This document shows, one piece after another, positions 1 to 64,000 of a stretch of DNA of 64,000 bases (position 1 is the first letter of the stretch; each line of letters opens with the position of its first letter). The DNA comes from Fodinicola acaciae (GTDB lineage: Bacteria > Actinomycetota > Actinomycetes > Mycobacteriales > HKI-0501): the NCBI RefSeq assembly GCF_010993745.1, contig NZ_WOTN01000001.1, positions 1,801,235 to 1,865,234 on the forward strand. The letters are read 5' to 3'. A program made the translations under genes and the position numbers. The notes under the pieces were generated by a model. It searched no databases. It was not told where the DNA came from and was given only the letters and a program-made list of their open reading frames with translations.

Positions 1-1
1 T

Positions 2-802
2 GAGAGCGCCACCCAGACGGCTCCCACAACGACGGCGCGGCGGAACGGAGACATCGGCACGACCGTCGGCCTGTTGGTCGTCGGGGCAGGATCCGGGCTC
101 TTGTCGTTGGCGACATGGGCGAACCTCTCCGACCTCGTAGGAGTCACGACCACCGTACGGATCCTCGGCGTCTCCATCAGGATGGCGTGGCTCCTGCCGC
201 TCATCGTCGACGCATTCCTGATCATCACGACTCGCGACTGGCAGCGGCCGGCGCATGCGATCTCCGAGGGCACTCGCGCGCTCGCACGTCGGTGCGCCAT
301 CGGCGCTGTGATCGTATCCATCCTCGCCAACGCGATCTATCAAGCCCTCACAACTCCGGGTGGCATCACCCGCCTGCAGTGGTGGATCGCGGTCTTCGTC
401 GCCGCGATGCCGCCGGTCATGTTTGCCCTCGCCGCACACCTACGCGCGCGGCATCGCAGCGACCGCGAGCATCCGACCGCCGTCGACACTTCATCCGCGG
501 GCTGCGGTCATGACCTGACCAAAGTCGAGAAGATGCGCGCGCACTGGCTGAACGAGACAGCCACCGGTCGTACGCCGAGCAGTGCCGAGCTCGCACGTAC
601 GGCAGGGGCGTCGCTATCGCACGCCCGTGCCGAGCGCCGGGGCTGGCTCCGCGAGTTCAAGGATGCGCAGCAAACTAAGACGCCAGGTGGCAGCGCGCCC
701 ACGGACCGGGCCGACTCGGATCTGAGCATCGATAGCGCAGCCGGCTTGCCGGAAACCGGCCGACCCACGGCCATCGTCAACGGTGCAAGGCCTCGACCCT
801 GA
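2..802 (+). CDS. DUF2637 (SpdB-like) membrane protein, 5' end outside window
   Basis: The frame is open to the left edge, so the start lies outside the window or at an internal TTG/GTG. About four hydrophobic segments fill the first 130 residues (GLLVVGAGSGLLSLATWANL, a MAWLLPLIVDAFLI segment, AIGAVIVSILANAIY, WWIAVFVAAMPPVMFALAAH). This is the DUF2637 pattern of SpdB-like spread proteins found on actinomycete plasmids and integrative elements. A cytoplasmic C-terminal tail contains a short helix-turn-helix-like stretch (TPSSAELARTAGASLSHARAERR). The family is linked to conjugative spreading of plasmids and pSAM2-type elements, so the gene suggests that the left part of the window is mobile-element DNA. 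No Tra ATPase is visible here. Confidence 0.75.
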   Translation, partial: ESATQTAPTTTARRNGDIGTTVGLLVVGAGSGLLSLATWANLSDLVGVTTTVRILGVSIRMAWLLPLIVDAFLIITTRDWQRPAHAISEGTRALARRCAIGAVIVSILANAIYQALTTPGGITRLQWWIAVFVAAMPPVMFALAAHLRARHRSDREHPTAVDTSSAGCGHDLTKVEKMRAHWLNETATGRTPSSAELARTAGASLSHARAERRGWLREFKDAQQTKTPGGSAPTDRADSDLSIDSAAGLPETGRPTAIVNGARPRP

Positions 803-814
803 CCGCTGTCAGGC

Positions 815-860
815 GGCCGGGAGCGGAACGCCCGAAGGCGTCGGCAACCCGCTCCCGGCC
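815..860 (+). terminator. Hairpin terminator after the DUF2637 gene
   Basis: Perfect 12-bp inverted repeat (GGCCGGGAGCGG at 815-826, CCGCTCCCGGCC at 849-860) with a 22-nt loop, starting 13 nt after the stop codon. There is no U-tract, as is usual in high-GC actinomycetes. No gene is visible between this hairpin and about 1132. Confidence 0.7.
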
Positions 861-1132
861 TGGTCGCAGGCACGGCCACTCAGGTCCAACCAGACCCATC
901 TCCGCGCTGCGACGTAGGGGATTCTACGGATCACGCAGCCGCTCCGCCTGGGTTCGGCGACGCACGACGTGGACCGAGGGAAGATTGCCCGTGTCAACGA
1001 CCGCACCGCTCACGGACACATCCGCGAGCTCCCTTACCGTGGACGACCGTATTCATCGATGCTCTTTACGTCGTTCGTTGGCGCGGCGACATCGTGGTCT
1101 TGTCTCCGGGGTCACTGCGTGGAACTGGCTGA

Positions 1133-3737
1133 TCATCGACCGCGTTGGGGCAGCTGGAAGAATGTTGCTGGGCTGAGCGCGCCGGTCGCCGCGGCGGTCG
1201 GGCTTTGCCAGTCGGTCACGGATACATCGACGTGGACGTGCCCGGAGACCGCGTTGCCGGACATTCCTGAACGGCCGAGAACGGTCGGGTTTTCCAGCGT
1301 GACGGGGTCGCCGATCCGTAACCGTGGCGTGATCCAGCTCAGGTGCGTATAGGCCACCGTGACGAAGATCCGCCGGTTTGCCGCGTTCCGATACGTGTTG
1401 AACACTCACCGCAGCACCGCCTGGGCGCTCCAGCGAGACGGCCTCACCTGGCCGGTACGTCTCGTCGTCGCCGGAGCCGCTGGGTGGGCGGTCCACCCCC
1501 GACGCCGGACGTGCGGCCGTATGCGCCGTAACCGCCCACAGGTACCGCTCGACAGCGTGACGTAGCTGGTCGTCCGAGGCCAGTGCCCGCCGCGTAGCCT
1601 GTCGTACGGGATCGACGTACTGCCGATATTCGATCGGCACGCCGCTCGCCCACCATGCGGTGGAACGACGCGAGGCGTCCACCGACTGGAGAATGTCGCC
1701 GACGGGTACACCTGCGAGCTGTACGTCAGTCGACAGTGCCGAGACCAGCGCGGCTCGCAACTCGGCGCGCATGGCACCGACTGTCGGGCCGGAACCGGCC
1801 GTGGATCGGTTCGCTGGTGCTGCGGGCGCACGTCGGCCTAGCGTGGGTTCGACTCCGATGACCGGATCGATGAAGAGCACACCGGCTAGGAAGCGATCTG
1901 GATCCACGCCACCGCGCTGCAAGCCCGCGATTCGGCCGACAATATCGGCTGGCATCACATAACCGGGATCCACCGGTGGCCCCGCCTGCACCGAACCACC
2001 CTGTTGGCTGCGTAGATAGACCGTACTGGCGCTCACGGCGTCGACATCCGACAGCAGCCGGTTGATCTGGTCATGCTCCGTCTGGGTACGCCCTGGCCGG
2101 TTCGCCTGCCGCGCTAGCAGAGCGCGCAACCGTCCCCGGAATCCGCGGCCGAGATATCCCTGTGCGATCTTGCCGGCGAGTTCCTGGCGGGCCGAGGAAA
2201 AGTCGACCCAGGAAATCCGTCCGGAATGCCACTGGAACGGCTGTGCGCCATCGCCGACCGCGTCGACCGAGCCGGGCAGCTGCGCCGGAGCGGCCGTCGT
2301 GACAAGCGTGCCCACGGCGGTGTCCTGGTCGGTGGCGCCGACGCCGTGACGGGCCTAGGTACTGCCGAGCGATCGGCTGTTCTGGATGCCGGTCTGCTCG
2401 GTACGGTCGTGGTAGCGGTTTTCGGCCGTCAGCAACCGGCGTAGGTGCTCCTCCAACGGCGGACAACCCGGCGGTGCTTCGCGGATGTAACGGGCTGCCA
2501 AGAGTTCGATGGCGTCCAGCCGCCCGCCACCGCCCGTTTCCGTGCCGACGCCGAGACTCTCGGCTATCCGCATTGGTTGAGAATTGTCGGCGGACGCCGG
2601 CCGCAGCCGGTTTTCCGTTACTCTGAGCTGATCTAGACGGCCAGCACGGCGAGCGCGCAGTCGATCGCGGGCCGCGTCGATCCGGTCGGGCGTGTCCGGA
2701 TCGGACAGTACGTCCTGGTGGCTCTGGCTGGGGCGCGGAGCGAGCCGATCGAGTGCTACGGATGTGTGGGAACCGATCTCGTCGACCACTCCGGCTCGCG
2801 GTGTTCGTGTCTGTCCGGATATCCGGCGCTCGGCCGCGGCGAGAATGCGCCCGTCCCGAATGTCGGTGGCGCTTGGAAGGCGTCGCCGCGGATGCGCTGT
2901 TCCATCTCGGCGACCATGGCGGCGTGGCTGGTCGGTGCGAGCTCGCGTACGCCGTTCGTCGCGGCCAGCAGCGCGTCCATCCCGACTTGCGCTGCGGCCC
3001 GCAACACGGCCCGCTGGCCCGCTGATCTCGGCAATCACTGCGACCATCGCCGCGTCGAGTGGACGGTCGCGGACCGCACCGCCCGACGGCGGCCGGCGTG
3101 GCCCGATCACCGACGCCGGCCGGACGCCCCGAGCCCAGTCGCGCACCGCGGCGGCATGTGCGAGCAGTACGTGCGATTCCCAGTCCTCTCGGAGGGCTGC
3201 CTGGGCATTCAGCCGCAACTGTTCGGTGGCCGCGTCGAATCGCGATCGCAGCGCGTCGACGCGATCCGGATGCTGCGCGGCGTAGCTGGACAACCGCGTC
3301 GCCGCCGCCGCGGCGGCCGGTCCTCCGGCGACGACGGTCGCCACGTCGGCTTCCTCGTTCACCGACATTGTTCCAGCGTCACCGAGAGACTGGCGCTGGA
3401 CGACCATCCGGCTCACCGCCGCGTTGCCAGCCGCCTTCTGCAACGCCATCATCCAGTGCCCCGGCCGGTAAGCCGGACGTACGGCAACGGGCGGCGTAGT
3501 GGGAGGAACCGGCTCCCGCATTGCTCGGTCCATCAACACCCTTTCGACGCCTGCCTCATGATGCGCACCCGCACGCGCCTCGCGCATGAGTAGACGCATA
3601 CTCAGATCCAGATCGCGGATCTGTTGCGCACGCTCGGCGACGTCGTAGGTCGGCCTCGCCAAGAGCCCGCGACACCATTGGCGGCGCCGACGTAGCCGCG
3701 CAGCGTACGCAGTTGTGAACCGTTCTTCTTTGCTCAA
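1133..3737 (-). pseudogene. Frame-broken eCIS-associated-type protein (LQ-AAGN-AV motif) with M23-like tail
   Basis: Coding potential runs leftward over 2.6 kb but changes frame. Near the N-terminus lies GHWMMALQKAAGNAAVSRM, which matches the LQR-AGN-AV-L motif typical of proteins linked to extracellular contractile injection systems (DUF4157-type company). Between about 3034 and 2860 the plausible protein moves to another frame (RAVLRAAAQVGMDALLAATN) and then returns. A TAG interrupts the frame at 2355-2357. Near 1400-1450 the frame shifts again into a tail with YTHLSWITPRLRIGD and GRSGMSGNAVSGHVHVDV, which resembles the end of an M23/LytM fold (the S/TG-GHxH part); the first Zn-binding motif HxxxD is not seen. 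It lies just downstream of the TAD operon. It is either a decayed gene or several sequencing indels. The listed start at 3737 is a TTG and is uncertain. Confidence 0.5.
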
Positions 3738-3824
3738 GCCGAAACGGCCCAGTTGCCGGCACGCCCGTCACGTCGCGCGACCACCCGCTGCTCGCCCGTT
3801 CCGCCGGCGCCAGGCATAAACTGT

Positions 3825-6479
3825 TCAACCTCGCAATGGGACTGCGTCAGTCGAAGCCAATCGGTCGGCGAGTTCGATGATGTCTCGGGACGGGTAGGAA
3901 CCAATGTCGGCCATCCTGGCGACCGCTAGGTCCCGGATGGCGCGTACGGCGGTCGAGCGCCCCGCCTCGCTGCGCATCCAAAGTACGTACAAGGACTCGT
4001 TGTCGGGCGTCATCGCTACCAAATGACTGGCGATGGCTGCAGCGAGTCCCCCGTTATCGTTAGCCTCAATCAGGTGCTCTGCAACCCCGCCGAGTAAGCG
4101 GGTGACCTGCGCGACTACGGCTTCGTCGGCGTCCGCAAGCCAGTCGGCCGGTGCTCCAGCTGCGTCGAGGTGGCCCTGGTGGATTCGCAGAGCCCGCCCC
4201 GCAGCTGCAACGTCGCGCCGATTCTCGACGAGATGCGTCATCAAGCCCTGCAGTTCCCATGCGTCCACCTGCCATTTCGACGGATCGAGTCGGTATCGCT
4301 TGCGGTCGTGGAGGATGAATCCCCAGTCGGCCGATACCGCTTGGCAGTCGCGCATCGCTGGCGAGCTTTCGGACTCGCCTGCCGCAAGGTTCAGGTGACG
4401 GCGAAGTCGGATCAACAGTGTCGATAGGGCGTTGCGCGCCGATTGATGCCGCTGATCAGGCCAGAGCGCAGCGAGAACCTCGCCCAGGGCGAGACCGTCG
4501 CGGTGAAGCGCAAGCAGGACAAGCAGTTCCACGGCCTTGTCACCGGGCAGCGAAAGCGATGCTCCGGTCGAATCATGAAGTTCGAATCGCCCAAAGACAG
4601 TCATCCTCAACGCTTTATTGGCTGCGGTGAGCGTACGGTCGGGCGGCGCTGGTGCGGACGCTACGTCAGCCTGGTCTTCAGCTCCCTTGGCAGGAAGGGA
4701 TTCTTCGGCTGAGCGAGCGGCAGGAATCGGAGTGGCCGACTCCGAGGGCTGGCCGTTCATGCGCGTTAGCAACTCGGCCAGGTGTTTCGCGGGCAGACAC
4801 CCAAGTCGCGCGCCCGACAACTGCGGCAGTCCGGTTGACTCCGTCGTGACGAGGCCATCTGCGGCAACAGTGCAACTGGCCCCGGTCGAGTTAGTGGCAA
4901 GCACGATCAGTCGTACGCCAAGCTGGTGCCGCTGAATTTCCACTGAAACGGCCTTCAACCGACGATCGTCGGCGAGCGCGCTGGCCACTACAACGACGAG
5001 CAAGGGCTTGGTCGGCGAGCTCATGCCGTCGAGCACCATGCGACGTCGGGTGACGACGATCCCCTCCAACCTGTCGAGCAGGTCACTCTCGTTGGACGGC
5101 TGGTCAGCCTGCCGCCACGGGCTGGGATGAGGGTCGAGCAAGGTGATCAACGCGGACGTTGCGACCAGCAGCTCCACGCCATCGAAACCCGGTGAGGATT
5201 GCGCGGTTATTGGCGCCGAAGCCGAAATACCAGCGGCCACAGTCGTAGCGACGATCGAACGTATGGCGGCCAGCGCACCTGGACCACTGAGGTAGATGGG
5301 CCAGCTGATGGCCTCCAAACCAATTGTGAGTCCGTCGGCCGCTACCCCGATCGGAAGCAGTACAGGTTGGCGCAGCGACTGCGCGGACGACTCCGCGGAA
5401 CTATCGACGCGTGCGTCAGTCGCATTCGGCGCTCGCCAGCGGAGTGTTGGCTGATTTGCCCGGAGAGAATGGATAAGTGCGCTACGAGGCTCTGCCGCAG
5501 AGTCCAGGTTGCTGTAATGCACAGTACGACGGCGTTGCCGGTATCCGAGCGCGAGAGCGGCAAGGATGGTGGCAGCGCCGGCTAGCGTAAGCCAGCCACC
5601 GCCGGGCAAAGCGACCATTCGGGGCTCATCAGCGGCGTTCTGCGTCGGCTGTGCGCGGTCGTTCGTCCCTCGCAGAGGTGAGGAACAGGTGGCCGAGGGC
5701 GGAGCCTTTCGTGAACTCGCCCCTCCACCAGCGCGTTCCGTCACTGTTCTTCGAGACGGAGCAACCGGCTGCGGCGTGATCTTGTTCGGTTGCGCCGTCG
5801 CTCCGACGGCGGAGCGATCGGGGATGTAGAGGATCCATTTAGGCCGGATACGGTTGGGGTTGCTGAAGATAATGCCGTCGGGCTGGACTTGGCCCTTGTT
5901 GGCGCGCCAAATCGTACGCCAAAGTCGCGAATTCCCATACGCCGAAGCCGCGATCGCCGAGAGTGTATCGTTATTCTTTACCTCGTAACGGTGTCCAGGT
6001 TTTGGCGACGCAGTCGTGGTCGGCTGCATGAGATTCGCCTGCCGATCCGGCCTCACTACTGCAGTCGAAGCCGTTGAGGCGACGGCGCCACGAGCGAGTA
6101 CGCCGGCAATGACTAGACTAACGAGGGTAGCAATGGCTGTCCGCACGGCACCATTTGGTGCTTGGTACTTGTGTCCGTTCCGTATCGCATGTATTTGACC
6201 AATCGCCTCGCCTGTTGCGTGAACGACGAGGTAAATCGACAAAGCTAACCAGCAGAACCATCCGACGTACGCTGCGACACGTCCAATCAGGTCGGCGACA
6301 GAAAGGTAGCTGGCCCAGTTGACGACTTCATCCCAAGTCAGCAAATGGCCAGGTGGCGATATCGGGGCGAATGCAAGCAATACGATTGGCGGCCCGACGA
6401 GCAGGCCGATGAGCACCACTGCAGCAGACAGGGCGCGCGCGATCCGGGCGACGCTTGCCAGGACTATTCGCGCCGTCAT
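3825..6479 (-). CDS. LysM and BTAD-domain membrane regulator of the TAD locus
   Basis: 884 residues. Three hydrophobic segments (about 16-38, 68-87 and 114-130) are followed by a LysM domain at about 163-220 (HRYEVKNNDTLSAIAASAYG). A further TM follows near 290-310 (GGGWLTLAGAATILAALALG). A long linker then leads to a C-terminal winged helix plus bacterial transcriptional activator domain from about 625 (LRMTVFGRFELHD, ALWPDQRHQSARNALSTLLIRLRRHL). In SARP-like proteins the BTAD controls transcription; in this architecture it sits on the inner side of a membrane protein whose LysM probably meets peptidoglycan. The start ATG overlaps the stop of the upstream TadG-like gene (ATGA). LysM-BTAD proteins recur at the end of actinobacterial TAD loci. 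Its exact role is inferred only. Confidence 0.8.
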   Translation of the reverse strand: MTARIVLASVARIARALSAAVVLIGLLVGPPIVLLAFAPISPPGHLLTWDEVVNWASYLSVADLIGRVAAYVGWFCWLALSIYLVVHATGEAIGQIHAIRNGHKYQAPNGAVRTAIATLVSLVIAGVLARGAVASTASTAVVRPDRQANLMQPTTTASPKPGHRYEVKNNDTLSAIAASAYGNSRLWRTIWRANKGQVQPDGIIFSNPNRIRPKWILYIPDRSAVGATAQPNKITPQPVAPSRRTVTERAGGGASSRKAPPSATCSSPLRGTNDRAQPTQNAADEPRMVALPGGGWLTLAGAATILAALALGYRQRRRTVHYSNLDSAAEPRSALIHSLRANQPTLRWRAPNATDARVDSSAESSAQSLRQPVLLPIGVAADGLTIGLEAISWPIYLSGPGALAAIRSIVATTVAAGISASAPITAQSSPGFDGVELLVATSALITLLDPHPSPWRQADQPSNESDLLDRLEGIVVTRRRMVLDGMSSPTKPLLVVVVASALADDRRLKAVSVEIQRHQLGVRLIVLATNSTGASCTVAADGLVTTESTGLPQLSGARLGCLPAKHLAELLTRMNGQPSESATPIPAARSAEESLPAKGAEDQADVASAPAPPDRTLTAANKALRMTVFGRFELHDSTGASLSLPGDKAVELLVLLALHRDGLALGEVLAALWPDQRHQSARNALSTLLIRLRRHLNLAAGESESSPAMRDCQAVSADWGFILHDRKRYRLDPSKWQVDAWELQGLMTHLVENRRDVAAAGRALRIHQGHLDAAGAPADWLADADEAVVAQVTRLLGGVAEHLIEANDNGGLAAAIASHLVAMTPDNESLYVLWMRSEAGRSTAVRAIRDLAVARMADIGSYPSRDIIELADRLASTDAVPLRG

Positions 6480-6946
6480 TCCCGGGCCCGGAGAGGAAAG
6501 AGGTAGGGCCGAGCCGATGCGGTCGCTGTGAGTGCCTGTCCATTCGGTCCCGTGAATCGCAGAACGGTACGTGGCTCCACCACGACGGTTACGAGCAACC
6601 GCGCAGGCGTGGCGACGGCCGTGCCCTTTAAATGGTACTGCTCCAACACGCTCTCGGCTGCGGCCTCAGCCGCTTTGACATCGAGAGTCAGTACACGGCT
6701 GCCACTGCGAAGGCTTCTGAGATCGACTTGTTGGGCACCAATCCGAGCCGCTGACGCTGCGTAGCCTAGCGCACGGTCCATCGCGTTGATCGCCTGTGCA
6801 GACTGCGCATAGAAACAGGCGAGGACAATCAAAGCTGTCGCGAGAACAGCGATCATCGGGCTGATCTGACCCGCATCGTCTGCGAATCGCCAGGATGGAC
6901 GGCGTATGACTGTACGCCAGCCCACGCACACGAATTGGCGGTTCAC
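6476..6946 (-). CDS. TadG-like pilus-associated protein
   Basis: 156 residues from a GTG that overlaps the upstream stop (GTGA at 6943-6946). After about 22 mostly basic residues comes DDAGQISPMIAVLATALIVLACF, the G-Q-S/T-P-...-hydrophobic start typical of Flp-pilus TadG/Rv3654c-type proteins, then one TM segment and a small extracytoplasmic domain with beta-rich ARLLVTVVVEPRTVLRF. Such proteins are processed or displayed like pseudopilins by the TAD machinery. A longer reading from 7048 would overlap the upstream gene by 100 nt and is unlikely. Translational coupling with its neighbours fits one operon. Confidence 0.7.
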   Translation of the reverse strand: MNRQFVCVGWRTVIRRPSWRFADDAGQISPMIAVLATALIVLACFYAQSAQAINAMDRALGYAASAARIGAQQVDLRSLRSGSRVLTLDVKAAEAAAESVLEQYHLKGTAVATPARLLVTVVVEPRTVLRFTGPNGQALTATASARPYLFPLRARE

Positions 6947-7383
6947 GAGCCCGCCCGATAGACGTCGATTCCGCTGATTCCTGTCGCTGTAAAGACGACC
7001 GTGCCAGGAACACCAGGCAGATCGAGGTCGGCGAGGCCGACAATGCACCGTACATGAACCGTGACCAGACCGCCTGGTTGGAAGCTCCCGAGGTCAACGT
7101 CAACGTAATGTTCGATGCAGACGTGCTTGTGTTCATTGAAGGTTCTACCTGCCTGATCGATCGCCTTCTCCCGTGCGGCTTCCTTCGTACGAACAACCGT
7201 CGCAGCGCGTGCCGCACGCTCGGCAGCTGTTTGCACGATGTGACCTGCGATTGCCGCGCGACCGATCGCTAGGAAAACGCCGAAGACGATTACCACGACC
7301 AGCATTGCGGCAACCGCCTCGACAGCGGCCGAACCGCTGTCCCCGGCGGCTCCTCTGGCAGCCGATCGAACGACGCGTGTCAT
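6943..7383 (-). CDS. TadE-family pseudopilin
   Basis: 146 residues. The N-terminal motif GDSGSAAVEAVAAMLVVVIVFGVFLAIGR is the G-S-A-x-V-E-x(n)-hydrophobic signature of TadE-like minor pilins, where the Glu precedes the pilin-like TM helix. The C-terminal 100 residues form a soluble domain with two Cys (HVCIEHYV, VHVRCIVG) that could make a disulfide outside the membrane. The start ATG overlaps the stop of the preceding TadE-like gene by 4 nt. Family role: minor subunit of the TAD/Flp pilus, cleaved by a prepilin peptidase (not encoded in the window). Confidence 0.75.
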   Translation of the reverse strand: MTRVVRSAARGAAGDSGSAAVEAVAAMLVVVIVFGVFLAIGRAAIAGHIVQTAAERAARAATVVRTKEAAREKAIDQAGRTFNEHKHVCIEHYVDVDLGSFQPGGLVTVHVRCIVGLADLDLPGVPGTVVFTATGISGIDVYRAGS

Positions 7384-7799
7384 CGTGACCCAATTTCCGG
7401 ACCTTGGACATACCGCTCGCGTGGACCACTTGCGTGAGCCTCGACGACGGCGAAACGGTCAGGCAGCACTGCGACAATCCTCGCCCGGACGGTGACGAGA
7501 ACGGTTGCCTGGTCTCCACTCACCTCGACTCGAACATCTCGAAGCGAGCGCCCGGCGAGCTGTTCAGCCACCGATAGTCCAGTGGTCCTGCCATCTTCTG
7601 GCGTGCCACCAAAAAGGCGGGCAGCCGTCAATGCATGGTCAGCAACAACTGTCACGATTTGTTCGCCACGCAGGTACATTGCCAGGTCGAGCAGACCGAG
7701 GAAAACCAGCAGTAACGCCGGCAGGACAAGCACTGCCTGCACCGTTATCGACCCACAGTCTGCGCCGAGCTTGCTGCTGAACGACCTCGCCATCCTCAA
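7380..7799 (-). CDS. TadE-family pseudopilin (second copy)
   Basis: 139 residues. DCGSITVQAVLVLPALLLVFLGLLDLAMYLRGEQIV matches the TadE signature (G-S-x-T/V-x-hydrophobic, with Q where the usual E stands), followed by a soluble part with the repeated VRVEVSGDQATVLVTVRARI pattern seen in TadE proteins. Its stop overlaps the next TadE gene and its start ATG overlaps the stop of the small one-TM protein upstream (7796-7799). The Glu-to-Gln change at the pilin-processing position distinguishes it from the following copy. Confidence 0.75.
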   Translation of the reverse strand: MRMARSFSSKLGADCGSITVQAVLVLPALLLVFLGLLDLAMYLRGEQIVTVVADHALTAARLFGGTPEDGRTTGLSVAEQLAGRSLRDVRVEVSGDQATVLVTVRARIVAVLPDRFAVVEAHASGPRERYVQGPEIGSR

Positions 7800-8044
7800 C
7801 CACCGCCGATTGGTAGCAAGTGGAGGTTTTCAGCAACCCACAGCGCGATCTTCGCCATGACACCGAGAGCAATGATGATCCCGAAGACCGTGATGACGGT
7901 CGTCTGCGAAACATCGCCTGCCTCAGTATCCTGCCGCCGGATCGCGACTACCCACCTTGCAGCGGCATCGCCGACTCGCATCCGTAGCTCACTAGGTTGC
8001 CTTGCCACTGCTTCGTTCTCCAAATGAGGAAGGTTGGACATCAT
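7796..8044 (-). CDS. Small one-TM protein of the TAD operon (pilin candidate)
   Basis: 82 residues, starting at the ATG that overlaps the TadB-TadC stop (TGATG at 8042-8046). A second ATG follows directly. The polar N-terminal half (LRMRVGDAAARWVVAIRRQDTEAGDVS) is followed by one TM segment TTVITVFGIIIALGVMAKIA and a short tail ending IGGG. Its position between tadC and tadE is where a Flp major pilin is usually encoded. However the canonical G-x-x-x-E processing site is not clear (TEAGDVSQTTV is the nearest), so it may instead be a scaffold subunit. Length suits a Flp-type subunit. Confidence 0.55.
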   Translation of the reverse strand: MMSNLPHLENEAVARQPSELRMRVGDAAARWVVAIRRQDTEAGDVSQTTVITVFGIIIALGVMAKIALWVAENLHLLPIGGG

Positions 8045-9906
8045 CACGCGACTCCGATCGTTAGCTGGACGAGCGCTGGATACAGCGCGAGACCAACAAG
8101 CCACGTAAAGGTCAGCGACGCCGGCACCCAGATGCGTTCAGATGCCGCCGCGATCTGGGCTCTCGTTGCCGCCCTTCGGCTGGCGCGCAGCGTTTCTGCC
8201 AGGTCGCGCAACGCCGGCCGCACGCGCGTGCCGTCGGTGGTAGCCAGTTCGAGGACGCCCGCGACATCCCGGAACTCGGCGACCTGGCTGTGTGCAGCCA
8301 GTCGCTCCAGGCCGCGATAGTGGCTCAGGCCGCGGTTGCGCGCGTCGACGAGCGTGTGCCGGATCTGGTCTGCGCCATCTCCACTGATCTGTTCGGTAGC
8401 TTGTGCGGTCGCCTGTTCTATGCCAGCGGCACCTCGAGTGGCCATCGCGACCAAGTCGAGCCAGACGGATAGCGCGTGCACCATTCGATCTCGCCGGCGT
8501 GCCGCCTCGGTTCGCAACGCTCGGCCCGCTCCCCACGTGCCTGCGGCCGCGCCGACAAGTGCGAGTATCGCCGCAACGATCAGGGGCGTACCAATCGAGA
8601 CTCCCACAACAATTCCTGCCATACCGCCAAGAACTGCGGTTCCGGAGCATCGTGCTGCGTACGTACGTACCGGTAGCTCAAGCAACCGCAGGTTCGCACG
8701 AGCCGACTCTCCAAGAATTCCGCTCCACGCGGCAACGCGCGCCAGCGCTCCGTCGTCATCACTCCAGCGGCGCAACCGTGGAACGGCGCCGGTGGACGCG
8801 GCGATGACATCGGCCAGCGCGGGCCGCCGACGCCAGAGACCTCGCACGACGACGATCGCGCCCCCACCGATCAGCACGCCGCAAATCACGATGACTGGCA
8901 ACGACGAATTGGCCTCGCCGCCAATCATTGCGGTTGCGGGCAGGAGCAACGCTGAGCTCCACACGCGTTCTGCTGTCCCCATCCGCGTGGGCTTCGCCGG
9001 ATGTGTCGTAGCGTCAAAATGGCTTGAACCGGCGGCAAGAATTCGTGGCTGTTCGGGTATCTCGGCAACTCGGCGCATCCACCAGAGACAAGCGGCGTAT
9101 CCAGCGGCAATTCCCACAATCACCAGCTGACCAAAGAAAGTCTTATACGCGGCGAGATAGTTCGCAAAGAATAGGCATATCACCGCAACCATAGTTGCTG
9201 AACTACCGAGCACGATCCGGACAGCAGTCCGCGACGCGGCTCGTTCGGCGTACGCCTCCCGACGCATCTGCGCATCGTCGCGAGCTACCCTGCGCACCTC
9301 GTCCAGGCAGTCAGCCAAACCTTCGGAACGTCGAGCAGCCATAGCCAGCGCGACGCATACCAGGTCACCAGTCCCGTCGTTGAGTTCGTCCTGACACTTC
9401 CGCAGCGCTTCACGAGTGTCCTGACCGCCTTCGAGCCGGGTCGCCAGTCGACGAATCGCTGGGGCGATCGCGGCTGGCGCCAAAGCGGCAGAACGCACGA
9501 GCGCCTGCTGGAGGCCAGATACGGCGCGCACGGACGACACGAGATGCCCCGCCCACATGGCGATCGCATCCGATCGCGCGACTCGCTGCTCGTGCTCGCG
9601 GGTACTTCCCGCGAGCGCCGGCCACCACCAGACCGCGAGCGCTGCCAGCGGCAACGCAACGGGCCAGCCAGTGAATATCCACACTGCGAGTCCGGCAGCG
9701 ACGGACAACGAAGCTCGCCGACCCCAAGGAGGGCGAGCCGCCCCACCGTCACGCCGATCGAGATCGCCGCGAGCCGTCGTATCAGCCGCATCCGTACGAC
9801 GCTTGGATGCTGCCACTACGAAGAAAAGCGTGCCCAGGCCGAGCGCAATACCAGCAGCCACAATCATTAGCCAGTCGCCGACAGAGGTCATCGATAGGTC
9901 GATCAT
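8044..9906 (-). CDS. Fused TadB-TadC type II secretion F domain protein
   Basis: 620 residues from the ATG at 9906. This start follows GGTGAGAA, which contains the tadA stop codon, 7 nt away. The N-terminal half has a leader TM (GDWLMIVAAGIALGLGTLFF), a TM pair (about 70-105), a cytoplasmic GspF-like domain (SAIRAVSGLQQALVRSA-like, EALRKCQDELNDGTGDLVCVAL) and two TMs near 235-280. The C-terminal half repeats this plan (TM pair near 335-365, TMs near 430-470, GspF-like domain with SVWLDLVAMATRGAAGIEQA, final TM VPASLTFTWLVGLALYP). TadB and TadC are normally two separate inner-membrane platform proteins of about 300 residues each; here one gene covers both. Confidence 0.8.
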   Translation of the reverse strand: MIDLSMTSVGDWLMIVAAGIALGLGTLFFVVAASKRRTDAADTTARGDLDRRDGGAARPPWGRRASLSVAAGLAVWIFTGWPVALPLAALAVWWWPALAGSTREHEQRVARSDAIAMWAGHLVSSVRAVSGLQQALVRSAALAPAAIAPAIRRLATRLEGGQDTREALRKCQDELNDGTGDLVCVALAMAARRSEGLADCLDEVRRVARDDAQMRREAYAERAASRTAVRIVLGSSATMVAVICLFFANYLAAYKTFFGQLVIVGIAAGYAACLWWMRRVAEIPEQPRILAAGSSHFDATTHPAKPTRMGTAERVWSSALLLPATAMIGGEANSSLPVIVICGVLIGGGAIVVVRGLWRRRPALADVIAASTGAVPRLRRWSDDDGALARVAAWSGILGESARANLRLLELPVRTYAARCSGTAVLGGMAGIVVGVSIGTPLIVAAILALVGAAAGTWGAGRALRTEAARRRDRMVHALSVWLDLVAMATRGAAGIEQATAQATEQISGDGADQIRHTLVDARNRGLSHYRGLERLAAHSQVAEFRDVAGVLELATTDGTRVRPALRDLAETLRASRRAATRAQIAAASERIWVPASLTFTWLVGLALYPALVQLTIGVA

Positions 9907-9913
9907 CGGGTTC

Positions 9914-11353
9914 TCACCTGGCCCAACCAAGAAGTTGCGCGTCCAAGCCAGCGTCCACGAGCTCTTCGAGTAGATCCGCGGACGGCGGATACGCGGGCAA
10001 CGCGCGCCGATCCGGCGCGGGTGCAAATAATTCGTTGGACTGCACGCGACGGCCGGTCTCATCGAGCCCGGAAACCTCCCGGATCGACGACACCACCCGA
10101 TGGCTCGACCGCCCTTTTAATCGATCTCTGGCGAATTCAAGATGCACCACCAGCGGCGCCGCGATCGATGTCAACATCGCAATGGTGCGGTCCTCGCGGT
10201 TATGCCCGTACGCGATCAGCCGGACGAGCGCATCCTGACTCGCTCTGGCGTGGATCGTGCCGATCGATCCGTCCCAGCCCTGCGACATCGCGAGCAACAT
10301 CGCAACGACCTCCAGCCCACGCACTTCGCCAACGATGAGCCGATCGATGCGCATCCTCAGCCCCCACTGCGTAAGGGCAGGAATATCCACTTCTCCGACG
10401 CCCTCGACTGTGGAGTCGCGCGCCTGGAAGGCAACCGAATTTCGGTGCAGACGAGCGACATCCAGATTGAGTTCGTAGACATCCTCGACAGTTCCTAAAC
10501 GTTCACCCGACGGGACGACCGACACCAATGCCCGCAGCATCGTCGTTTTCCCCACGCCCTGACCGCCGGAGATGAGGATGTTCCGTTTCGCTCGTACTGC
10601 GGCCGAGAGAAAGGAGTGCAAGCGGCTGTCAATTGTGTCCCAAGCCAAGAGCTCGTCCAGAGTGCAGTCCAATGCACGAAAACATCGGATCGCGACCGAT
10701 GGTCGACGCGCGACCCACGCGACAGCCTGCAGCCGTTCGCCGCCCGGCAGCTGCAACCGGAGCTGAGGTGCCGATGGATCCCATCGGCGCTCCTCACCGC
10801 CACCACGGCCGGCCCGCGCCGCGGCCTCCTGAATCAGGGTGATCAGGTCTTCGTCGCTGTCGGCAACTGGTGGCGCCTCAGCCGTCGTGCCGTCGGTGAA
10901 CCGCAGCCATACGTTGTCGAAGCCATTCGCGTAGATGTCCTCGACTCTCGGATTCGCCATGTGCTGCTCGAAGCCACCCAAGCCGCAAAGCCGGTCACGT
11001 ACGGCTGCACAAGCCGCGTGCTCCTCGGACTGAGTCATCGTTGGCCGGCCGGTGTTGATGGCTCGGCGCGCCTCAACGTCACAGGCGTCACGCAGGAGGT
11101 CGGACACCAGCTCACGTCGCGCTGCATCGCTCAGTGGCGCTCCTACATCAGCTCGTTCGCTGATCCGCTCCGACACCCACGTACGGATCCGGGCTATTGC
11201 ATCGGCTGGAGCCGAGACTGCCTTGGCGTTCTTCGCCGTGGCTGCAGCGACAGGTCCGGCAGGTGCGACACCACCGTTGATACCGTTCCTGCTTGTTGGC
11301 AGCCGATGGGCATACGCCTGCAGGTGCGGAGGCACCGCCGCCGGGCCAGTCAT
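9914..11353 (-). CDS. tadA: TadA/CpaF-type secretion ATPase
   Basis: 479 residues. The start ATG overlaps the stop of the CpaE-like gene (ATGA at 11350-11353). An N-terminal linker of about 60 residues leads to the CpaF-type N domain (EDIYANGFDNVWLRF). The ATPase core has Walker A GGQGVGKT at about 263-270, an Asp-box region (LGTVEDVYELNLD), a Walker B-like RIDRLIVGEVRG and the His-box SIGTIHARASQDAL. These are the hexameric VirB11/GspE-family features powering TAD pilus assembly. It is the motor acting on the TadB-TadC platform encoded immediately downstream. Confidence 0.9.
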   Translation of the reverse strand: MTGPAAVPPHLQAYAHRLPTSRNGINGGVAPAGPVAAATAKNAKAVSAPADAIARIRTWVSERISERADVGAPLSDAARRELVSDLLRDACDVEARRAINTGRPTMTQSEEHAACAAVRDRLCGLGGFEQHMANPRVEDIYANGFDNVWLRFTDGTTAEAPPVADSDEDLITLIQEAAARAGRGGGEERRWDPSAPQLRLQLPGGERLQAVAWVARRPSVAIRCFRALDCTLDELLAWDTIDSRLHSFLSAAVRAKRNILISGGQGVGKTTMLRALVSVVPSGERLGTVEDVYELNLDVARLHRNSVAFQARDSTVEGVGEVDIPALTQWGLRMRIDRLIVGEVRGLEVVAMLLAMSQGWDGSIGTIHARASQDALVRLIAYGHNREDRTIAMLTSIAAPLVVHLEFARDRLKGRSSHRVVSSIREVSGLDETGRRVQSNELFAPAPDRRALPAYPPSADLLEELVDAGLDAQLLGWAR

Positions 11354-12150
11354 CGTGTCCGCCACATCAACGGCGTACTTGCAACCGGCGGCGAAACCGG
11401 TGCCACGCAAGAGGGTAGCTCTCGCAGACCGTCGACAGAGGTGCCGGCAAGCTTTTTGGACAGCTGCTGAAAGACACGGCCAAGGGCCGTACGTGCGACG
11501 GTCTGCGGACCATTTCGGTGCAGCAGGCCAACAGAACGTACGTCGTGAGGGATCATCGTTATCCCGGGACAATGGAACGCGCTATTGATCTCATCGGCGT
11601 CGTACGGCCCATCCTCGACAACCAGAAGACGCAGACACTCGCCCGCCGCCTGCTTGACCACGCCGTAGGCCGCGGCCACGTGTGCCAGTGCGTCGGGACG
11701 TCCGGAAGACACCAGCAACGCGAAATCTGCCATGGACAGCAACGACCAGGTCGTCGCGCTGGTTGAAGGACCTGGCGGCCCAAGTCGACCAATGTCCACA
11801 ATGACCGTCGTATTCAGCTGCCGGAAGGGCACGCGTGCGAGGACCGCCGCGATCGACGCAGCGGCTTCCGCAGATCCGACCGGTGCCGCTAGGACGTCAA
11901 TCGAGCGGTCGGCGACCCGTACAGATTGCAGATGAGGAGCGACAGTTCCATTAGCAGGAAAATGCCGCTGCTGTGCCGCCAGCGATGCTGCACCGCGTTC
12001 TGGATTCAGGTCCAGCCGGACGATGAGGTCGCCGCCACTGGCATCTGCCTCAACTACCAGCACTGGCTGCGGCCACGTCGCTGCCAGAGCAAGGGCACTC
12101 GTAGTCACCCCTGGAGCTCCGGAAACGGACCCGATCACGATCATCGGCAT
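11350..12150 (-). CDS. CpaE/MinD-like ATPase with deviant Walker A
   Basis: 266 residues with ParA/MinD fold features: an N-terminal beta strand and loop GSVSGAPGVTTSALALA, then VLVVEADASGGDL (the switch/activator Asp region) and VIVDIGRLGPP. The loop replaces the K-GG-GKT deviant Walker A of MinD; both lysines are absent. Similar SGxPGVTT loops occur in actinobacterial proteins next to TAD or secretion loci, so this may be a family trait and not a mutation. In TAD systems CpaE/TadZ localises the pilus machine at a pole. It starts 3 nt after the CpaB-like gene, in the same operon. Confidence 0.75.
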   Translation of the reverse strand: MPMIVIGSVSGAPGVTTSALALAATWPQPVLVVEADASGGDLIVRLDLNPERGAASLAAQQRHFPANGTVAPHLQSVRVADRSIDVLAAPVGSAEAAASIAAVLARVPFRQLNTTVIVDIGRLGPPGPSTSATTWSLLSMADFALLVSSGRPDALAHVAAAYGVVKQAAGECLRLLVVEDGPYDADEINSAFHCPGITMIPHDVRSVGLLHRNGPQTVARTALGRVFQQLSKKLAGTSVDGLRELPSCVAPVSPPVASTPLMWRTR

Positions 12151-12153
12151 GGG

Positions 12154-12912
12154 TCAGCCTCCATTGCCCGAGACGGCGACGAGCCGTACGCCCGGAGCGG
12201 ATGCGATCAGAGCAGCACCGCCCTCAGAGGTCTGCAGGGTCACGACAGCTCGGCCAACGCGATCTCCGTTCGCTCCGCCATTAGTAGTCGGTGCGTCGGT
12301 TAGGGACACGGCGATCACCGTCGCCTCGACGCGCTCCCACGCCTCGGGGACTAACGCCGTACCTGCCGACGAAGTGCTGCTGGATGGTTGCGAGTCTGCA
12401 CCGCCGACGGTCTGCTGGTCAGGTGGCTCAAGAAGAACGGCGACATGATCTCCCGGCTGGATGCGTGGAGGAAATTCGCCAACATCCACCGCCACTCCGA
12501 CGACGCCCTGAGCCGCCGCAGGCCAAGCTGGCGCGCCGAGCTGCCGCGTTGTCAACGGTGCACCAGCCTGGATCGCCGTCGCGAGCCGCGCGCCGACCAC
12601 GGCAGACCGCCGAGCAGCAGGGACGAGCGGGACGTTGAGATCGGCGCCAACCTGGATTATCCGCACGTCGGAAGGTGTCAGTACATGCCCGGCAGGTAGA
12701 TCGCGTGCGGCTGCCCAGACCGCACGGCGCTCATTGTTCGCCGACACCACAGCCAGTACGCCGACGATTCCCAACACGACCGCGAGCAGCCCAGCGAGCA
12801 GCCACGGTAGTCGCCGGCGCCACGCTACAGCCAGACCGAGCCGGCTCGTTTTGCCGTTCATCGTCGGAATCGACGATGACGGCACGAACGTTTCGCGCTC
12901 TCGCACCACCAT
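12154..12912 (-). CDS. CpaB-like SAF-domain membrane protein
   Basis: 252 residues. A cytoplasmic N-terminus of about 30 residues is followed by one TM (LPWLLAGLLAVVLGIVGVLAVV) and a SAF domain (AAARDLPAGHVLTPSDVRIIQV, VVGARLATAIQAGAPLTTRQL), the arrangement of CpaB/RcpC proteins that in TAD systems gate the pilus through the envelope. The C-terminal half carries the beta-rich RcpC-like region (VGVAVDVGEFPPRIQPGDHVAVLL). Glycan binding by the SAF domain is known for RcpC; the equivalent in a Gram-positive wall is inference. Start ATG follows GGGGATAGAG. Confidence 0.8.
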   Translation of the reverse strand: MVVRERETFVPSSSIPTMNGKTSRLGLAVAWRRRLPWLLAGLLAVVLGIVGVLAVVSANNERRAVWAAARDLPAGHVLTPSDVRIIQVGADLNVPLVPAARRSAVVGARLATAIQAGAPLTTRQLGAPAWPAAAQGVVGVAVDVGEFPPRIQPGDHVAVLLEPPDQQTVGGADSQPSSSTSSAGTALVPEAWERVEATVIAVSLTDAPTTNGGANGDRVGRAVVTLQTSEGGAALIASAPGVRLVAVSGNGG

Positions 12913-12945
12913 CTCTATCCCCGTCCTGCTTTGTTCGAAGGTTGG

Positions 12946-13731
12946 TTAGTCGTTCAGCGCCGGCGCCTCGACGACGCTCAGCCGAGCTGACGCCCTCGTC
13001 GCGAGCGCCGGTCCTGCGCCAGACAGCGAGCCGTCCGCACTGCGCCACGAGACCTTCCACGACACGGTCGCGGACGCCAGGACACCCCTGCCCGGTCTCA
13101 AATACGTATGGCCACATGTCGGCGACGCCCGCCGCGGATCCGTTCCGCTACGCCACGGCGTACCAGGGCCCCGGCACGTCACGGTCCTTCCGTCGCCCAT
13201 CGCCCAGCGGGCGAACTCAGGCACGGCTGTGGCCGTCACGGAAAACCCGGGCACACTTGCTGTCGCTGTTTGCGGTGTCCACGAGTCGTTCGACATCCAC
13301 ATCCACGTTGGTACGCGGACCAACTGCCGAGATGTCGTCGGCGGATTCATCAGGAGGACTGGTTTCGGTAGCTGAAGGTCGGCGGCAGCTTGCGCACCCA
13401 ATTGCGCCGCGACGACCTCGACCGGTACTGGCGCTCCCCCGGGGCCGCCTTGCCCTGGGAGGTTCGTCATGCACTCTGGCGCTGCACCAGCTTGGCTGGG
13501 GACACACACGACGCCAGCGTTTTCACCTGCCTGGGAGGCACCTTTGTTGTGGCCTCCGCCGCGAGGTGCGCCTTTATTGCCACCGCGAGTTCCAGCGGTC
13601 ACGTGGCAGTTCGGCGCCTGGCTTTGCTCGCAACCGAGTCCTCCAAAACCGCCGGCGTACGCACCTGTGCCGTACGCGAGGCTGACTCCAACGGCTACCG
13701 CGACGACGAACGAGATCCGTCTGATCAACAT
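12946..13731 (-). CDS. Secreted Gly/Pro-rich protein of the TAD locus
   Basis: 261 residues. An N-terminal signal peptide (MLIRRISFVVAVAVGVSLAYGTGAYA) is followed by a low-complexity segment rich in Gly, Asn, Lys and Gln with paired Cys (GCEQSQAPNCH, VVCVPSQAGAAPECMTN). A C-terminal beta-rich domain follows, with VQLVRVPTWMWMSND-like Trp clusters and TCRGPGTPW...TCGHTYL. Proteins like this occur beside actinobacterial TAD genes and are of unknown function; an extracellular anchor or scaffold role is plausible. It overlaps the lipoprotein gene stop by 7 nt. Confidence 0.65.
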   Translation of the reverse strand: MLIRRISFVVAVAVGVSLAYGTGAYAGGFGGLGCEQSQAPNCHVTAGTRGGNKGAPRGGGHNKGASQAGENAGVVCVPSQAGAAPECMTNLPGQGGPGGAPVPVEVVAAQLGAQAAADLQLPKPVLLMNPPTTSRQLVRVPTWMWMSNDSWTPQTATASVPGFSVTATAVPEFARWAMGDGRTVTCRGPGTPWRSGTDPRRASPTCGHTYLRPGRGVLASATVSWKVSWRSADGSLSGAGPALATRASARLSVVEAPALND

Positions 13732-14261
13732 GACCCGGCCCTGTCATCCAGGGCGAAGGAGGTCACCCGCCATCCGCCGATCTGTTGAACGATGGCGGTC
13801 ACGCGATGCCGACCGCCGGGCGTGTCGGCCGGTGCACCGTTATCTTTCCGGTAGCGCAGCCAACGAGAATCGTCAGCACAGTCGACGATATTGACGACCG
13901 TCGGCGCGTTCGGCGGCGCGACCGAGCTGACTTTGGGCTGGATTCCAATGTCTCCCTTGGTCACTAAACCGGAGGCGCGATCCATCGTGAGCTTCTTCGT
14001 GATGGTGGCCAGAGCGTTGGACGATGCGTACTTCGCCAGATCCGGATCCGCGGAATTCGAGGTCAACCCAGCCTTCTTGACCGCAGTCCACATCCCTTGG
14101 TACGCGGTGAGCGCTTGGCGACGCGCGGCCTGATCGGCGTTTTCTGTTGTCGCGCCCGTACTCTGCGACGGCGTAGCCGCCTGTTGCGGCGAAGCGCACC
14201 CCGCGAGCGCTCCGACGACGGCGGCCGCTACAACCGCATTGACGACAGTCGTTGTCCCCAT
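13725..14261 (-). CDS. Lipoprotein, first gene of the TAD operon
   Basis: 178 residues from the ATG at 14261, preceded by GGGGGAGTGGAC. An N-terminal signal with lipobox (VVNAVVAAAVVGALAGC, lipidated Cys near residue 22) is followed by a Ser/Thr/Gln-rich linker and a globular domain (AYQGMWTAVKKAGLTSN, VVNIVDCADDSRWLRY, RVTAIVQQIGGWRVTSFALDD). This fold resembles small NTF2-like lipoproteins of actinomycetes. A longer reading starting at 14357 has no ribosome binding site and would put the signal peptide internally. The gene is promoter-proximal to the long leftward operon. Confidence 0.7.
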   Translation of the reverse strand: MGTTTVVNAVVAAAVVGALAGCASPQQAATPSQSTGATTENADQAARRQALTAYQGMWTAVKKAGLTSNSADPDLAKYASSNALATITKKLTMDRASGLVTKGDIGIQPKVSSVAPPNAPTVVNIVDCADDSRWLRYRKDNGAPADTPGGRHRVTAIVQQIGGWRVTSFALDDRAGSC

Positions 14262-14660
14262 GTCCACTCCCCCTACCCAGCTAACCTGACCTACTTCCCT
14301 ACACTGCGTACGATCATCGGGACAAGGAGTCAAGCCTCTGGAGGCGGACCTCCACACGCATCCGGATCAAAAACCTGCCGAAAATGCACTCGCGAATGCA
14401 ATTGCAGGTGCACGTGCAAGATTGCCATCCGCTGCGTGAGCTGGGAAAACAGTAGATTTAAGAAAGAGTCGACCCCGACATAAGAACACGTAGAGTAATC
14501 TGACATCACTCTAAGAAATTTCAGGATTTTTATTTCCACATTACCGTCGACTAGTGGGCTGAATCGGATCGGAAACTTCTATTCAGATGAGGGGTCACGC
14601 GAACAGCGATCCGGATGTATCGTCTTGATCATCTACGGCTGAATCTGCGGGGGCAGATTG
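14262..14660. promoter_or_regulatory. AT-rich divergent promoter region between the TAD operon and an HxlR gene
   Basis: About 400 nt without a convincing gene. Base composition drops sharply in 14440-14580 (runs such as gatttaagaaag and gaaatttcagga) compared with the flanking coding DNA. Because the TAD operon reads left and the HxlR regulator reads right, promoters for both most likely lie here. No specific -10/-35 pair is assigned. Confidence 0.45.
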
Positions 14661-14984
14661 ATGAAGATCGACGGCGTACCTCAGGTCGGTGCCATTCTGC
14701 AACGGAAGTGGGCCGGCGAAATTCTCGATGTCTTGTACGACAGTCCGCCGCGCGGACGAATGGAACTGACGACCGAGCTGCGGTCGCGATTCGGCAGACA
14801 ATTCTGCGACAGAGTATGCACAGACACCCTCCGCGTGCTGCGACAACGGGGCCTCGTCGGACATCGATTGCAGAACCGCCCGAGGAGTGCGTACTACTGG
14901 CTCACACCGCTCGGCGAGGACTTCTACCGCGGCCCCATGGCCGACGCCGTCGGCTGGCTGGCAACTCATCCCGAGTTCAAATAA
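14661..14984 (+). CDS. HxlR-family winged-helix regulator
   Basis: 107 residues, ATG at 14661 after GGGGGCAG. It shows the HxlR layout in short form: KWAGEILDVLYDSPPRGRMELTTELR (helix 1 and scaffold), FCDRVCTDTLRVLRQRGLVGH (recognition helix region) and the wing SAYYWLTPLGEDF. It lacks the usual N-terminal Cys-containing arm of redox-responsive HxlR proteins but has Cys in the recognition region. It is divergent from the TAD operon, so it could regulate that operon; this is positional inference only. Confidence 0.75.
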   Translation: MKIDGVPQVGAILQRKWAGEILDVLYDSPPRGRMELTTELRSRFGRQFCDRVCTDTLRVLRQRGLVGHRLQNRPRSAYYWLTPLGEDFYRGPMADAVGWLATHPEFK

Positions 14985-15005
14985 CGATCCTTACCGGAGG
15001 CAGGC

Positions 15006-15365
15006 ATGGAATCGGCGACCCCAAGCACGCCCAAGAAGAAGACGACGCGACGGGCGACTGGAGCCAAAAACGAGTACGCCCGGCGCGCAGCGAAAGAGAT
15101 CCGGGCGCAACTGAAACTGATCGCGGATGCCGGCAATGCGCTTGCGGCGGTCGAAGCCGCCGAGGCGCGATTTGAGAAGGCCAAGGCCATCTACACAAAG
15201 AAGTACGAGGCCGCAGCTCACGGGGTCTCGGAGACTGTCCTGGACCAGTCGGGGCTCCCTGATCCGGCAATCGTCGGCCTGAGTCATGAACGGGCACTGA
15301 GCACGTCGCAGGGAAAGCCCGCCGACATCGTTTCAACCGGCACGGTCGTGAACAGAGTCGCATAA
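15006..15365 (+). CDS. Small Lys/Ala-rich coiled-coil protein
   Basis: 119 residues, ATG at 15006 with an excellent ribosome binding site (GGAGGCAGGC). The basic N-terminus (KKKTTRRATGAKNEYARRAAKEI) leads to a helical, probably coiled-coil stretch (LKLIADAGNALAAVEAAEAR, FEKAKAIYTKKYEAAA), then a flexible tail. There are no membrane segments or recognised domains. It starts 21 nt after the HxlR gene stop and is probably co-transcribed. Function unknown. From its stop to about 15597 I see no gene. Confidence 0.6.
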   Translation: MESATPSTPKKKTTRRATGAKNEYARRAAKEIRAQLKLIADAGNALAAVEAAEARFEKAKAIYTKKYEAAAHGVSETVLDQSGLPDPAIVGLSHERALSTSQGKPADIVSTGTVVNRVA

Positions 15366-15597
15366 CCGTGGGCGACACTAGTGTTGGCTTAGGCCACCGC
15401 GTGGCGGTTCGATAGCGATCGCATCGTGGAGCAAGGTGACGAGTTCGGCACCCGCGCCGTACGCGTGGACCGCGGTCGGTTGAGTCAGTTCGGATCTCGT
15501 AGCCGCTGTTATCGAACGTGATGCGGCACGTCAACCCTCGTCGCATCTGAGTACGCGACTTTGTTCTCCTATCGACAGCGCCGGCTTCGACGGTCGA

Positions 15598-16485
15598 CTA
15601 CATCGCCGTCCAGGGCCATGGCCGTTGACCATGTTTTCCCTGCAAACACTCGATTCGTTTGGTGGCCTCGCCGAAGGCGTCGGCCCGATCGTTGCCGAGT
15701 TGTGCCGTGTAGCAAGTCATTCGTAGTTCTCGGATGGCTCGATAGGTGCCGTAGTGCGGCCACGTCGTGACATCTTCGCCATAACTGTCAACAAAAAGCG
15801 AGTACTTCTCAGCGCTGATCCAGCCGGTAGTGTCGTTCAGAACAGCGACCGAGACGAGGTCCCACGCAGGCGCTCCGACGACGACGCGTTCGAAGTCGAG
15901 GAGCAGCGTCGTTCCGTCATCCGTCGTGACGACATTGCCCGTGTGTGCATCACCGTGGATGACGCAACAAGGATCCAGAGCCGCGTCCGTGTGGTAAGCG
16001 TGTTGAAGGTGTGCCACCTGTTCGGTCAACCAGGAGCGCTGGTCCGGCGTCAATCGTGGGAGTCGATCGATCGTTTCCTCGTCGAGTCCGACGAAAGGGT
16101 CGAGACGCGGAAGAGAGATCGTTGTAGGCGGCGGCAACTGATGGAGTATCCGCAATAGATGTCCCACGTCGCCTAGCGAACCACTCTTGTGCGCAGGAAG
16201 CTCACGCCAAAAGGTGACGGCACGTTCCTCGACGATGACCGGTTGGTCAATGCCTTCTAGCGGTCGTACGGCCGGGACGCCTTGTGTGGCAAGCCATTGT
16301 GCTACTGCGACCTCCTTCGCCGCGGTAGCTGCCCGTCCTGTCCTGGATATCCGGGCTACGACGCCGTCCGGGAGCCGATACAGCGCATTGCTGCCGATCC
16401 GAATCGGCTGCGCGCCGTGGATGTTGATGCGTACCTGTGCCGCTGCAGTTTCGAGGGCGGCGAAGTGGTCCGACGACGTGGACAC
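15598..16485 (-). CDS. Aminoglycoside phosphotransferase-family kinase
   Basis: 295 residues. APH/choline-kinase fold: IGSNALYRLPDGVVARISR (P-loop-like strand), the catalytic loop VIHGDAHTGNVV with HGDxHxxN at about 177-184, and LLLDFERVVVG (metal-binding Asp near 197). An APAWDLVSVAV motif follows, as in APH(3')-like proteins. The substrate cannot be told; many family members in actinomycetes act on small molecules and not on antibiotics. It begins 26 nt downstream of the XRE gene on the same strand, so the two are probably one transcript controlled by the XRE operator. Confidence 0.8.
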   Translation of the reverse strand: MSTSSDHFAALETAAAQVRINIHGAQPIRIGSNALYRLPDGVVARISRTGRAATAAKEVAVAQWLATQGVPAVRPLEGIDQPVIVEERAVTFWRELPAHKSGSLGDVGHLLRILHQLPPPTTISLPRLDPFVGLDEETIDRLPRLTPDQRSWLTEQVAHLQHAYHTDAALDPCCVIHGDAHTGNVVTTDDGTTLLLDFERVVVGAPAWDLVSVAVLNDTTGWISAEKYSLFVDSYGEDVTTWPHYGTYRAIRELRMTCYTAQLGNDRADAFGEATKRIECLQGKHGQRPWPWTAM

Positions 16486-16510
16486 GTGGTGTGGGGGCTC
16501 CTTGATCGGG

Positions 16511-17950
16511 TTAGCTGGCAGAGGCGAGCTGCTCGAGCAGGACCTTCACATCTCCTCGTGCCCTGAACGGACGCGCGGCGGCCTGGACATCGTGACGGTA
16601 GCCGTCGACGCGGGTGGAGTTGATGGTGCCTAGGTGGGCGATCGTGGAGGCGGCGTCAATGGCGAGCGCGGCATCAGGGTCGCTTGCCTTCATGTGGAGG
16701 CTAATGGCCATCAGGTTGCAGAGAGCACGGCTACGCGCGAACTCGTCGCCGTACTGTCGGCCGGCATTGGCCAGCCGGATGCCGGCTTGTGCGACGCTGC
16801 GCTGGCGATCGGCACGAGGAGCCGCCGGGAAGTGCCAGCTGAGGAGACGCCACGCGGTGCCGGCGTCGCCATTGAGCTCCGCCTCGTCGTAGAACCGAAG
16901 CCACGGCTCGCGCTGCCGATCCTCGGCAGAAATTCTCCCGAACTCGATCTCCGCACTGCCGAGCTCGCGTTCGAGGCTCTGCCGCTCGCCTAGGTGGGCG
17001 TGCGCGCGCGCCTTGAGCGCGTGGAGCATGCACTTCACCGTGGCGGTGCCGTCGTCTGCCAACTCCAGGCCGTGCCGCGCAAGGTCGAGGCCCACCCGCG
17101 GGTGTCCGACGTGAACGGCCTGTTTGATCATTGCGCCGAGCATGTACGCCTGGATGGCGTTGCTGTTCGCCTGAGCGGCGAGGCGATATCCGAGAGCGAG
17201 CAGACCGCGGCCTTGCTGCTCGAAACCGGCGTCGTGGCTCTTCCAGCCTGCGACCGCGGCCAACAAAGCCGAAGCGATCATCCATTCACGGCGTACGGCG
17301 TCGGACTCTGCCGTGACTCCGGCATCGAGTTGATGCACCGCCCACCCAAGCTGGCCAATCACCGCTGGGCGCGAGAGCCCACCACCAACGCGGTGATCCC
17401 AGGCCTTGAACATTTCGGTGGTGGCGCGAAGATTCGCGACGTCGTTATTGCTGATCTTGCGGAGCACGTCGGGCTGCTGGCCGGTGATCGCGATGGTCTG
17501 CTGAACGTGTTCCGGAACTGTTGTCAGGCTGGCGCCAAGTGCGTGCATCCATGCCAAGAATCGGCGCCGATGCATGGCATCGTCCTCCGCGCGTCCGTAG
17601 TGAGGCAGGTCGAGATCAACGCTACCCCGCTCGGTCGGCGGACACAGTCGAGGAAGTGGGCTGGCCAGGTCACCAAACAGTTCTGTCGGTGACATACCGA
17701 GAGTTGCGGCGAGAACGGTCTGATGGACCGCGTCGGGGGCTTCGACACCCCCGGTCTCCCACCGTTTGAGGTTTTCGGTCAGCCGTGTCAGATCTGAGGT
17801 CACACCAAGCCGTGCGGCGGCCTTTTGCATCTCGCTAGCCATCCGAGGCCGCGACCACCTGCGGCGATCGCGGCCTGTGCGGACACGCTGGGCCCAGTCG
17901 GGGATGTGTCGTTCCCGCTTCCGACTCTTGAGGTGCTCGTCCTCGCCCAT
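16511..17950 (-). CDS. XRE-type regulator with long helical sensor domain
   Basis: 479 residues, ATG at 17950 after GAGGAGTAGCG. The N-terminal helix-turn-helix (about 20-85: RTGRDRRRWSRPRMASEM, LGVTSDLTRLTENLKRWETG, AVHQTVLAATLGMSPTELFG) is followed by about 380 residues of alpha-helical, TPR-like sequence (AVRREWMIASALLAAVAGWKS, LARHGLELADDGTATVKCML). This is a common actinomycete layout for regulators in mobile or biosynthetic loci. A perfect inverted repeat lies 19 nt upstream of its start, pointing to autoregulation. It is divergent from the primase-polymerase-like and lanthipeptide gene series. Confidence 0.75.
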   Translation of the reverse strand: MGEDEHLKSRKRERHIPDWAQRVRTGRDRRRWSRPRMASEMQKAAARLGVTSDLTRLTENLKRWETGGVEAPDAVHQTVLAATLGMSPTELFGDLASPLPRLCPPTERGSVDLDLPHYGRAEDDAMHRRRFLAWMHALGASLTTVPEHVQQTIAITGQQPDVLRKISNNDVANLRATTEMFKAWDHRVGGGLSRPAVIGQLGWAVHQLDAGVTAESDAVRREWMIASALLAAVAGWKSHDAGFEQQGRGLLALGYRLAAQANSNAIQAYMLGAMIKQAVHVGHPRVGLDLARHGLELADDGTATVKCMLHALKARAHAHLGERQSLERELGSAEIEFGRISAEDRQREPWLRFYDEAELNGDAGTAWRLLSWHFPAAPRADRQRSVAQAGIRLANAGRQYGDEFARSRALCNLMAISLHMKASDPDAALAIDAASTIAHLGTINSTRVDGYRHDVQAAARPFRARGDVKVLLEQLASAS

Positions 17951-17968
17951 CGCTACTCCTCAGGAGCA

Positions 17969-18003
17969 GGGGTCACGATGACCCCCATGACCCCTATGTG
18001 ACC
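17969..18003. promoter_or_regulatory. Likely XRE operator: GGGGTCA inverted repeat plus direct repeats
   Basis: GGGGTCA (17969-17975), a 3-nt spacer and TGACCCC (17979-17985) form a perfect palindrome. A further ATGACCCC (17987-17994) and a TGTGACC variant (17997-18003) follow. The cluster sits just upstream of the XRE gene and in the XRE/rightward-operon divergent region, the expected place for an autoregulatory site. The rest of 17951-18240 holds no supported gene; a possible ORF reading into the next start is not convincing. Confidence 0.55.
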
Positions 18004-18240
18004 TCTGCCGGCCATGTCTCACCTGCCTCACTCTAAGTGCTTACCACACCACGGACATCGGCATTTCGGAGATCACCCGGCTGACGATGTCCTCCGGTAT
18101 CGGGGAGCGAAGCACATGACCACGGCACGCGACCACCTCGCTGGCAGCAGCGAGACCTGCGACCTTCCGCGGGCTGTTCCGCGTACGGGGACTCGCAGGT
18201 CAGCCGGACGGGCTCCATCGCGTACGGACGGTGGTCTGCG

Positions 18241-18840
18241 ATGACCTTGATGTCCGCGTTGACGATGCGCCGGGCGCGGGAGCGCCGGCGGCTGTCGCGG
18301 CTGCGAGAAGCGGCGGCGCGTTACGTGGGTAATGGCTGGCCGATTGTGCCGATCCGGGATGTCGAGCCGACGGAGCAGACCGCATGGGTCGGGTACGGCG
18401 CGCTCGATGAGGTTCGTGTCCCGGCGATCGATACGCCTACGGTCGCCGCGTGGTGGAGCCATGTGCCCTACCGAGTCGGCCTTGCCACCGGATGCTCGGT
18501 GAACGTGGTGAGTGCACCATCAGCGCTTGGCGCCGCGGCGCATCGGATCTTGGAGATGTCGACGGCGACCGCGATCACTCCGGCTGACCGGTGGCTGTTC
18601 ATCGTCACTCCCTACGTGCAGCTTCCGCACCGTCTCTTCGCTGCTGGCGTACGCCAGCACAGCAGCGGCGAATGGGTGGCGATGCCGCCTTCTCCATCGC
18701 CAAAGGGGTCGACGTACTGGCTGGTCGATCCACGCGTTGTGCGCTGGCAACCAATGCGAGCCGAGGTCGTGCATGCGGTGCTCCTCAACGCACTCCTAGT
18801 GTCCTCGACCCGCGGTGTCCGGGCGGCAGCATGGCTATGA
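18241..18840 (+). CDS. Primase-polymerase-like protein (copy 1), catalytic residues lost
   Basis: 199 residues. LREAAARYVGNGWPIVPIRD, TPTVAAWWSHVPYRVGLATG and a final RWQPMRAEVVHAVLLNAL follow the order of the bifunctional DNA primase/polymerase N-terminal (prim-pol) fold. Where true prim-pols carry the LDVD metal-binding motif this copy has NVVSAPSALG, so catalysis is unlikely. Short, inactive-looking members of this family are common in actinomycete accessory regions and their role is unknown. The exact start is uncertain because several in-frame ATGs lie close together. The stop overlaps the next start (ATGA at 18837-18840). Confidence 0.65.
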   Translation: MTLMSALTMRRARERRRLSRLREAAARYVGNGWPIVPIRDVEPTEQTAWVGYGALDEVRVPAIDTPTVAAWWSHVPYRVGLATGCSVNVVSAPSALGAAAHRILEMSTATAITPADRWLFIVTPYVQLPHRLFAAGVRQHSSGEWVAMPPSPSPKGSTYWLVDPRVVRWQPMRAEVVHAVLLNALLVSSTRGVRAAAWL

Positions 18841-19361
18841 CCGCAGTGCAGCCAACCGCAGATGAGCTTGTCGACCTTCAGCCGGCCGCTGGCGACGACT
18901 CATGCCCTGAAGGGCCCGATGCGGCGGGTACGACGGCGATCATCCGGCCGGTGCAGACCGAAGTCCGGGAGGGTAGCCGAACTCTCTTCGACGTGGATCT
19001 CGTACCGCAGCTACGATCGCGCCGCCTGGACGAATGGTGCACCAAGGCGCTTCCGGCCGACTGCGAGCCGGAAGTGGCGTCGGCTGTGCTGGCCGCGTGG
19101 CGCCGACGGGTCATTGATCGTCTGCTGACAAAGTACGGGCTGGAGTGGCGGATCAACGTCGGCATCGTCGTCACTGAGCGTTCGTGGAACTACTCGCAAG
19201 TTATCGACATCGTCACCCGAGTCGTAGGCGCGACACCGATCGTCGTCCCCAAAGTGTCCGCGGCACCAGAGAGGCCTGGCCGTTCTTCAGTTCTTCTGAT
19301 TACGAGTCCAGAGAAGTCGCGGCGCGCACGGTCGAAAAAGCGGAAGCGGAAACGCAAATGA
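18837..19361 (+). CDS. Hypothetical protein with a strongly basic tail
   Basis: 174 residues, from the ATG overlapping the previous stop; an ATG two codons earlier (18831) is also possible. The acidic N-terminal third (TADELVDLQPAAGDDSCPEG) is followed by a compact region (LFDVDLVPQLRSRRLDEWCT, VLAAWRRRVIDRLLTKYGLEW, INVGIVVTERSWNYSQVIDIVTR). The tail ends in a Lys/Arg run (SRRARSKKRKRKRK) that could bind nucleic acid. No domain is recognised. Translational coupling ties it to the primase-polymerase-like gene before it. Confidence 0.55.
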   Translation: MTAVQPTADELVDLQPAAGDDSCPEGPDAAGTTAIIRPVQTEVREGSRTLFDVDLVPQLRSRRLDEWCTKALPADCEPEVASAVLAAWRRRVIDRLLTKYGLEWRINVGIVVTERSWNYSQVIDIVTRVVGATPIVVPKVSAAPERPGRSSVLLITSPEKSRRARSKKRKRKRK

Positions 19362-19464
19362 ACCGGCGGTCCAATACGCGCCACCGCAAACCGCTCGCAG
19401 TCAGTTCCGACAATGGCGTCGAACTGGCTGCGGGCCAACTATCCGACCGGACATGAGGCCATTG

Positions 19465-19998
19465 ATGGTTAGTTATCAAGAAAATCTGCAAACGATGGCC
19501 GTTGAGTATGCGGAACGCGGGTGGCCCATCGTACCCATGCTCGAGCCAGTGGGGGGCTCAGCCGCCGGGTGGATTGCCGCCGGCGTGGGGCCGTCAACTG
19601 ATCGGGCCACTGCCGTCGCATGGTGGCAGGAGGTGCCGTACGGCGTTGGCCTGGTGACGGGAAAACTGTTTGAGTTCCTGGACGTACCCGGCCGCCTCGG
19701 GCCGCGCGTACACGCGATGTGTGGTCGATCCGTACCTGTGATTGGGAGCGGTGACGACCGCTGGCTGGTCATGGTCACGCCGAGTTCGGCGTTGAAGAAT
19801 GCCCGCCAGGCGTTGCATTGGATCGATATTAGGGTTCGTTGTGATGGCGCCGTTGTGCTCGCACCGCCGACGCGTACGGCTGATGGCGATCTCTTCTGGC
19901 ATCTGCATCCGCACGAAGCCAAGTGGCAACCTGCCGACAGTCGGCTCATCGCGAGGGCTCTGTTGACGCCGACGACTTCGAACGGCGCGTCGCAATGA
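19465..19998 (+). CDS. Primase-polymerase-like protein (copy 2)
   Basis: 177 residues. It is a diverged relative of copy 1: AVEYAERGWPIVPMLEP, ATAVAWWQEVPYGVGLVTG, KLFEFLDVPGRLGPRVHAM, DDRWLVMVTPSSALK and EAKWQPADSRLIARALL line up segment by segment. At the metal site it keeps one Asp (FLDVPG) where active enzymes have LDVD. I chose the ATG at 19465 because GAGG lies 6 nt upstream; an ATG at 19453 is in frame. Family knowledge: regulators or replication accessory proteins in actinomycetes, with no tested function for this short form. Confidence 0.65.
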   Translation: MVSYQENLQTMAVEYAERGWPIVPMLEPVGGSAAGWIAAGVGPSTDRATAVAWWQEVPYGVGLVTGKLFEFLDVPGRLGPRVHAMCGRSVPVIGSGDDRWLVMVTPSSALKNARQALHWIDIRVRCDGAVVLAPPTRTADGDLFWHLHPHEAKWQPADSRLIARALLTPTTSNGASQ

Positions 19999-20025
19999 CC
20001 GTGTTGGCCATCGCTGGCCGGCGAA

Positions 20026-20712
20026 ATGGAATCGGAGGGGGCCGAGGAGGTGGGGCAGCAGCGATCAGAACGCCTGCTGCCCCACCGACCGCCGGTCATC
20101 GTTCCGATCGGATTCGACCTGGGCGCTATGTGGACGTCGCAGCGAACGGTCGGACCGTCGTACGGCGAGGTACGAGCAGGCATGAATCAGCTGTTTCGCC
20201 TGGATCACCAGCCATACATGTTGTGGCGTACGGCTTTTTACGATCCGGATCGTCACGCCAACCTGACCTTCACACGCCGCCACCTCGCCGCGCTGGCGCA
20301 ACGGACGTTCGGCGCGAGACAGGCTGGCGAGGAGATAAACCGGCTCGTCGCTTGCGGACTGCTCGCCGAGCTGCACCCCAACCAGCCATGGCCGTTCTTG
20401 ACGAACTGTCGGATGCTCCCTTCGGCAGAAGGGTTAGGAAACAGTCCCGACGACGTGACACGCTTTATGGTGTCACGAGCAGCGCAACCGGATCTGATTC
20501 TGGATTGGGACCTGTACATGATCTGGTCCACAGCGGGGACGCATCGCAACCTTGCCGACACCGTAAGACAGCATGCGCGACAACAGCGAGCGACGAGAAA
20601 ACAGCTCGACCATCTCGTGCTGGCGACCGCAGCGGCGATACCTGTCCTGGTTTCAACCCACTGCGCATATCTCTTCCATTCGACCGACCGTCTCTTCAAG
20701 TCGGCGAACTGA
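20026..20712 (+). CDS. Hypothetical protein with winged-helix-like segment
   Basis: 228 residues, no family recognised. The central part (QLFRLDHQPYMLWRTAFYDP, FTRRHLAALAQRTFGARQAG, EEINRLVACGLLAELHPNQP) has the spacing of a winged helix-turn-helix. The C-terminal part is helical and basic (DTVRQHARQQRATRKQLDHL) and ends with a hydrophobic stretch VLATAAAIPVLV. It lies 28 nt after primase-polymerase-like copy 2 on the same strand. A nearby GTG at 20050 is an alternative start. Confidence 0.5.
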   Translation: MESEGAEEVGQQRSERLLPHRPPVIVPIGFDLGAMWTSQRTVGPSYGEVRAGMNQLFRLDHQPYMLWRTAFYDPDRHANLTFTRRHLAALAQRTFGARQAGEEINRLVACGLLAELHPNQPWPFLTNCRMLPSAEGLGNSPDDVTRFMVSRAAQPDLILDWDLYMIWSTAGTHRNLADTVRQHARQQRATRKQLDHLVLATAAAIPVLVSTHCAYLFHSTDRLFKSAN

Positions 20713-20767
20713 CACAGAACTGGCGTATCCGTGATCGCTCCGCTAGAAGAGCTACTGGAGCGAGGCC

Positions 20768-21289
20768 ATGACGTACTCGAAACGGCAACCGCTGGGATGG
20801 ATTTTGGACGCGGCAGCAGCCTTTCTTCTTGGCTTGCTCGTCTTCGACGTAATCTTGAAGTGCCCTGCTCGACCGTACGCAGTTATCTTGGTTGCCGCCG
20901 CGCTGATCGGGCGACCGCTGGTCGCGAGGTGGATGGTGCACAGCCGTGAGCGCTCTGTCGCACAGCGCATCGCTGAGCGCATGCAGGCAGCTGACGACCG
21001 GTACGAGCACGCGTTCCTGCTCGTATCGCGGGCAACGGCCTGCAACAGTGAATTCGCACGCGAAGTGCGAGTGGTGAAAACGTTGGCCGCGTCCTTGATC
21101 GAAGACGTCCAATGTGATCGCGACGCGCGGTCGAGTGAGCACGTCTTCGACCTGATCGCCGCACAGCAGGCCGACATGATCACGCAGTTGGAAGCATTGC
21201 TGCGCCAAATGCCGCCAACCGAGCCGATTCGCAGGAGGGAGTCAAACAACCGAATGAAGGCAAGTTTCAGCAGGCGTACCACATTCTGA
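20768..21289 (+). CDS. Small membrane protein directly upstream of the lanthipeptide precursor
   Basis: 173 residues, ATG at 20768 after GGAGCGAGG. Two close hydrophobic segments (GWILDAAAAFLLGLLVFDVI, AVILVAAALIGRPLVARWMV) are followed by a helical cytoplasmic tail (RIAERMQAADDRYEHAFLLV, LEALLRQMPPTEPIRRRES). No family is recognised. Its stop is only 10 nt before the precursor ATG, so it is probably in the same transcript; an immunity or export-helper role is possible but unsupported by homology. Confidence 0.55.
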   Translation: MTYSKRQPLGWILDAAAAFLLGLLVFDVILKCPARPYAVILVAAALIGRPLVARWMVHSRERSVAQRIAERMQAADDRYEHAFLLVSRATACNSEFAREVRVVKTLAASLIEDVQCDRDARSSEHVFDLIAAQQADMITQLEALLRQMPPTEPIRRRESNNRMKASFSRRTTF

Positions 21290-21299
21290 AGGGAAGCCA

Positions 21300-21464
21300 A
21301 TGTACGTCATCACGGAAACGACGAGCGCCACCGACGTCGACGACACATTCACGCTCGACGTGCAAGTCACAACGGAAGATCAACTTCGGGGCGTCGAGGC
21401 GCCATGCAGCACAAATGACGGCTGCGCGGCCAGTTGCGCCTCGTCCTGCGCCAGTCGGGGCTAA
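21300..21464 (+). CDS. lanA: FxLD-family class I lanthipeptide precursor
   Basis: 54 residues, ATG at 21300 preceded by GAAGGGAAG. The leader contains FTLD at residues 17-20, the FxLD box that names this lanthipeptide family and is the expected LanB/LanC recognition site. The core region, from about residue 34, has four Cys (36, 42, 46, 50) and Ser/Thr at 37, 38, 45, 48, 49 and 52 as dehydration sites. The core contains a single Asp, D40, directly followed by Gly, which suits the PIMT-type methyltransferase encoded downstream (methylation, succinimide, isoaspartate). The cleavage point is not evident; no leader peptidase or ABC transporter is seen beside it. Small size makes it easy to miss. 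Confidence 0.85.
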   Translation: MYVITETTSATDVDDTFTLDVQVTTEDQLRGVEAPCSTNDGCAASCASSCASRG

Positions 21465-21476
21465 ACCGGGCGGTCT

Positions 21477-21520
21477 CGCGGGTACGGGACAGGTCCGGCA
21501 CGTCCGTGCCCGTACCCGCG
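21477..21520 (+). promoter_or_regulatory. Intercistronic hairpin between precursor and dehydratase
   Basis: CGCGGGTACGGG (21477-21488) and CCCGTACCCGCG (21509-21520) form a perfect 12-bp stem. Inside the loop, GGCACG (21497-21502) and CGTGCC (21505-21510) can form a competing 6-bp hairpin. It starts 13 nt after the precursor stop and ends 40 nt before the LanB start, with no U-run. In lantibiotic operons such hairpins act as partial terminators or RNA stabilisers that keep precursor above enzyme levels; that role here is inferred from position. Confidence 0.7.
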
Positions 21521-21559
21521 ATCCAACCGACCATCTCGTTAAACACAGGAAGGTTCCAC

Positions 21560-24500
21560 GTGCCTCGAAAAACAGCCGAAGGCGAGCACTACCGGCAGGC
21601 CGGCGTGGCATTGCTACGCGCGGCGGTGCGCCCGGTGTTGGGTTCTTCGACATGGTGGCCAGACCCTTCAGATGCCGAAGAATGCCTCAGCTGGCTGCGA
21701 AAAACGTGGACGGAAGACGCCCAGGCAGAGGCCATCGCACACGCTAGCCCTGGGCTAGCGGCGTACGTACGCCAACTATTTGCTGCCACTCCGGAAAAGC
21801 TTCAACTTGACGACCCGGCGGTAGCGAAAAAGATTCGTCGAGCCACTGCTGCAACCGCGCGCTATGTCCTACGCGCAACGGGTCGACCGACGCCATTCGG
21901 GCTGTTCGCCGGCGTTGCTCCTGTGGAGATCGGGAGGGACGTACAGACGTGGTGGGGAACCCGTCATCATCCGATCGCTCGTGTGGACACCGAATGGCTT
22001 GCCGACATCGTCCAGCGCCTGGAGTCGAACGAGGCGTTGCTGGAGCGACTCGACGTGCAGTTCAGCAACCTCGCCCGCCGCCGCGGTGACCGCTGGGAAC
22101 TCCCCCGCGGTCCGAGCCGCGTATCGATCAACGCCACGTCGGCCCTCACCGCTACGAGCGAGCTCGCCCGATCGCCCATCCGTTTCAACGATCTCGCTGA
22201 CGCGCTGACCGAGCAATTTCCCAACAGCGACCGCGCCACGGTCGTACGCGCCCTGGCCGAACTGGTCCAGCACGAATTCCTCATCACCTGCCTGCGCGCT
22301 CCCCTAATCATCATCGATCCACTCGCCAACCTCATCGGAGAGCTCGACGCGATCGGCGCAGCCGACGTACCAGCGGCAGGTCCGCTGCTGACCGAACTTC
22401 GTACGATCCATACCGAGCTCGACCATCACAACCACGCTTCACTCCATACGGACGCAGAGAAATCTCCGGCTGCAGACGATCAGCGCGCACAGATCGTCGA
22501 TCGAATGCGGTGTCATTCCACGGTTGGCCGTACTCCGCTTGCCGTGGATCTCACTCTGGACGCAAAACTCGCATTGCCGATGGGTGTGGCTGACGAGGTC
22601 GCGCGCGCGGCGAGCGCGTTGCTGCGGCTGACCCGCTACCCAGCCGGCCGCCCGGTCTGGCAGGACTACCACGCGGCGTTCGTCGAGCGGTACGGCATCG
22701 GTGCCCTAGTCCCGGTCGCCGAGGTCACCGGCACCAGCGGAATTGGATATCCCGCTGGCTATCCCGGCAGCGTATTGCCGCTGCCCATCGAGAACGTAGT
22801 CAGCGAGCGAGACCGCCGGCTGTTCGCATTGATCTGGGCAGAGGTGTGCACTGGCAGCAACGAGCTCATGCTCACCGACCAGATGATCGACGAGATAGCT
22901 GGAGACTCACTCAGACCGGACCGCGTACCGCCGCACGTGGAGATCGCCGCCCGCATCCACGCCAGCAGCCGGGACGCAGTCGACCGCGGCGCCTACCTTC
23001 TCACTGTCGCGCCAGCCCGTGCCGGTGGCGTTCTGACCTCAAGGTTTACTCCCACCACGACGGGCTCTGGTTTGGAGGACGTCTACCGAAACCTTCCGGT
23101 GAGCACGGAAGGCGCGCTGCCGGTTCAGGTGTCTTTTCCTCCGGCGTACGCCCACGCAGAGAACGTCTGCCGCGTGCCCGCGTACCTGCCGCACGTTCTC
23201 TCGCTCGGCGAACATCGCCATCCAGACGAAAACATCCCCATCGACGACGTGGCCGCGTACGCCACCCACGATCGCCTCCACCTGGTCAGCCTGTCCCGCC
23301 ACCGGATCATCGAACCGCAGGTCTTCCACGCTCTCGACCTCGACAAACAGCCGCCGCCGTTGGCGCGCTTTCTGGCGCATCTGACTCGGGCGTACGCGGC
23401 CGCGTTCACGGTTTTCGACGCCGGGCCAGGTGGTGACGAGCTCCCCTACCTGCCTCGGATCCGGTACGGCCGGGCCATCCTCGCCCCGGCGAGATGGCGC
23501 GTGACCAGCCGCGACCTACCACCGACGAGATCCGCCGAGCAGTGGCAGTCCAACCTTCGACGATGGCGAGACCGCTGGCGTCGACCGGTTGAGGTCGACC
23601 TGCGCGATGACGATCGCAGCATCCGCCTCAACCTCGACGAGCCGCTGCACGCCGACCTCCTGCGCACCCACCTCATGCGTACGGGCCAGGCCGTACTCAC
23701 CGAACCGCCGCATCCCAGCACGTATGCATGGCTAGGCGGACGCGCCCACGACATCGCTTTCCCCCTCGCCACCACCCATCCGCCGGCACCATCACCCCTC
23801 ACCCATGTGCCAACCGCCGTCGACAATCACGGGTCCGCACAGCTCCCAGCAGGCCCGGATTCTCGCTGGCTGTCCGTGAAACTCTTCAGCCATCGGGATC
23901 ATCTCGACGCGATCATCAGCCATCGCCTACCGGCGCTACTGGCCGACATCTCCCAATCGGTCGACGACACTGAGCCGGCGTACTGGTTCGTCCGCTACCG
24001 CAGCGCCAACGAAACGGACCACCTCCGACTGCGGCTGCGCCTCATCGACCCTCACGCGTACGGAACGGCCGCAACAGCATTAGGTGCGTGGTCGAAGGAC
24101 CTGATCGGCCACGGCATCGCCAGCCGGCTCGCTTTGGACACCTACAACCCCGAGCTCGGCCGGTACGGCCACGGCCATGCCATGCATGCAGCCGAAGCGG
24201 TGTTTACCGCCGATTCCGCAACCGTCATGGCGATGCTGCAGCACACCCGCGAAATGGCTGTCGACCCGATGGCGTTGGCCACCTTGAACATGGTGCACAT
24301 CGCTACCGGCCTGCTTGGCGACGACGAGGGAATGGCGTGGCTGGCGACCCAGCCCACGTCGCCTGCAGCGCGACCCGATCGTACGGTCGCGTCGTACGTG
24401 ACCGGGCTCGTACGCGCTCGACAGCTGCCTCGCTGGCCCATCAAAGTCTCGGCAGCCTGGCGGGTCCGCGCCGACACGTTGCGCGCGTACAGGCCGCAGG

Positions 24501-24667
24501 TGGCGCGACTGGCGGATATCGATACGGTGCTGGAATCACTACTGCACATGCACCACAACCGCGCCATCGGCATCAACGGCGACCACGAACGCACCTGCCG
24601 ACGCCTCGCCGGCCAGGCCGCACGCGCGTACTGCGCTACCACGCCGGCAACGATCGGCACCTCATGA
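21560..24667 (+). CDS. lanB: LanB lantibiotic dehydratase, full length
   Basis: 1035 residues, GTG at 21560 with AGGAAGG 6 nt upstream; an upstream in-frame TTG overlaps the precursor and is rejected. The N-terminal glutamylation domain (about 1-700) includes PTPFGLFAGVAPVEIG and the tract EDVYRNLPVSTEGALPVQVSF, and the C-terminal elimination domain (about 760-1030) includes WLSVKLFSHRDHLDAIISHR and YWFVRYRSANETDHLRLRLR. Class I LanB enzymes use glutamyl-tRNA to glutamylate Ser/Thr and then eliminate glutamate to give Dha/Dhb. Both halves are present in one protein, as in nisin-type LanB. It ends in an ATGA overlap with LanC. Confidence 0.9.
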   Translation: MPRKTAEGEHYRQAGVALLRAAVRPVLGSSTWWPDPSDAEECLSWLRKTWTEDAQAEAIAHASPGLAAYVRQLFAATPEKLQLDDPAVAKKIRRATAATARYVLRATGRPTPFGLFAGVAPVEIGRDVQTWWGTRHHPIARVDTEWLADIVQRLESNEALLERLDVQFSNLARRRGDRWELPRGPSRVSINATSALTATSELARSPIRFNDLADALTEQFPNSDRATVVRALAELVQHEFLITCLRAPLIIIDPLANLIGELDAIGAADVPAAGPLLTELRTIHTELDHHNHASLHTDAEKSPAADDQRAQIVDRMRCHSTVGRTPLAVDLTLDAKLALPMGVADEVARAASALLRLTRYPAGRPVWQDYHAAFVERYGIGALVPVAEVTGTSGIGYPAGYPGSVLPLPIENVVSERDRRLFALIWAEVCTGSNELMLTDQMIDEIAGDSLRPDRVPPHVEIAARIHASSRDAVDRGAYLLTVAPARAGGVLTSRFTPTTTGSGLEDVYRNLPVSTEGALPVQVSFPPAYAHAENVCRVPAYLPHVLSLGEHRHPDENIPIDDVAAYATHDRLHLVSLSRHRIIEPQVFHALDLDKQPPPLARFLAHLTRAYAAAFTVFDAGPGGDELPYLPRIRYGRAILAPARWRVTSRDLPPTRSAEQWQSNLRRWRDRWRRPVEVDLRDDDRSIRLNLDEPLHADLLRTHLMRTGQAVLTEPPHPSTYAWLGGRAHDIAFPLATTHPPAPSPLTHVPTAVDNHGSAQLPAGPDSRWLSVKLFSHRDHLDAIISHRLPALLADISQSVDDTEPAYWFVRYRSANETDHLRLRLRLIDPHAYGTAATALGAWSKDLIGHGIASRLALDTYNPELGRYGHGHAMHAAEAVFTADSATVMAMLQHTREMAVDPMALATLNMVHIATGLLGDDEGMAWLATQPTSPAARPDRTVASYVTGLVRARQLPRWPIKVSAAWRVRADTLRAYRPQVARLADIDTVLESLLHMHHNRAIGINGDHERTCRRLAGQAARAYCATTPATIGTS

Positions 24668-25872
24668 CAATGACCAGGACGGACGACCTCCTCGCCAGCC
24701 CACCCGACCACGAGCCCTGGCCAGGTTGGTACGAAGACCTGTACGCCGGGGCGCCGGGCATTCTCCTGCTTCACGCACATCGAGCCAACATCGATGCTGC
24801 GCCTTGGGAAGTCGTGCATCAGTGGGCCAGGAAGATCACCAGCCGCCCACTCACCGCCAATCCCAATGTCGGTGGCCTCTACCGCGGGGTCGCAGCAGTT
24901 GCTTTCGCCCTGCATGCCACCGGCCAGCCGGCGTACGAACCGGCGCTGCAAACCCTCGATCGACACATCGTCGACCTCGTTCGCGAGCGGATTCGTCGCT
25001 CGCACCGTCGAATCAGCGAACGACGCCTCCCGCAGCTGGCTGAGTTCGATCTCATCCGCGGCCTGACCGGGCTCGGCGCATATCTGTTGTCTCGCGCCAA
25101 CCAAGACGTACTCCGCGACGTTCTTGCGTATCTTGTCCAGCTAACACATCCGATCGCCATCAACGGCGATCGGATGTGCGGCTGGTGGTCCGCCGACCTA
25201 CCGCCGAACAACCAGCATTCCCATCAGCGAGGCGGTCACGGCAACCTCGGTCTCGCTCACGGCATCGCCGGCCCGCTCGCATTGTTGTCCTTCGCCGCAA
25301 AGTCCGGGATCGCAGTCCAGGGGCAGCTCGACGCAATCCGCCGGATCAGTTCGTGGCTGCAACAGCAGGCAGACGAAACCAATGGGTGCGTACGGTGGCC
25401 AGAATTCATCGGGTCCGACCGCGGCTGCGCCACCCAATTGCAAGGCCGGCCATCATGGTGCTACGGGACACCCGGCATCGCGCGCCCTCTCCAAGTCGCT
25501 GGCCACGCGCTGAACGACCCGGACCTCAGTCAGTACGCTGAATTCGCCGCGGCTAGCTGCGTCACCGACGAACAGCAACTTCGCCTCATCCGCGATGCGT
25601 CCTTTTGCCATGGCTGGGCGGGTCTGCTGTACACCGTTCACCGCATCGCCGCCGACGCGTCCAGCAGTACCGCTCTCACCGGCACGCTGCATCAACTGCA
25701 GGAGCGTCTGAAGGAGAGCATGGTCGACGGTCAACTCGCCAATGCCGGTCTTCTCACTGGCACCGCCGGCGTACGACTCGTTGACGAGAGCTATTCCCGT
25801 AGCCCGACCGAAATTCCGTGGGATGCCTGCCTGCTCCTTGACACCCGTTCAATCGCGAAAAGGACGAAATGA
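24664..25872 (+). CDS. lanC: LanC lanthionine cyclase
   Basis: 402 residues, translationally coupled to LanB (ATGA). The alpha-toroid Gly-rich turns are visible (YAGAPGILLLH, LIRGLTGLGAYLL, GLAHGIAGPLALL, SWCYGTPGIARPL, FCHGWAGLLYTV). The Zn ligands are Cys266 in SWCYG and Cys315-His316 in FCHG; His199 in LAHG is the expected acid/base residue. The reaction is Michael-type addition of Cys thiols to Dha/Dhb in the dehydrated precursor, giving lanthionine rings. With four Cys in the precursor, up to four rings are possible. Confidence 0.9.
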   Translation: MTMTRTDDLLASPPDHEPWPGWYEDLYAGAPGILLLHAHRANIDAAPWEVVHQWARKITSRPLTANPNVGGLYRGVAAVAFALHATGQPAYEPALQTLDRHIVDLVRERIRRSHRRISERRLPQLAEFDLIRGLTGLGAYLLSRANQDVLRDVLAYLVQLTHPIAINGDRMCGWWSADLPPNNQHSHQRGGHGNLGLAHGIAGPLALLSFAAKSGIAVQGQLDAIRRISSWLQQQADETNGCVRWPEFIGSDRGCATQLQGRPSWCYGTPGIARPLQVAGHALNDPDLSQYAEFAAASCVTDEQQLRLIRDASFCHGWAGLLYTVHRIAADASSSTALTGTLHQLQERLKESMVDGQLANAGLLTGTAGVRLVDESYSRSPTEIPWDACLLLDTRSIAKRTK

Positions 25873-27074
25873 ACAACGCCGTGGCCAGCTCACCTGACGA
25901 ACTTCGCACCCGCATGGTCGACAAAATCCAACGCAGCATCTGGCCGCCGTCTACACAGGTGGTCGAAGCCATGCTGGCCGTCCCGCGGCACGAATTCGTC
26001 CCCAACGCACCGCTGGCCGACGCGTACGACGACATGAGCGTCATCACCAAAACCGCGCCTGACGGCACCGCACTCAGCTGCGCCTCAACGCCCACCATCG
26101 TCGGCATGATGCTCGACCAACTCGACGTGCAACCCGGCCAGCGCATCCTGGAAGTCGGCGCCGGAACCGGCTACAACGCAGCCCTACTCGCTCACCTCAC
26201 CGGACCCACCGGCCACGTCACCACCGTCGACATCGACCCCGAAGTCACCGCCGACGCGCGCCGCAACCTCGACGCCACCGGCAACGACCGCGTACACGTC
26301 GCTACCCGCGATGGTGCACTCGGCGACGCCGACCACGCACCGTACGACCGGATCATCGTCACCGTCGGCGCCTGGGACATCCCTCACGCCTGGTGGACCC
26401 AACTCCGTACCGGCGGCCGGCTCGTCGCACCGCTGCGATGGCGCGGCCAAACCCAGAGCATCGCCTTCACCCACCACGGCGACCACATGACCTCCGAATC
26501 CATGGGCCTATGCGGCTTCGTCCCCATGATCGGACAAGACGGCGAACGCACCGGCCACATCGAACCCGACGGCCACGTCACGCTCTACTTGGACATCGAC
26601 CAACCCATCGCCCCTGAGCACCTCACGAACGTTTTGGACCAGCCCAAAACCACAACATGGTCCAGGGTCACCGTCGGACCGGACGACACCTTCGACGGCA
26701 TCTGGCTCCGCCTCACCGCCACAGAACCCGGCACTTGCCGCATCGCCGCGGACCGAACCGCCATCGACACCGACCTCTGCACACCCGCTGTCGGCGTACG
26801 CACTCCCGCGATCGTTGAAAACACCTCGCTCGCCTACCTCGCCATTCACCGACCGGCGCGCCAACCCGACCCCGACAACCCGCAGTTCGAACTCGGCGCC
26901 ATCGGACACGGCCCCACCGGCGCGGAGCTCGCCGACCGCCTATGCGCCCAAACCCGCGCCTGGGACACCAACCGCGCCACCCATCCGCGGTTGACTGCCT
27001 ACCTTCCCGAGGCCGGCGCGGTCCCCGAGTACGTCATCAGCAAGCGGGAATGCCGGCTCTCAATCACCCTTTGA
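25869..27074 (+). CDS. FxLD-system PIMT-like O-methyltransferase (LanS-A type)
   Basis: 401 residues, ATGA overlap with lanC. The N-terminal half is a protein L-isoaspartate O-methyltransferase domain: MLAVPRHEFVPNAPLADAY (39-53 region), SCASTPTIVGMML, and the SAM-binding motif ILEVGAGTGYNAALL near 93-106. The C-terminal extension of about 180 residues is not in housekeeping PIMT and marks the lanthipeptide-associated family. Known members methylate an Asp side chain in class I lanthipeptides, which cyclises to succinimide and opens to isoAsp. The precursor here offers a single Asp in its core, followed by Gly. A late GTG-free tail ends ECRLSITL. Confidence 0.85.
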   Translation: MNNAVASSPDELRTRMVDKIQRSIWPPSTQVVEAMLAVPRHEFVPNAPLADAYDDMSVITKTAPDGTALSCASTPTIVGMMLDQLDVQPGQRILEVGAGTGYNAALLAHLTGPTGHVTTVDIDPEVTADARRNLDATGNDRVHVATRDGALGDADHAPYDRIIVTVGAWDIPHAWWTQLRTGGRLVAPLRWRGQTQSIAFTHHGDHMTSESMGLCGFVPMIGQDGERTGHIEPDGHVTLYLDIDQPIAPEHLTNVLDQPKTTTWSRVTVGPDDTFDGIWLRLTATEPGTCRIAADRTAIDTDLCTPAVGVRTPAIVENTSLAYLAIHRPARQPDPDNPQFELGAIGHGPTGAELADRLCAQTRAWDTNRATHPRLTAYLPEAGAVPEYVISKRECRLSITL

Positions 27075-27573
27075 TGGTTGCGGCGGCGGTGCTGAAAGCG
27101 ACGAGCGATGAAGATGCGCGGCAACGAATTCGCCTGCCGCGTGATAACTGGGCATTATGTTCGCTCACCGACCAAGTTGCCGAACCGGAGCGCGGCCCGA
27201 TCCGGACCGACCATCATCACTGGCGGCATCAACGGAGGGCCTTCTGCGATGTCACCACATTGCACGATGCGACCACGCCCCTGGCTCAACCGCGCCGGCG
27301 GGCCGACCAGAGATCCCGTACGGCCGCGATGATCAACGACAGGCCGATCCCACGACGACACCGCCAACAGCGACAGCAATCAGTGTGAGCTGCGTCTGAT
27401 CCACGCCGTCCGACGTTACCTGGACAGAAACACCGGAAGAGGTGAATCGACGCTGAGTCGAATGGAGGAGGTTGCGATGGCCGTCCGGTCCAACGTTGCC
27501 GCGAGTACCGTCGGGACGACGCCGCCGAGGTGCACAGTAGTAGCCCCGCTCCGTGGATACGAGGAGGCTAGGA
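27075..27573. other. Gap with possible remnant of a small membrane protein on the - strand
   Basis: About 500 nt without an intact gene. On the minus strand, between about 27470 and 27290, a stretch reads VSVQVTSDGVDQTQLTLIAVAVGGVVVG and, in the next frame, IGLSLIIAAVRDLWSARRRG. Together these look like one N-terminal beta strand plus a single TM helix broken by one frameshift. It may be a dead small gene or chance. GAGGAGG at 27561-27567 serves the following rightward gene. Confidence 0.3.
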
Positions 27574-28524
27574 GTGCCACCGCTGCGATCGAACGCGTGG
27601 AATGTGTTGATCGACATGGAACCAGGGGTAAGTAGGTACGTCGGGCCGCTGGAGGGCAAGCTCGGAAGCCGCAAGGCTTTGAAGGACCTGGTTGACGCCG
27701 GACATCTCGCCCTTAACGAGACCCGCCGGCAGGTCTACCGGACGACGACCTCCGTGAACGCGGTTGCGCTCTTCGATGTCCTCCCCGTCGATGGCAGGGC
27801 CATCACCAATTCCCAGGCGCGGCAAGCGACAGGCCTGTCCGAGCCGGCGTACGCCGCCGCTCGAGAACTATTGACCCGAACTGGAGAGATCGCCCTCGGC
27901 CGAGGCCGGGGCGGAACACTCCGCCGACTGGCCGACGTGAACCCGCTTCAGCGCCCAGGTGCGGTAGATCGGGAAAGCGATCTGTACGCGCCCTTTCGAG
28001 GTTGGTTGGACGAGACGGGTCGCCGCGCGTCCCAGGCGATGTGGTTGTCCAAAATCACCGGTCACGGCCGCGGGCAACGCCGCGGAACCGGTCAATGGTC
28101 GCGTCCTGATCTTGTCACCGTGGCAGTCACCAACTGGGATTATCTGCCAATCGTCGACGTCGAAGTCCGCAGTTACGAGCTGAAACCGTTCCGAACGGCC
28201 CAGAGTCTGGCCGGCGTGTACGAGGCAGCCGGCCACCAACGTCGAGCCCACTACTCGTCGCTGGTTCTGGAATGGCCACCCGACATTGATGAGATACCAG
28301 AGTCAATCCAGAACGAGTGCTCCCGCCTAGGAGTGGGCCTTCTTGCTATATGGGCCAACGCTACACGGCACTTACTGGAGCCGGCTCGAATGGCACCGGA
28401 ACCCGAAACGCTCAACGAATTCATCACCGACATCATGTCTGATGCCCGTGATCGCGATCAGTATCTCAACGCCATCGGACGCCAAGATCAGATTCCAGGC
28501 GACGACATCTCAACCGCCGTGTGA
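27574..28524 (+). CDS. Winged-helix plus PD-(D/E)XK-type nuclease protein
   Basis: 316 residues, GTG at 27574 with GAGGAGG 6 nt upstream; an earlier GTG lacks a site. Residues about 71-120 look like a winged helix (ITNSQARQATGLSEPAYAAA, GRGGTLRRL). The C-terminal part has the acidic triad order of restriction-endonuclease-like folds: Glu134 in RESDLYAPFRGWL, Asp179 in RPDLVTVAV and Glu202-x-Lys204 in EVRSYELKPFR, followed by helix ALAGVYEAAGHQRRAH-like. This suggests a metal-dependent nuclease that may recognise DNA through its N-terminal domain. It is followed by a HEPN gene. The family is not named with certainty. Confidence 0.6.
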   Translation: MPPLRSNAWNVLIDMEPGVSRYVGPLEGKLGSRKALKDLVDAGHLALNETRRQVYRTTTSVNAVALFDVLPVDGRAITNSQARQATGLSEPAYAAARELLTRTGEIALGRGRGGTLRRLADVNPLQRPGAVDRESDLYAPFRGWLDETGRRASQAMWLSKITGHGRGQRRGTGQWSRPDLVTVAVTNWDYLPIVDVEVRSYELKPFRTAQSLAGVYEAAGHQRRAHYSSLVLEWPPDIDEIPESIQNECSRLGVGLLAIWANATRHLLEPARMAPEPETLNEFITDIMSDARDRDQYLNAIGRQDQIPGDDISTAV

Positions 28525-28754
28525 CGTAGCATGGATGCATTGGCAGAGAAAAGGCACCAGAAAAAAGTTCCCAGGGATCAGAGCCTTCCGTGTGCCGGGA
28601 TCAAGCATGCGCGGAAGGTGGTCGTTGTTCGAGAGGGTCTCTGAGTACCAGCGGCATGGCGTGCTGGCGCTCGGCGTTTCGCGAAGCCACGGCTCATCCA
28701 CGCGGCGACAGGCCTGACCGCACCTCTCCCTTCGCCTTGAAAGGTGGAGTCTTC

Positions 28755-30017
28755 ATGTCCTTATCCGCATATGCCGAATGGTGCAGCCGTCGAAAGAGGC
28801 GTCTGGACGAACTGTTCGAGTTTAGGTCACCTCCCGGAACTGCCGAACCTGCACAGGATGCGCCGACCCAGCAGCTAAGTTGGGCAATTACAATTCGCCT
28901 CGCAGCCGAGTTTCAAGGGTTCTCGCGTAGCCTGCATGACGAAGCGTGCGACGTTTTGTGTGATTCAATGCTTCAGCGGAATACTCCCATGTATAATGTG
29001 TTCAGGAGTAGCCTGTCATTCGCCAGAGCACTCGATAAAGGAAATGCGACGCCGACTGGGTTAGCGAGCGACTTCGAACGTCTTGGCCTGGCGCTATGGC
29101 CGGCACTTGCGGCCGCCGACCCTGACTCGACCAAGTTGAGAGTTGAGCTTGAATTAGTCAACAAGGCCAGAAACGCAATCGCGCATGACGATGAACTCAA
29201 GATGCAAACCCTCCCGAAAGCCAAGAACCCCATTACGTTCGAGGTAGTGAGTGGGTGGCGAAAGGCCCTTGATGAACTGGCCTTGGGGATGAACGATGTA
29301 GTGGCCGCATTTCTATCGAGCGTCGCCACCACCACCGCAGGTACCGTGACAGATAAGACCGGCCGGCCAGATATTGGCCAGAAGGTACACGTCCGATGGG
29401 GCTTGGACGTAATGTCCGGGACAATAGTTCGGACCTACGACTTAGGTGCGGCCCCACGGGTCGTCGTTCGCCTAGATATTCCCGAAGTAGACAATACGAC
29501 CATGATCGAGGACATCATCGTCACACTGCCGCTTTCTGCGGTGCTGACGTCGCCACGTAAGAATTCCCCAGCCTACGAACCAGGCGCCTGGGCGAAACCC
29601 GTGAGAGGGCACATATTCCAGCGGCACGTGATCGCCGAGACCGAACTGAGTCTACTCCGACTTGAGCGTCTCAAGTCTACGCCTCTCACTCTTCACCGCG
29701 TCGACTCTGATGGAGATGTCGACTTCACGGTCTCGTCCGGAGGAGCCGGACTCTCCGGCCGCCGCGTGGTCGATGGGATAATTAAGTACGTCGAACCGCC
29801 GTCTGGACTCAGCACGAAGTGGCTGTCGGCGTTCATCAAGGCGACCAGAGCATCATTCCTACCGAAGATACTGATCACGAACGCGTCCTTGCCGCAATCA
29901 GCTACTAGAGAGATCGACATCCTGACGGGTGACGATCGATTCTACTCGGTTCAGTGGACCGGGCCAGCAGACAATGATTCGCTAGACGCGGTTCTCGCTA
30001 CCGCACTTCATCTCTAG
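28755..30017 (+). CDS. HEPN-domain protein with Rx4H ribonuclease motif
   Basis: 420 residues, ATG at 28755 after GGTGGAG. The helical N-terminal 150 residues (LSWAITIRLAAEFQGFSRSL, DEACDVLCDSM) end in KARNAIAHDDE, where Arg139-Asn140-(3)-His144 is the RNxxxH motif of HEPN RNases. The remaining 270 residues hold a beta-rich region (VHVRWGLDVMSGTIVRTYDL) and a C-terminal part of unknown fold. Base composition is clearly less GC-rich than its neighbours (for example around 28880-29000), a sign of recent acquisition. HEPN RNases commonly act in abortive phage defence. The space 28525-28754 holds no supported gene. Confidence 0.65.
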   Translation: MSLSAYAEWCSRRKRRLDELFEFRSPPGTAEPAQDAPTQQLSWAITIRLAAEFQGFSRSLHDEACDVLCDSMLQRNTPMYNVFRSSLSFARALDKGNATPTGLASDFERLGLALWPALAAADPDSTKLRVELELVNKARNAIAHDDELKMQTLPKAKNPITFEVVSGWRKALDELALGMNDVVAAFLSSVATTTAGTVTDKTGRPDIGQKVHVRWGLDVMSGTIVRTYDLGAAPRVVVRLDIPEVDNTTMIEDIIVTLPLSAVLTSPRKNSPAYEPGAWAKPVRGHIFQRHVIAETELSLLRLERLKSTPLTLHRVDSDGDVDFTVSSGGAGLSGRRVVDGIIKYVEPPSGLSTKWLSAFIKATRASFLPKILITNASLPQSATREIDILTGDDRFYSVQWTGPADNDSLDAVLATALHL

Positions 30018-30169
30018 CTAGCTAACGCAGAATGCGGAGTTAAGCCGAACGAAGGTCAGCTTGACTATAGAAATCGGCCGGATTACCCCCACTGGCGATG
30101 ACTCGCGCGGCTGAGTCGGCGACCGTAGGTCGGCTAACGCAGCGGCCACCTCATGATCTACGACGGCCC

Positions 30170-31222
30170 TCATGCAACCGCCACCTGATACAAGCCCGAG
30201 TCAGCAGGAGGCAGCAGGGGCGTCAGCTCACCGGTGTACGTGATGACGAGTTCCTCCCGCGCACGAGTGACCCCTACGTAGAGGAACCGACTGTCTCTAC
30301 TTGCAGCCTCGTCGTACCCGAATGCTTCGATCCTGTCACCGTCGGGACATCTCTCCGCACCGCAAAATGGAAGGAAAACGACATCGAACTCCAACCCCTT
30401 GGCAGGGTAGTAGGTGCCAGCGTAAACGCCGGGTTCAATGCTTCCCAATGGCTCATTGTCGTATAACATCCGTACGTCGTTGACAGCCTGGACGGCCGCT
30501 CGCGCTCCGCGCGGGTATGAGCGAATACTCCAACACGCGAGACCTTCCCAAAGTCCGCTGCCGCCGTACTGACCGCAGCCTTCTCAGCTTCCCGTGATGA
30601 GCAAGGAATCAGCGTTGGCATTGCACCAGCTGCGCGTCGTGGCTCGCGCGGCTCAACCAAGTCAGCCGAGTCGGTGAAATGTGGCATCTGAGCCATTGCA
30701 ATGGCGAGGCGCGCAATTTCAGGGCTGTTTCGATAATTCTCGAAGAAGTACTCAACCTTGGGCACCGCCAACCCGCAGGAGCGCCACGAAATTCGCTGCC
30801 CGTAAATCTGCTGAGCATAGTCAGCGAACAGCGTTAGAGTGCCATCCTTCTGTATAACCTCGGCCAGTGAGCGGATCATCTCTGGACTGAAGTCCTGTCC
30901 CTCGTCGACCACGATGTGCTTGTAGCGTCGGGGCTCCACATCTGACGCCAGCGCGACGCGTACGTCGGTCGACAGTCCTGGCCAGTCGTACGGATGACCG
31001 CCCGCAATCCGGGCTGCTCTGTAGTTTTCTCGGATCTTCCACACGGCACGTCGCTGAAGTCAGCGTGGCGGAATCGGGCCCGCAGCGGCAGGTAAACCAC
31101 AACGTTGCCAACTGGTTAGCGATTGACTCAGGCCAAGAAGCCGAACCTGACGGCACAAACTTACTGCGGCCCATGGTGCGGCGACGGGCATTTTTACTGT
31201 GACACGCGGTAACGTCATTCAT
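30170..31222 (-). pseudogene. Decayed UvrD/Rep-like helicase, N-terminal half missing
   Basis: Recognisable helicase pieces remain on the minus strand: HIVVDEGQDFSPEMIRSL (motif II), LTLFADYAQQIYG (motif III) and, after a frameshift near 30480, GTYYPAKGLEFDVVFLPF (motif V region) and FLYVGVTRAREELVITY (motif VI). A second frame change lies near 31044, upstream of WKIRENYRAARIAGG. No Walker A motif is found, so at least the first 200-300 residues are missing. It lies between the HEPN gene (opposite strand) and the protease-ATPase pair, and reads toward the HEPN gene. Positions 31223-31377 hold no gene. Confidence 0.7.
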
Positions 31223-31377
31223 GCGCCAGAGGAAGCGGCCTTCGTGGGCTGGTCAAGACCGCAACAAACGGTTACCAGGACCGACCTGCCTGGCGTGGTG
31301 CGCCAACTCGATCTGACTGGTCAGAATGCGACAAGCATATAGAACTTCCGTCGCGTGGTCGATCGATGCCTTCTTGC

Positions 31378-33915
31378 CTACTCGATCGGGATCTCGACTG
31401 GGAGATGGAGGAGATTCGCGATGGGTGTGTAGAGGTCGACGCTCGTCGCCCCGGTCTTGAGGGAGACAATCAGCCCGTATCGCACTCGCTGATTGACACG
31501 GTCGCGTTTCTTGTTGTTCTTCCACCAGCCACCGACGGGGTAGACGGCGAGTTTGCCGGTCGCGGCGAGTTCTGCGCCCGAGGTCTCCCAGATGTCCTGG
31601 TGGAGGGAGCCGTAGTTGCGCTGATTAGGTCCGACGAGCCATGACACTCGGCCACCAGCCGGGCGTGCACCTGCTTCCTCGGTGCGTGCTTCCTGGTTGA
31701 CTCGCTGGACGAATTGTGCCTCGCTTTCGAGTGGGTCCTGTAGCTCGAATCGGAGGCCATGCGATGCATACTTGTACCGCTGCCGCCAGCCGCGCCGAGA
31801 CGCGGTTGGTTCGATGAAGTAGGAGAGAGTTACGCGCAGGCTCACCGAGGCAGCGCCTAAGTCTTGGAGGACCTCACGTGGCCATGGAAGGTCGTGCAGC
31901 CGGAAGGACGGGACCTTGAACTCATCACCTTCAAATGGGGTGAACGCATCCTGTACGACGAGGGTGACTGCCCGCTCGGTTGAGTAGAGGACTCTCTCCT
32001 CCGCCGGCACACCCCAGCCGTACCGGCGAAGGCGCAGCTGCTGCGCCTGACGGCCCTGCTTGCGGCTCTGGTCGATCTCGTTGCGCATCACGGGCGTCCA
32101 CTCAGCGGCGTGGACGAGCAGAGCGCGGACCGTCTCTGGCCAGTATTCGGGGTAAGTCGCCATCACCAGAGCGGCGAGCCTGGCTGCTTGAGCGGTGGCT
32201 GCGCTGGTGGCGTTGGCCGATGCCAGCGATTGGTCATTTGTGTGACCGGTGGTTCGCAATGAGAGTGCTGGATGGTTTGGCTCGAACATGGAAGCGCCGT
32301 CGTGAAGTACGTTCCCGCCTTCCATGACGATGTCGGGCTTGATTGGCCAACTGCGCGCGCCGAAGGGAAGCGAGGTGCGGCTATGAGGCGACAAATCGCC
32401 TTGTTGGGCAACAGCCGACCACCCCTCGTATGCGGGGTCGGTCGGGATTGTGGTCAGGTCTGTATACGCGCCGACTGTCAGCACGTTCCAGGCTTGGCCA
32501 GGGTCTTCGATCGCAGATGTGTCTGACTCATCACGAGGGTTGACCGCAAAGTGATTGATGTTGCCGGTGGACACGACAAACAGTCGTGCGGCGTTGGTGT
32601 CAGGCGGCGCGAGCAGACGAAGGGCACTGCCATCCCTGACCACGCTCGCACCCACCGCAAGCGCATCGACGGTCGCAGACCACAAAGTTGGCTGACCGGG
32701 ATTCCCTGGCGTGTCGCTCGTCGTGCTGACGGGCATGCAGAACGCCCGCCGTCGCGTCGTGGTGATCTCGGGTAGCGACACGGCCTGCGCGGTCACGTCA
32801 CCGTAGGTAACTGGGACGTGCTGGGGCTCGGTTTTCGTTGGAAGGATTCGGACTGATTCCAGTCGGTGACGAAGCGGTATTTGATCTGACTCGACGAGGT
32901 GTTCGTCCATTTTGTCGCCGAGGAGCGCGACGCCGGCCATCTTGGTGCCGTGGCCATTTTGGTCGGAGCCGCTGACGCCGACCACTGTATGGAGATCCTG
33001 TGCCGCGAGTGATCCTTGGAGAAGGACATGGGTGCGGGCCACGCCCGTGTCGAGGTGACAGACGGCTGGCTGAAGCTCGTCTGCGGGCTCAAGCCGTCGC
33101 GCTAGATCATCGACGTACTCGGCCTGCTCCTGCAGGCTGAGGTCCTCGATAGTGTCGATGAACTCAGGGCGCCGAATCTCGGCGACGGAGACGGCAGTAA
33201 AGGGAAGTATTTCGAGCTGAGCCCACGTGGATTCGACCCACGTGACCTCACGATCTATAAGACTGAGCAACCGATCCGACATGCGGAGCCCGTTGACCTC
33301 AGCGAATCGCCGCAGCAGCACGGCTCCGCTCTCACCTGGTCGTAACCAGACTTCCCACCAAGTCTTCTTTCCTTCAGGTGGGGCGCCGTCAGATTGCCAG
33401 AGATCGAGTAGGACGGTCGACCGAATGCGGGCGATGTTGGCGACAAGCTCGTTGTTGCGTGGCATGCCCCTGGGCGTCTGCTTGCCGAGGTAGTCCTCGA
33501 AGAGTTGGAGGAACTTCGCCCGGTATTCGTCACTTACCCAGACTGTGGCGCGCTCGGGAGCGCCCGTGTTGCGGTCGGCAGGAAACACGGAGAGGAGGAG
33601 CCATCTCGGTCGTGGGTCTCTGTGGGTCGTGAGCTGTTGGAGCGTGTCGAGCTTCAGTGGATAAGCCGGGTCATCGCCTTCCAACGTGATGATGGTCCCG
33701 AGTGCGTGAAGCTCGTCTTCAGTGAGCCGTTGAGTCCGATTCTCGTCGGCAGCAGAGAAGGTCGATTGCAGCTCACTCAGGCGATCGCGGCCGTGACTGG
33801 CGCGGTCTTCGACTGGCCGGATCTGGGGATTGCCTCGACCTGGGCGGCGGAACGCCTCGTTTGCCGAACGGTCCTCTACTAGGAGGTGGCTGAGGTGTTG
33901 GTGACCATCAGCCAA
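31378..33915 (-). CDS. ietS: Subtilisin-like S8 protease of an IetAS-type pair
   Basis: 845 residues by the TTG at 33915, which overlaps the upstream ATPase stop by 8 nt. An N-terminal domain of about 275 residues precedes the S8 core: Asp289 (VCHLDTGVARTH), His322 (QNGHGTKMAG), oxyanion Asn452 (STGNINH) and Ser571 (ANATSAATAQAA). A beta-rich C-terminal region of about 200 residues follows. There is no signal peptide, so it acts in the cytoplasm. A cytosolic subtilase encoded directly after an AAA ATPase is the IetAS arrangement, reported as an anti-phage defence system. All catalytic residues are present, so it should be active. Confidence 0.8.
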   Translation of the reverse strand: MADGHQHLSHLLVEDRSANEAFRRPGRGNPQIRPVEDRASHGRDRLSELQSTFSAADENRTQRLTEDELHALGTIITLEGDDPAYPLKLDTLQQLTTHRDPRPRWLLLSVFPADRNTGAPERATVWVSDEYRAKFLQLFEDYLGKQTPRGMPRNNELVANIARIRSTVLLDLWQSDGAPPEGKKTWWEVWLRPGESGAVLLRRFAEVNGLRMSDRLLSLIDREVTWVESTWAQLEILPFTAVSVAEIRRPEFIDTIEDLSLQEQAEYVDDLARRLEPADELQPAVCHLDTGVARTHVLLQGSLAAQDLHTVVGVSGSDQNGHGTKMAGVALLGDKMDEHLVESDQIPLRHRLESVRILPTKTEPQHVPVTYGDVTAQAVSLPEITTTRRRAFCMPVSTTSDTPGNPGQPTLWSATVDALAVGASVVRDGSALRLLAPPDTNAARLFVVSTGNINHFAVNPRDESDTSAIEDPGQAWNVLTVGAYTDLTTIPTDPAYEGWSAVAQQGDLSPHSRTSLPFGARSWPIKPDIVMEGGNVLHDGASMFEPNHPALSLRTTGHTNDQSLASANATSAATAQAARLAALVMATYPEYWPETVRALLVHAAEWTPVMRNEIDQSRKQGRQAQQLRLRRYGWGVPAEERVLYSTERAVTLVVQDAFTPFEGDEFKVPSFRLHDLPWPREVLQDLGAASVSLRVTLSYFIEPTASRRGWRQRYKYASHGLRFELQDPLESEAQFVQRVNQEARTEEAGARPAGGRVSWLVGPNQRNYGSLHQDIWETSGAELAATGKLAVYPVGGWWKNNKKRDRVNQRVRYGLIVSLKTGATSVDLYTPIANLLHLPVEIPIE

Positions 33916-34873
33916 GGCTCGCCGCCTGTCGTGACTTGAGAGCGAGCCTGAGGTCGTCTGCGGTCACCGTGGTCCTCCCGGCGAGGATGACGCTCTTGGC
34001 GGCAGACTCCGCGGCCCGCACCAGGTCGGCGTGGGAAAGTCCGGCCACGTCGTCGGCCAGCGCCGGCCATCGGACGCCCTTCGCGAGTGAGCCGAGCCTG
34101 CCCCGGATGACCGCTGCGGCTTGCTTGGCGTCCGGCAAGGCGTAGTCGAGAACCACGTCGAAGCGTCGGAAGAGTGCCTTGTCCAGGATTGACCGGTGAT
34201 TCGTCGCTGCGATGATCAGGCTCTCGCTTGAACTGTTCTCCAAGAACACCAGGAACGAGTTGAGGATGCGGCGGGCCTCTCCGACGTCGTTCCCGGCTCG
34301 GTCGCCGCCGAGAGCGTCGAACTCGTCGAACAGGTAGACACCACGCTGGACCTCAGCGGAGTCGAAGATGAGCCGCAGTTTGCTCGCTGTTTCGCCCATG
34401 AACTTGCTCATGAGACTGTCCAGACGGATCGTCAACAGCGGCAGCGACAGTTCGTGCGCAAGTACGGCGGCGGTCATCGTCTTGCCGGTTCCCGGCGGCC
34501 CTTCGCACAGGAGCCGGTGAGCAGGCTCGAAGCCGTGATCGAGCAGGTTCTTGCGCTGAAGCTGCTCGGTCAGGATGCGCCGGATCTGCGCGGCGAGCCC
34601 ATCGGGTAGAACCAGTTCCTTGAGACTGACAGATGGGTGGGAGGCAATGACGAGGTCAGACAGGTCGCCGCGGGGCTGCGCGATCGAGGTGACCTTCTTC
34701 GGCCGCTCGGCGCGAGAGTTCTCGACGGCAGCCTTTAAGTCCGCTGCCAGCCGATGGTGCCCCTGACGGGCAGCTTGGGCGGCGACCTGGAGTGCGACGG
34801 AGTAGAACGCCTCGTCATCACCGCTCGCGTGGCTCTGTACGAGCGCCTTGACGTGCTCACCGGAGCCGGCCAC
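33908..34873 (-). CDS. ietA: AAA ATPase of an IetAS-type pair
   Basis: 321 residues, GTG at 34873 preceded by GGGAGGTGG. After about 115 residues of mostly helical sequence comes a classic AAA module: Walker A GPPGTGKT at 125-132, a pore-loop-like SLMSKFMGETASKL, Walker B VYLFDEFDAL, sensor 1 LIIAATNHRSILD and an arginine-finger region KALFRRFDVV. A small helical lid (LSHADLVRAAESAAKSVIL) closes the protein. Its stop overlaps the protease start, so the two are translationally coupled. The ATPase probably senses or unfolds a target and activates or feeds the protease. Confidence 0.8.
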   Translation of the reverse strand: MAGSGEHVKALVQSHASGDDEAFYSVALQVAAQAARQGHHRLAADLKAAVENSRAERPKKVTSIAQPRGDLSDLVIASHPSVSLKELVLPDGLAAQIRRILTEQLQRKNLLDHGFEPAHRLLCEGPPGTGKTMTAAVLAHELSLPLLTIRLDSLMSKFMGETASKLRLIFDSAEVQRGVYLFDEFDALGGDRAGNDVGEARRILNSFLVFLENSSSESLIIAATNHRSILDKALFRRFDVVLDYALPDAKQAAAVIRGRLGSLAKGVRWPALADDVAGLSHADLVRAAESAAKSVILAGRTTVTADDLRLALKSRQAASLG

Positions 34874-34942
34874 ACCCCACCTCCCGTCACACCTCGTCCC
34901 GAGGTCGAGTGTAGGGGGCAGGTCATCAGAAGGCGCCCGAAC

Positions 34943-35866
34943 CTATGTCGGCGGGTGAGTTTCGTCAGACGGCTTCGTGCTCGGGGTGGGCAAGCCCAGA
35001 ACGGTGAGCAGGTCGCTGCAGCAGTGGTTGAGGGCGGTTTCCATGTCCGCCTTCTCGTAGAGGTTGCTGGCGGGATCGACGCTCGCGGCGAGAACCGGTT
35101 GCCGGGCTGCGTAGTCAGCGTGATGCATGAGGTGAGTGGTGCGTGCCTGCCGGAATTCAGCGTCGGTCACCTCCCCAGCGTTGAGTCGCGCGGTGGCGTC
35201 GGTGCGGGCTCGAACGATCCCGATGATCGCGTCGACGGTGTACGGCGCGTCGGGGTGACCAATCGCGCGTCGTAGCTGTCGCCGCTCGGGCTCGAACACG
35301 GCGCGCAGCGCGTCGTCGATGTGCTGGTACGGGTCCGGTACGTCGGGAAGGCGCGCGGTGTACCCGACATTTCTCAGTACCTCCAGGAGGTGGTCGCGCG
35401 CCTGGCGGGTGGCGTCGGGGTGGCTCATCTGGTTGATCAGTTGCTTGGCGGTTGTGGTGGCGATGTCCAGGTTGACCTTAGAGTCACCGAGCCAGGTCAT
35501 GAAGGCACGCCGGGCCTGGGACAGCGGAACGTACTCGTCCCCCCAGTACAGCCAGAGCCCGACTGGGATCCGAGCGAGGCTGCGGATGCGCTGGCCAGTT
35601 CGTCGATGGTGCAGCAGGGTCAGCAAGAGCATCCGCTGACGTGCCGGATAGAGCGCGGGCCGGGATCCGTGGCCTTGGCCGGCGGAGCGTTTCGCCGGGT
35701 AGTCCAGCAGACCCCGTTCGGACCAGTCGCGAATCGATCTGGCCCGTACCGAGTACCCGGCCGCCGCAGCGTCCGCGACGAGGTCATCGATCGTCCCGGG
35801 CTGCCTGATCTCCTCCACCCGTTGGAGATTACACGAGACTGACCTAGTCGGAGATGTCGCGTTCAT
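34943..35866 (-). CDS. MerR-like winged-helix regulator upstream of the IetAS pair
   Basis: 307 residues from the ATG at 35866. The N-terminal 70 residues have a MerR-type pattern (GYSVRARSIRDWSERGLLDY, SRPALYPARQRMLLLTLLHH, RIRSLARIPVGLW). The large C-terminal helical region (ALRAVFEPERRQLRRAIGHP, NHCCSDLLTVLGL) is not a known ligand domain. It reads in the same direction as the ATPase gene, 69 nt before it, so it may head a three-gene operon and control the toxic protease. A longer reading from 35902 lacks support. Confidence 0.6.
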   Translation of the reverse strand: MNATSPTRSVSCNLQRVEEIRQPGTIDDLVADAAAAGYSVRARSIRDWSERGLLDYPAKRSAGQGHGSRPALYPARQRMLLLTLLHHRRTGQRIRSLARIPVGLWLYWGDEYVPLSQARRAFMTWLGDSKVNLDIATTTAKQLINQMSHPDATRQARDHLLEVLRNVGYTARLPDVPDPYQHIDDALRAVFEPERRQLRRAIGHPDAPYTVDAIIGIVRARTDATARLNAGEVTDAEFRQARTTHLMHHADYAARQPVLAASVDPASNLYEKADMETALNHCCSDLLTVLGLPTPSTKPSDETHPPT

Positions 35867-35931
35867 GAGCCTGCCAGGCGATAGTCCTTGTGGAGATAAC
35901 ACGATCTCCCCGATTGAAAAGAGGGAAGAGG

Positions 35932-36087
35932 ATGACGTTGAAGCAGATCATCGCCATGATCGTCGGCAGCCTTACTGGCGGTTGGGTCCGGGAGCTGCTC
36001 TTGCGGCTCGGCCTGGACCAAACACTCGCCGCCGTCAGCGGGGTTCTCGCCGGCTCGATAGTCACCACCGCGATCGCCGCGAGGTGA
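35932..36087 (+). CDS. 51-residue membrane peptide
   Basis: ATG at 35932 preceded by GGGAAGAGG. Two hydrophobic stretches (QIIAMIVGSLTGGW and TLAAVSGVLAGSIVTTAIAA) with a polar loop WVRELLLRLGLD make a hairpin-like membrane peptide. No homologue is recognised. It is divergent from the MerR-like gene. Small hydrophobic peptides next to defence genes can be toxins or effectors, but a chance ORF cannot be excluded. Confidence 0.4.
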   Translation: MTLKQIIAMIVGSLTGGWVRELLLRLGLDQTLAAVSGVLAGSIVTTAIAAR

Positions 36088-36327
36088 ACCTGACAGCCAA
36101 CGACCGGTGTCTGGTCTGGCCAGTCCGCATTCCCGGCAGCCAGACCAAGACAACGGGCTGACCTACCTCTATCTACGCGTTTCAGACCTGCTCCAGAACG
36201 TGCCCAGAACGTGCCCAGACGCACCGAGACGGTGTGATACGCAGCGGTACAAGCTGGACGGTCAGGTCGACAAGCTACGCACAAATCCGTACTCAGGGGC
36301 ACAGATCGAGACCGTCCGAACAGCACT

Positions 36328-36379
36328 CCTGTCGACTGAAAATCGGAAGGTCGACGGTTCCACTCCATTCCCCTCATGA
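36328..36379 (+). other. tRNA-Phe-like 3' remnant, putative attachment site
   Basis: The segment contains an anticodon loop CTGAAAA (GAA anticodon) with partial stem pairing, a variable-region-like GGAAGGTCGAC, a degenerate T-arm (GGTTCCACTCC) and an acceptor-like end. No matching D-arm or 5' acceptor strand precedes it, so it is not a working tRNA. Preceding sequence from about 36110 reads in frame as LLQNVPRTCPDAPRRC, a possible integrase C-terminal scrap. Duplicated tRNA 3' ends are left by site-specific integration, so this may be the right end of the accessory region. Confidence 0.4.
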
Positions 36380-36380
36380 T

Positions 36381-37256
36381 CCGACGCAGCGTCCTCCCAC
36401 ACCAAAGGTCGACCGACGTACCGGGGGTAAGGCTCGCGCCGGCGCACTTATGGGCCGCCAAGCCTCAGGGCGGACGCGTTTACAGACCGCCGCTGCATCG
36501 GCTACCGACGTTGGAACAGGCTCGATGCCCATCCACGCGATCACCTTGAAGGTAACTTGACAGCCGCCGACGGCAGCGTGCACGGCGCCGAAGGGTCTAT
36601 CCCGACCTGGTGATCCGGCGGGGCTCGATCGGGAGGCGTACGACGACGCGAATATGCAGGTCACGAAGAGGGCTGGTTGGTGTGGATGCTGCTTGAATCG
36701 CACCGGGGGCACCAGCAGCGACCGAGGTCGGACGGCGGACCGAGGTGGTGCCGCGAAGTGCCATCCCACCCAGGAGCCGGCGACCGCCAGCACTCCTCTG
36801 AGCAGCAGCGCGAACATCCCGGCGAGCAGTGAACTGCCCACACCGCGCGCCGGCTCAGTCGTCGCGTCCTACGCTGTCACCCCCGTCAGGCCGCCCGCCT
36901 TCGTTCCGCCGTGTTCCACGCATCGCTGTCGGTCACCCGGGAGTCAGCGACCAGGCCCAGGTGTTCACGCCATGGGCCATCAGGACCGACCCGTGCTCAG
37001 CCTGCCGCCTCGCGGCCGCCATGCGGCGGCGGACGCGTGCGCCCGCGGCCGTACCGATCAGGCGTTCGTCGGTCCTCTCATGACGGGACAACCGGCCTCC
37101 TGCGCCGAAGGTCAGCGAGTGGGTGGGGGCCACCGCGGCAGCGTAATCGCTTGACGCTGCCCGGCGCGGACGTGATCGATCGGCGCGACGGGTCTCGCGC
37201 TCGTGCCGATCGCGCTGTCGCCGCAACCTGATGAGCGTTCCCGCGCGTCAGTTTAG
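36381..37256. other. Intergenic stretch without a supported gene
   Basis: About 875 nt. Both strands have long open frames but none has a good ribosome binding site plus protein-like composition. On the minus strand near 36840 a short hydrophobic start (SSLLAGMFALLLRGVLAVAG) suggests a membrane-protein fragment, but it dissolves into Arg/Pro-rich sequence. The region probably contains decayed DNA at the edge of the accessory island. Confidence 0.35.
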
Positions 37257-38200
37257 GTGTGGCTGCGCGGAAACGAGACGTTCACTCGCTGGGACCGGTT
37301 CGGGGAGACGGAGTTGAGGGTCGTGACATTTGGCTTTTCTCGGCGTACGTTGCTGCGCGCCGCGACGGGTGGCGAATTGACCGCGGCGCTGCCAGAAACA
37401 TTGCCCGGACTGCGGTCGGCCGCGGTGGCTGTTTCCGGTTGGGGTGGTTGCGATCTGGTTTCGGGAGTCCGGTAGCGACCGGTTGACGGTCGAGCTGTCC
37501 GCGGCGGATCGGTGCCGTTGCGTGGTTTCGGGCTCGGCGGCGTCACGTACGAGGTGACCGGGCCGCGGCAGCCGCGTGGATCCGACGGCGTCTCGGCGAC
37601 GTTCCCGGTCGGTGGTGCGTTCGGCTACGATCCGGCGGCTGGCACACTCACGCTCACCGCGGACGGCACCAGGGGCCGGCTGACGGTCTGTGCGGCGCGG
37701 TTGAACCCGCCGGCCGGTGAGGCGTTCGAGCCGATCACCTTCGACGGTTTCACGGTGTACGCGTCGTCGCGCGGTTTTCGGACGCCGGACCACGCCGCGG
37801 TCCAGGCCTACGGCCGGCGGTCGTGGCCGCACTGACCAAGCTGAACGGTTACCTCGACACCTGTCGCACAGCGACCGGCTGGCGGGTCACCGCGCTCGGA
37901 AACACCGAGCCACGCGAAGATCCGCAGGCATCGCGACCGGATATCTGTTGCTGCACCAGATGACCGGCGACGCCACCCATTTGGCGACCTCCCGCCGAGC
38001 GCTGGACTGGCTGGTGGCCAACCAGCAGGCCGACGGCGGTTTCGGACTACCGCGGTCGTGGGGTGTGTCCAACAAACACAACCGGCTGGCCGCGCATTTC
38101 GGCAACGGCACCGATCATCCGGCCGGCACCGCGTACGGGGTCAACGTCGTCAACTGCGGACGGGCCGGGTGGCCGCAAGATCGATCCGGTCAGGTCGCGG
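37257..38200 (+). pseudogene. Decayed gene with (alpha/alpha)-barrel-type segment
   Basis: Protein-like stretches appear in successive frames: RGNETFTRWDRFGETELRVV; VTYEVTGPRQPRGSDGVSAT...ITFDGFTVYASSRGFRTPDH; ALTKLNGYLDTCRTATGWRV; and ATGYLLLHQMTGDATHLATS...ALDWLVANQQADGGFGLP with HNRLAAHFGNGTDHPAG. The last part has the helix-turn pattern with Gly-Gly-Phe-Gly of toroidal glycosidases or cyclases. At least three frame changes or stops separate the pieces, so no product is expected. The original family is not identified. Confidence 0.5.
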
Positions 38201-38359
38201 TGAGCGAACTGGGTTCGCGAGAATGGCGAGGGTGCCGGTGAGATGGTCGTCGTGCGTACGGACCGAAAGCCACCGCTCCGCTTCGGAAGTCCATTCCGTT
38301 GGCGGTGATCAAAGCCTGGTATTTCCGCCGAAACAAACGTCGAATATTGGCTGGCGCGC

Positions 38360-39328
38360 TCAGCAGGTGAGAACGATTTTCCCGAACGCCGCGCCGGAAG
38401 CCAGGCGTACGAACGCCGCATGCGCGTCCGCCAATGCAAATGTCGAGTCGACGATCGGCCGCAGCTTCTCCCGCGCGACGAGCGCGAGCATCGCGTCGAG
38501 CTCCGCGCGCGTACCCATTGTCGACCCGGCCAGCGACAGCTGCCGAAAGAAGAGCTGCCGGAGATCGACCTGCACGAGATGGCCGCTTGTCGCCCCGGCG
38601 ATCACGCACCGCCCGCCGGGCTTGAGCGCCTTCATCGAGTGACCCAGCGTCGCCTCGCCGACGGTGTCGATGACGACGTCGACGCGCTCCGGCAGTCGCG
38701 CGCCGGGCTCGACCGGCACCGCACCGAGGTCGGCCGCGTGCTTGAGCTTGGCCTCGTCGCGACTGGTGACATAAACGGTCGCCCGCAACGCTTTGGCCAG
38801 TACGATCGCCGCGCTCGCGACGCCGCCACCGGCACCCTGGACCAGGACGCTGCCACCGTCCGGCAGCCGGCCGCGGCTGGTCAGCATCCGGTAGGCCGTC
38901 AGCCACGCGGTTGGCAGGCAGGCGGCCTCGACGAAGCTCAGTGCCGCCGGTTTGGCCAGCAGGTTGCGCCGCGGCACCGCGACCCGTTCGGCCAGACATC
39001 CGGGGAAACGCTCGGAAAACAACGTGCGGCGCGGGTCGAGGGTCTCGTCGCCACCGCCGGCCGCCGGATCGCCGAGCACGCCGTGCACGATGACCTCGTT
39101 GCCGTCCGGATCCAGGCCGGCCGCGTCGCCGCCGAGGATCATCGGCAACTGCTCCTCGGCCAACCCGACCCCGCGCAGGGCCCAGATGTCGTGATGGTTC
39201 AACGCGGTCGCGCGTACGTCCACCACCACCCAGTCACCGTCCGGCGCCTTGGCCTCCGGCAACTCCCCGACTTCCAAGGCAGACAACGGATCGTCCGCAT
39301 CGATGCGTGCGGCGTACGCGGCTAGCAT
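38360..39328 (-). CDS. Zinc-independent MDR oxidoreductase (quinone-oxidoreductase type)
   Basis: 322 residues from the ATG at 39328. The GroES-like domain (WVVVDVRATALNHHDIWALR, MILGGDAAGLDPDGNEV) is followed by a Rossmann domain with VLVQGAGGGVASAAIVLAKA and the C-terminal LADAHAAFVRLASGAAFGKIVL. MDR family members reduce quinones, enals or ketones with NAD(P)H. The GHE zinc motif of true alcohol dehydrogenases is missing (GGDAAG instead). It is transcribed alone; the substrate cannot be deduced. The 500 nt from 39329 to 39833 hold no supported gene. Confidence 0.85.
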   Translation of the reverse strand: MLAAYAARIDADDPLSALEVGELPEAKAPDGDWVVVDVRATALNHHDIWALRGVGLAEEQLPMILGGDAAGLDPDGNEVIVHGVLGDPAAGGGDETLDPRRTLFSERFPGCLAERVAVPRRNLLAKPAALSFVEAACLPTAWLTAYRMLTSRGRLPDGGSVLVQGAGGGVASAAIVLAKALRATVYVTSRDEAKLKHAADLGAVPVEPGARLPERVDVVIDTVGEATLGHSMKALKPGGRCVIAGATSGHLVQVDLRQLFFRQLSLAGSTMGTRAELDAMLALVAREKLRPIVDSTFALADAHAAFVRLASGAAFGKIVLTC

Positions 39329-39833
39329 GTCTCGACCGTACCCACCAGAACGTCGCCGTAAAGCCGACGGCCTGTTGCGGACCAACCACTTGTTTTAGCG
39401 CTAACTCTCACTCTCGCGCGCGTCAACCTCGGACAGTACGACAGTTGACGACGTTCTCGACGCGGAGTGTGCACTCGATCAAGGCCTTAACCGGTTTGGG
39501 TGGCACAAACTGGTGCGCGCCAGTTTTCGTGGATTATCTGGACTATCCTGTCCGAGCCAAGCCTTGGTGCATCTTTTACGGGATGGCCGAGACACCACTC
39601 GCTTAGACCAGTCGTTTCCGTGTTCCCGCCCGTGACAGAGCCTTTACCGCTGCGGCTCCGGCATAGTGGTCTAGTTGAATTGGCACCCCAGGCCGGCGTC
39701 GCAGGCGCTAGAGCATTGGATGCGGGAGCATCTCGCCGTATAAACAGCTGCGCACATCGAACATTGTTTCGCCGACTGGATCTTGTTGACGCCGTTTCCA
39801 GTTTTTCTCCGACATGGCAGGAATGGGTGCGTA

Positions 39834-40790
39834 GTGGACGAGCCGCTGACGGTGGTCGGTATGCAGTTGAGGCCTGATCCCAGTGGTCAGGTCTGGTCGA
39901 TTGTCGACCCAACGGACACCGTTGTCGGCGAGGTGCGCCTACGTTGGGTCGACGAGCGGAATGCGACCGCGGAACTTGCCTGCCGGGTGGTGCCAGAAGC
40001 GCGGCGTCAGAGGGTCGCCAGCAGGTCGTGCGCGATGGTGAGCCGGTGGGCCTTCGAGCACGGTTACCAGCGAATCGAGGCGTTCACCAACCGACTTGAC
40101 CTGGCCGGTCATCGGACCGCCATCGCCGCGGGTTTCACGTACGAGGCAACGAAAATCGCCGCGGCGACCGGCGCCGATGGCGGGCGCGAGGACGTGTACG
40201 TGTGGCGTCGCCTGCCGGGCGATCCGGACGGCCCGGCTGAGCGGTTGCTTCCGGATCCGCCGGCTGCCGGTGTGACCGACGGTGTCGTGCTGATCCGGCC
40301 GCAACTGGAGGCGGATGCCGAATGTTTCGTCGCCTGCTGGAAAGACGCACAGACGCAGCGGTGGCTGAACCAACCGGCGGACAAGACGGTCGAGCGCGCG
40401 CGACTGGAAATTCGGCGCGGTGGCGCGGATTGGCTGATCGGCCGCGCCGCGCATTTCACCGTCGTCGAGGTGGCGACCGGCGTGCCCTGTGGTGACTGTA
40501 CGGTCGGGTTGGCGATGCCGGACATGGGGATCGCCCAGCTTGGCTATCTGATCCATCCGGCCTTTCGTGGCCACGGTTATGCCGCGCGTGCGGCGCGACT
40601 GGCCGCCGACTGGGCCATGACGGTGCCGGCGATCGGCCGGCTGGAGGTCAGCGCGGCCGTCGCCAACAAGGCGAGCCTGCGAGTCATCGAGAAGGCCGGA
40701 TTCCGTTACGAGGGAGTCATTCGCGGCTATCTCCCCAACCCCGACGGTCCACGACTGGACTCCCGACAGAGCGCGCGCGTACGCGACTGA
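39834..40790 (+). CDS. Tandem-GNAT acetyltransferase
   Basis: 318 residues from the GTG at 39834. Two GNAT domains are visible. The first (about 1-130) has ELACRVVPEARRQRVASRSC and IEAFTNRLDLAGHRTAIAAGF. The second (about 150-315) has VVLIRPQLEADAECFVACWK, LGYLIHPAFRGHGYAARAAR (the acetyl-CoA loop RGHGYA) and LEVSAAVANKASLRVIEKAG. The first domain's CoA loop is weaker, so the second is probably the catalytic one. RimJ-type acetyltransferases act on N-terminal amines of proteins or on small amines. It ends 16 nt before the secreted glycosidase-like gene. Confidence 0.8.
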   Translation: MDEPLTVVGMQLRPDPSGQVWSIVDPTDTVVGEVRLRWVDERNATAELACRVVPEARRQRVASRSCAMVSRWAFEHGYQRIEAFTNRLDLAGHRTAIAAGFTYEATKIAAATGADGGREDVYVWRRLPGDPDGPAERLLPDPPAAGVTDGVVLIRPQLEADAECFVACWKDAQTQRWLNQPADKTVERARLEIRRGGADWLIGRAAHFTVVEVATGVPCGDCTVGLAMPDMGIAQLGYLIHPAFRGHGYAARAARLAADWAMTVPAIGRLEVSAAVANKASLRVIEKAGFRYEGVIRGYLPNPDGPRLDSRQSARVRD

Positions 40791-40806
40791 TCTCAAGGAG
40801 AACCTG

Positions 40807-43800
40807 ATGCCTGCTGCGCTCAGAATGTTCGTGGTCGCGGCCGTCGCGGCGACAACTGTCGCGATCGCGGCGCCAAGCCAGGCAGCGCCGGCGCCGGTTA
40901 CCAGTGTCTGGACGGAAAACTCGTCGGTCAATGTGTTTCAGGACAGCCTGCCACAACCCGGATCCTCGACGGCGATCAACCTGACGATGGCGCGCAACGA
41001 GTACGAGGCGGCGCAGATCGCGATCCGCCGCAGCGCGCAGTTCACCATCCAGAACGTGAGTTTCGGCAACCTGACCAGCGGCGCCAACACCCTCGCGGCG
41101 ACGAATCTTGCCTACCAGTTCGTGGAGTTCGAGCATCTCAACCACAACACCATTGCCGATTTCGAGCAATGGCCGCTCGACAATCCGATCCGCAGCGCAC
41201 CCGGTGATTTCCCGGACGCGCTGTCCAACGACACCTCGCTCACGGTGCCGGCCAATCAGACTGCGCCTATCTGGATCCGCGCGTACGTGCCGGCCGCGAC
41301 ACCAGCCGGCGTCTACACCGGCACCGCGACGGTCGTCAGCAATGCCGGCAACACCAGCGTGCCGGTCACCGTGGACGTACGCGACGTCACGATCCCGAAC
41401 GCGGCGCAGAGCTCGTTTACCACCGCGATGTGGATGCGCCAGCTGGGACCACTGGATCTCGGTCAGACCGACATCGTGAAAGACACGTACGGCATAACGA
41501 AATACAGCGCCGACTGGTGGGCGTTGATGGACAAGGTGGCCGCATCCATGCGCGCGTACCGGCTCAACAGCCTGTCGCTGCCACTGATCACCCTGATGCT
41601 GGACGGTAAGTCCTATCTGGACGGTTCGACCTACCACTTCAACTGGACGTATTTCGACCAGGTCGTCGACCGGTTCATGAGCACCGACCACGCGGTCAAT
41701 CAACTGGAGGGTTTCGGCTGGTTCTACAACTGGGACGGCACCACTGCGACCAGCGACATCATTGGCGGCACGCCGACGGCTCCGGTGCGGACCGCCGTGC
41801 AGTCCGACACAGCGCAGGCCAAGCGATGGCAGACGCAGTTCATCACCGCCCTGCGCGACCACGTCCGGGCCAAAGGCTGGGAAAGCCGCTTCTGGATGCA
41901 CGTGTCGGACGAGGTGCAAACCGACACGTCCGACCGTTATCGGGCGGCCTGCGACACCATCCACTCGATCTGGCCGCAGGTCAGGATCGCGGACGCCAAC
42001 AACGTCCAGGAATCACAGGAAAACGTGGCGGACAAGGAAAACTTCCTCGTCCCCAACCTCATGATCGCCAACGACCACCCCGACTACTACGCGGGCGCCG
42101 GCAAGCCGTTCTGGCTTTATACGGCCAACATCCCGACCGGCTCGTACCTGAACAGGTTCATCGACCAACCGGTGTACGCGCAACGCGAAATGATGTGGTA
42201 TGCCTACACACTCGGCGCCACCGGCTATCTGCACTGGGCCTACGATGCCTGGGATTACGCGATCGACGACGAGGACACCAAAGGCGACGGGTGGATCGTC
42301 AAAGCCGACACCGCCCACAAGACGATCAAACCGACGATCCGGCTGGAATCGCTGCGCGACGGCATCGAGGACTGGGAGCTGCTCAAGATCGTCGGCCAGG
42401 CCAAACCCGCGCTGGCCAAGGGGATCAGCACGGCGCTTGTCACCGACGCCACGCGCTACAACCAGGACACCGGTTTCGTCACCCGCATGCACAACGCGCT
42501 GGTCGCCGCCGCGGCCGGCGGCCGCACCTTCAGCACCGCGTTGACCGCCAACGCCAACCCGTCGGCATCGAGCGGATCCGCGCCAGGCAACGCGATCGAC
42601 GCTGACCCTGCCACCAGCTGGAAATCCACAGCGGGCGGATCGCAGTGGTGGCAGGTCGACCTCACCAGGCAGGCACAGGTCGACGCCGTCAAGCTGACCT
42701 GGGGCAGCGGCTATCCCAGCTCGTACAAGGTCCAACTTTCCTACGACGGCACCACGTTCGCCGACGCGTACGCCACGACCGCCAATGCCGGCGGCGACAC
42801 CTTCGCCGCCATCAATGGAAAAGCGCGATACATTAGGATCGCCGCCAGCAACTGCCCAGCCGCCGGCTGCGCGCTCGCTGATGTACAAATCGGCGGCGCG
42901 TTCCTGGCCAGCCCCAACCTGGCCGGCGGCAAATCATACGACGAACCCGACCCAGATCCTGCCTATCCCGACCACGGATACTCCACCGACGGCGTACTGG
43001 CCGGACATTTCGACGACCATCGCTCCTACGGCTACCACGTCGGCACCAGCGGCACCTTCACCGCCACGATCACCATCGACCTGGAAACCACGGCAACACT
43101 GGGAAGCGTACGCATACACCGATACCAGAAATACGAGGACTATTACGAGCCGAACAGTGTCGTCGTTTCCACGAGCACCGACAACCAAAACTTCGCACAG
43201 AAAGCCAACGTCACCGAAGCCAACGGCACAGACGGACTCTGGTACGACCTGACCTTCCCGCCAACCGACGCGCGCTACGTACGCGTGACGTTCGCCAAAA
43301 CCGGCGGCGGTCACGCCGACTGGCTTTTCCTGGACGAAATCGAGGCGTACGCACCACCGGCCGGTCAACAAACCGACCTCGCACAAGGCGCCGGATACAC
43401 GATCTCCGAAGAACCCGACCCGCGATATCCCGACACGGACGGCCGCGAATCCACCGACGGCGTGGTCGCCGGCGGCTACACCGACGGCCACGGCTACGGC
43501 TTCATCGTCGACTACCTCACCGCACAACCGATGACCATCGACATCGACCTGCCGGCGCAGAAACACCTCAACAGAGTCAAAGTCGCCAAATACGACGACG
43601 GAGGCGAACACAACTACGCACCGGACCGCGTCGACATTTACACCAGCACCGACGGCAGCACTTACACCTACCGCGGCTCCGCCCTCTGGCCAACCGGCCA
43701 GTGGTACGACATCACCTTCCCGGACACGGTCGCCGGCCATGTCCGCGTCGCACTCAGCAAAACCAGCGGCGCCAACGCGGACTGGCTCTTCGTCGACGAA

Positions 43801-43815
43801 ATCGCCGCGTACTAG
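40807..43815 (+). CDS. Secreted DUF4091 (GH123-like) protein with three F5/8 C carbohydrate-binding modules
   Basis: 1002 residues, AAGGAG ribosome site. The signal peptide covers about 1-27 (VVAAVAATTVAIAAPSQAAPAP). Residues about 35-200 form a beta-sandwich, then a barrel-like catalytic region with DUF4091 features: FWMHVSDEVQTDT, WLYTANIPTGSY, YTLGATGYLHWAYDAWD and SLRDGIEDWELLK. The first discoidin-like module is near 590-690 (DADPATSWKSTAGGSQWWQV). Two further similar modules start YDEPDPDPAYPDHGYSTDG and ISEEPDPRYPDTDGRESTDG and both end with ADWLF-DEI-AY. The likely role is release of N-acetylhexosamine or similar sugars from extracellular polysaccharide. It ends in a shared terminator with the convergent methyltransferase. 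Confidence 0.85.
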   Translation: MPAALRMFVVAAVAATTVAIAAPSQAAPAPVTSVWTENSSVNVFQDSLPQPGSSTAINLTMARNEYEAAQIAIRRSAQFTIQNVSFGNLTSGANTLAATNLAYQFVEFEHLNHNTIADFEQWPLDNPIRSAPGDFPDALSNDTSLTVPANQTAPIWIRAYVPAATPAGVYTGTATVVSNAGNTSVPVTVDVRDVTIPNAAQSSFTTAMWMRQLGPLDLGQTDIVKDTYGITKYSADWWALMDKVAASMRAYRLNSLSLPLITLMLDGKSYLDGSTYHFNWTYFDQVVDRFMSTDHAVNQLEGFGWFYNWDGTTATSDIIGGTPTAPVRTAVQSDTAQAKRWQTQFITALRDHVRAKGWESRFWMHVSDEVQTDTSDRYRAACDTIHSIWPQVRIADANNVQESQENVADKENFLVPNLMIANDHPDYYAGAGKPFWLYTANIPTGSYLNRFIDQPVYAQREMMWYAYTLGATGYLHWAYDAWDYAIDDEDTKGDGWIVKADTAHKTIKPTIRLESLRDGIEDWELLKIVGQAKPALAKGISTALVTDATRYNQDTGFVTRMHNALVAAAAGGRTFSTALTANANPSASSGSAPGNAIDADPATSWKSTAGGSQWWQVDLTRQAQVDAVKLTWGSGYPSSYKVQLSYDGTTFADAYATTANAGGDTFAAINGKARYIRIAASNCPAAGCALADVQIGGAFLASPNLAGGKSYDEPDPDPAYPDHGYSTDGVLAGHFDDHRSYGYHVGTSGTFTATITIDLETTATLGSVRIHRYQKYEDYYEPNSVVVSTSTDNQNFAQKANVTEANGTDGLWYDLTFPPTDARYVRVTFAKTGGGHADWLFLDEIEAYAPPAGQQTDLAQGAGYTISEEPDPRYPDTDGRESTDGVVAGGYTDGHGYGFIVDYLTAQPMTIDIDLPAQKHLNRVKVAKYDDGGEHNYAPDRVDIYTSTDGSTYTYRGSALWPTGQWYDITFPDTVAGHVRVALSKTSGANADWLFVDEIAAY

Positions 43816-43894
43816 GGTCTGGTTTCGAAGTCCCACGTGGATGAGAGGCGTTTGGGCTCGGCTATCGCCGCGTGGGACTTCGAAACAGACCCTA
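43814..43894. terminator. Long bidirectional hairpin between convergent genes
   Basis: Arms at 43814-43837 and 43871-43894 pair over 23 bp with a single bulged G, with a 33-nt loop. The arms include both stop codons: TAG of the DUF4091 gene (43813-43815) and, read in reverse, TAG of the methyltransferase (43892-43894). It therefore serves both strands. The length and near-perfection are well above the usual 8-14 bp. Confidence 0.85.
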
Positions 43895-44623
43895 GTTCGG
43901 CTTGGTCGCGGTCACCATTTTGGTCGGCATCCACGGTCCGTACCAGAAACGCCAGCCCAGCCCACGCCTTCGTACGTCCCTCGCGCCGAGCTGTTCCAGA
44001 CGACGCGCGTACGCGCGAACGTGCCGGATGTCGGCCACGGCCAGCCTGCCGCCGGGCCGCAACACGCGGATCGCCTCGTCAATCGCGGTCGCGCGACCGG
44101 CGGCGGAAGGGATGTTGTGGATGGCGAGGCTGCTGACGACAAGGTCGAAACTGGCGTCGTCATAAGGCAGTTTCGTCATGTCACCCGTATTCAGTTGAAC
44201 ACGGTCGCTCACGCCTTCAGCGGCCGCGTTCCGTGCCGTCACCTCGATCGCGTTTCCGGACTGGTCGACGCCGCGCCACAGGTCGATGCCGATCGCAGCG
44301 CCAACCGGAAGGCGTTTCGCGGCCTGGATCAACACCAGTCCACGGCCGCAACCCAGGTCCAGCACCCGCTCGTCGCCACGCAGCTCAAGCTGGTCGAGAA
44401 TGGCCGACCAGCAGCGAATTTTGCCGACGCGCGTGGTGTAGAGATAGCTGGCCGCACTCACCAACGACACGATTGCCCAGACAGCCCACCAGGTTTCCAG
44501 GCCGGTCCCCCAGCCAAGAACCAGCCCGGTCAGGAAGACGGCGGTGAAGACCACACCGCCGGCGATCATCAATGTGGGGACGTACGGCGCGTCGACGCCA
44601 TAATTGGCGCGGTCCGTCGTCAT
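43892..44623 (-). CDS. Membrane-anchored SAM-dependent methyltransferase
   Basis: 243 residues from the ATG at 44623; an in-frame GTG at 44641 is possible. Two N-terminal TM segments (VPTLMIAGGVVFTAVFLTGL, WWAVWAIVSLVSAASYLYT) precede a class I methyltransferase domain: VLDLGCGRGLVLIQAAK (motif I), GIDLW (acidic motif II), LPYDDASFDLVVSSLAIHNI and EAIRVLRPGGRLAVADI. The arrangement resembles UbiE/COQ5-type enzymes and suggests a hydrophobic substrate near the membrane. The promoter region is shared with the divergent sensor kinase. Confidence 0.8.
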   Translation of the reverse strand: MTTDRANYGVDAPYVPTLMIAGGVVFTAVFLTGLVLGWGTGLETWWAVWAIVSLVSAASYLYTTRVGKIRCWSAILDQLELRGDERVLDLGCGRGLVLIQAAKRLPVGAAIGIDLWRGVDQSGNAIEVTARNAAAEGVSDRVQLNTGDMTKLPYDDASFDLVVSSLAIHNIPSAAGRATAIDEAIRVLRPGGRLAVADIRHVRAYARRLEQLGARDVRRRGLGWRFWYGPWMPTKMVTATKPN

Positions 44624-44781
44624 TGTGGATTCATTCGTCACGAAGCCACATGATATGGCGCCGCGACGCTTCGGCCACACCAACGGCCGGTGGAATCCGG
44701 TGTCCACCGACCGGTGGACACCGGCGGTGGACGAGGCGTTGGATGTTGCGGGAAAATACCGATGTGGCGAGGAGATCCGGA

Positions 44782-45969
44782 ATGGCGGCCAAGGGCGCGG
44801 ACGCCTGGCGTACGCTGTCGCTTTGGCATCTGGTGTTCGTGGTCGTCATGGTGACGTCGGCCGGTGCGGTGGCCTTCGACGGCAGGACGACCGGCGCGCA
44901 GACGCTGGCGGCTCTGATCGTCCTGGCCAGCATGTGCGTGCTTTACGTGTCGCTCGGAATCCGTGCGTTGTCGACGGCGTACGACCAGGTGAGCTCGCTG
45001 GTCGTCGGATATCTCGTCGGAATGGTCGCGTTGGCGCTGATCCTGACTGGCATCAACCTTGGCGGCGCATTGGTTTTCCTGGTGGTCTTCTCACATCTGT
45101 GGATGGCGCTTCCGTTACGTACGGCCATAGTCGCGAACGTCGTAGCCGCCGCCGCGCTCGGGGTCGTGATCGCGGTGCGCTATCGGGGCCCGGATCATGT
45201 GTCCTCCGGGCTGCTGCCGGCGATCGCAGCGGCCATGGTGCTGCTGGGAATTCTCGGCGGCATCTGGATTTCCCGGATCATCGACCAAAGCCGGCGGCGA
45301 GCCGAGTTGCTCGCCGAGCTGCGGGCCACCAGGGCACAGCTGGCGATGGTGAGTCACGAGGCCGGCGTACGCGCCGAACGCGAGCGGCTGGCCCGCGACA
45401 TCCACGACACGCTCGCGCAGGGTTTCACCGGCATTCTGCTCAGCCTGCGCACCATGAAACAGGAAATCGCCGACGACCCGGAGGCGGCCGAACAACGGCG
45501 CGCCACCTTGGAGACACTGGCGCGGGCCAACCTGGAGGAGGCGCGCGCGTTGATTGCTTTCCTGACACCGACGCTGTTGGACGGTGCGTCCCTGGCCGAC
45601 GCCGTGCGACAGCTGTCCGACCAGTTCAGCCGGGAACTGCGGATCGAGGTGACGGCGCGGATCACCGGCACTCCACGCGTTTTGGCCGCCGATCGCGAAG
45701 TGGTGCTCCTTCGCGCGGCGCAGGAAGGACTGGCCAACATACGCAAACACGCGGAAGCCGACCGGGTGGAGGTTGAGCTGACCTATTTGGACGACGAAAT
45801 AATATTAGCGATCCAGGACGACGGCCGCGGCCTCGCCGGCGCCGGTCACGGCTTCGGATTGACCAATATCAGAAATCGCGTCGCCGAGATTGGGGGCACC
45901 GTCAGCGTTCAGTCCCCCGGCGGAAAAGGGACCCGGCTGGTCGTCAACGCGCCATTGGTGGCGGCATGA
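44782..45969 (+). CDS. NarL-type sensor histidine kinase
   Basis: 395 residues, ATG at 44782 after GAGGAG. Five to six TM segments fill residues 13-165 and no large extracytoplasmic domain is present, so the signal is probably membrane-associated. A HisKA_3 dimerisation domain holds His208 in RERLARDIHDTLAQGFTGIL, followed by an HATPase_c domain with EVVLLRAAQEGLANIRKHAE (N box), IQDDGRGLAG (G1) and GFGLTNIRNRV. It overlaps its response regulator gene by ATGA, so the two form a coupled pair. Confidence 0.9.
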   Translation: MAAKGADAWRTLSLWHLVFVVVMVTSAGAVAFDGRTTGAQTLAALIVLASMCVLYVSLGIRALSTAYDQVSSLVVGYLVGMVALALILTGINLGGALVFLVVFSHLWMALPLRTAIVANVVAAAALGVVIAVRYRGPDHVSSGLLPAIAAAMVLLGILGGIWISRIIDQSRRRAELLAELRATRAQLAMVSHEAGVRAERERLARDIHDTLAQGFTGILLSLRTMKQEIADDPEAAEQRRATLETLARANLEEARALIAFLTPTLLDGASLADAVRQLSDQFSRELRIEVTARITGTPRVLAADREVVLLRAAQEGLANIRKHAEADRVEVELTYLDDEIILAIQDDGRGLAGAGHGFGLTNIRNRVAEIGGTVSVQSPGGKGTRLVVNAPLVAA

Positions 45970-46592
45970 CGATACGAGTGGTGATCGCCGACGACCATCC
46001 GATCGTACGCGCGGGCCTGCGGGACATCGTCCACGCCGAGGACGACATCGATGTCGTCGCGGAATGCGCCGACGGCCAGCAGGCGGTCCAGACCGCACGC
46101 GAGTCCAGGCCTGACGTGGTGTTGATGGATCTGCGGATGCCGCGCATGGATGGCGTCGCCGCGACCGGCCAGATCACCGCGCAGAGACTGTCCCGCGTGC
46201 TGATCCTCACCACGTACACCGGCGACCGCGATGTGGTCGCGGCCATCGAGGCCGGCGCGACCGGCTACCTCGTCAAGGACGCGCCGCCGAACGAGCTGAT
46301 CGACGCCGTACGCGCCGTCGCTCGCGGCGAGACAGTGCTGGCACAGCCGGCCGCCGCCATGCTGGTCAACAAGATCCGGACCACCACGTTCACCGCGTTG
46401 TCCGCACGCGAAACCGAGATCCTCCGCCACGTCGCCGCCGGCATGTCCAATCCGGCCATCGCGCGACACCTGCACATCGGCGAGGCAACCGTCAAGACAC
46501 ATTTGCTGCGAACGTTCGAAAAACTCGGCGTCAACGACCGTACGGCCGCGGTCATCGCCGCCATCCGGCACGGGATCCTGCCGGCGCCGTGA
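45966..46592 (+). CDS. NarL/LuxR-family response regulator
   Basis: 208 residues. The receiver domain has Asp9-Asp10 (IADDHP), phosphoacceptor Asp55 (VVLMDLRMPRMDG), the Thr (LILTTYTG) and Lys (YLVKDAPP). The C-terminal GerE helix-turn-helix runs LSARETEILRHVAAGMSNPA and VKTHLLRTFEKLGVNDRTAA. The upstream kinase should phosphorylate Asp55. Its target genes are unknown; the FAD monooxygenase 100 nt downstream is a candidate by position. Confidence 0.9.
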   Translation: MTIRVVIADDHPIVRAGLRDIVHAEDDIDVVAECADGQQAVQTARESRPDVVLMDLRMPRMDGVAATGQITAQRLSRVLILTTYTGDRDVVAAIEAGATGYLVKDAPPNELIDAVRAVARGETVLAQPAAAMLVNKIRTTTFTALSARETEILRHVAAGMSNPAIARHLHIGEATVKTHLLRTFEKLGVNDRTAAVIAAIRHGILPAP

Positions 46593-46691
46593 CAAACCAC
46601 CTTCGCCGGCAGGGAACGCACGCGATGAGTTTCCGGCCGTATCCGAGTCTGCCTGTCCAGACGGACCGAAACGATCGCAGGAGGCGGGCAG

Positions 46692-47891
46692 ATGAGTGGT
46701 GTGAGGGTGTTGGTGGCTGGTGCGAGTATCGCGGGGCCGGCGTTGGCGCATTGGTTGTGTCGGCGTGGTGCGCGGGTGACGGTGGTGGAGCGGGCGTTGG
46801 GGTTGCGTGGGGGTGGTCAGGCGGTGGATGCGCGTGGGGTGGCGCGGGAGGTGATTGGTCGGATGGGGTTGGAGGCGCGGGTGCGGGCGGCGCGGACGTT
46901 GACGGCTGGTGCGTACACGGTGGATGTGGATGGGGCGGTGGTGGAGACGTTTCGTGCGGAGGATGATGGTGGGGATGGGTATATCGCGGAGATTGAGATT
47001 CTGCGGGGTGATCTGTCCCGGGTGTTGTATGAGGACACGCGGGATGGGGTGGAGTATGTGTTTGGGGATCGGATCGCTGAGCTGACTCAGGACGGCGAGG
47101 GTGTTGATGTGCTGTTCGCCGGTGCCGGTGGTGCTGGTGGTGGTGGTTGGCGGCGGTTTGATTTGGTGGTGGGCGCGGATGGGTTGCATTCGGCGTTGCG
47201 GGCGATGGTGTTCGGGCCGCATGAGCGGTTTGTTCGTCATTTGGGGTTGGTGTTGGCCTTCTACAGTGTGCCGAACGAGTTTGGGTTGGGGCGGTGGTTG
47301 TTGGACTACCGGGACGCTGCCTCGGGGCGTTCGGCTGGTTTGCGGCCGGTCCCGGATCCGAGCCGGGCGATGGCGATGTTGTCTTTCCCGGCGGCTGATT
47401 TCCAGGTCGACTATCGGGACGTCGCGGCGCAGAAGCGGTTGCTGCGGGAGCGGATGGAGGGGATGGGATGGTTGACTCCGCGCATCCTGGGCCACGCCGA
47501 TGACACGCCGGACTTCTACCTGGACCAGGTCGCCCAGGTGGTGATGCCGCACTGGTCCAACGGGCGGGTCGGGCTGATCGGCGATGCCGCCTACAGTTCC
47601 TCACCGATGTCCGGCGGCGGCACCGGCCTGGCCCTGGTCGGCGCCTACCTGCTGGCCAGCGAACTGGCCGCCGCCGACTGGGACCCACACACCGGATTCA
47701 CCGCCTACCAACACCGGATGCTCCCGTACGTGCAAGCCAACCAGAAAATCGGCCGCCTCCACGCAAACAGCCTCAACGGCACCCAACACCACACCGAACC
47801 CGAATGGGACCTCGACCTGATCCAACGCGCCATCAACGGCGTCGACCTGCCCGACTACAAGGAACTGCCGGACAACGCGAAGCCGAAGTGA
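46692..47891 (+). CDS. FAD-dependent aromatic-type monooxygenase
   Basis: 399 residues, ATG at 46692 with AGGAGGCGGG. The group A flavoprotein monooxygenase signature is complete: VLVAGASIAGPALAHWLCRR (GxGxxG dinucleotide fold), DLVVGADGLHSALR (DG motif) and GRVGLIGDAAYSSSPMSGGG (GD motif). Such enzymes hydroxylate or epoxidise aromatic or polyketide substrates using NAD(P)H and O2. The first half of the gene is markedly G/T-rich on the coding strand (GGT/GTG/TTG codons), while the last third is C-rich like neighbouring genes. This change is abrupt near 47.4-47.5 kb and may reflect recombination. Confidence 0.85.
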   Translation: MSGVRVLVAGASIAGPALAHWLCRRGARVTVVERALGLRGGGQAVDARGVAREVIGRMGLEARVRAARTLTAGAYTVDVDGAVVETFRAEDDGGDGYIAEIEILRGDLSRVLYEDTRDGVEYVFGDRIAELTQDGEGVDVLFAGAGGAGGGGWRRFDLVVGADGLHSALRAMVFGPHERFVRHLGLVLAFYSVPNEFGLGRWLLDYRDAASGRSAGLRPVPDPSRAMAMLSFPAADFQVDYRDVAAQKRLLRERMEGMGWLTPRILGHADDTPDFYLDQVAQVVMPHWSNGRVGLIGDAAYSSSPMSGGGTGLALVGAYLLASELAAADWDPHTGFTAYQHRMLPYVQANQKIGRLHANSLNGTQHHTEPEWDLDLIQRAINGVDLPDYKELPDNAKPK

Positions 47892-48072
47892 GCGCGACAG
47901 GCCACCGAAAGGCCACGGCGTTCCGGCAAAGTCGCACGAGTTGGCCTCGGCGTGCAGCGCCGGCAGGCCGGCGCCTGGCCCGGTAAACATCGGGTCAGCG
48001 CAAGGGAAATTCCAGCGAGTGTGATCGTCGGCATTTGACATCCGCGATCGCGAAGTGCAGGATTTTGGCCGC

Positions 48073-48250
48073 AGCACCTCGTTCGGTGAGGCGTCTGCAC
48101 GGACACAGGCCACTGACCGCACCCGTCGAGAGACGCTCCCGGTCAGGACAGGTCTCCCCGGCCCAAGGGGTGACCCCAAGTGGCTTCCGCCGGCGGAAAT
48201 CGCCGGCGGACACGCCGTGCAGTGCCAAAGCTCTTACGAGGAGGGGTGCT
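48073..48250 (+). ncRNA. M-box (ykoK) Mg2+ riboswitch
   Basis: The conserved M-box landmarks appear in order: CACCTCGTTCGGTGAGGC (48075-48092), GGACACAGGCCACTG (48101-48115), a peripheral arm region, CACGCCGTGCAGTGCCAAAG (48211-48230) and GCTCTTACGAGGAGGGG to the end. Long G/C-rich helical arms (for example GGCTTCCGCCGGCGGAAATC near 48182) lie between. M-box RNAs fold when Mg2+ is high and switch off Mg2+ import genes. It sits 230 nt upstream of an NRAMP-related transporter read in the same direction. The leader 48251-48481 holds no gene and should carry the expression platform. Confidence 0.85.
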
Positions 48251-48481
48251 CGACACGGCGTCATCGGTGGCGCCGACACTCCCTGGGTGCGCTGCGCGCG
48301 GTGGTCATGAGGGAGGTGGCGGGCATGAGTCCCAACGGCAGTAATACCGGGCGGCCTTCGCCCGCCGCCTTCCATCCCTCTTTCCGCTGACCGGCGTTCG
48401 CGTTTTCCCGTCCGCCGGTTGGCCTTTCGCGTGCCAGTTTTCCGCCTTTTCGCGGACCTGCATTCCTTACGGAGGACGACC

Positions 48482-50110
48482 ATGACCACTCGTCCAGACC
48501 TCACCACTTCCCCGAGCTCCGCGGTGACGGACTCGGCACACGTCGGCGACATCGTCGGCGCACTCGGAACGATCGGCCAATACGACCGCGGTTCGCGCCG
48601 GTCCTGGCGGCAGCGGGTGCGTACGCTGCTGGTCATCATGGGACCCGGCCTGATCGTGATGGTCGGCGACAACGACGCCGGTGGCGTATCGACTTACGCG
48701 CAGGCCGGCCAGAACTACCACATGGGTCTACTGTGGACACTCGCGTTGCTGGTCCCGGTTCTGTACGTCAACCAGGAGATGGTCGTCCGGCTCGGCGCGG
48801 TCGCCGGCGTCGGCCACGCCCGGCTGATCTTCGCGCGGTTCGGCCGGTTCTGGGGTTCGTTCAGCGTCGCCGACCTGTTCATGGTCAACGCTCTGACGAT
48901 CGTCACCGAGTTCATCGGTGTTTCCCAGGCACTCGGCTATTTCGGCCTGCCGACCTACGTGAGCGTGCCGCTCGCGGCGGTGCTGCTGTTCGCGGCGGTG
49001 ACCGGCGGCTCGTTTCGCCGGTGGGAACGGGTCCTGTTCTGCCTGATCGCCGTGAACGTGCTCATCGTTCCGATGGCCCTGCTGGTGCATCCGACCGCGT
49101 CCTCGACCGTCGCCGGCCTGGTCCCTGGATTCCCCGGCGGCCTGAATTCCACGCTGTTGCTGGTGATCGTGGCGATCGTCGGCACCACCGTCGCGCCGTG
49201 GCAGCTGTTCTTCCAGCAGTCCAACGTGGTCGACAAGCGCATCACCCCCGGCTGGATCCGGTACGAGCGCGCGGATCTGTGGATCGGCATCGCGGTGGTG
49301 ATGGCCGGCGCCATCGCGCTGATGGCGGTCACCGCGTACGGTCTCGCCGGTACGAGACTGGTCGGCCAGTTCACCGACGCGGCCGCCGTCGCCGAGGGCC
49401 TGCGCCAGCACGCCGGGCCGGTCGTCGGCGCGCTGTTCGCGATCATCCTGCTCGACGCTTCCCTGGTCGGCGCCAACGCCGTTGGTCTGGCGACGGCGTA
49501 CACCCTTGGCGACATCATGAAAAAACGTCACTCGCTGCACTGGAAGATCTCGCAGGCACCGCTGTTCTATGTCGCCTACGGCGCACTGATCGGCGTGTCC
49601 GCGGCGGTCGTCCTCATTCCCGGCGTGCCTCTCGGGCTGATCACCCAGGGCGTGCAGGCGCTCGCCGGCGTCCTGCTGCCGTCCGCGACGGTTTTCCTTA
49701 TCCTGCTGTGCAACGACCGGGCCGTCCTCGGACCATGGGTCAACTCCGTACGGCAGAACGTCGTGTCCGGCGCGATCGTCTGGACGCTGGTGTTGCTGTC
49801 GCTCTCGCTCACGGCGGCGACGCTTTTCCCCGGCCTTTCCACCAACACACTGGAAATCGGCTTCGCGGTCGGCGCGGGGGTCGGCGTCCTCGGCGGAGCC
49901 GCGCTTCTGCTGTCCAACAGGCAAGCCCCGGTGACGCGGGGCGTGCGAGACAAGATGTCCTGGCGTACACCGGCGCTGGACACCCTCCCCCGCCCAGTCT
50001 TCTCGCCGCTGCGTCGAGCCGGCATGCTGACCTTGCGAATTTACCTCGCGCTGGCGATCGTATTGGTCATTCTGCGGATCGTCCAACTCGCCGGATATCT
50101 TTCCTGGTAA
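48482..50110 (+). CDS. NRAMP-related divalent metal transporter, probably Mg2+ (NRMT type)
   Basis: 542 residues, ATG at 48482 after CGGAGGACG. It has about 11-12 TM segments in the LeuT-like NRAMP order. At the metal site, TM1 reads GPGLIVMVGDNDAGGVSTYA where Mn/Fe NRAMPs have DPGN. TM6 reads VGTTVAPWQLFFQQSNVVDK, so Ala238 replaces the Met of the usual MPH motif. Loss of that Met and a wider site are features of NRAMP-related Mg2+ transporters. The M-box immediately upstream independently points to Mg2+. It should import Mg2+ (or Mn2+) under Mg2+ starvation. Confidence 0.85.
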   Translation: MTTRPDLTTSPSSAVTDSAHVGDIVGALGTIGQYDRGSRRSWRQRVRTLLVIMGPGLIVMVGDNDAGGVSTYAQAGQNYHMGLLWTLALLVPVLYVNQEMVVRLGAVAGVGHARLIFARFGRFWGSFSVADLFMVNALTIVTEFIGVSQALGYFGLPTYVSVPLAAVLLFAAVTGGSFRRWERVLFCLIAVNVLIVPMALLVHPTASSTVAGLVPGFPGGLNSTLLLVIVAIVGTTVAPWQLFFQQSNVVDKRITPGWIRYERADLWIGIAVVMAGAIALMAVTAYGLAGTRLVGQFTDAAAVAEGLRQHAGPVVGALFAIILLDASLVGANAVGLATAYTLGDIMKKRHSLHWKISQAPLFYVAYGALIGVSAAVVLIPGVPLGLITQGVQALAGVLLPSATVFLILLCNDRAVLGPWVNSVRQNVVSGAIVWTLVLLSLSLTAATLFPGLSTNTLEIGFAVGAGVGVLGGAALLLSNRQAPVTRGVRDKMSWRTPALDTLPRPVFSPLRRAGMLTLRIYLALAIVLVILRIVQLAGYLSW

Positions 50111-50181
50111 GGCAAAACGGCAGGTCGAGTGGCAGGCCGGGGATACAATGCCGTTGGAGCCTACCGAGTGCGACGGGGACG

Positions 50182-51180
50182 ATGCGCGGCACGACACGAG
50201 CTTCGGTGCTACGACTGGTGTTCGAACGAGAGGACCTGCAGCGGGTCCGGCTCGCGGCCGGACCCGACCCGATGTGGGAGATGGTGCTCAGCCTGCACCG
50301 GGCTCGGGACGCGGCGCAGCCGGCCCGGCTCGCCGACTGGCGCCGCCGGGTCCGGCGTGACGCACCGCGTACGCCGGAAAACCAGGCGGCGTTGGCCAAC
50401 CTGTTCACGTTGGTGCCGGTCACCGGCCGGTTCCCCGACTTCCTGACACCGGCGCCGTTGACCACTGACTGGGAGGCCGGATGCGAGGCGATCGCCAGCC
50501 TGTCCGGCCGGCGGCTGCGCACCGACCTGGCATTGGCCTTCGCCCACCGCGAGCCGCCGCCGTGGGTTCGCCGGCTCGCGAGCGGTGACCGCGGCTCGGT
50601 GCAGGCCCTCAGCGGCGCCGTCCAGAAGGCGTACGACCTGCTGGTCGCTCCGCAGTGGCCGGCGGTCGGCACCACCGTCGCGCACGACCGCGGCGAACGC
50701 GTCAGGCTGCTCACCGAGCGCGGCGTCGGCGCGATGCTGGCCAGCCTGCCCGGCATTCTGGGCTGGGACGGACGCGTCCTGCTGACCCGCTTTCCCGAGT
50801 CGCACACCATCCACCTGCAGGGCCGTGGCCTGACCGTGGTGCCGTCGTATTTCTGCAGCGGCAACCCGATCACCTTTATCGACGCCGACCTGCCGCCGGT
50901 GCTGATCTACGCGGCTGGCGACGCGCGGCGCGGCTCGGCCACCGCACCACCTGAGCACCTCGCCGCGGTCGTCGGTCGTACGCGTGCCGCCTGCCTGCAC
51001 AGCCTCCAGCATCCGGCGACGACGACCGAGCTGGCCGGCCGCCTCGGCATCTCCATCGGGACGGCAAGCAAACAGGCCGCGCTGTTGCGCCAGGCCGGTC
51101 TGATCGCCAGTATGCGCAACGGAAACGCCATCCAGCACGCCCTCACCGGACTGGGACACGCTCTCCTGCACCAGGACTGA
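50182..51180 (+). CDS. ArsR-type winged-helix regulator with long N-terminal domain
   Basis: 332 residues from the ATG at 50182. The C-terminal 90 residues are an ArsR-like winged helix (RAACLHSLQHPATTTELAGR, LGISIGTASKQAALLRQAGL, IASMRNGNAIQHALTGLGHA). The large N-terminal part (LQRVRLAAGPDPMWEMVLSL, WPAVGTTVAHDRGERVRLLT, TFIDADLPPVLIYAA) is the DUF5937-like effector region common in Streptomyces ArsR-type proteins and has no metal-binding Cys cluster. Its start lies 71 nt downstream of the transporter stop, but no evidence links their regulation. Confidence 0.75.
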   Translation: MRGTTRASVLRLVFEREDLQRVRLAAGPDPMWEMVLSLHRARDAAQPARLADWRRRVRRDAPRTPENQAALANLFTLVPVTGRFPDFLTPAPLTTDWEAGCEAIASLSGRRLRTDLALAFAHREPPPWVRRLASGDRGSVQALSGAVQKAYDLLVAPQWPAVGTTVAHDRGERVRLLTERGVGAMLASLPGILGWDGRVLLTRFPESHTIHLQGRGLTVVPSYFCSGNPITFIDADLPPVLIYAAGDARRGSATAPPEHLAAVVGRTRAACLHSLQHPATTTELAGRLGISIGTASKQAALLRQAGLIASMRNGNAIQHALTGLGHALLHQD

Positions 51181-51365
51181 GGTGTTTTCGATCCATCGAA
51201 AACAGCTGGCCCCACCGTCGTGAGCGGTCGAGTCTCGGCCGTACGCATCCAGTGAAGGGGCTCATACGTGTCCAACCCAGTGGCGATGTGGCAGCGAGTC
51301 GCCGGAGCCGTCCTGGCCAACAAACAGCCGGACGAGCCGGCGTCCCGCGGCGGGCCTGCCGGCTC

Positions 51366-53219
51366 GTGAGGACGGCGCCGGGAGACTGTCTCGCCGGCCG
51401 CTACGCGATCGTCGGCCTGATCGGCCGCGGTGGCATGGGCCGCGTATGGCGCGCGCACGACCTGGTCCTCGACCGCGACGTCGCGCTGAAGGAGCTGCTG
51501 CTGCCTCTGACGATGTCGGCGGCGGCACGCCAGGAAATGTCGGAACGGCTGCTGAAGGAGGCGCGGATCGGCGCGCGCCTACGGCATCCGGCGATCGTGC
51601 GCGTGTACGACGTACTCACCGTGGAATCTACACCGTGGCTGGTGATGGAGCTGATCACCGGCCGGAGTCTGGAGGACGTACTCGCCGACGGACCGTTGCC
51701 GCCGGCCCGGGTCGCCGAGATCGGGGTCGCGCTGCTCGGCGCGCTGAGCGCCGCGCACGCGGCCGGCATCCTGCACCGGGACGTGAAGCCGGCGAACGTC
51801 ATCGTGGACGACACCGGACAAGTCAGCCTGACCGACTTCGGCATCGCGTACGAGCGCGGACAGATGTCGCTGACGGCGAGCGGTGTGCTGCTCGGCTCGC
51901 CACCGTTTCTCGCGCCGGAACGGTTGCGTGGCGAGGCCGCGGACGTGCCGAGCGACCTGTTTTCGTTGGGTGCGACGCTTTATGCCGCGGTGGAGGGCCG
52001 CGGACCGTTCGACCGCGAGGGGCCGTTGCCGACCATGGCCGCGATCCTGAACAACCCGCCGGACCCGCCTCGACAAGCCGGACCACTGGCACCTGTTTTG
52101 TTCGGACTGCTGGAAAAGGACCAGCGCAGTCGGCTCACCGCGGCTCGGGCGGAGCAGGAGCTGCTGGCGATCGCCGAGGCGCCGGCGACCGCGACACCCG
52201 TGGAGCGTGAGCCGGCGCGGCGCCGGCGCGTCGTCGTGGCACTCGCCGCGACAGCTGTCGTCCTGCTCGGTGCCGCGGCCATCGCCTTCCTGGTGCGCCC
52301 CGACCGCCCGGCTGCCGAGAGCAGGGTTCGCTCGGTGGACTGGAAAAACCACACCTATGACCTGCCGGCCTTGCCGGGCTGTCCAGCCGTCACCGGCCTG
52401 ACCGCGGTCGGCGGCCTGGCGAAGAGAGGCGCGGACACCTGGGTGGTCGACCAGGGCGGGAAGTGGAACGGCCCGCTCTACGCCGATCTGGACGGCAACC
52501 GCACCACCGACGCGCTGATCAGGGTCGACTGCCAGACCGAGCGGCCCGACTCGTACAACATCATCGCCGAGCTCGCCGCCGCCGACGGCCGCCTGCGTGC
52601 CTACCAGGTGGCGCAGGCCGCAGCGGACGGCACCGAGGAGATCAGCTCGGTCAGTGTCGCCGGTGGCACCGTACGCGTGGATGTCAGTGACTCCGGCGGA
52701 AACCTCCGGTCCCGCCGATATCGCTGGAACGGGACGTCGTTCGCCCGGTTTGGAGCCGGGGCGATCGAGAACGTCGACTGGGGAGAACAGTCGATCACCG
52801 TGCCGGCGATGGGGAGCTGTCCGGCGCGTACGGTGGCCTTTCACGGCTCGCAGGCCGGCGATGCGACCGGTCACAACCCCGGCTGGTCGCTCGATCCGCT
52901 GGGGTCCAACGACTATCGGGTGCCGACCGCGGACCTGGACGGCGATGGCAAACCGGAGGCGCTCCTGGTCGTGGACTGCCTGAGCTATGACCAGAAGACG
53001 CAGGGCACCGGGACGGCGGCAGCGGCCGTACTGGCCATGACGACCCAGCCGGACGGCACGATCGCGCGACTCGGCGTGCTGGCCACCGTGCCGCGATCCG
53101 ACGGCATCGTCGACGCTGTCGCGGCGGACTCCGGTGTCGTCACGGTGTCGGTCGAAGCCGACGACGGAAACGTACGCAACACACGCTATCGCTGGACCGG
53201 ATCCGGCTTCGCAAGCTAG
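51366..53219 (+). CDS. Transmembrane Ser/Thr protein kinase with duplicated extracellular domain
   Basis: 617 residues from the GTG at 51366; an upstream GTG at 51252 is possible. The Hanks-type kinase domain (about 10-265) has IGRGGMGRVWRAHDL, invariant Lys42 (VALKEL), HRDVKPANVIV and LTDFGIA. The DFG and catalytic Asp are intact. One TM lies near 284-306 (VVVALAATAVVLLGAAAIAF). The extracellular part has two similar units beginning VDWKNHTYDLPALPGCPA and VDWGEQSITVPAMGSCPA, each with a DLDGN/DLDGDG calcium-like loop. The ligand is unknown. Its TAG lies 3 nt from the CTAG into which the IS elements inserted. Confidence 0.85.
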   Translation: MRTAPGDCLAGRYAIVGLIGRGGMGRVWRAHDLVLDRDVALKELLLPLTMSAAARQEMSERLLKEARIGARLRHPAIVRVYDVLTVESTPWLVMELITGRSLEDVLADGPLPPARVAEIGVALLGALSAAHAAGILHRDVKPANVIVDDTGQVSLTDFGIAYERGQMSLTASGVLLGSPPFLAPERLRGEAADVPSDLFSLGATLYAAVEGRGPFDREGPLPTMAAILNNPPDPPRQAGPLAPVLFGLLEKDQRSRLTAARAEQELLAIAEAPATATPVEREPARRRRVVVALAATAVVLLGAAAIAFLVRPDRPAAESRVRSVDWKNHTYDLPALPGCPAVTGLTAVGGLAKRGADTWVVDQGGKWNGPLYADLDGNRTTDALIRVDCQTERPDSYNIIAELAAADGRLRAYQVAQAAADGTEEISSVSVAGGTVRVDVSDSGGNLRSRRYRWNGTSFARFGAGAIENVDWGEQSITVPAMGSCPARTVAFHGSQAGDATGHNPGWSLDPLGSNDYRVPTADLDGDGKPEALLVVDCLSYDQKTQGTGTAAAAVLAMTTQPDGTIARLGVLATVPRSDGIVDAVAADSGVVTVSVEADDGNVRNTRYRWTGSGFAS

Positions 53220-53222
53220 GGC

Positions 53223-54703
53223 CTAGTACTCCAGCCGCACTTCGTGATTTAGGCCTGTAGCGCCTGTTGTCGCTGGTAGTGGGCTTGCTTGGCGGTGGCT
53301 TGATGGTGTCGACGCCAGAGTGACCAATGGAGAACTTCGTTGACTGTTTGGCGGATGTGGATGACGAACGCGTTGAAGAGGCGGCGGATCTCGGCAAGTG
53401 TTAAGGGAATGACTGGCTTTCCGTTGACGATCGGCGACTGGGGAGCGGTTGCCGCGAGCGCGGTGAGGAATGCGTGCGCGAGCATGACCAGGACTGTCCA
53501 TCGGTACCAGGAGATCCAGTGCCGGACCTGGTGGGCGTCCAGGCCGGTTTGCCCTTTACTGGTTTGGAAGTTCTCCTCTATTGGCCAACGCTGGCCGGCG
53601 ACACCGACCAGAGTGGCCAGTTTGACCGGACGTGGTGAATAGCAGTGGTAGTAGGCCAGTTCCCCGGTGCTGATGCTGCGACGCACCAGCAGCCATTGGT
53701 GACCATCCTCGGCGGCGATGGGGACTCTGGCCCAGTCGTAGAGGCGCTGCCCTTTGGCGCCATCACCGGCCGAGTAGCGACCCCACCTGGAAGCGTCGAG
53801 GCCGGCGATCAGCGCGTCAGCGCGAACTCGCCGGCCATCTCCGGTATCTGCGTCAGTGGTCGGCACCAGATAGGAGCACGGCACGGCGAGCACGTAGCCG
53901 ATCCGGGCCGCGGACAGGGTCTCACGCAGACCAGGATTTTGCCCGTACACCTCATCCGCTGTCGCCCATTTCGCCAGAACACCGGCATCCAGCGCGGCCA
54001 GGATCATCATCCTCGCCAGCTCCGGCTTGGTGGCGAACTCGATGTCCTCGGGAACCCCGGCGACAGCTCGACGGCCCTGGCAGCTGGGATCGTCGTCCAT
54101 CCAGCTGCGCGGCAGATACAGTTCGCGATCGATGAAAGCGTGCCCACGTTTGGTGACGTAGCTGAGATAAACGGCGATCTGGCAGTTCTCGATCCGTCCC
54201 GCGGTGCCGGAGTACTGCCGCTGCACCCCGACTGTCTTATTGCCCTTCTTCAGATCTCCAGTCTCGTCAACGACCAGCACCGCGTCGGCATCAGCCAACC
54301 GGTCCACCACATAGGCACGCAGATCATCACGCACGCCATCCTGATCCCACGCCGCGTTGGCCAGCAGCCGTTGCATCCCATCCGGCCCCGTCTCACCTGC
54401 ATGCTCGGCGATCGTCCAGCAGTTCTTCACGGGCATATCCGACAACAAACCAGCCAGGAACCGTTGGACCCTCAGACGAGGCTCCACCCGAAAGAACCGC
54501 GGCCCGATACTCGCGACCAGCTCATCGAACTCCGCCTGCCATCGGACCGGGTCCACCCCGTGTTCTACGCTGTGACCAGCGGCCACCGCAAAATCATTGG
54601 TTGTCTTCACAAACACTGCATGATCACGCGGTGGCCGCGCCATCTCACCACGCCACGCCGACGGCCCTCAAACCAAGATCACGAAGTGCGGCTGGAGTAC
54701 TAG
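53223..54703 (-). mobile_element. IS701-family insertion sequence
   Basis: Terminal inverted repeats begin TACTCCAGCCGCACTTCGTG just inside 53226 and end at 54699 with the exact complement, a perfect match of at least 22 bp. CTAG flanks both ends (53223-53226 and 54700-54703), the YTAG-type 4-bp duplication of this family. One transposase gene fills the element. The perfect ends suggest a recent, possibly active copy. Confidence 0.9.
53249..54643 (-). CDS. IS701-family DDE transposase
   Basis: 464 residues, intact. The N-terminal region includes FFRVEPRLRVQRFLAGLLSD. The DDE core shows VLVVDETGDLKKGNKTVGVQ (first D), LAKWATADEVYGQNPGLRE (second D) and GQRWPIEENFQTSKGQTGLD (E). A C-terminal RRHHQATAKQAHYQRQQ tail follows. 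The enzyme cuts and joins the element at CTAG sites. It is complete, so the element may transpose autonomously. Confidence 0.9.
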   Translation of the reverse strand: MARPPRDHAVFVKTTNDFAVAAGHSVEHGVDPVRWQAEFDELVASIGPRFFRVEPRLRVQRFLAGLLSDMPVKNCWTIAEHAGETGPDGMQRLLANAAWDQDGVRDDLRAYVVDRLADADAVLVVDETGDLKKGNKTVGVQRQYSGTAGRIENCQIAVYLSYVTKRGHAFIDRELYLPRSWMDDDPSCQGRRAVAGVPEDIEFATKPELARMMILAALDAGVLAKWATADEVYGQNPGLRETLSAARIGYVLAVPCSYLVPTTDADTGDGRRVRADALIAGLDASRWGRYSAGDGAKGQRLYDWARVPIAAEDGHQWLLVRRSISTGELAYYHCYSPRPVKLATLVGVAGQRWPIEENFQTSKGQTGLDAHQVRHWISWYRWTVLVMLAHAFLTALAATAPQSPIVNGKPVIPLTLAEIRRLFNAFVIHIRQTVNEVLHWSLWRRHHQATAKQAHYQRQQALQA

Positions 54704-54712
54704 GCCGTGTTT

Positions 54713-55340
54713 CTAAACTAGTGATTTGGTCCAGATGAGCGTGGCGGCGAGGGTGAGTCCGGCGAGGTAGCTGCGTGCGGTTTTGTCTGTTCTCATGGCG
54801 ATGCCGCGCCATTGTTTGAGTTTGTTGTTGCAGCGTTCCACGACGTTGCGGCCTTTGTAGATTTCTGGATCGAAAGTGCGAGGTCGGCCGCCGGCGGACC
54901 CGCGGTTGGCGCGACCACGTTTTTGGTCCCCACGTTCGGGGATGGTGGCTTTGATGCCGCGCCGGGCCAGGTAGTCGCGGCACGGCTTGCCGGTGTACGC
55001 CTTGTCGGCGATCACCCGGTCCGGCCTGGTCCGCGGCCGGCCGGGCCGGCCATTGGAGATGCTGATGGTCTCCAGTACCACGTGCATGAACGTGGAGTCC
55101 GCGGCGTGTCCGCCGGTGACCACCAGCCCCAACGGTCGCTGCTTGAGGTCGGCCGCGACGTGGAACTTCGTCGTCAGGCCACCCCTGGACTTACCGATTC
55201 CGTGACCGGCCGGTTCACCTGGTCCGGGGTCGCGGGTTTTCTTGTAATTCGACAGAGCCCCCTGTAGAGCCCCCTGTAGAGCCCCCTGTAGAGCCCCCTG
55301 TAGAGCCCCCTGTAGAGCCCCCTGTAGAGCCCCCTGTGTG
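54713..55340 (-). CDS. IS5-family transposase, C-terminal frame (orfB)
   Basis: This frame carries the remaining catalytic core: GIGKSRGGLTTKFHVAADLK, VIADKAYTGKPCRDYLARRG (second D) and RNVVERCNNKLKQWRGIAMR (E). It lacks its own start; the annotated 5' limit is set at the repeat, through which both frames stay open. A frameshift of +1 (or -2) between 55254 and 55215 would be needed to join it to orfA. The run CAAGAAAACC near 55240 is the candidate slip region. Natural IS5 frameshifting is usually -1, so a disabling indel is equally possible. Confidence 0.7.
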
Positions 55341-55706
55341 GTCACCTGCATCACTCGTGTCGCGCGCGAGGGTTGCGCCGTGCTGATGGACACGCACGAT
55401 CGACCCGTCCACCGACACCACCCACTCCAGGTCACCAGCGCTGGCGGCCTGTTTCCGCACCTCCTGCAGCACTCGATCCCAGGTACCGTCTTTCGACCAG
55501 TCCCAGAACCAGCCATAAATCGTGTTCCAGTGCCCGAAACGCTCCGGCATATCCCGCCACGGCGCCCCGGTCCGAAACCGCCACGCGACCCCCTCCACCA
55601 CCCGCCGCATATCCGAGATCGGCCGACCATTCCCCTTCCACTTCGGAAAAAACGGCTCCAACAAAGCCCACGACTCGTCCGAAATCTCCTGCCTAAACAC
55701 CATCAC
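55215..55706 (-). CDS. IS5-family transposase, N-terminal frame (orfA)
   Basis: 163 residues. The IS5 DUF4096 start is clear: FRQEISDESWALLEPFFPKW, MRRVVEGVAWRFRTGAPWRD and YGWFWDWSKDGTWDRVL. The first catalytic Asp is in EWVVSVDGSIVRVHQHGATL. The repeat region then encodes seven GGST units, and the frame stops 40 nt later. The rest of the catalytic domain continues in the +1 frame. Confidence 0.8.
   Translation of the reverse strand: MMVFRQEISDESWALLEPFFPKWKGNGRPISDMRRVVEGVAWRFRTGAPWRDMPERFGHWNTIYGWFWDWSKDGTWDRVLQEVRKQAASAGDLEWVVSVDGSIVRVHQHGATLARDTSDAGDHTGGSTGGSTGGSTGGSTGGSTGGSTGGSVELQENPRPRTR
55254..55337. repeat. 12-bp tandem repeat, seven perfect copies
   Basis: The unit AGAGCCCCCTGT (plus strand) is repeated seven times without a mismatch. 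It lies in the transposase next to the frame change. The unit is a multiple of three, so copy number does not alter frame: orfA gains GGST units and the other frame gains GALQ units. Perfect identity suggests very recent slippage expansion. Confidence 0.95.
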
Positions 55707-55749
55707 CCCAGCATGCCCGAAAACAGCGCCGAGGGTTTGGAAACACGCC

Positions 55750-57413
55750 CTAGCCTCGGGCTTTCATCTGTTGGCCGGTGACACGGCCTAGAAATGCACG
55801 GAAGTGCCTGTCCAGTGCGGGAAACTTGGGATTGCGACGTCTCAAGGGTCACTGCACTGGAAGGCACTCCGTAGGTGAAGGTTAACAGGGTTGGCGGGTT
55901 GGTTCTGGATCCGGCTCGCGAGTCGTTGGTGTCCTCTGCTGGCGGACTGTTGTTACGGCAGACGATCCGGTTGTCAGGTGTGCGGCGAGCGTTGTCGGTA
56001 GCCCTTGATCCGTGGCGTGGTCGCCGGGTCCGCCACGGTCCGGGGAAGATCGTTTGCGACCTGGCGACCGCGGTTGCGCTCGGCGGTGACTGTTTAGCGG
56101 ATGTGAGCGTGGTCCGGGCGCAACCTGGACTGTTCGGGCCGGTGGCCAGCGATCCGACGATATCGCGGCTGGTCAGCACGTTGGCTGGCGATGTTGATGC
56201 TGTCCTGCCGGCGATCCGGTCCGCGCGGGCTCAGGCGCGGTGCGCGGTCTGGAAGCGGCGCCGGCCGTTGGCCGGCCGTGCGGGTAGTCGCGACGGCGGC
56301 CAAGTCATCATCGATCTGGACTCGACATTGGTGACCGCGCACTCGGACAAAGAACGTGCCTGCGCTACCCACAAACGCGGGTTCGGATTCGCGCCGATGT
56401 GCGCGTTCGTCGACCATGGCCAGTACGGGACCGGAGAAAGCCTGGTGCTGCAACTGCGTCCTGGCAACGCTTCACCGTGGAACAAGCAGGACCATGTCCA
56501 GGCTCTGGATCTGGCGCTGGCCCAGCTGCCCGAAGGCGAGCGCGCGCAGGTGTTGGTCCGTGCCGATTCCGGCGCGTGTTCCAAGGCGTTCCTGCATCAC
56601 ATCACCGATCTGGGGTTGGAGTATTCGATCGGATTCCCGGCCCATGAAACGGTCAAAGCCGCGATGGAGGCTATCCCGCCGCAGGCCTGGAGACCGGCTG
56701 TTGACGGTGACGGCCAGCCGCGCGAGGGCGCGCAGGTCGCCGAGCTCACGCGATGGATGCCCGACCCGACCCCGGCAACCCGACCCGGTCCTCAACAATG
56801 GCCAGCCGGGATGCGGGTGATCGCCCGCCGGGAACGACCACACCCCGGCGCGCAACTACGCCTCACCGACCAGGACGGGTGGCGCATCACCTGCTTCGCC
56901 ACCAACACCCACGGCCCCGGCTGGACACTGGACACACTGGAAGTACGCCACCGGCAACGAGCCCGTTGCGAGGACCGTATCCGCGCGCAGAAAGACACCG
57001 GCATGCGCAACCTGCCCTTCCACGGATACGCCCACAACCAGATCTGGCTGGAAATCGCCGCACTAGCGGCGGACTTGCTGGCCTGGACCCAAACCCTGGC
57101 CTGGGACACACACCAACCCGCCAGACGCTGGGAACCCAAACGCCTACGGCTACGCATCCTGGCCGTCGCCGGCCGCATCATCCACAGCGGCCGACGACGA
57201 CGCCTACGACTACCCCGCAACTGGCCCTTCAACCACCTCATCGACAACGCCTGGAAATCCCTACAACCCAGCTAAAAACGACGAACCAACCCCACAACCA
57301 GGACCGGAGAACCGGCGACACAGCGCCGGAAACCAGCCCTGCCACAAACAAACACACAGACCCCACAACCAGCCAAACAGTCACTCAACTCCCACGCGAA
57401 AGATCGAGGCTAG
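55750..57413 (+). mobile_element. IS1380-family insertion sequence
   Basis: Terminal repeats CCTCGGGCTTTC after 55753 and GAAAGATCGAGG before 57410 pair except for two bases. CTAG flanks both sides (55750-55753 and 57410-57413). The left flank coincides with the IS5 right boundary and the right flank with the stop codon of the MFS gene. The non-coding left end (55754-55874) and right end (57276-57409) hold only element sequence. Confidence 0.85.
55875..57275 (+). CDS. IS1380-family transposase
   Basis: 466 residues, intact. The DDE core shows GGQVIIDLDSTLVTAHSDKE (first D), AQVLVRADSGACSKAFLHHI (second D) and a late RARCEDRIRAQKDTGMRNLP (E), with the long insertion between the second D and E that marks this family. 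The C-terminus has RRLRLPRNWPFNHLIDNAW. The gene reads rightward, opposite to the two other transposases in the stack. No lesion is seen. Confidence 0.9.
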   Translation: MKVNRVGGLVLDPARESLVSSAGGLLLRQTIRLSGVRRALSVALDPWRGRRVRHGPGKIVCDLATAVALGGDCLADVSVVRAQPGLFGPVASDPTISRLVSTLAGDVDAVLPAIRSARAQARCAVWKRRRPLAGRAGSRDGGQVIIDLDSTLVTAHSDKERACATHKRGFGFAPMCAFVDHGQYGTGESLVLQLRPGNASPWNKQDHVQALDLALAQLPEGERAQVLVRADSGACSKAFLHHITDLGLEYSIGFPAHETVKAAMEAIPPQAWRPAVDGDGQPREGAQVAELTRWMPDPTPATRPGPQQWPAGMRVIARRERPHPGAQLRLTDQDGWRITCFATNTHGPGWTLDTLEVRHRQRARCEDRIRAQKDTGMRNLPFHGYAHNQIWLEIAALAADLLAWTQTLAWDTHQPARRWEPKRLRLRILAVAGRIIHSGRRRRLRLPRNWPFNHLIDNAWKSLQPS

Positions 57414-58708
57414 GCCTTTTTCGGTGCGTCACCGAGCAACAGCATGCCGACCGCGCCGGCGACCATGACCAGGCCGATGGTGACCAGCGCCCACTGCTGA
57501 GCGCCGAGTGCGTCGGTGATCCAGCCGACCCAGTACGGTCCGACGAAACCGGCGAGGTTGCCGATGGAGTTGATCGTCGCGATGCCGGCCGCGGCCGCCG
57601 CGCCGGTGAGGAACGCCCGTGGCAGGCCCCAGAATCCCGGATGCGTCATGAGCGAACCGACGGCGCCGACGCACAGGCCGACGTAACCCAGCCACGGCAG
57701 GCCGGTCAGCAGCGCCGACGCGGCCAGCGCCAGGCCGCCGATCCCGAGGGTCAGCGCGCCACCGGCGGCGTAGCGGCCGGTGCGGTCCACGACCCGGCCC
57801 CAGACGATCATGCCGGCGAAGGCCAGCACGTACGGCACCGCGGTCAGCAGCGACACGTTGAGGTTGCTCGAAATGCCGAGGGTCTTCTTGATGATCAGCG
57901 GCAACCAGAAGCCGATCGCGTACGTGCCGAGCGGCAGGCAGAAATAGATCAGCGCCAAAGCCAACACGCGCGGCCGTTTGATCGCCTGCCACACGTTCAT
58001 CCGGTGCCGCTCGGTGGTCTTTTCCGCCTCCGCGTCGATCCGGCCGCTCAGCCAGGTCCGCTGCCGGTCGGACAGCCAGCGCGCGTTCGCCGGCCGGCTC
58101 GGCAGCAGCCACAGCACCAGCACGCCGACGATCACCGTCGGGATGCCCTCCAGCAGGAACAGCCACCGCCAGCCGGCCAGGCCGGCGATGCCGTGCAGTG
58201 ACAGCAAAACGCCACCGATCGGCGCGCCGATCGCGTTGGAGAGCGGAATCGCCGACATGAACAGCGCGACCGCCCTGCCGCGATACTCCGGTGGAAACCA
58301 GTAGGTCAGATAGAGGATGATCCCAGGAAAGAAGCCGGCTTCGGCGACACCGAGCAGCACGCGGACGACGTAGACGCTGGTCGGCCCCTGCACCGCCGCC
58401 ATCAGCGCGGCGACGATCCCCCAGCTGACCATGATCCTGGCGATCCAGATCCTGGCACCGACCCGGTGCATGATCAGGTTGCTGGGGACCTCGAAGAAGA
58501 AATAGCCGATGAAGAAGAGCCCTGACGCCAAGCCAAACTGCGCCGCCGTCAGGCCGAGGTCGTCGTTCATGGTCAGCGCCGCGATGCTGACGTTCGTACG
58601 GTCCAGGTACGACAGGAAATAGCAGAGCATCAGGAACGGCACCAACCGCAGCGCCACCGCGCGCATGGTGGTCCGTTCGACCTCACTGACCTGGGGCTGG
58701 GATGCCAT
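57410..58708 (-). CDS. MFS permease (anion:cation symporter type)
   Basis: 432 residues from the ATG at 58708 after AGGAGGCGTCGG. Twelve TM segments; SYLDRTNVSIAALTMNDDLGLT in the first loop is the signature of the ACS family (phthalate, glucarate, hexuronate permeases), with GVAEAGFFPGIILYLTYWFP in TM4. The stop TAG is formed by the CTAG that the IS1380 element duplicated, so the insertion ended exactly at the stop without changing the protein. It follows the SDR gene on the same strand at 122 nt, so the two may handle one organic acid substrate. Confidence 0.85.
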   Translation of the reverse strand: MASQPQVSEVERTTMRAVALRLVPFLMLCYFLSYLDRTNVSIAALTMNDDLGLTAAQFGLASGLFFIGYFFFEVPSNLIMHRVGARIWIARIMVSWGIVAALMAAVQGPTSVYVVRVLLGVAEAGFFPGIILYLTYWFPPEYRGRAVALFMSAIPLSNAIGAPIGGVLLSLHGIAGLAGWRWLFLLEGIPTVIVGVLVLWLLPSRPANARWLSDRQRTWLSGRIDAEAEKTTERHRMNVWQAIKRPRVLALALIYFCLPLGTYAIGFWLPLIIKKTLGISSNLNVSLLTAVPYVLAFAGMIVWGRVVDRTGRYAAGGALTLGIGGLALAASALLTGLPWLGYVGLCVGAVGSLMTHPGFWGLPRAFLTGAAAAAGIATINSIGNLAGFVGPYWVGWITDALGAQQWALVTIGLVMVAGAVGMLLLGDAPKKA

Positions 58709-58830
58709 CCGACGCCTCCTGCCTGTCAGGCGTACGCCGAAGCGCAAATGGCCCGGTCGCGCGCCATGCGGTTCCAGCGCATCTTTCAGGGCCACCCGTG
58801 CCACCACAATCGTTGGTCCCGATCAGGCCA

Positions 58831-59631
58831 TCAGTCCACGAGCGCGCCGGCGGACAGGTTGGCGACCGTGCCGGTCATGGCGCCGGCCCGGTCCGAAGCC
58901 AGGAAGGCCGCCGTCTCCGCGGTTTCCGAGAGCGTCGGCAGCCGTTTCAGCAGCGTCCCCTGCGCCAGTCCACCGCTGAGCATGTCGTCCACCGACAGCC
59001 CGGCCGCGGCCGCGCTTGGCCGGAAGAGGTCCTTGGTGTACGAGCCCGCCGCCGGTGCGTCGGCGATGGCGTGCGGGCGGATGCAGACGACGCGGATGTT
59101 GTCCGGTGCCAGCTCGGCGGCCAGGACCCGGGAGAACGCCTCCTTGCCGGCCGCACTCACGCTGTGTCCGAGGATGCCGCCGATGGCCAGCTTGGCGCCG
59201 GGCTCCGACAGCGTCAGGATGACGCCGGGACGCGTGCCACCCATGTGCCGCGCCACCGCCTTGCTGGTGATGAACAGCGTACGCAGGAAGCCGTCGACCG
59301 GCCGCATGAACTCGGCCAGCGAGAGGTCCGCCAGCGTGGTCCCCTGGTCGTGCATGACGCTGACGGCGTTGAGCGCGATGTCGATGCCACCGGCCGTCTC
59401 CGCGACCGCATCGGCGTGCTTTTCGACGGCCTCCTGGTCCAATGCGTCGACCTGCGCGGTCTCGATTTTCCCACCGGTGGCCGCGACCTCGTGCGCCACC
59501 GCGTCGAGCTTCGGCTGCGTACGTCCGGCGATGAAGACCCGCGCGCCTTCCCGCGCGAACACTCGTGCGACCGCGCCGCCGATGGCTCCGCCACCGCCAT
59601 AGATCACGGCGTTCTTGTCTTTGAGCAACAT
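58831..59631 (-). CDS. SDR-family protein lacking the catalytic Tyr
   Basis: 266 residues. The Rossmann motif AVIYGGGGAIGGAVARVFAR and NAVSV (NAG-like) identify a classical short-chain dehydrogenase, with Ser142 in VILTLSEPGAK. At the YxxxK position the sequence is GHSVSAAGKEAF: Lys163 is present but residue 159 is Ser instead of Tyr. Either it is not a dehydrogenase or it uses another acid. The C-terminus ATVANLSAGALVD-like (GTVANLSAGALVD) is standard. It is divergent from an HxlR gene with a palindromic operator between them. Confidence 0.8.
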   Translation of the reverse strand: MLLKDKNAVIYGGGGAIGGAVARVFAREGARVFIAGRTQPKLDAVAHEVAATGGKIETAQVDALDQEAVEKHADAVAETAGGIDIALNAVSVMHDQGTTLADLSLAEFMRPVDGFLRTLFITSKAVARHMGGTRPGVILTLSEPGAKLAIGGILGHSVSAAGKEAFSRVLAAELAPDNIRVVCIRPHAIADAPAAGSYTKDLFRPSAAAAGLSVDDMLSGGLAQGTLLKRLPTLSETAETAAFLASDRAGAMTGTVANLSAGALVD

Positions 59632-59691
59632 TTTTCCTCCAGGTGTTCGTTGTCAGACGGTCGTCGCATCAGCGGAATACTAACCATGGTG

Positions 59692-59708
59692 AGTTGTTAA
59701 AAACAACT
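59692..59708. promoter_or_regulatory. Palindromic operator between SDR and HxlR genes
   Basis: AGTTGTT (59692-59698), AAA, AACAACT (59702-59708) is a perfect inverted repeat in an AT-rich divergent promoter region; GTTGT at 59713-59717 gives a further half-site. It lies 46 nt upstream of the HxlR GTG and about 60 nt upstream of the SDR start, the expected place for HxlR control of both genes. Confidence 0.65.
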
Positions 59709-59753
59709 AAACGTTGTGGTATTTTCGGATCAGAGCAGTCGAGGAGGGTGGTC

Positions 59754-60386
59754 GTGCCAACCAGTCGCAGCTATCGGGACTCGTGCGGAGTCGCGAGAGC
59801 ACTCGATGTCGTCGGAGAGCGATGGGCCCTGCTGGTCGTACGCGAGCTGCTCTTCGCGCCGCAGCGCTTCTCCGAGCTGCGGCACGCGTTGCCGCACGTC
59901 AGCTCCAACCTGCTCGCCGACCGGCTCCGCGAGCTCGAGCGGCACGGGGTGATCCAGCGCGACGCGCCGCCGGCGAACACGTACGAACTGACCGAATGGG
60001 GCCGAAAACTCGAACCGATCGTGCTCGCGCTCGGCGACTGGGGAATCGACGCGCCACAACCGCCAGGCCCCGCCGCGCTCAGCGCCACGTCCGTGCTGAT
60101 CTTCCTGCGCCAAGCCGCCCGACCCGACCCGGCAGCGCCGCCGACGCACTATCGCCTCGAACTCGACGGCCGCGTCTGGTCCGTCCGGCTCGGGTCCGGA
60201 CGTGCGGAGGTGGCCGCCGGCGAGCCGGCGAGCGCGGACGTGTCGCTGCGTACGGACCCCAAGACGCTCAGCGGCCTGCTGTCCGATCCCACGACCCTCG
60301 ACGCCGCATGCGCCAATGGCAGCGTCGCCGTGGTCGGGGACCGTACGGCGATCAAACGACTTCTCGACGCGGTCGCTGCGCCGTGA
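59754..60386 (+). CDS. HxlR regulator fused to an SCP2-like domain
   Basis: 210 residues, GTG at 59754 after GAGGAGGG. HxlR wing-helix: Cys11 in RDSCGVARALDVVGERWALL, RFSELRHALPHVSSNLLADR, ELERHGVIQRD and TYELTEWGRKLEPI. The C-terminal 85 residues (YRLELDGRVWSVRLGSGRAE, ADVSLRTDPKTLSGLLSDPT, AVVGDRTAIKRLLD) resemble a sterol-carrier-like ligand domain often attached to HxlR proteins in actinomycetes. It probably senses a hydrophobic or quinone-like compound and controls the divergent SDR-MFS genes. Confidence 0.8.
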   Translation: MPTSRSYRDSCGVARALDVVGERWALLVVRELLFAPQRFSELRHALPHVSSNLLADRLRELERHGVIQRDAPPANTYELTEWGRKLEPIVLALGDWGIDAPQPPGPAALSATSVLIFLRQAARPDPAAPPTHYRLELDGRVWSVRLGSGRAEVAAGEPASADVSLRTDPKTLSGLLSDPTTLDAACANGSVAVVGDRTAIKRLLDAVAAP

Positions 60387-60471
60387 CAGTGGTGTTGGCC
60401 TGATCGCGCCACCGGCTTGACCGGCGGTTCGGCGCGCCTAATATAGCGCTACAAATCGCCGAGGAGGCCGC

Positions 60472-62451
60472 ATGCCTGCCGCTCGATCGCTCCTGGCCGC
60501 CGCACTGGCGAGCGCGTTCGCGTTGACCGCGACGGCTCCGGCGTACGCCACCGAGCCGGCCGGTCCGCCGCCGCTCTATCTCGGCCTCGACAGCTATCTG
60601 CACTGGGACAAGCTGCCGTATCTGGAGATCGGCGACCGGGTCGGCGGCCAGTCCAGCGCCGATCCCGGTGGCAGCAACACCGACAACGTCACCACCTTCG
60701 GTGCATCGCCGTTCGGGGGCCGCGTGCTGTTCGACCAGGCCGGTCCCGGTGTCGTGACGTTCATGCGGATGCAGGAGGAGATCGGCGGACCGTGGGCCAC
60801 CCGCAACCCGGTCTTTCTCGCGCCGCTCAAGCCGGCCGACCTCGGACAGACCAGTCCGACGACGACGCCGGCGAGTACGTTGCCGTATCCGCTGTCGCTC
60901 AACGTCAACCAGAGCCAAGGCAGCAGCATCGTCGCCACCTCGATCCCCTACGCCACCAACATGCAGTTCATGTCGTCGGCCGCCAACGGCAACTTCTATG
61001 CCATGTACCGAAAACTGGCGGTCGACACGCCACTGCCGGAGCAGACCGCCACGGCCACCAGCCAGGCGACCGCGCTTCTTCGGTCGGCCGGCACCGACAT
61101 CGCACCGAAGGACATCCCGACAGCGCAAGGCACGGTCGCGCTGCCAACAGCGGGCGCGGCCGTGCCGGTCGCCAGCATCGACGGCAGCAACCAGCTCCGC
61201 GCCATCAGCTTTCACGTGCCGTACGGCCAAAAAGTGCGCTTCGGCAACTCACGGCTGCGCATCTACTGGGACGGCGAGACGACACCGAGCGTCGACGCGC
61301 CGGTCAAGTACCTGACCGGTGACGGCGCCGGCGTCTACAAGCCGGCCGGCCGGCAACTGGTCGCCGGCCTGCCGGCCAACATCACCAGCGACGGCTCCAC
61401 CTACATGGACTTCAGCCTCTACTGGCCGATGCCTTTTGGCTCCAACGCACGGATCGAGCTGGTGCCGAGCGCCGCGATGGACCCGGTCGGCTGGTCGGTC
61501 CGGTACGAGCCGTTCAGTGATCCACTCAGCTGGGTCGGCAGGTTTCACGCCAACTACACCGACATCCCCACACCACAGGCCGGCAGGGACATGACTTTCC
61601 TTGACTACCAGGGAAGCGGCAAGCTGGTGGGCACGGTGATCAACTTCGGCGCGGTCGGCGCCACGCTGGAAGGCGATCCGCACATCTACGTGGACGGCAG
61701 CAAAACGCCGCAGCTCGCGGTCACCGGCACCGAGGAATGGGGAATGGGTGGAGACTACTGGCACAACGGCAACCAGACCTCGCTGCCGATGGCCGGGCTT
61801 CCCAGCTCCACCAACAATCCAGCCGGGTCCGATGTGGACGGTGCGGCCGAGTACCGGTTCCTGATCGCCGACAGCGTGCCTTTCACCAACCACCTCCGGG
61901 TCGACTGGGAACACGGCGTCGTCAACGACAACACGCAGCCCTACAAGGCGACAATGCTCTGGTACGGCACGCCGACGGTCACCGCTACGCCGACCGACCA
62001 ACTCGCGGTCGCCTCACCCGGCGACCACGGCTACCAGTCGCCGAGCGACCAGCTTTCCCCGCTCACCGCGGCGTACGAATACACCTCCAACAGTCCCCTG
62101 CTCACCGACACCGTCGCGCGGATGACCACCAGCACGACGTTCACGATGTCGTTGCACAGCAACAATGCCGGCGCCTTCCTCCGGCGTACGTTCAACTCCT
62201 GCGTCGCCAACCAGCGCGCCAAGGCGTACGTCGACGGCCAACCGGCCGGCACCTGGTACAACGCCGGCGTGTCACGCAAAACCGGCTACGACGGCCACGA
62301 CCGTTGCTGGCGCGACGACGACTTCCCACTGCCGAAATCCCTTACAGCAGGCAAAAACTCCATCACCATTCGGATCGACAACGACACGCTCAACCAGCCC
62401 GACCGGGTGTGGACCGCCGCGTCGTACCAGCTGTTCTCCTTCGACTGGTGA
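60472..62451 (+). CDS. Secreted DUF2961 / GH172-like protein
   Basis: 659 residues, ATG at 60472 after GAGGAGG. The signal peptide covers about 1-26 (LAAALASAFALTATAPAYA). DUF2961 features follow: SADPGGSNTDNVTTFG, a FDQAGPGVVTFMRMQEEIGG segment, LRIYWDGETTPSVDAPVKYL and MDFSLYWPMPFGSNARIELV. A C-terminal beta domain (SLHSNNAGAFLRRTFNSCVA, KTGYDGHDRCWRDDDFPLPK) contains paired Cys. GH172 members act on fructofuranosides or arabinofuranosides, so an arabinan- or fructan-directed role outside the cell is likely. It nearly touches the convergent LanC gene (3 nt). Confidence 0.75.
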   Translation: MPAARSLLAAALASAFALTATAPAYATEPAGPPPLYLGLDSYLHWDKLPYLEIGDRVGGQSSADPGGSNTDNVTTFGASPFGGRVLFDQAGPGVVTFMRMQEEIGGPWATRNPVFLAPLKPADLGQTSPTTTPASTLPYPLSLNVNQSQGSSIVATSIPYATNMQFMSSAANGNFYAMYRKLAVDTPLPEQTATATSQATALLRSAGTDIAPKDIPTAQGTVALPTAGAAVPVASIDGSNQLRAISFHVPYGQKVRFGNSRLRIYWDGETTPSVDAPVKYLTGDGAGVYKPAGRQLVAGLPANITSDGSTYMDFSLYWPMPFGSNARIELVPSAAMDPVGWSVRYEPFSDPLSWVGRFHANYTDIPTPQAGRDMTFLDYQGSGKLVGTVINFGAVGATLEGDPHIYVDGSKTPQLAVTGTEEWGMGGDYWHNGNQTSLPMAGLPSSTNNPAGSDVDGAAEYRFLIADSVPFTNHLRVDWEHGVVNDNTQPYKATMLWYGTPTVTATPTDQLAVASPGDHGYQSPSDQLSPLTAAYEYTSNSPLLTDTVARMTTSTTFTMSLHSNNAGAFLRRTFNSCVANQRAKAYVDGQPAGTWYNAGVSRKTGYDGHDRCWRDDDFPLPKSLTAGKNSITIRIDNDTLNQPDRVWTAASYQLFSFDW

Positions 62452-62454
62452 ACC

Positions 62455-63744
62455 TCAGGCGAGAAGCAGCGCCGCGTCCCACGGCGTACGCGGTGGCTCG
62501 CCAGCGGCGTACGTGTGCAGCGCGAGCGCGATTCCCGCGGCGCCACCGACGAAACCCGGCCGGTCCGCGGGCCGCGGTGCCACGTACGGTGCATAGCGAA
62601 AGCCAAACGGACACTCGGCGTCATAGTCGTCCATCGTCCGCACCGCGAGTGCGTCGGCGGCACTCCACAGCCCCGGATCGCCGGTGTCGCCGGCCATCCG
62701 CACCGTGATCTGCAGCAACCCGGACCAGCCGTGGCACAGGCCGGCGTCGCGGATCGCCGGATAGTCGGCGGTCTGCACGGCACCGCGCAGCGCGGCGATC
62801 GCGAGCTTGCGCCAGTCCGGCCGGTCGAGCGCGGCACCGGCCAGGAACAATGCGCGCGAGATGCCGCCGGCGCCATAGCACCAGGCGTCGCGGCCGCGCG
62901 TACGCTCCGGCGGCTCGCGGTGGTCGGCGACCGACACCCAGGCCGGCCAGTACGGACCGGCGTCGTCCTCGACCAGCCACCGATCCAGGATGCCGACGAT
63001 CCGTTCGATCGCGGCGTCCTGTCCCCCGACGCGTACGCCGGCCCGCCAGCTCAGCGCCAGCAGCGCGAGCGGTCCGCTCACACCGTGCGCGATGCCGAGG
63101 TCCACTCCGCCGCCGGCGTTGTCGCTGCTCCAGCACGCCGCCACCGGTACGCCGTCGACGCGTACGTCCGGAGCCAACCCGGCGGCCACCAGACATGCCA
63201 GCACCTCGGCCAGCGGCTCCGCCAGGCCGCGCGCCAGCAGATAGCGGCCCACACCGGTGATGCCGCTGATCAGGTCGAGCCGGCCACCGCCCGGCGACCG
63301 GCCGGTTTCGACATCGTCGCGGTACGCCGAAGCCTGCCGGACACCAGCGGTGGCGACGTGCTCGTCGAGCCGCTCGAGCATCGCCGTGTAGCCGCCGTAG
63401 CTGGCCGCCGCGACATGGCCGGCGTATCCGACGCTGGCGGCTCCCATGAACAACTGCGTCCGCACGCCGCCGATCGCGCGCGACGCGGCCGCGAGATGAC
63501 CGTGTGCCGCCCGCCGCATCGCCGGATCCGTCGCGGCCAACTCGGCGAACAGCAGCGCGACACCCGGATGGCCTTCGCCGAGCGTGTCCGGCAGCCACAC
63601 CGGCACCGGCCGCGGCAGCGCGTCGTGCAGGTTGTCCGGAGCACTCGCGACCGCGGCGACCGCGTCCGGATCGGCCAGCCGGGCGGCGAGCTCCGCGACG
63701 ATGCCGCTCGCGCGTTCACGTTCAGACGTCCCGGCGTACGGCAC
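62455..63744 (-). CDS. Second LanC-like lanthionine cyclase
   Basis: 429 residues from the GTG at 63744, which overlaps the upstream gene by 23 nt. LanC toroid motifs: GEGHPGVALLFAEL, LISGITGVGRYLLARGL, DLGIAHGVSGPLALLAL, AWCYGAGGISRALFLAGAAL, LCHGWSGLLQITVRMAG. Zn ligands Cys289 and Cys337-His338 and the catalytic-type His220 are present. It is clearly a paralogue of the LanC at 24.7 kb. It belongs to a second lanthipeptide cluster that extends past the right edge; no precursor is visible here. Confidence 0.85.
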   Translation of the reverse strand: MPYAGTSERERASGIVAELAARLADPDAVAAVASAPDNLHDALPRPVPVWLPDTLGEGHPGVALLFAELAATDPAMRRAAHGHLAAASRAIGGVRTQLFMGAASVGYAGHVAAASYGGYTAMLERLDEHVATAGVRQASAYRDDVETGRSPGGGRLDLISGITGVGRYLLARGLAEPLAEVLACLVAAGLAPDVRVDGVPVAACWSSDNAGGGVDLGIAHGVSGPLALLALSWRAGVRVGGQDAAIERIVGILDRWLVEDDAGPYWPAWVSVADHREPPERTRGRDAWCYGAGGISRALFLAGAALDRPDWRKLAIAALRGAVQTADYPAIRDAGLCHGWSGLLQITVRMAGDTGDPGLWSAADALAVRTMDDYDAECPFGFRYAPYVAPRPADRPGFVGGAAGIALALHTYAAGEPPRTPWDAALLLA

Positions 63745-64000
63745 GGAAGCTCTCCAACGTCTCCAGCAGCGCGCGGCCAGCTTCTCCGTCCGCCGTGACC
63801 GGCTGGCCGTCGCGCAGCCGGTCCAGCAGCGGCCGCAGTCGCGCGCCAAACGACGTCACCTGACCGTTGGCCGCACAAAGGCCACCGGCGATCGCGATCT
63901 CCTCCACTGGTCGCACGACTGTGCCGTCGGTCAGCGGCACACGCGGCGCGGGTGGCGGCACCGGACGGAAGCCGCCGGCAGTCCGTATCCGCAACGACCG
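63722..64000 (-). CDS. C-terminal part of a protein upstream of LanC, runs off right edge
   Basis: 92 residues visible (TAGGFRPVPPPAPRVPLTDG, VRPVEEIAIAGGLCAANGQV, LRPLLDRLRDGQPVTADGEA). The frame is open to the window edge. Its stop overlaps the LanC start by 23 nt, so the two are coupled. Position suggests a lanthipeptide tailoring enzyme or dehydratase, but the fragment matches no family I can name with confidence. Confidence 0.5.
   Translation of the reverse strand, partial: RSLRIRTAGGFRPVPPPAPRVPLTDGTVVRPVEEIAIAGGLCAANGQVTSFGARLRPLLDRLRDGQPVTADGEAGRALLETLESFRAVRRDV

Follow-up and report, generated by a model that had tools for sequence, protein, structure and literature searches.

A further member of the FxLD lanthipeptide family in Fodinicola acaciae, with a predicted route to a ring-shaped, aspartate-rearranged peptide

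Four consecutive genes on the forward strand, fxlA, lanB, lanC and fxlM, were located in the window, the whole 64,000-nucleotide stretch of Fodinicola acaciae DNA that was analysed. The genes and the neighbouring features were assigned as follows.

16511–17950, reverse strand: divergent gene for an NsdA-family TPR-like regulator (NF053720, 230.9 bits, cut-off 75)
19453–19998, forward strand: small Prim-Pol-domain protein (PF09250, 58 bits); homologue (50%) upstream of a second fxl cluster
20026–20712, forward strand: protein of unknown function, 228 aa; the second fxl cluster has a homologue (57%) upstream
20768–21289, forward strand: protein of unknown function, 173 aa; the second fxl cluster has a homologue (39% over 122 aa) upstream
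21300–21464, forward strand: fxlA, FxLD-family lanthipeptide precursor, 54 aa (TIGR04363, 17-sequence alignment, pattern of synonymous changes)
21465–21559, forward strand: strong hairpin in the fxlA–lanB intergenic region (folding energy)
21560–24667, forward strand: lanB, a full-length dehydratase of class I (1035 aa) with N- and C-terminal Lant_dehydr domains (PF04738, PF14028)
24664–25872, forward strand: lanC, cyclase, 402 aa (PF05147; WCYG and CHG motifs)
25869–27074, forward strand: fxlM (LanSA/PAMT type), stand-alone PIMT-like Asp O-methyltransferase, 401 aa (TIGR04364)

A preliminary description of this DNA held that the precursor gene precedes full-length LanB, LanC and PIMT-like methyltransferase genes and that the enzyme genes are coupled by ATGA overlaps; the first statement was confirmed by coordinates and domains, and the second at both the lanB/lanC and lanC/fxlM junctions. 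All four fxl frames are open, and a purine-rich site precedes three of the four genes (GAAGGGAAG upstream of the fxlA ATG, and AGGAAGG upstream of lanB, whose start is best placed at GTG 21560), lanC instead being coupled by overlap. The intergenic hairpin (21465–21560; MFE −44 kcal/mol, z −3.28, none of 200 shuffles as good) lacks a terminator-like T run and is possibly an attenuator or a processing stem. A consensus scan of 21100–21600 returned no promoters and no terminators, and a repeat search of 18000–27200 yielded low-identity families only, which were regarded as chance.

Translation of 21300–21464 gives MYVITETTSATDVDDTFTLDVQVTTEDQLRGVEAPCSTNDGCAASCASSCASRG, which bears out the earlier account of a 54-residue precursor with an FTLD box (residues 17–20) and four cysteines. 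These lie at 36, 42, 46 and 50 as described; in place of 'CxxxC-like', their spacing is more exactly worded as C-x5-C-x3-C-x3-C. The core is predicted to start at approximately residue 35 and contains T38-N-D40-G-C42, with D40 between T38 and C42; TxDGC with a conserved Asp is described as the LanSA-associated lanthimiditide core motif in the accessible portions of two reports (PMC10787088, PMC13001092). The profile search that had been proposed for the precursor gave 31.9 bits against a curated NCBI cut-off of 30 for TIGR04363 (31.6 bits in the genome search), and this margin of 1.9 bits weighs against the FxLD reading. Throughout the 8.86-Mb genome the profile produced two matches at E ≤ 0.001, both of which adjoin lanB, lanC and fxlM. 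Of the 772 ORFs in the window that reach 25 aa, one has FxL[DNE] followed by TxD[GN]C, and FxLD followed by TxDGC was kept in none of 200,000 residue shuffles of FxlA. A chance ORF at fxlA was ruled out by profile, gene context and codon pattern. The sole return from a PDB search with FxlA was a ferredoxin (E 0.21), OlvA not being among the returns, and the ring map given below therefore rests on the family alignment and a review. tblastn of FxlA against plasmids gave no matches, even at E 10, likely owing to the short query and the low-complexity filter. A pattern search of the genome contigs for fxl relatives produced 14 stretches, none of which was confirmed, and a look-up of two core strings in the papers searched found no mention of either.

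The curated cut-offs and Pfam domains upheld the assignment of the locus as an FxLD lanthipeptide operon that encodes a dehydratase, a cyclase and an Asp-directed methyltransferase. LanB scored above the Pfam cut-offs for Lant_dehydr_N (598 bits) and Lant_dehydr_C (146 bits), carries the motifs RPTPFGLF and LHMHHNR, and has 5ehk and NisB (4wd9) as relatives of solved structure. LanC matched LANC_like above the Pfam cut-off (150 bits), is related to the solved structure of NisC (2g02), and carries WCYG and CHG, which are zinc-ligand motifs. FxlM gave 412.3 bits with TIGR04364 (curated cut-off 320), 164 bits with the best repair-PIMT model and 154 bits, above the Pfam cut-off, with PCMT (PF01135); its structural relatives are PIMT structures, e.g. 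1dl5. A search of plasmids with fxlM matched 557 records, query coverage being 80% or more in 54 of them; many of the 557, from rhizobia, may be ordinary PIMTs.

T38, D40, C42, C46, C50 and also L19 are invariant in 17/17 aligned precursors, an alignment that leaves out a second ORF from G044 (SDNGC) and a third match from G083 (SDGGC), either of which would break the T38/D40 invariance. Also left out were L026 (identical to L022), L018 (from G135; below cut-off and with an internal stop) and the precursors of L055, L056, L057 and L058, which were taken in later. When all rows except L026 and L018 are counted, TxD[GN]C is present in 21 of 23 distinct precursors, and SD[GN]GC in its place in the other two weighs against the family reading. 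The four later precursors all have TxDGC or TxDNC, although the cores of L055 and L056 contain just two cysteines, a further point against that reading; the precursor of L055 was assigned by position and is annotated as hypothetical in its record. The row from contig C3 begins within the leader rather than at the start codon, and at least one plasmid row with a GTG start was entered as M. A motif search for a precursor at L021, L025, L053 and L054 found none.

The genome contains another fxl cluster, the second, on contig C3 (precursor 936,975–937,091, fxlM ending at 942,707). Its core is identical to that of the window at 18 of 20 residues, compared with 74% identity for FxlM, 52% for LanC and 61% over 896 positions for LanB, and three upstream genes are in common. 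The box of the second precursor is FNLN rather than FTLD, which weighs against the FxLD naming, and the APH-like gene of the window (15598–16485) is unmatched in the stretch compared. The paralogous island of the genome carries Tad-like secretion genes. In a congeneric genome (G001) the 20-residue core of FxlA is identical, with 13 synonymous and no amino-acid changes among the 20 codons; a further residue comparison between the window and G001 gave 8 of 19 identical (shared gap excluded). Core codon differences among homologues are mostly synonymous. The lanB, lanC and fxlM genes of this genome are each matched in two frames, the result of draft errors or decay, and owing to these split frames its fxl copy may be non-functional.

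The preliminary description had also taken the core as distinct from nisin and the product as possibly new. The core does differ from nisin, but only in the way that is general to the FxLD/LanSA family. The suggestion of novelty was not sustained, as TxDGC and the cysteine spacing are common to annotated Streptomyces plasmid precursors, comparison with known FxLD precursors found the key core residues invariant, and the congeneric genome has the same core. A new core architecture for FxlA was ruled out by comparison with other precursors.

These data suggest, with high confidence, that the operon is of class I and belongs to the FxLD/LanSA ('lanthimiditide') family of lanthipeptides, and FxlA is very probably made into a ring-shaped, aspartate-rearranged lanthipeptide. 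By analogy with the family, the FTLD leader box would recruit LanB. Class I LanB enzymes use glutamyl-tRNA, and by this means LanB would dehydrate Ser and Thr residues of the core. LanC would then add Cys thiols to form (Me)Lan rings, at least T38–C42, the candidates for the remaining rings being S37, S45, S48, S49 and S52 with C36, C46 and C50. FxlM is predicted to methylate D40 within the T38–C42 ring, and the ester would pass through an aspartimide to mainly isoAsp by hydrolysis, as has been reported for OlvA.

The gene set, earlier called complete, is so for modification only: in the neighbours that were scanned, neither an exporter nor an immunity gene nor a clearly dedicated leader protease was recognised. 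The 173-aa protein has no Pfam or NCBIfam match and the 228-aa protein no family above cut-off. NsdA-family genes also adjoin some other fxl operons, and from its position the NsdA-family gene at 16511–17950 may act in the fxl operon.

The cluster could be intact yet silent, or in decay, so that no mature peptide is made, but this is unlikely. The second cluster with its near-identical core, together with other LanB genes in the genome, could make the window cluster redundant, and the split frames of the congeneric copy and the lack of a recognised exporter nearby point the same way; however, the open frames, purine-rich sites, overlap coupling of lanC, full-length enzyme domains and mostly synonymous core changes argue against it. 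A nisin-type antibiotic binding lipid II is improbable: class I enzymes are present, but the 54-aa FxlA is without the SxxxCTP(G/S)C motif given for such binders in the accessible part of PMC7268733, and no immunity or transporter gene was recognised among the scanned neighbours. There is likewise only a slight chance that the peptide is a signal or partner-recognition factor of a mobile or island-borne locus rather than a conventional antibiotic; this is raised because the core stays near-constant from genome to genome and across two paralogous islands even as the leader drifts, because neither an immunity nor an exporter gene was recognised next to fxlA, and because an NsdA-type regulator and, in the same genome, Tad-like secretion genes accompany the locus. 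That FxlM is a protein-repair PIMT lying by chance beside a plain lanthipeptide operon, and not acting on the peptide, is scarcely credible despite its PIMT-family membership, given its far higher score with TIGR04364 than with repair models, the absence of TIGR04364 matches above cut-off from all 14 control genomes, the invariant core Asp in the 17 aligned precursors, and the action of OlvSA on cyclised OlvA described in part of PMC13001092.

The cluster alone adds little, the FxLD family being already named, counted (837 to 1305 such clusters in the accessible portions of published surveys; PMC13001092, PMC10787088) and partly reconstituted. However, since its core is unchanged in a congeneric genome despite 13 silent changes, and nearly unchanged twice in one genome, it is a reasonable member in which to seek the native product and its role.

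Among known systems, the characterised lanthimiditide OlvA/OlvB/OlvC/OlvSA of Streptomyces olivaceus combines class I enzymes with a PIMT-like LanSA, as does the window. The conversion of its Asp ester through aspartimide to mainly isoAsp has been worked out biochemically, according to the accessible sections of PMC13001092, PMC10787088 and PMC7268733; OlvA and FxlA were likened by gene content and published motif. The FDLD family of class I lanthipeptides (NF038155) is weakly similar to FxlA (14.3 bits, below the cut-off of 20). Closer are FxLD loci on Streptomyces plasmids (NZ_CP108603.1, NZ_CP108010.1), which share the order fxlA-lanB-lanC-fxlM, annotated in 8 of 13 plasmid loci examined. 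Their precursors, already annotated as FxLD lanthipeptides, have TxDGC and the cysteine spacing from C36 on as in FxlA, e.g. ...ACGTGDGCAASCASSCASAV, and their methyltransferases are 47–48% identical to FxlM. A divergent upstream regulator is present in both; that of NZ_CP108603.1 exceeds the NsdA-family cut-off of 75, and that of NZ_CP108010.1 falls slightly short of it (66.4). These loci are plasmid-borne with other small upstream genes; in contrast, the contig that holds the window is 3.2 Mb long. The FxlA cluster is thus a further member of the large, named FxLD family.

The preliminary description, in which a short gene with an FTLD box and four Cys precedes LanB, LanC and a PIMT-like gene, was confirmed in its coordinates, boxes and ATGA overlaps. 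The genes are:

16511-17950, minus strand: NsdA-family TPR-like regulator (231 bits, cut-off 75), divergent to the genes upstream of fxl
21300-21464, plus strand: fxlA, precursor; 54-residue frame, FTLD box at 17-20, Cys at 36, 42, 46 and 50
21560 (GTG) to 24667, plus strand: lanB, downstream of fxlA
24664-25872, plus strand: lanC, ATGA overlap with lanB
25869-27074, plus strand: fxlM, PIMT-like gene, ATGA overlap with lanC

A purine-rich site lies upstream of the fxlA frame. The lanB ORF as mechanically listed starts at TTG 21434, within fxlA; GTG 21560, which is preceded by AGGAAGG, was judged the better start. The gap between fxlA and lanB contains a strong fold (-44 kcal/mol, z -3.28).

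The fxlA product passed TIGR04363 ('FxLD family lanthipeptide'; 31.9 bits, cut-off 30) in the profile search that the same description had proposed, and the fxlM product passed TIGR04364 ('methyltransferase, FxLD system'; 412.3 bits, cut-off 320). LanB contains both Lant_dehydr domains and LanC a LANC_like domain (Pfam); among solved structures, LanB is related by sequence to 5ehk ('Lantibiotic dehydratase') and NisB, LanC to NisC, and FxlM to PIMTs. RPTPFGLF and LHMHHNR were found in LanB, WCYG and CHG in LanC and EVGAGTGYN in FxlM, motifs that we take to have catalytic meaning. The cluster is of a known kind, to which the window's copy adds a new member, and a new type of core was not upheld, the core being typical of the named FxLD family. 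The FxLD profile was already in use by antiSMASH in 2014, according to an excerpt of PMC3930743.

TIGR04363 had two matches in the 8.86-Mb genome, both located before lanB, lanC and fxlM. A match was found in five of 61 relatives, counting the window's genome, and in at least seven of 396 genomes of the phylum, six of these over the cut-off, with only 18 candidates scored per genome. Across the 20 core codons, the window and a congeneric genome (G001, locus L009) shared 7 codons and differed synonymously at 13 and nonsynonymously at 0; the corresponding numbers were 8, 10 and 2 against the second fxl cluster, on contig C3 of the window's own genome, and 8, 7 and 5 against another genome, G044. 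Core identities were 18/20 (window-C3), 20/20 (window-G001) and 18/20 (C3-G001), and those of the core-adjacent leader block, corrected by hand for one shared gap, were 9/20, 8/19 and 7/20 respectively. The codon pattern and the core versus leader identities make it very probable that the fxlA core is translated and conserved. Counted against this argument, lanB, lanC and fxlM of G001 were each matched in two frames, yet its precursor core is identical to that of the window; the split matches point to either sequence errors or decay in this draft copy.

Homologues of the genes at 3825-15365, which include a TadA/VirB11-like ATPase, a T2SSF protein and a CpaB/SAF protein, lie in the same order ahead of the C3 cluster. 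The window at 3825-27074 and C3 at ~918,000-942,700 form diverged paralogous islands, each with an fxl cluster at one end and Tad/VirB11-like secretion genes; the window genes tested 3' of fxlM had no match in the C3 region. Protein identities of 46-78% in the Tad-like block and 52-74% in the three enzymes argue that these paralogous blocks are old and did not arise by recent duplication. Homologues of 19453-19998, 20026-20712 and 20768-21289 were found in the equivalent place ahead of the C3 cluster; the 40-kb stretch of G001 that was compared gave none. The island-cluster link may be partly shared within the genus, since two of the window's island genes, 12946-13731 and 13725-14357, have homologues (46% over 130 aa and 32% over 104 aa, respectively) ~17 kb upstream of the G001 cluster; the TadA/VirB11-like ATPase had no match at that region.

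Five NsdA-family genes passed the cut-off in the genome, and the two that adjoin the fxl clusters are not independent cases because the clusters sit in paralogous blocks. Regulators at loci L007, L010, L022 and L028 also passed, that of L023 scored 66.4 (cut-off 75), and the regulator candidates tested at L009 and L012 had no NsdA-family match. A profile made from six of these regulators was run on fxl loci. Among the 22 with a LanB-like gene, L007 being included through a lanB identified separately, it gave strong matches (at least 399 bits) in nine, six of them its own seeds, weaker matches (57 to 144 bits) in eight and none in five (L009, L021, L048, L055 and L056); L054, a locus without LanB, gave a 35-bit match. 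NsdA-family genes adjoin some fxl operons of other actinobacteria too, and an association of these regulators with fxl operons is likely, not proven. No paper pairing 'NsdA' with 'lanthipeptide' was found in our search.

No lanthipeptide exporter or immunity gene was recognised among the 25 other window ORFs scanned with Pfam, and the only protease among them is a subtilase (31378-33915). It was not assigned to the operon because it is paired with an AAA ATPase, and the pair (31378-34873, minus strand) matches the IetS/IetA anti-phage defence models; it could conceivably act in leader removal. An APH-like kinase (15598-16485, minus strand) has a homologue near the fxl cluster of a further genome, G007, and matched the class V LxmK weakly (14 bits). 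Far from the operon, an ORF at 62455-63849 (minus strand) matched the window LanC at 140 bits. The genome is rich in LanB-type genes, with eight long Lant_dehydr_N matches (L040-L047, the window's included). A third FxLD-type methyltransferase passed the cut-off with 345 bits on contig C1 (684422-685555; 9402-10565 of locus L053), and the 19 kb read there gave no LanB/LanC match and no FxLD precursor by motif; it could be a pamtide/imiditide-type or an orphan enzyme.

Thirteen plasmid loci were fetched, typed in their records as conjugative (three), mobilizable (three) or non-mobilizable (seven). The annotated order precursor, lanB, lanC, fxlM was present in eight (L022, L023, L024, L026, L027, L028, L056 and L058) and also in L055, where the precursor is annotated as hypothetical. 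fxlM comes first in L057, L021 has a short LanB-like gene without an annotated precursor, and L025 and L054 have fxlM without LanB. Type IV secretion genes lie within ~10 kb in L026 and L027.

According to excerpts of PMC13001092, the PIMT homologues encoded by clusters for class I lanthipeptides target a conserved core Asp, typically with Gly as the next residue, and OlvSA, of the lanthimiditide system of Streptomyces olivaceus, is active only once OlvB and OlvC have acted, proceeding from ester to aspartimide and by hydrolysis to 70-80% isoAsp. Excerpts of PMC10787088 count 1305 lanthipeptide clusters with such PIMT-like enzymes and give TxDGC as the motif in most of their precursors. By homology, a T38-C42 ring would close around N39-D40-G41 and FxlM would act on D40.

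L19, T38, D40, C42, C46 and C50 were invariant in 17 aligned precursors, and C36 was present in part of the family only. Six more distinct precursors were read outside this alignment: four (L055, L056, L057 and L058) keep TxD[GN]C, L055 and L056 with two core Cys only, and two (a second ORF of G044 and the third hit of genome G083) have SD[GN]GC instead, giving TxD[GN]C in 21 of 23. The SDNGC and SDGGC forms belong to additional precursor ORFs located near normal ones (L006/L012 in G044, L020 in G083), with Asp placed straight after Ser. The exact letters of the core, searched as two strings, did not occur in the papers searched. The core had been described as different from nisin- and Pep5-type peptides; comparison with known FxLD precursors gave a shared motif and Cys spacing. 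The peptide ...ACGTGDGCAASCASSCASAV, from the Streptomyces plasmid NZ_CP108603.1, has its Cys spacing and most core residues in common with the window precursor, and this likeness, together with the frequency of TxD[GN]C, argues that the window core is typical of the family.
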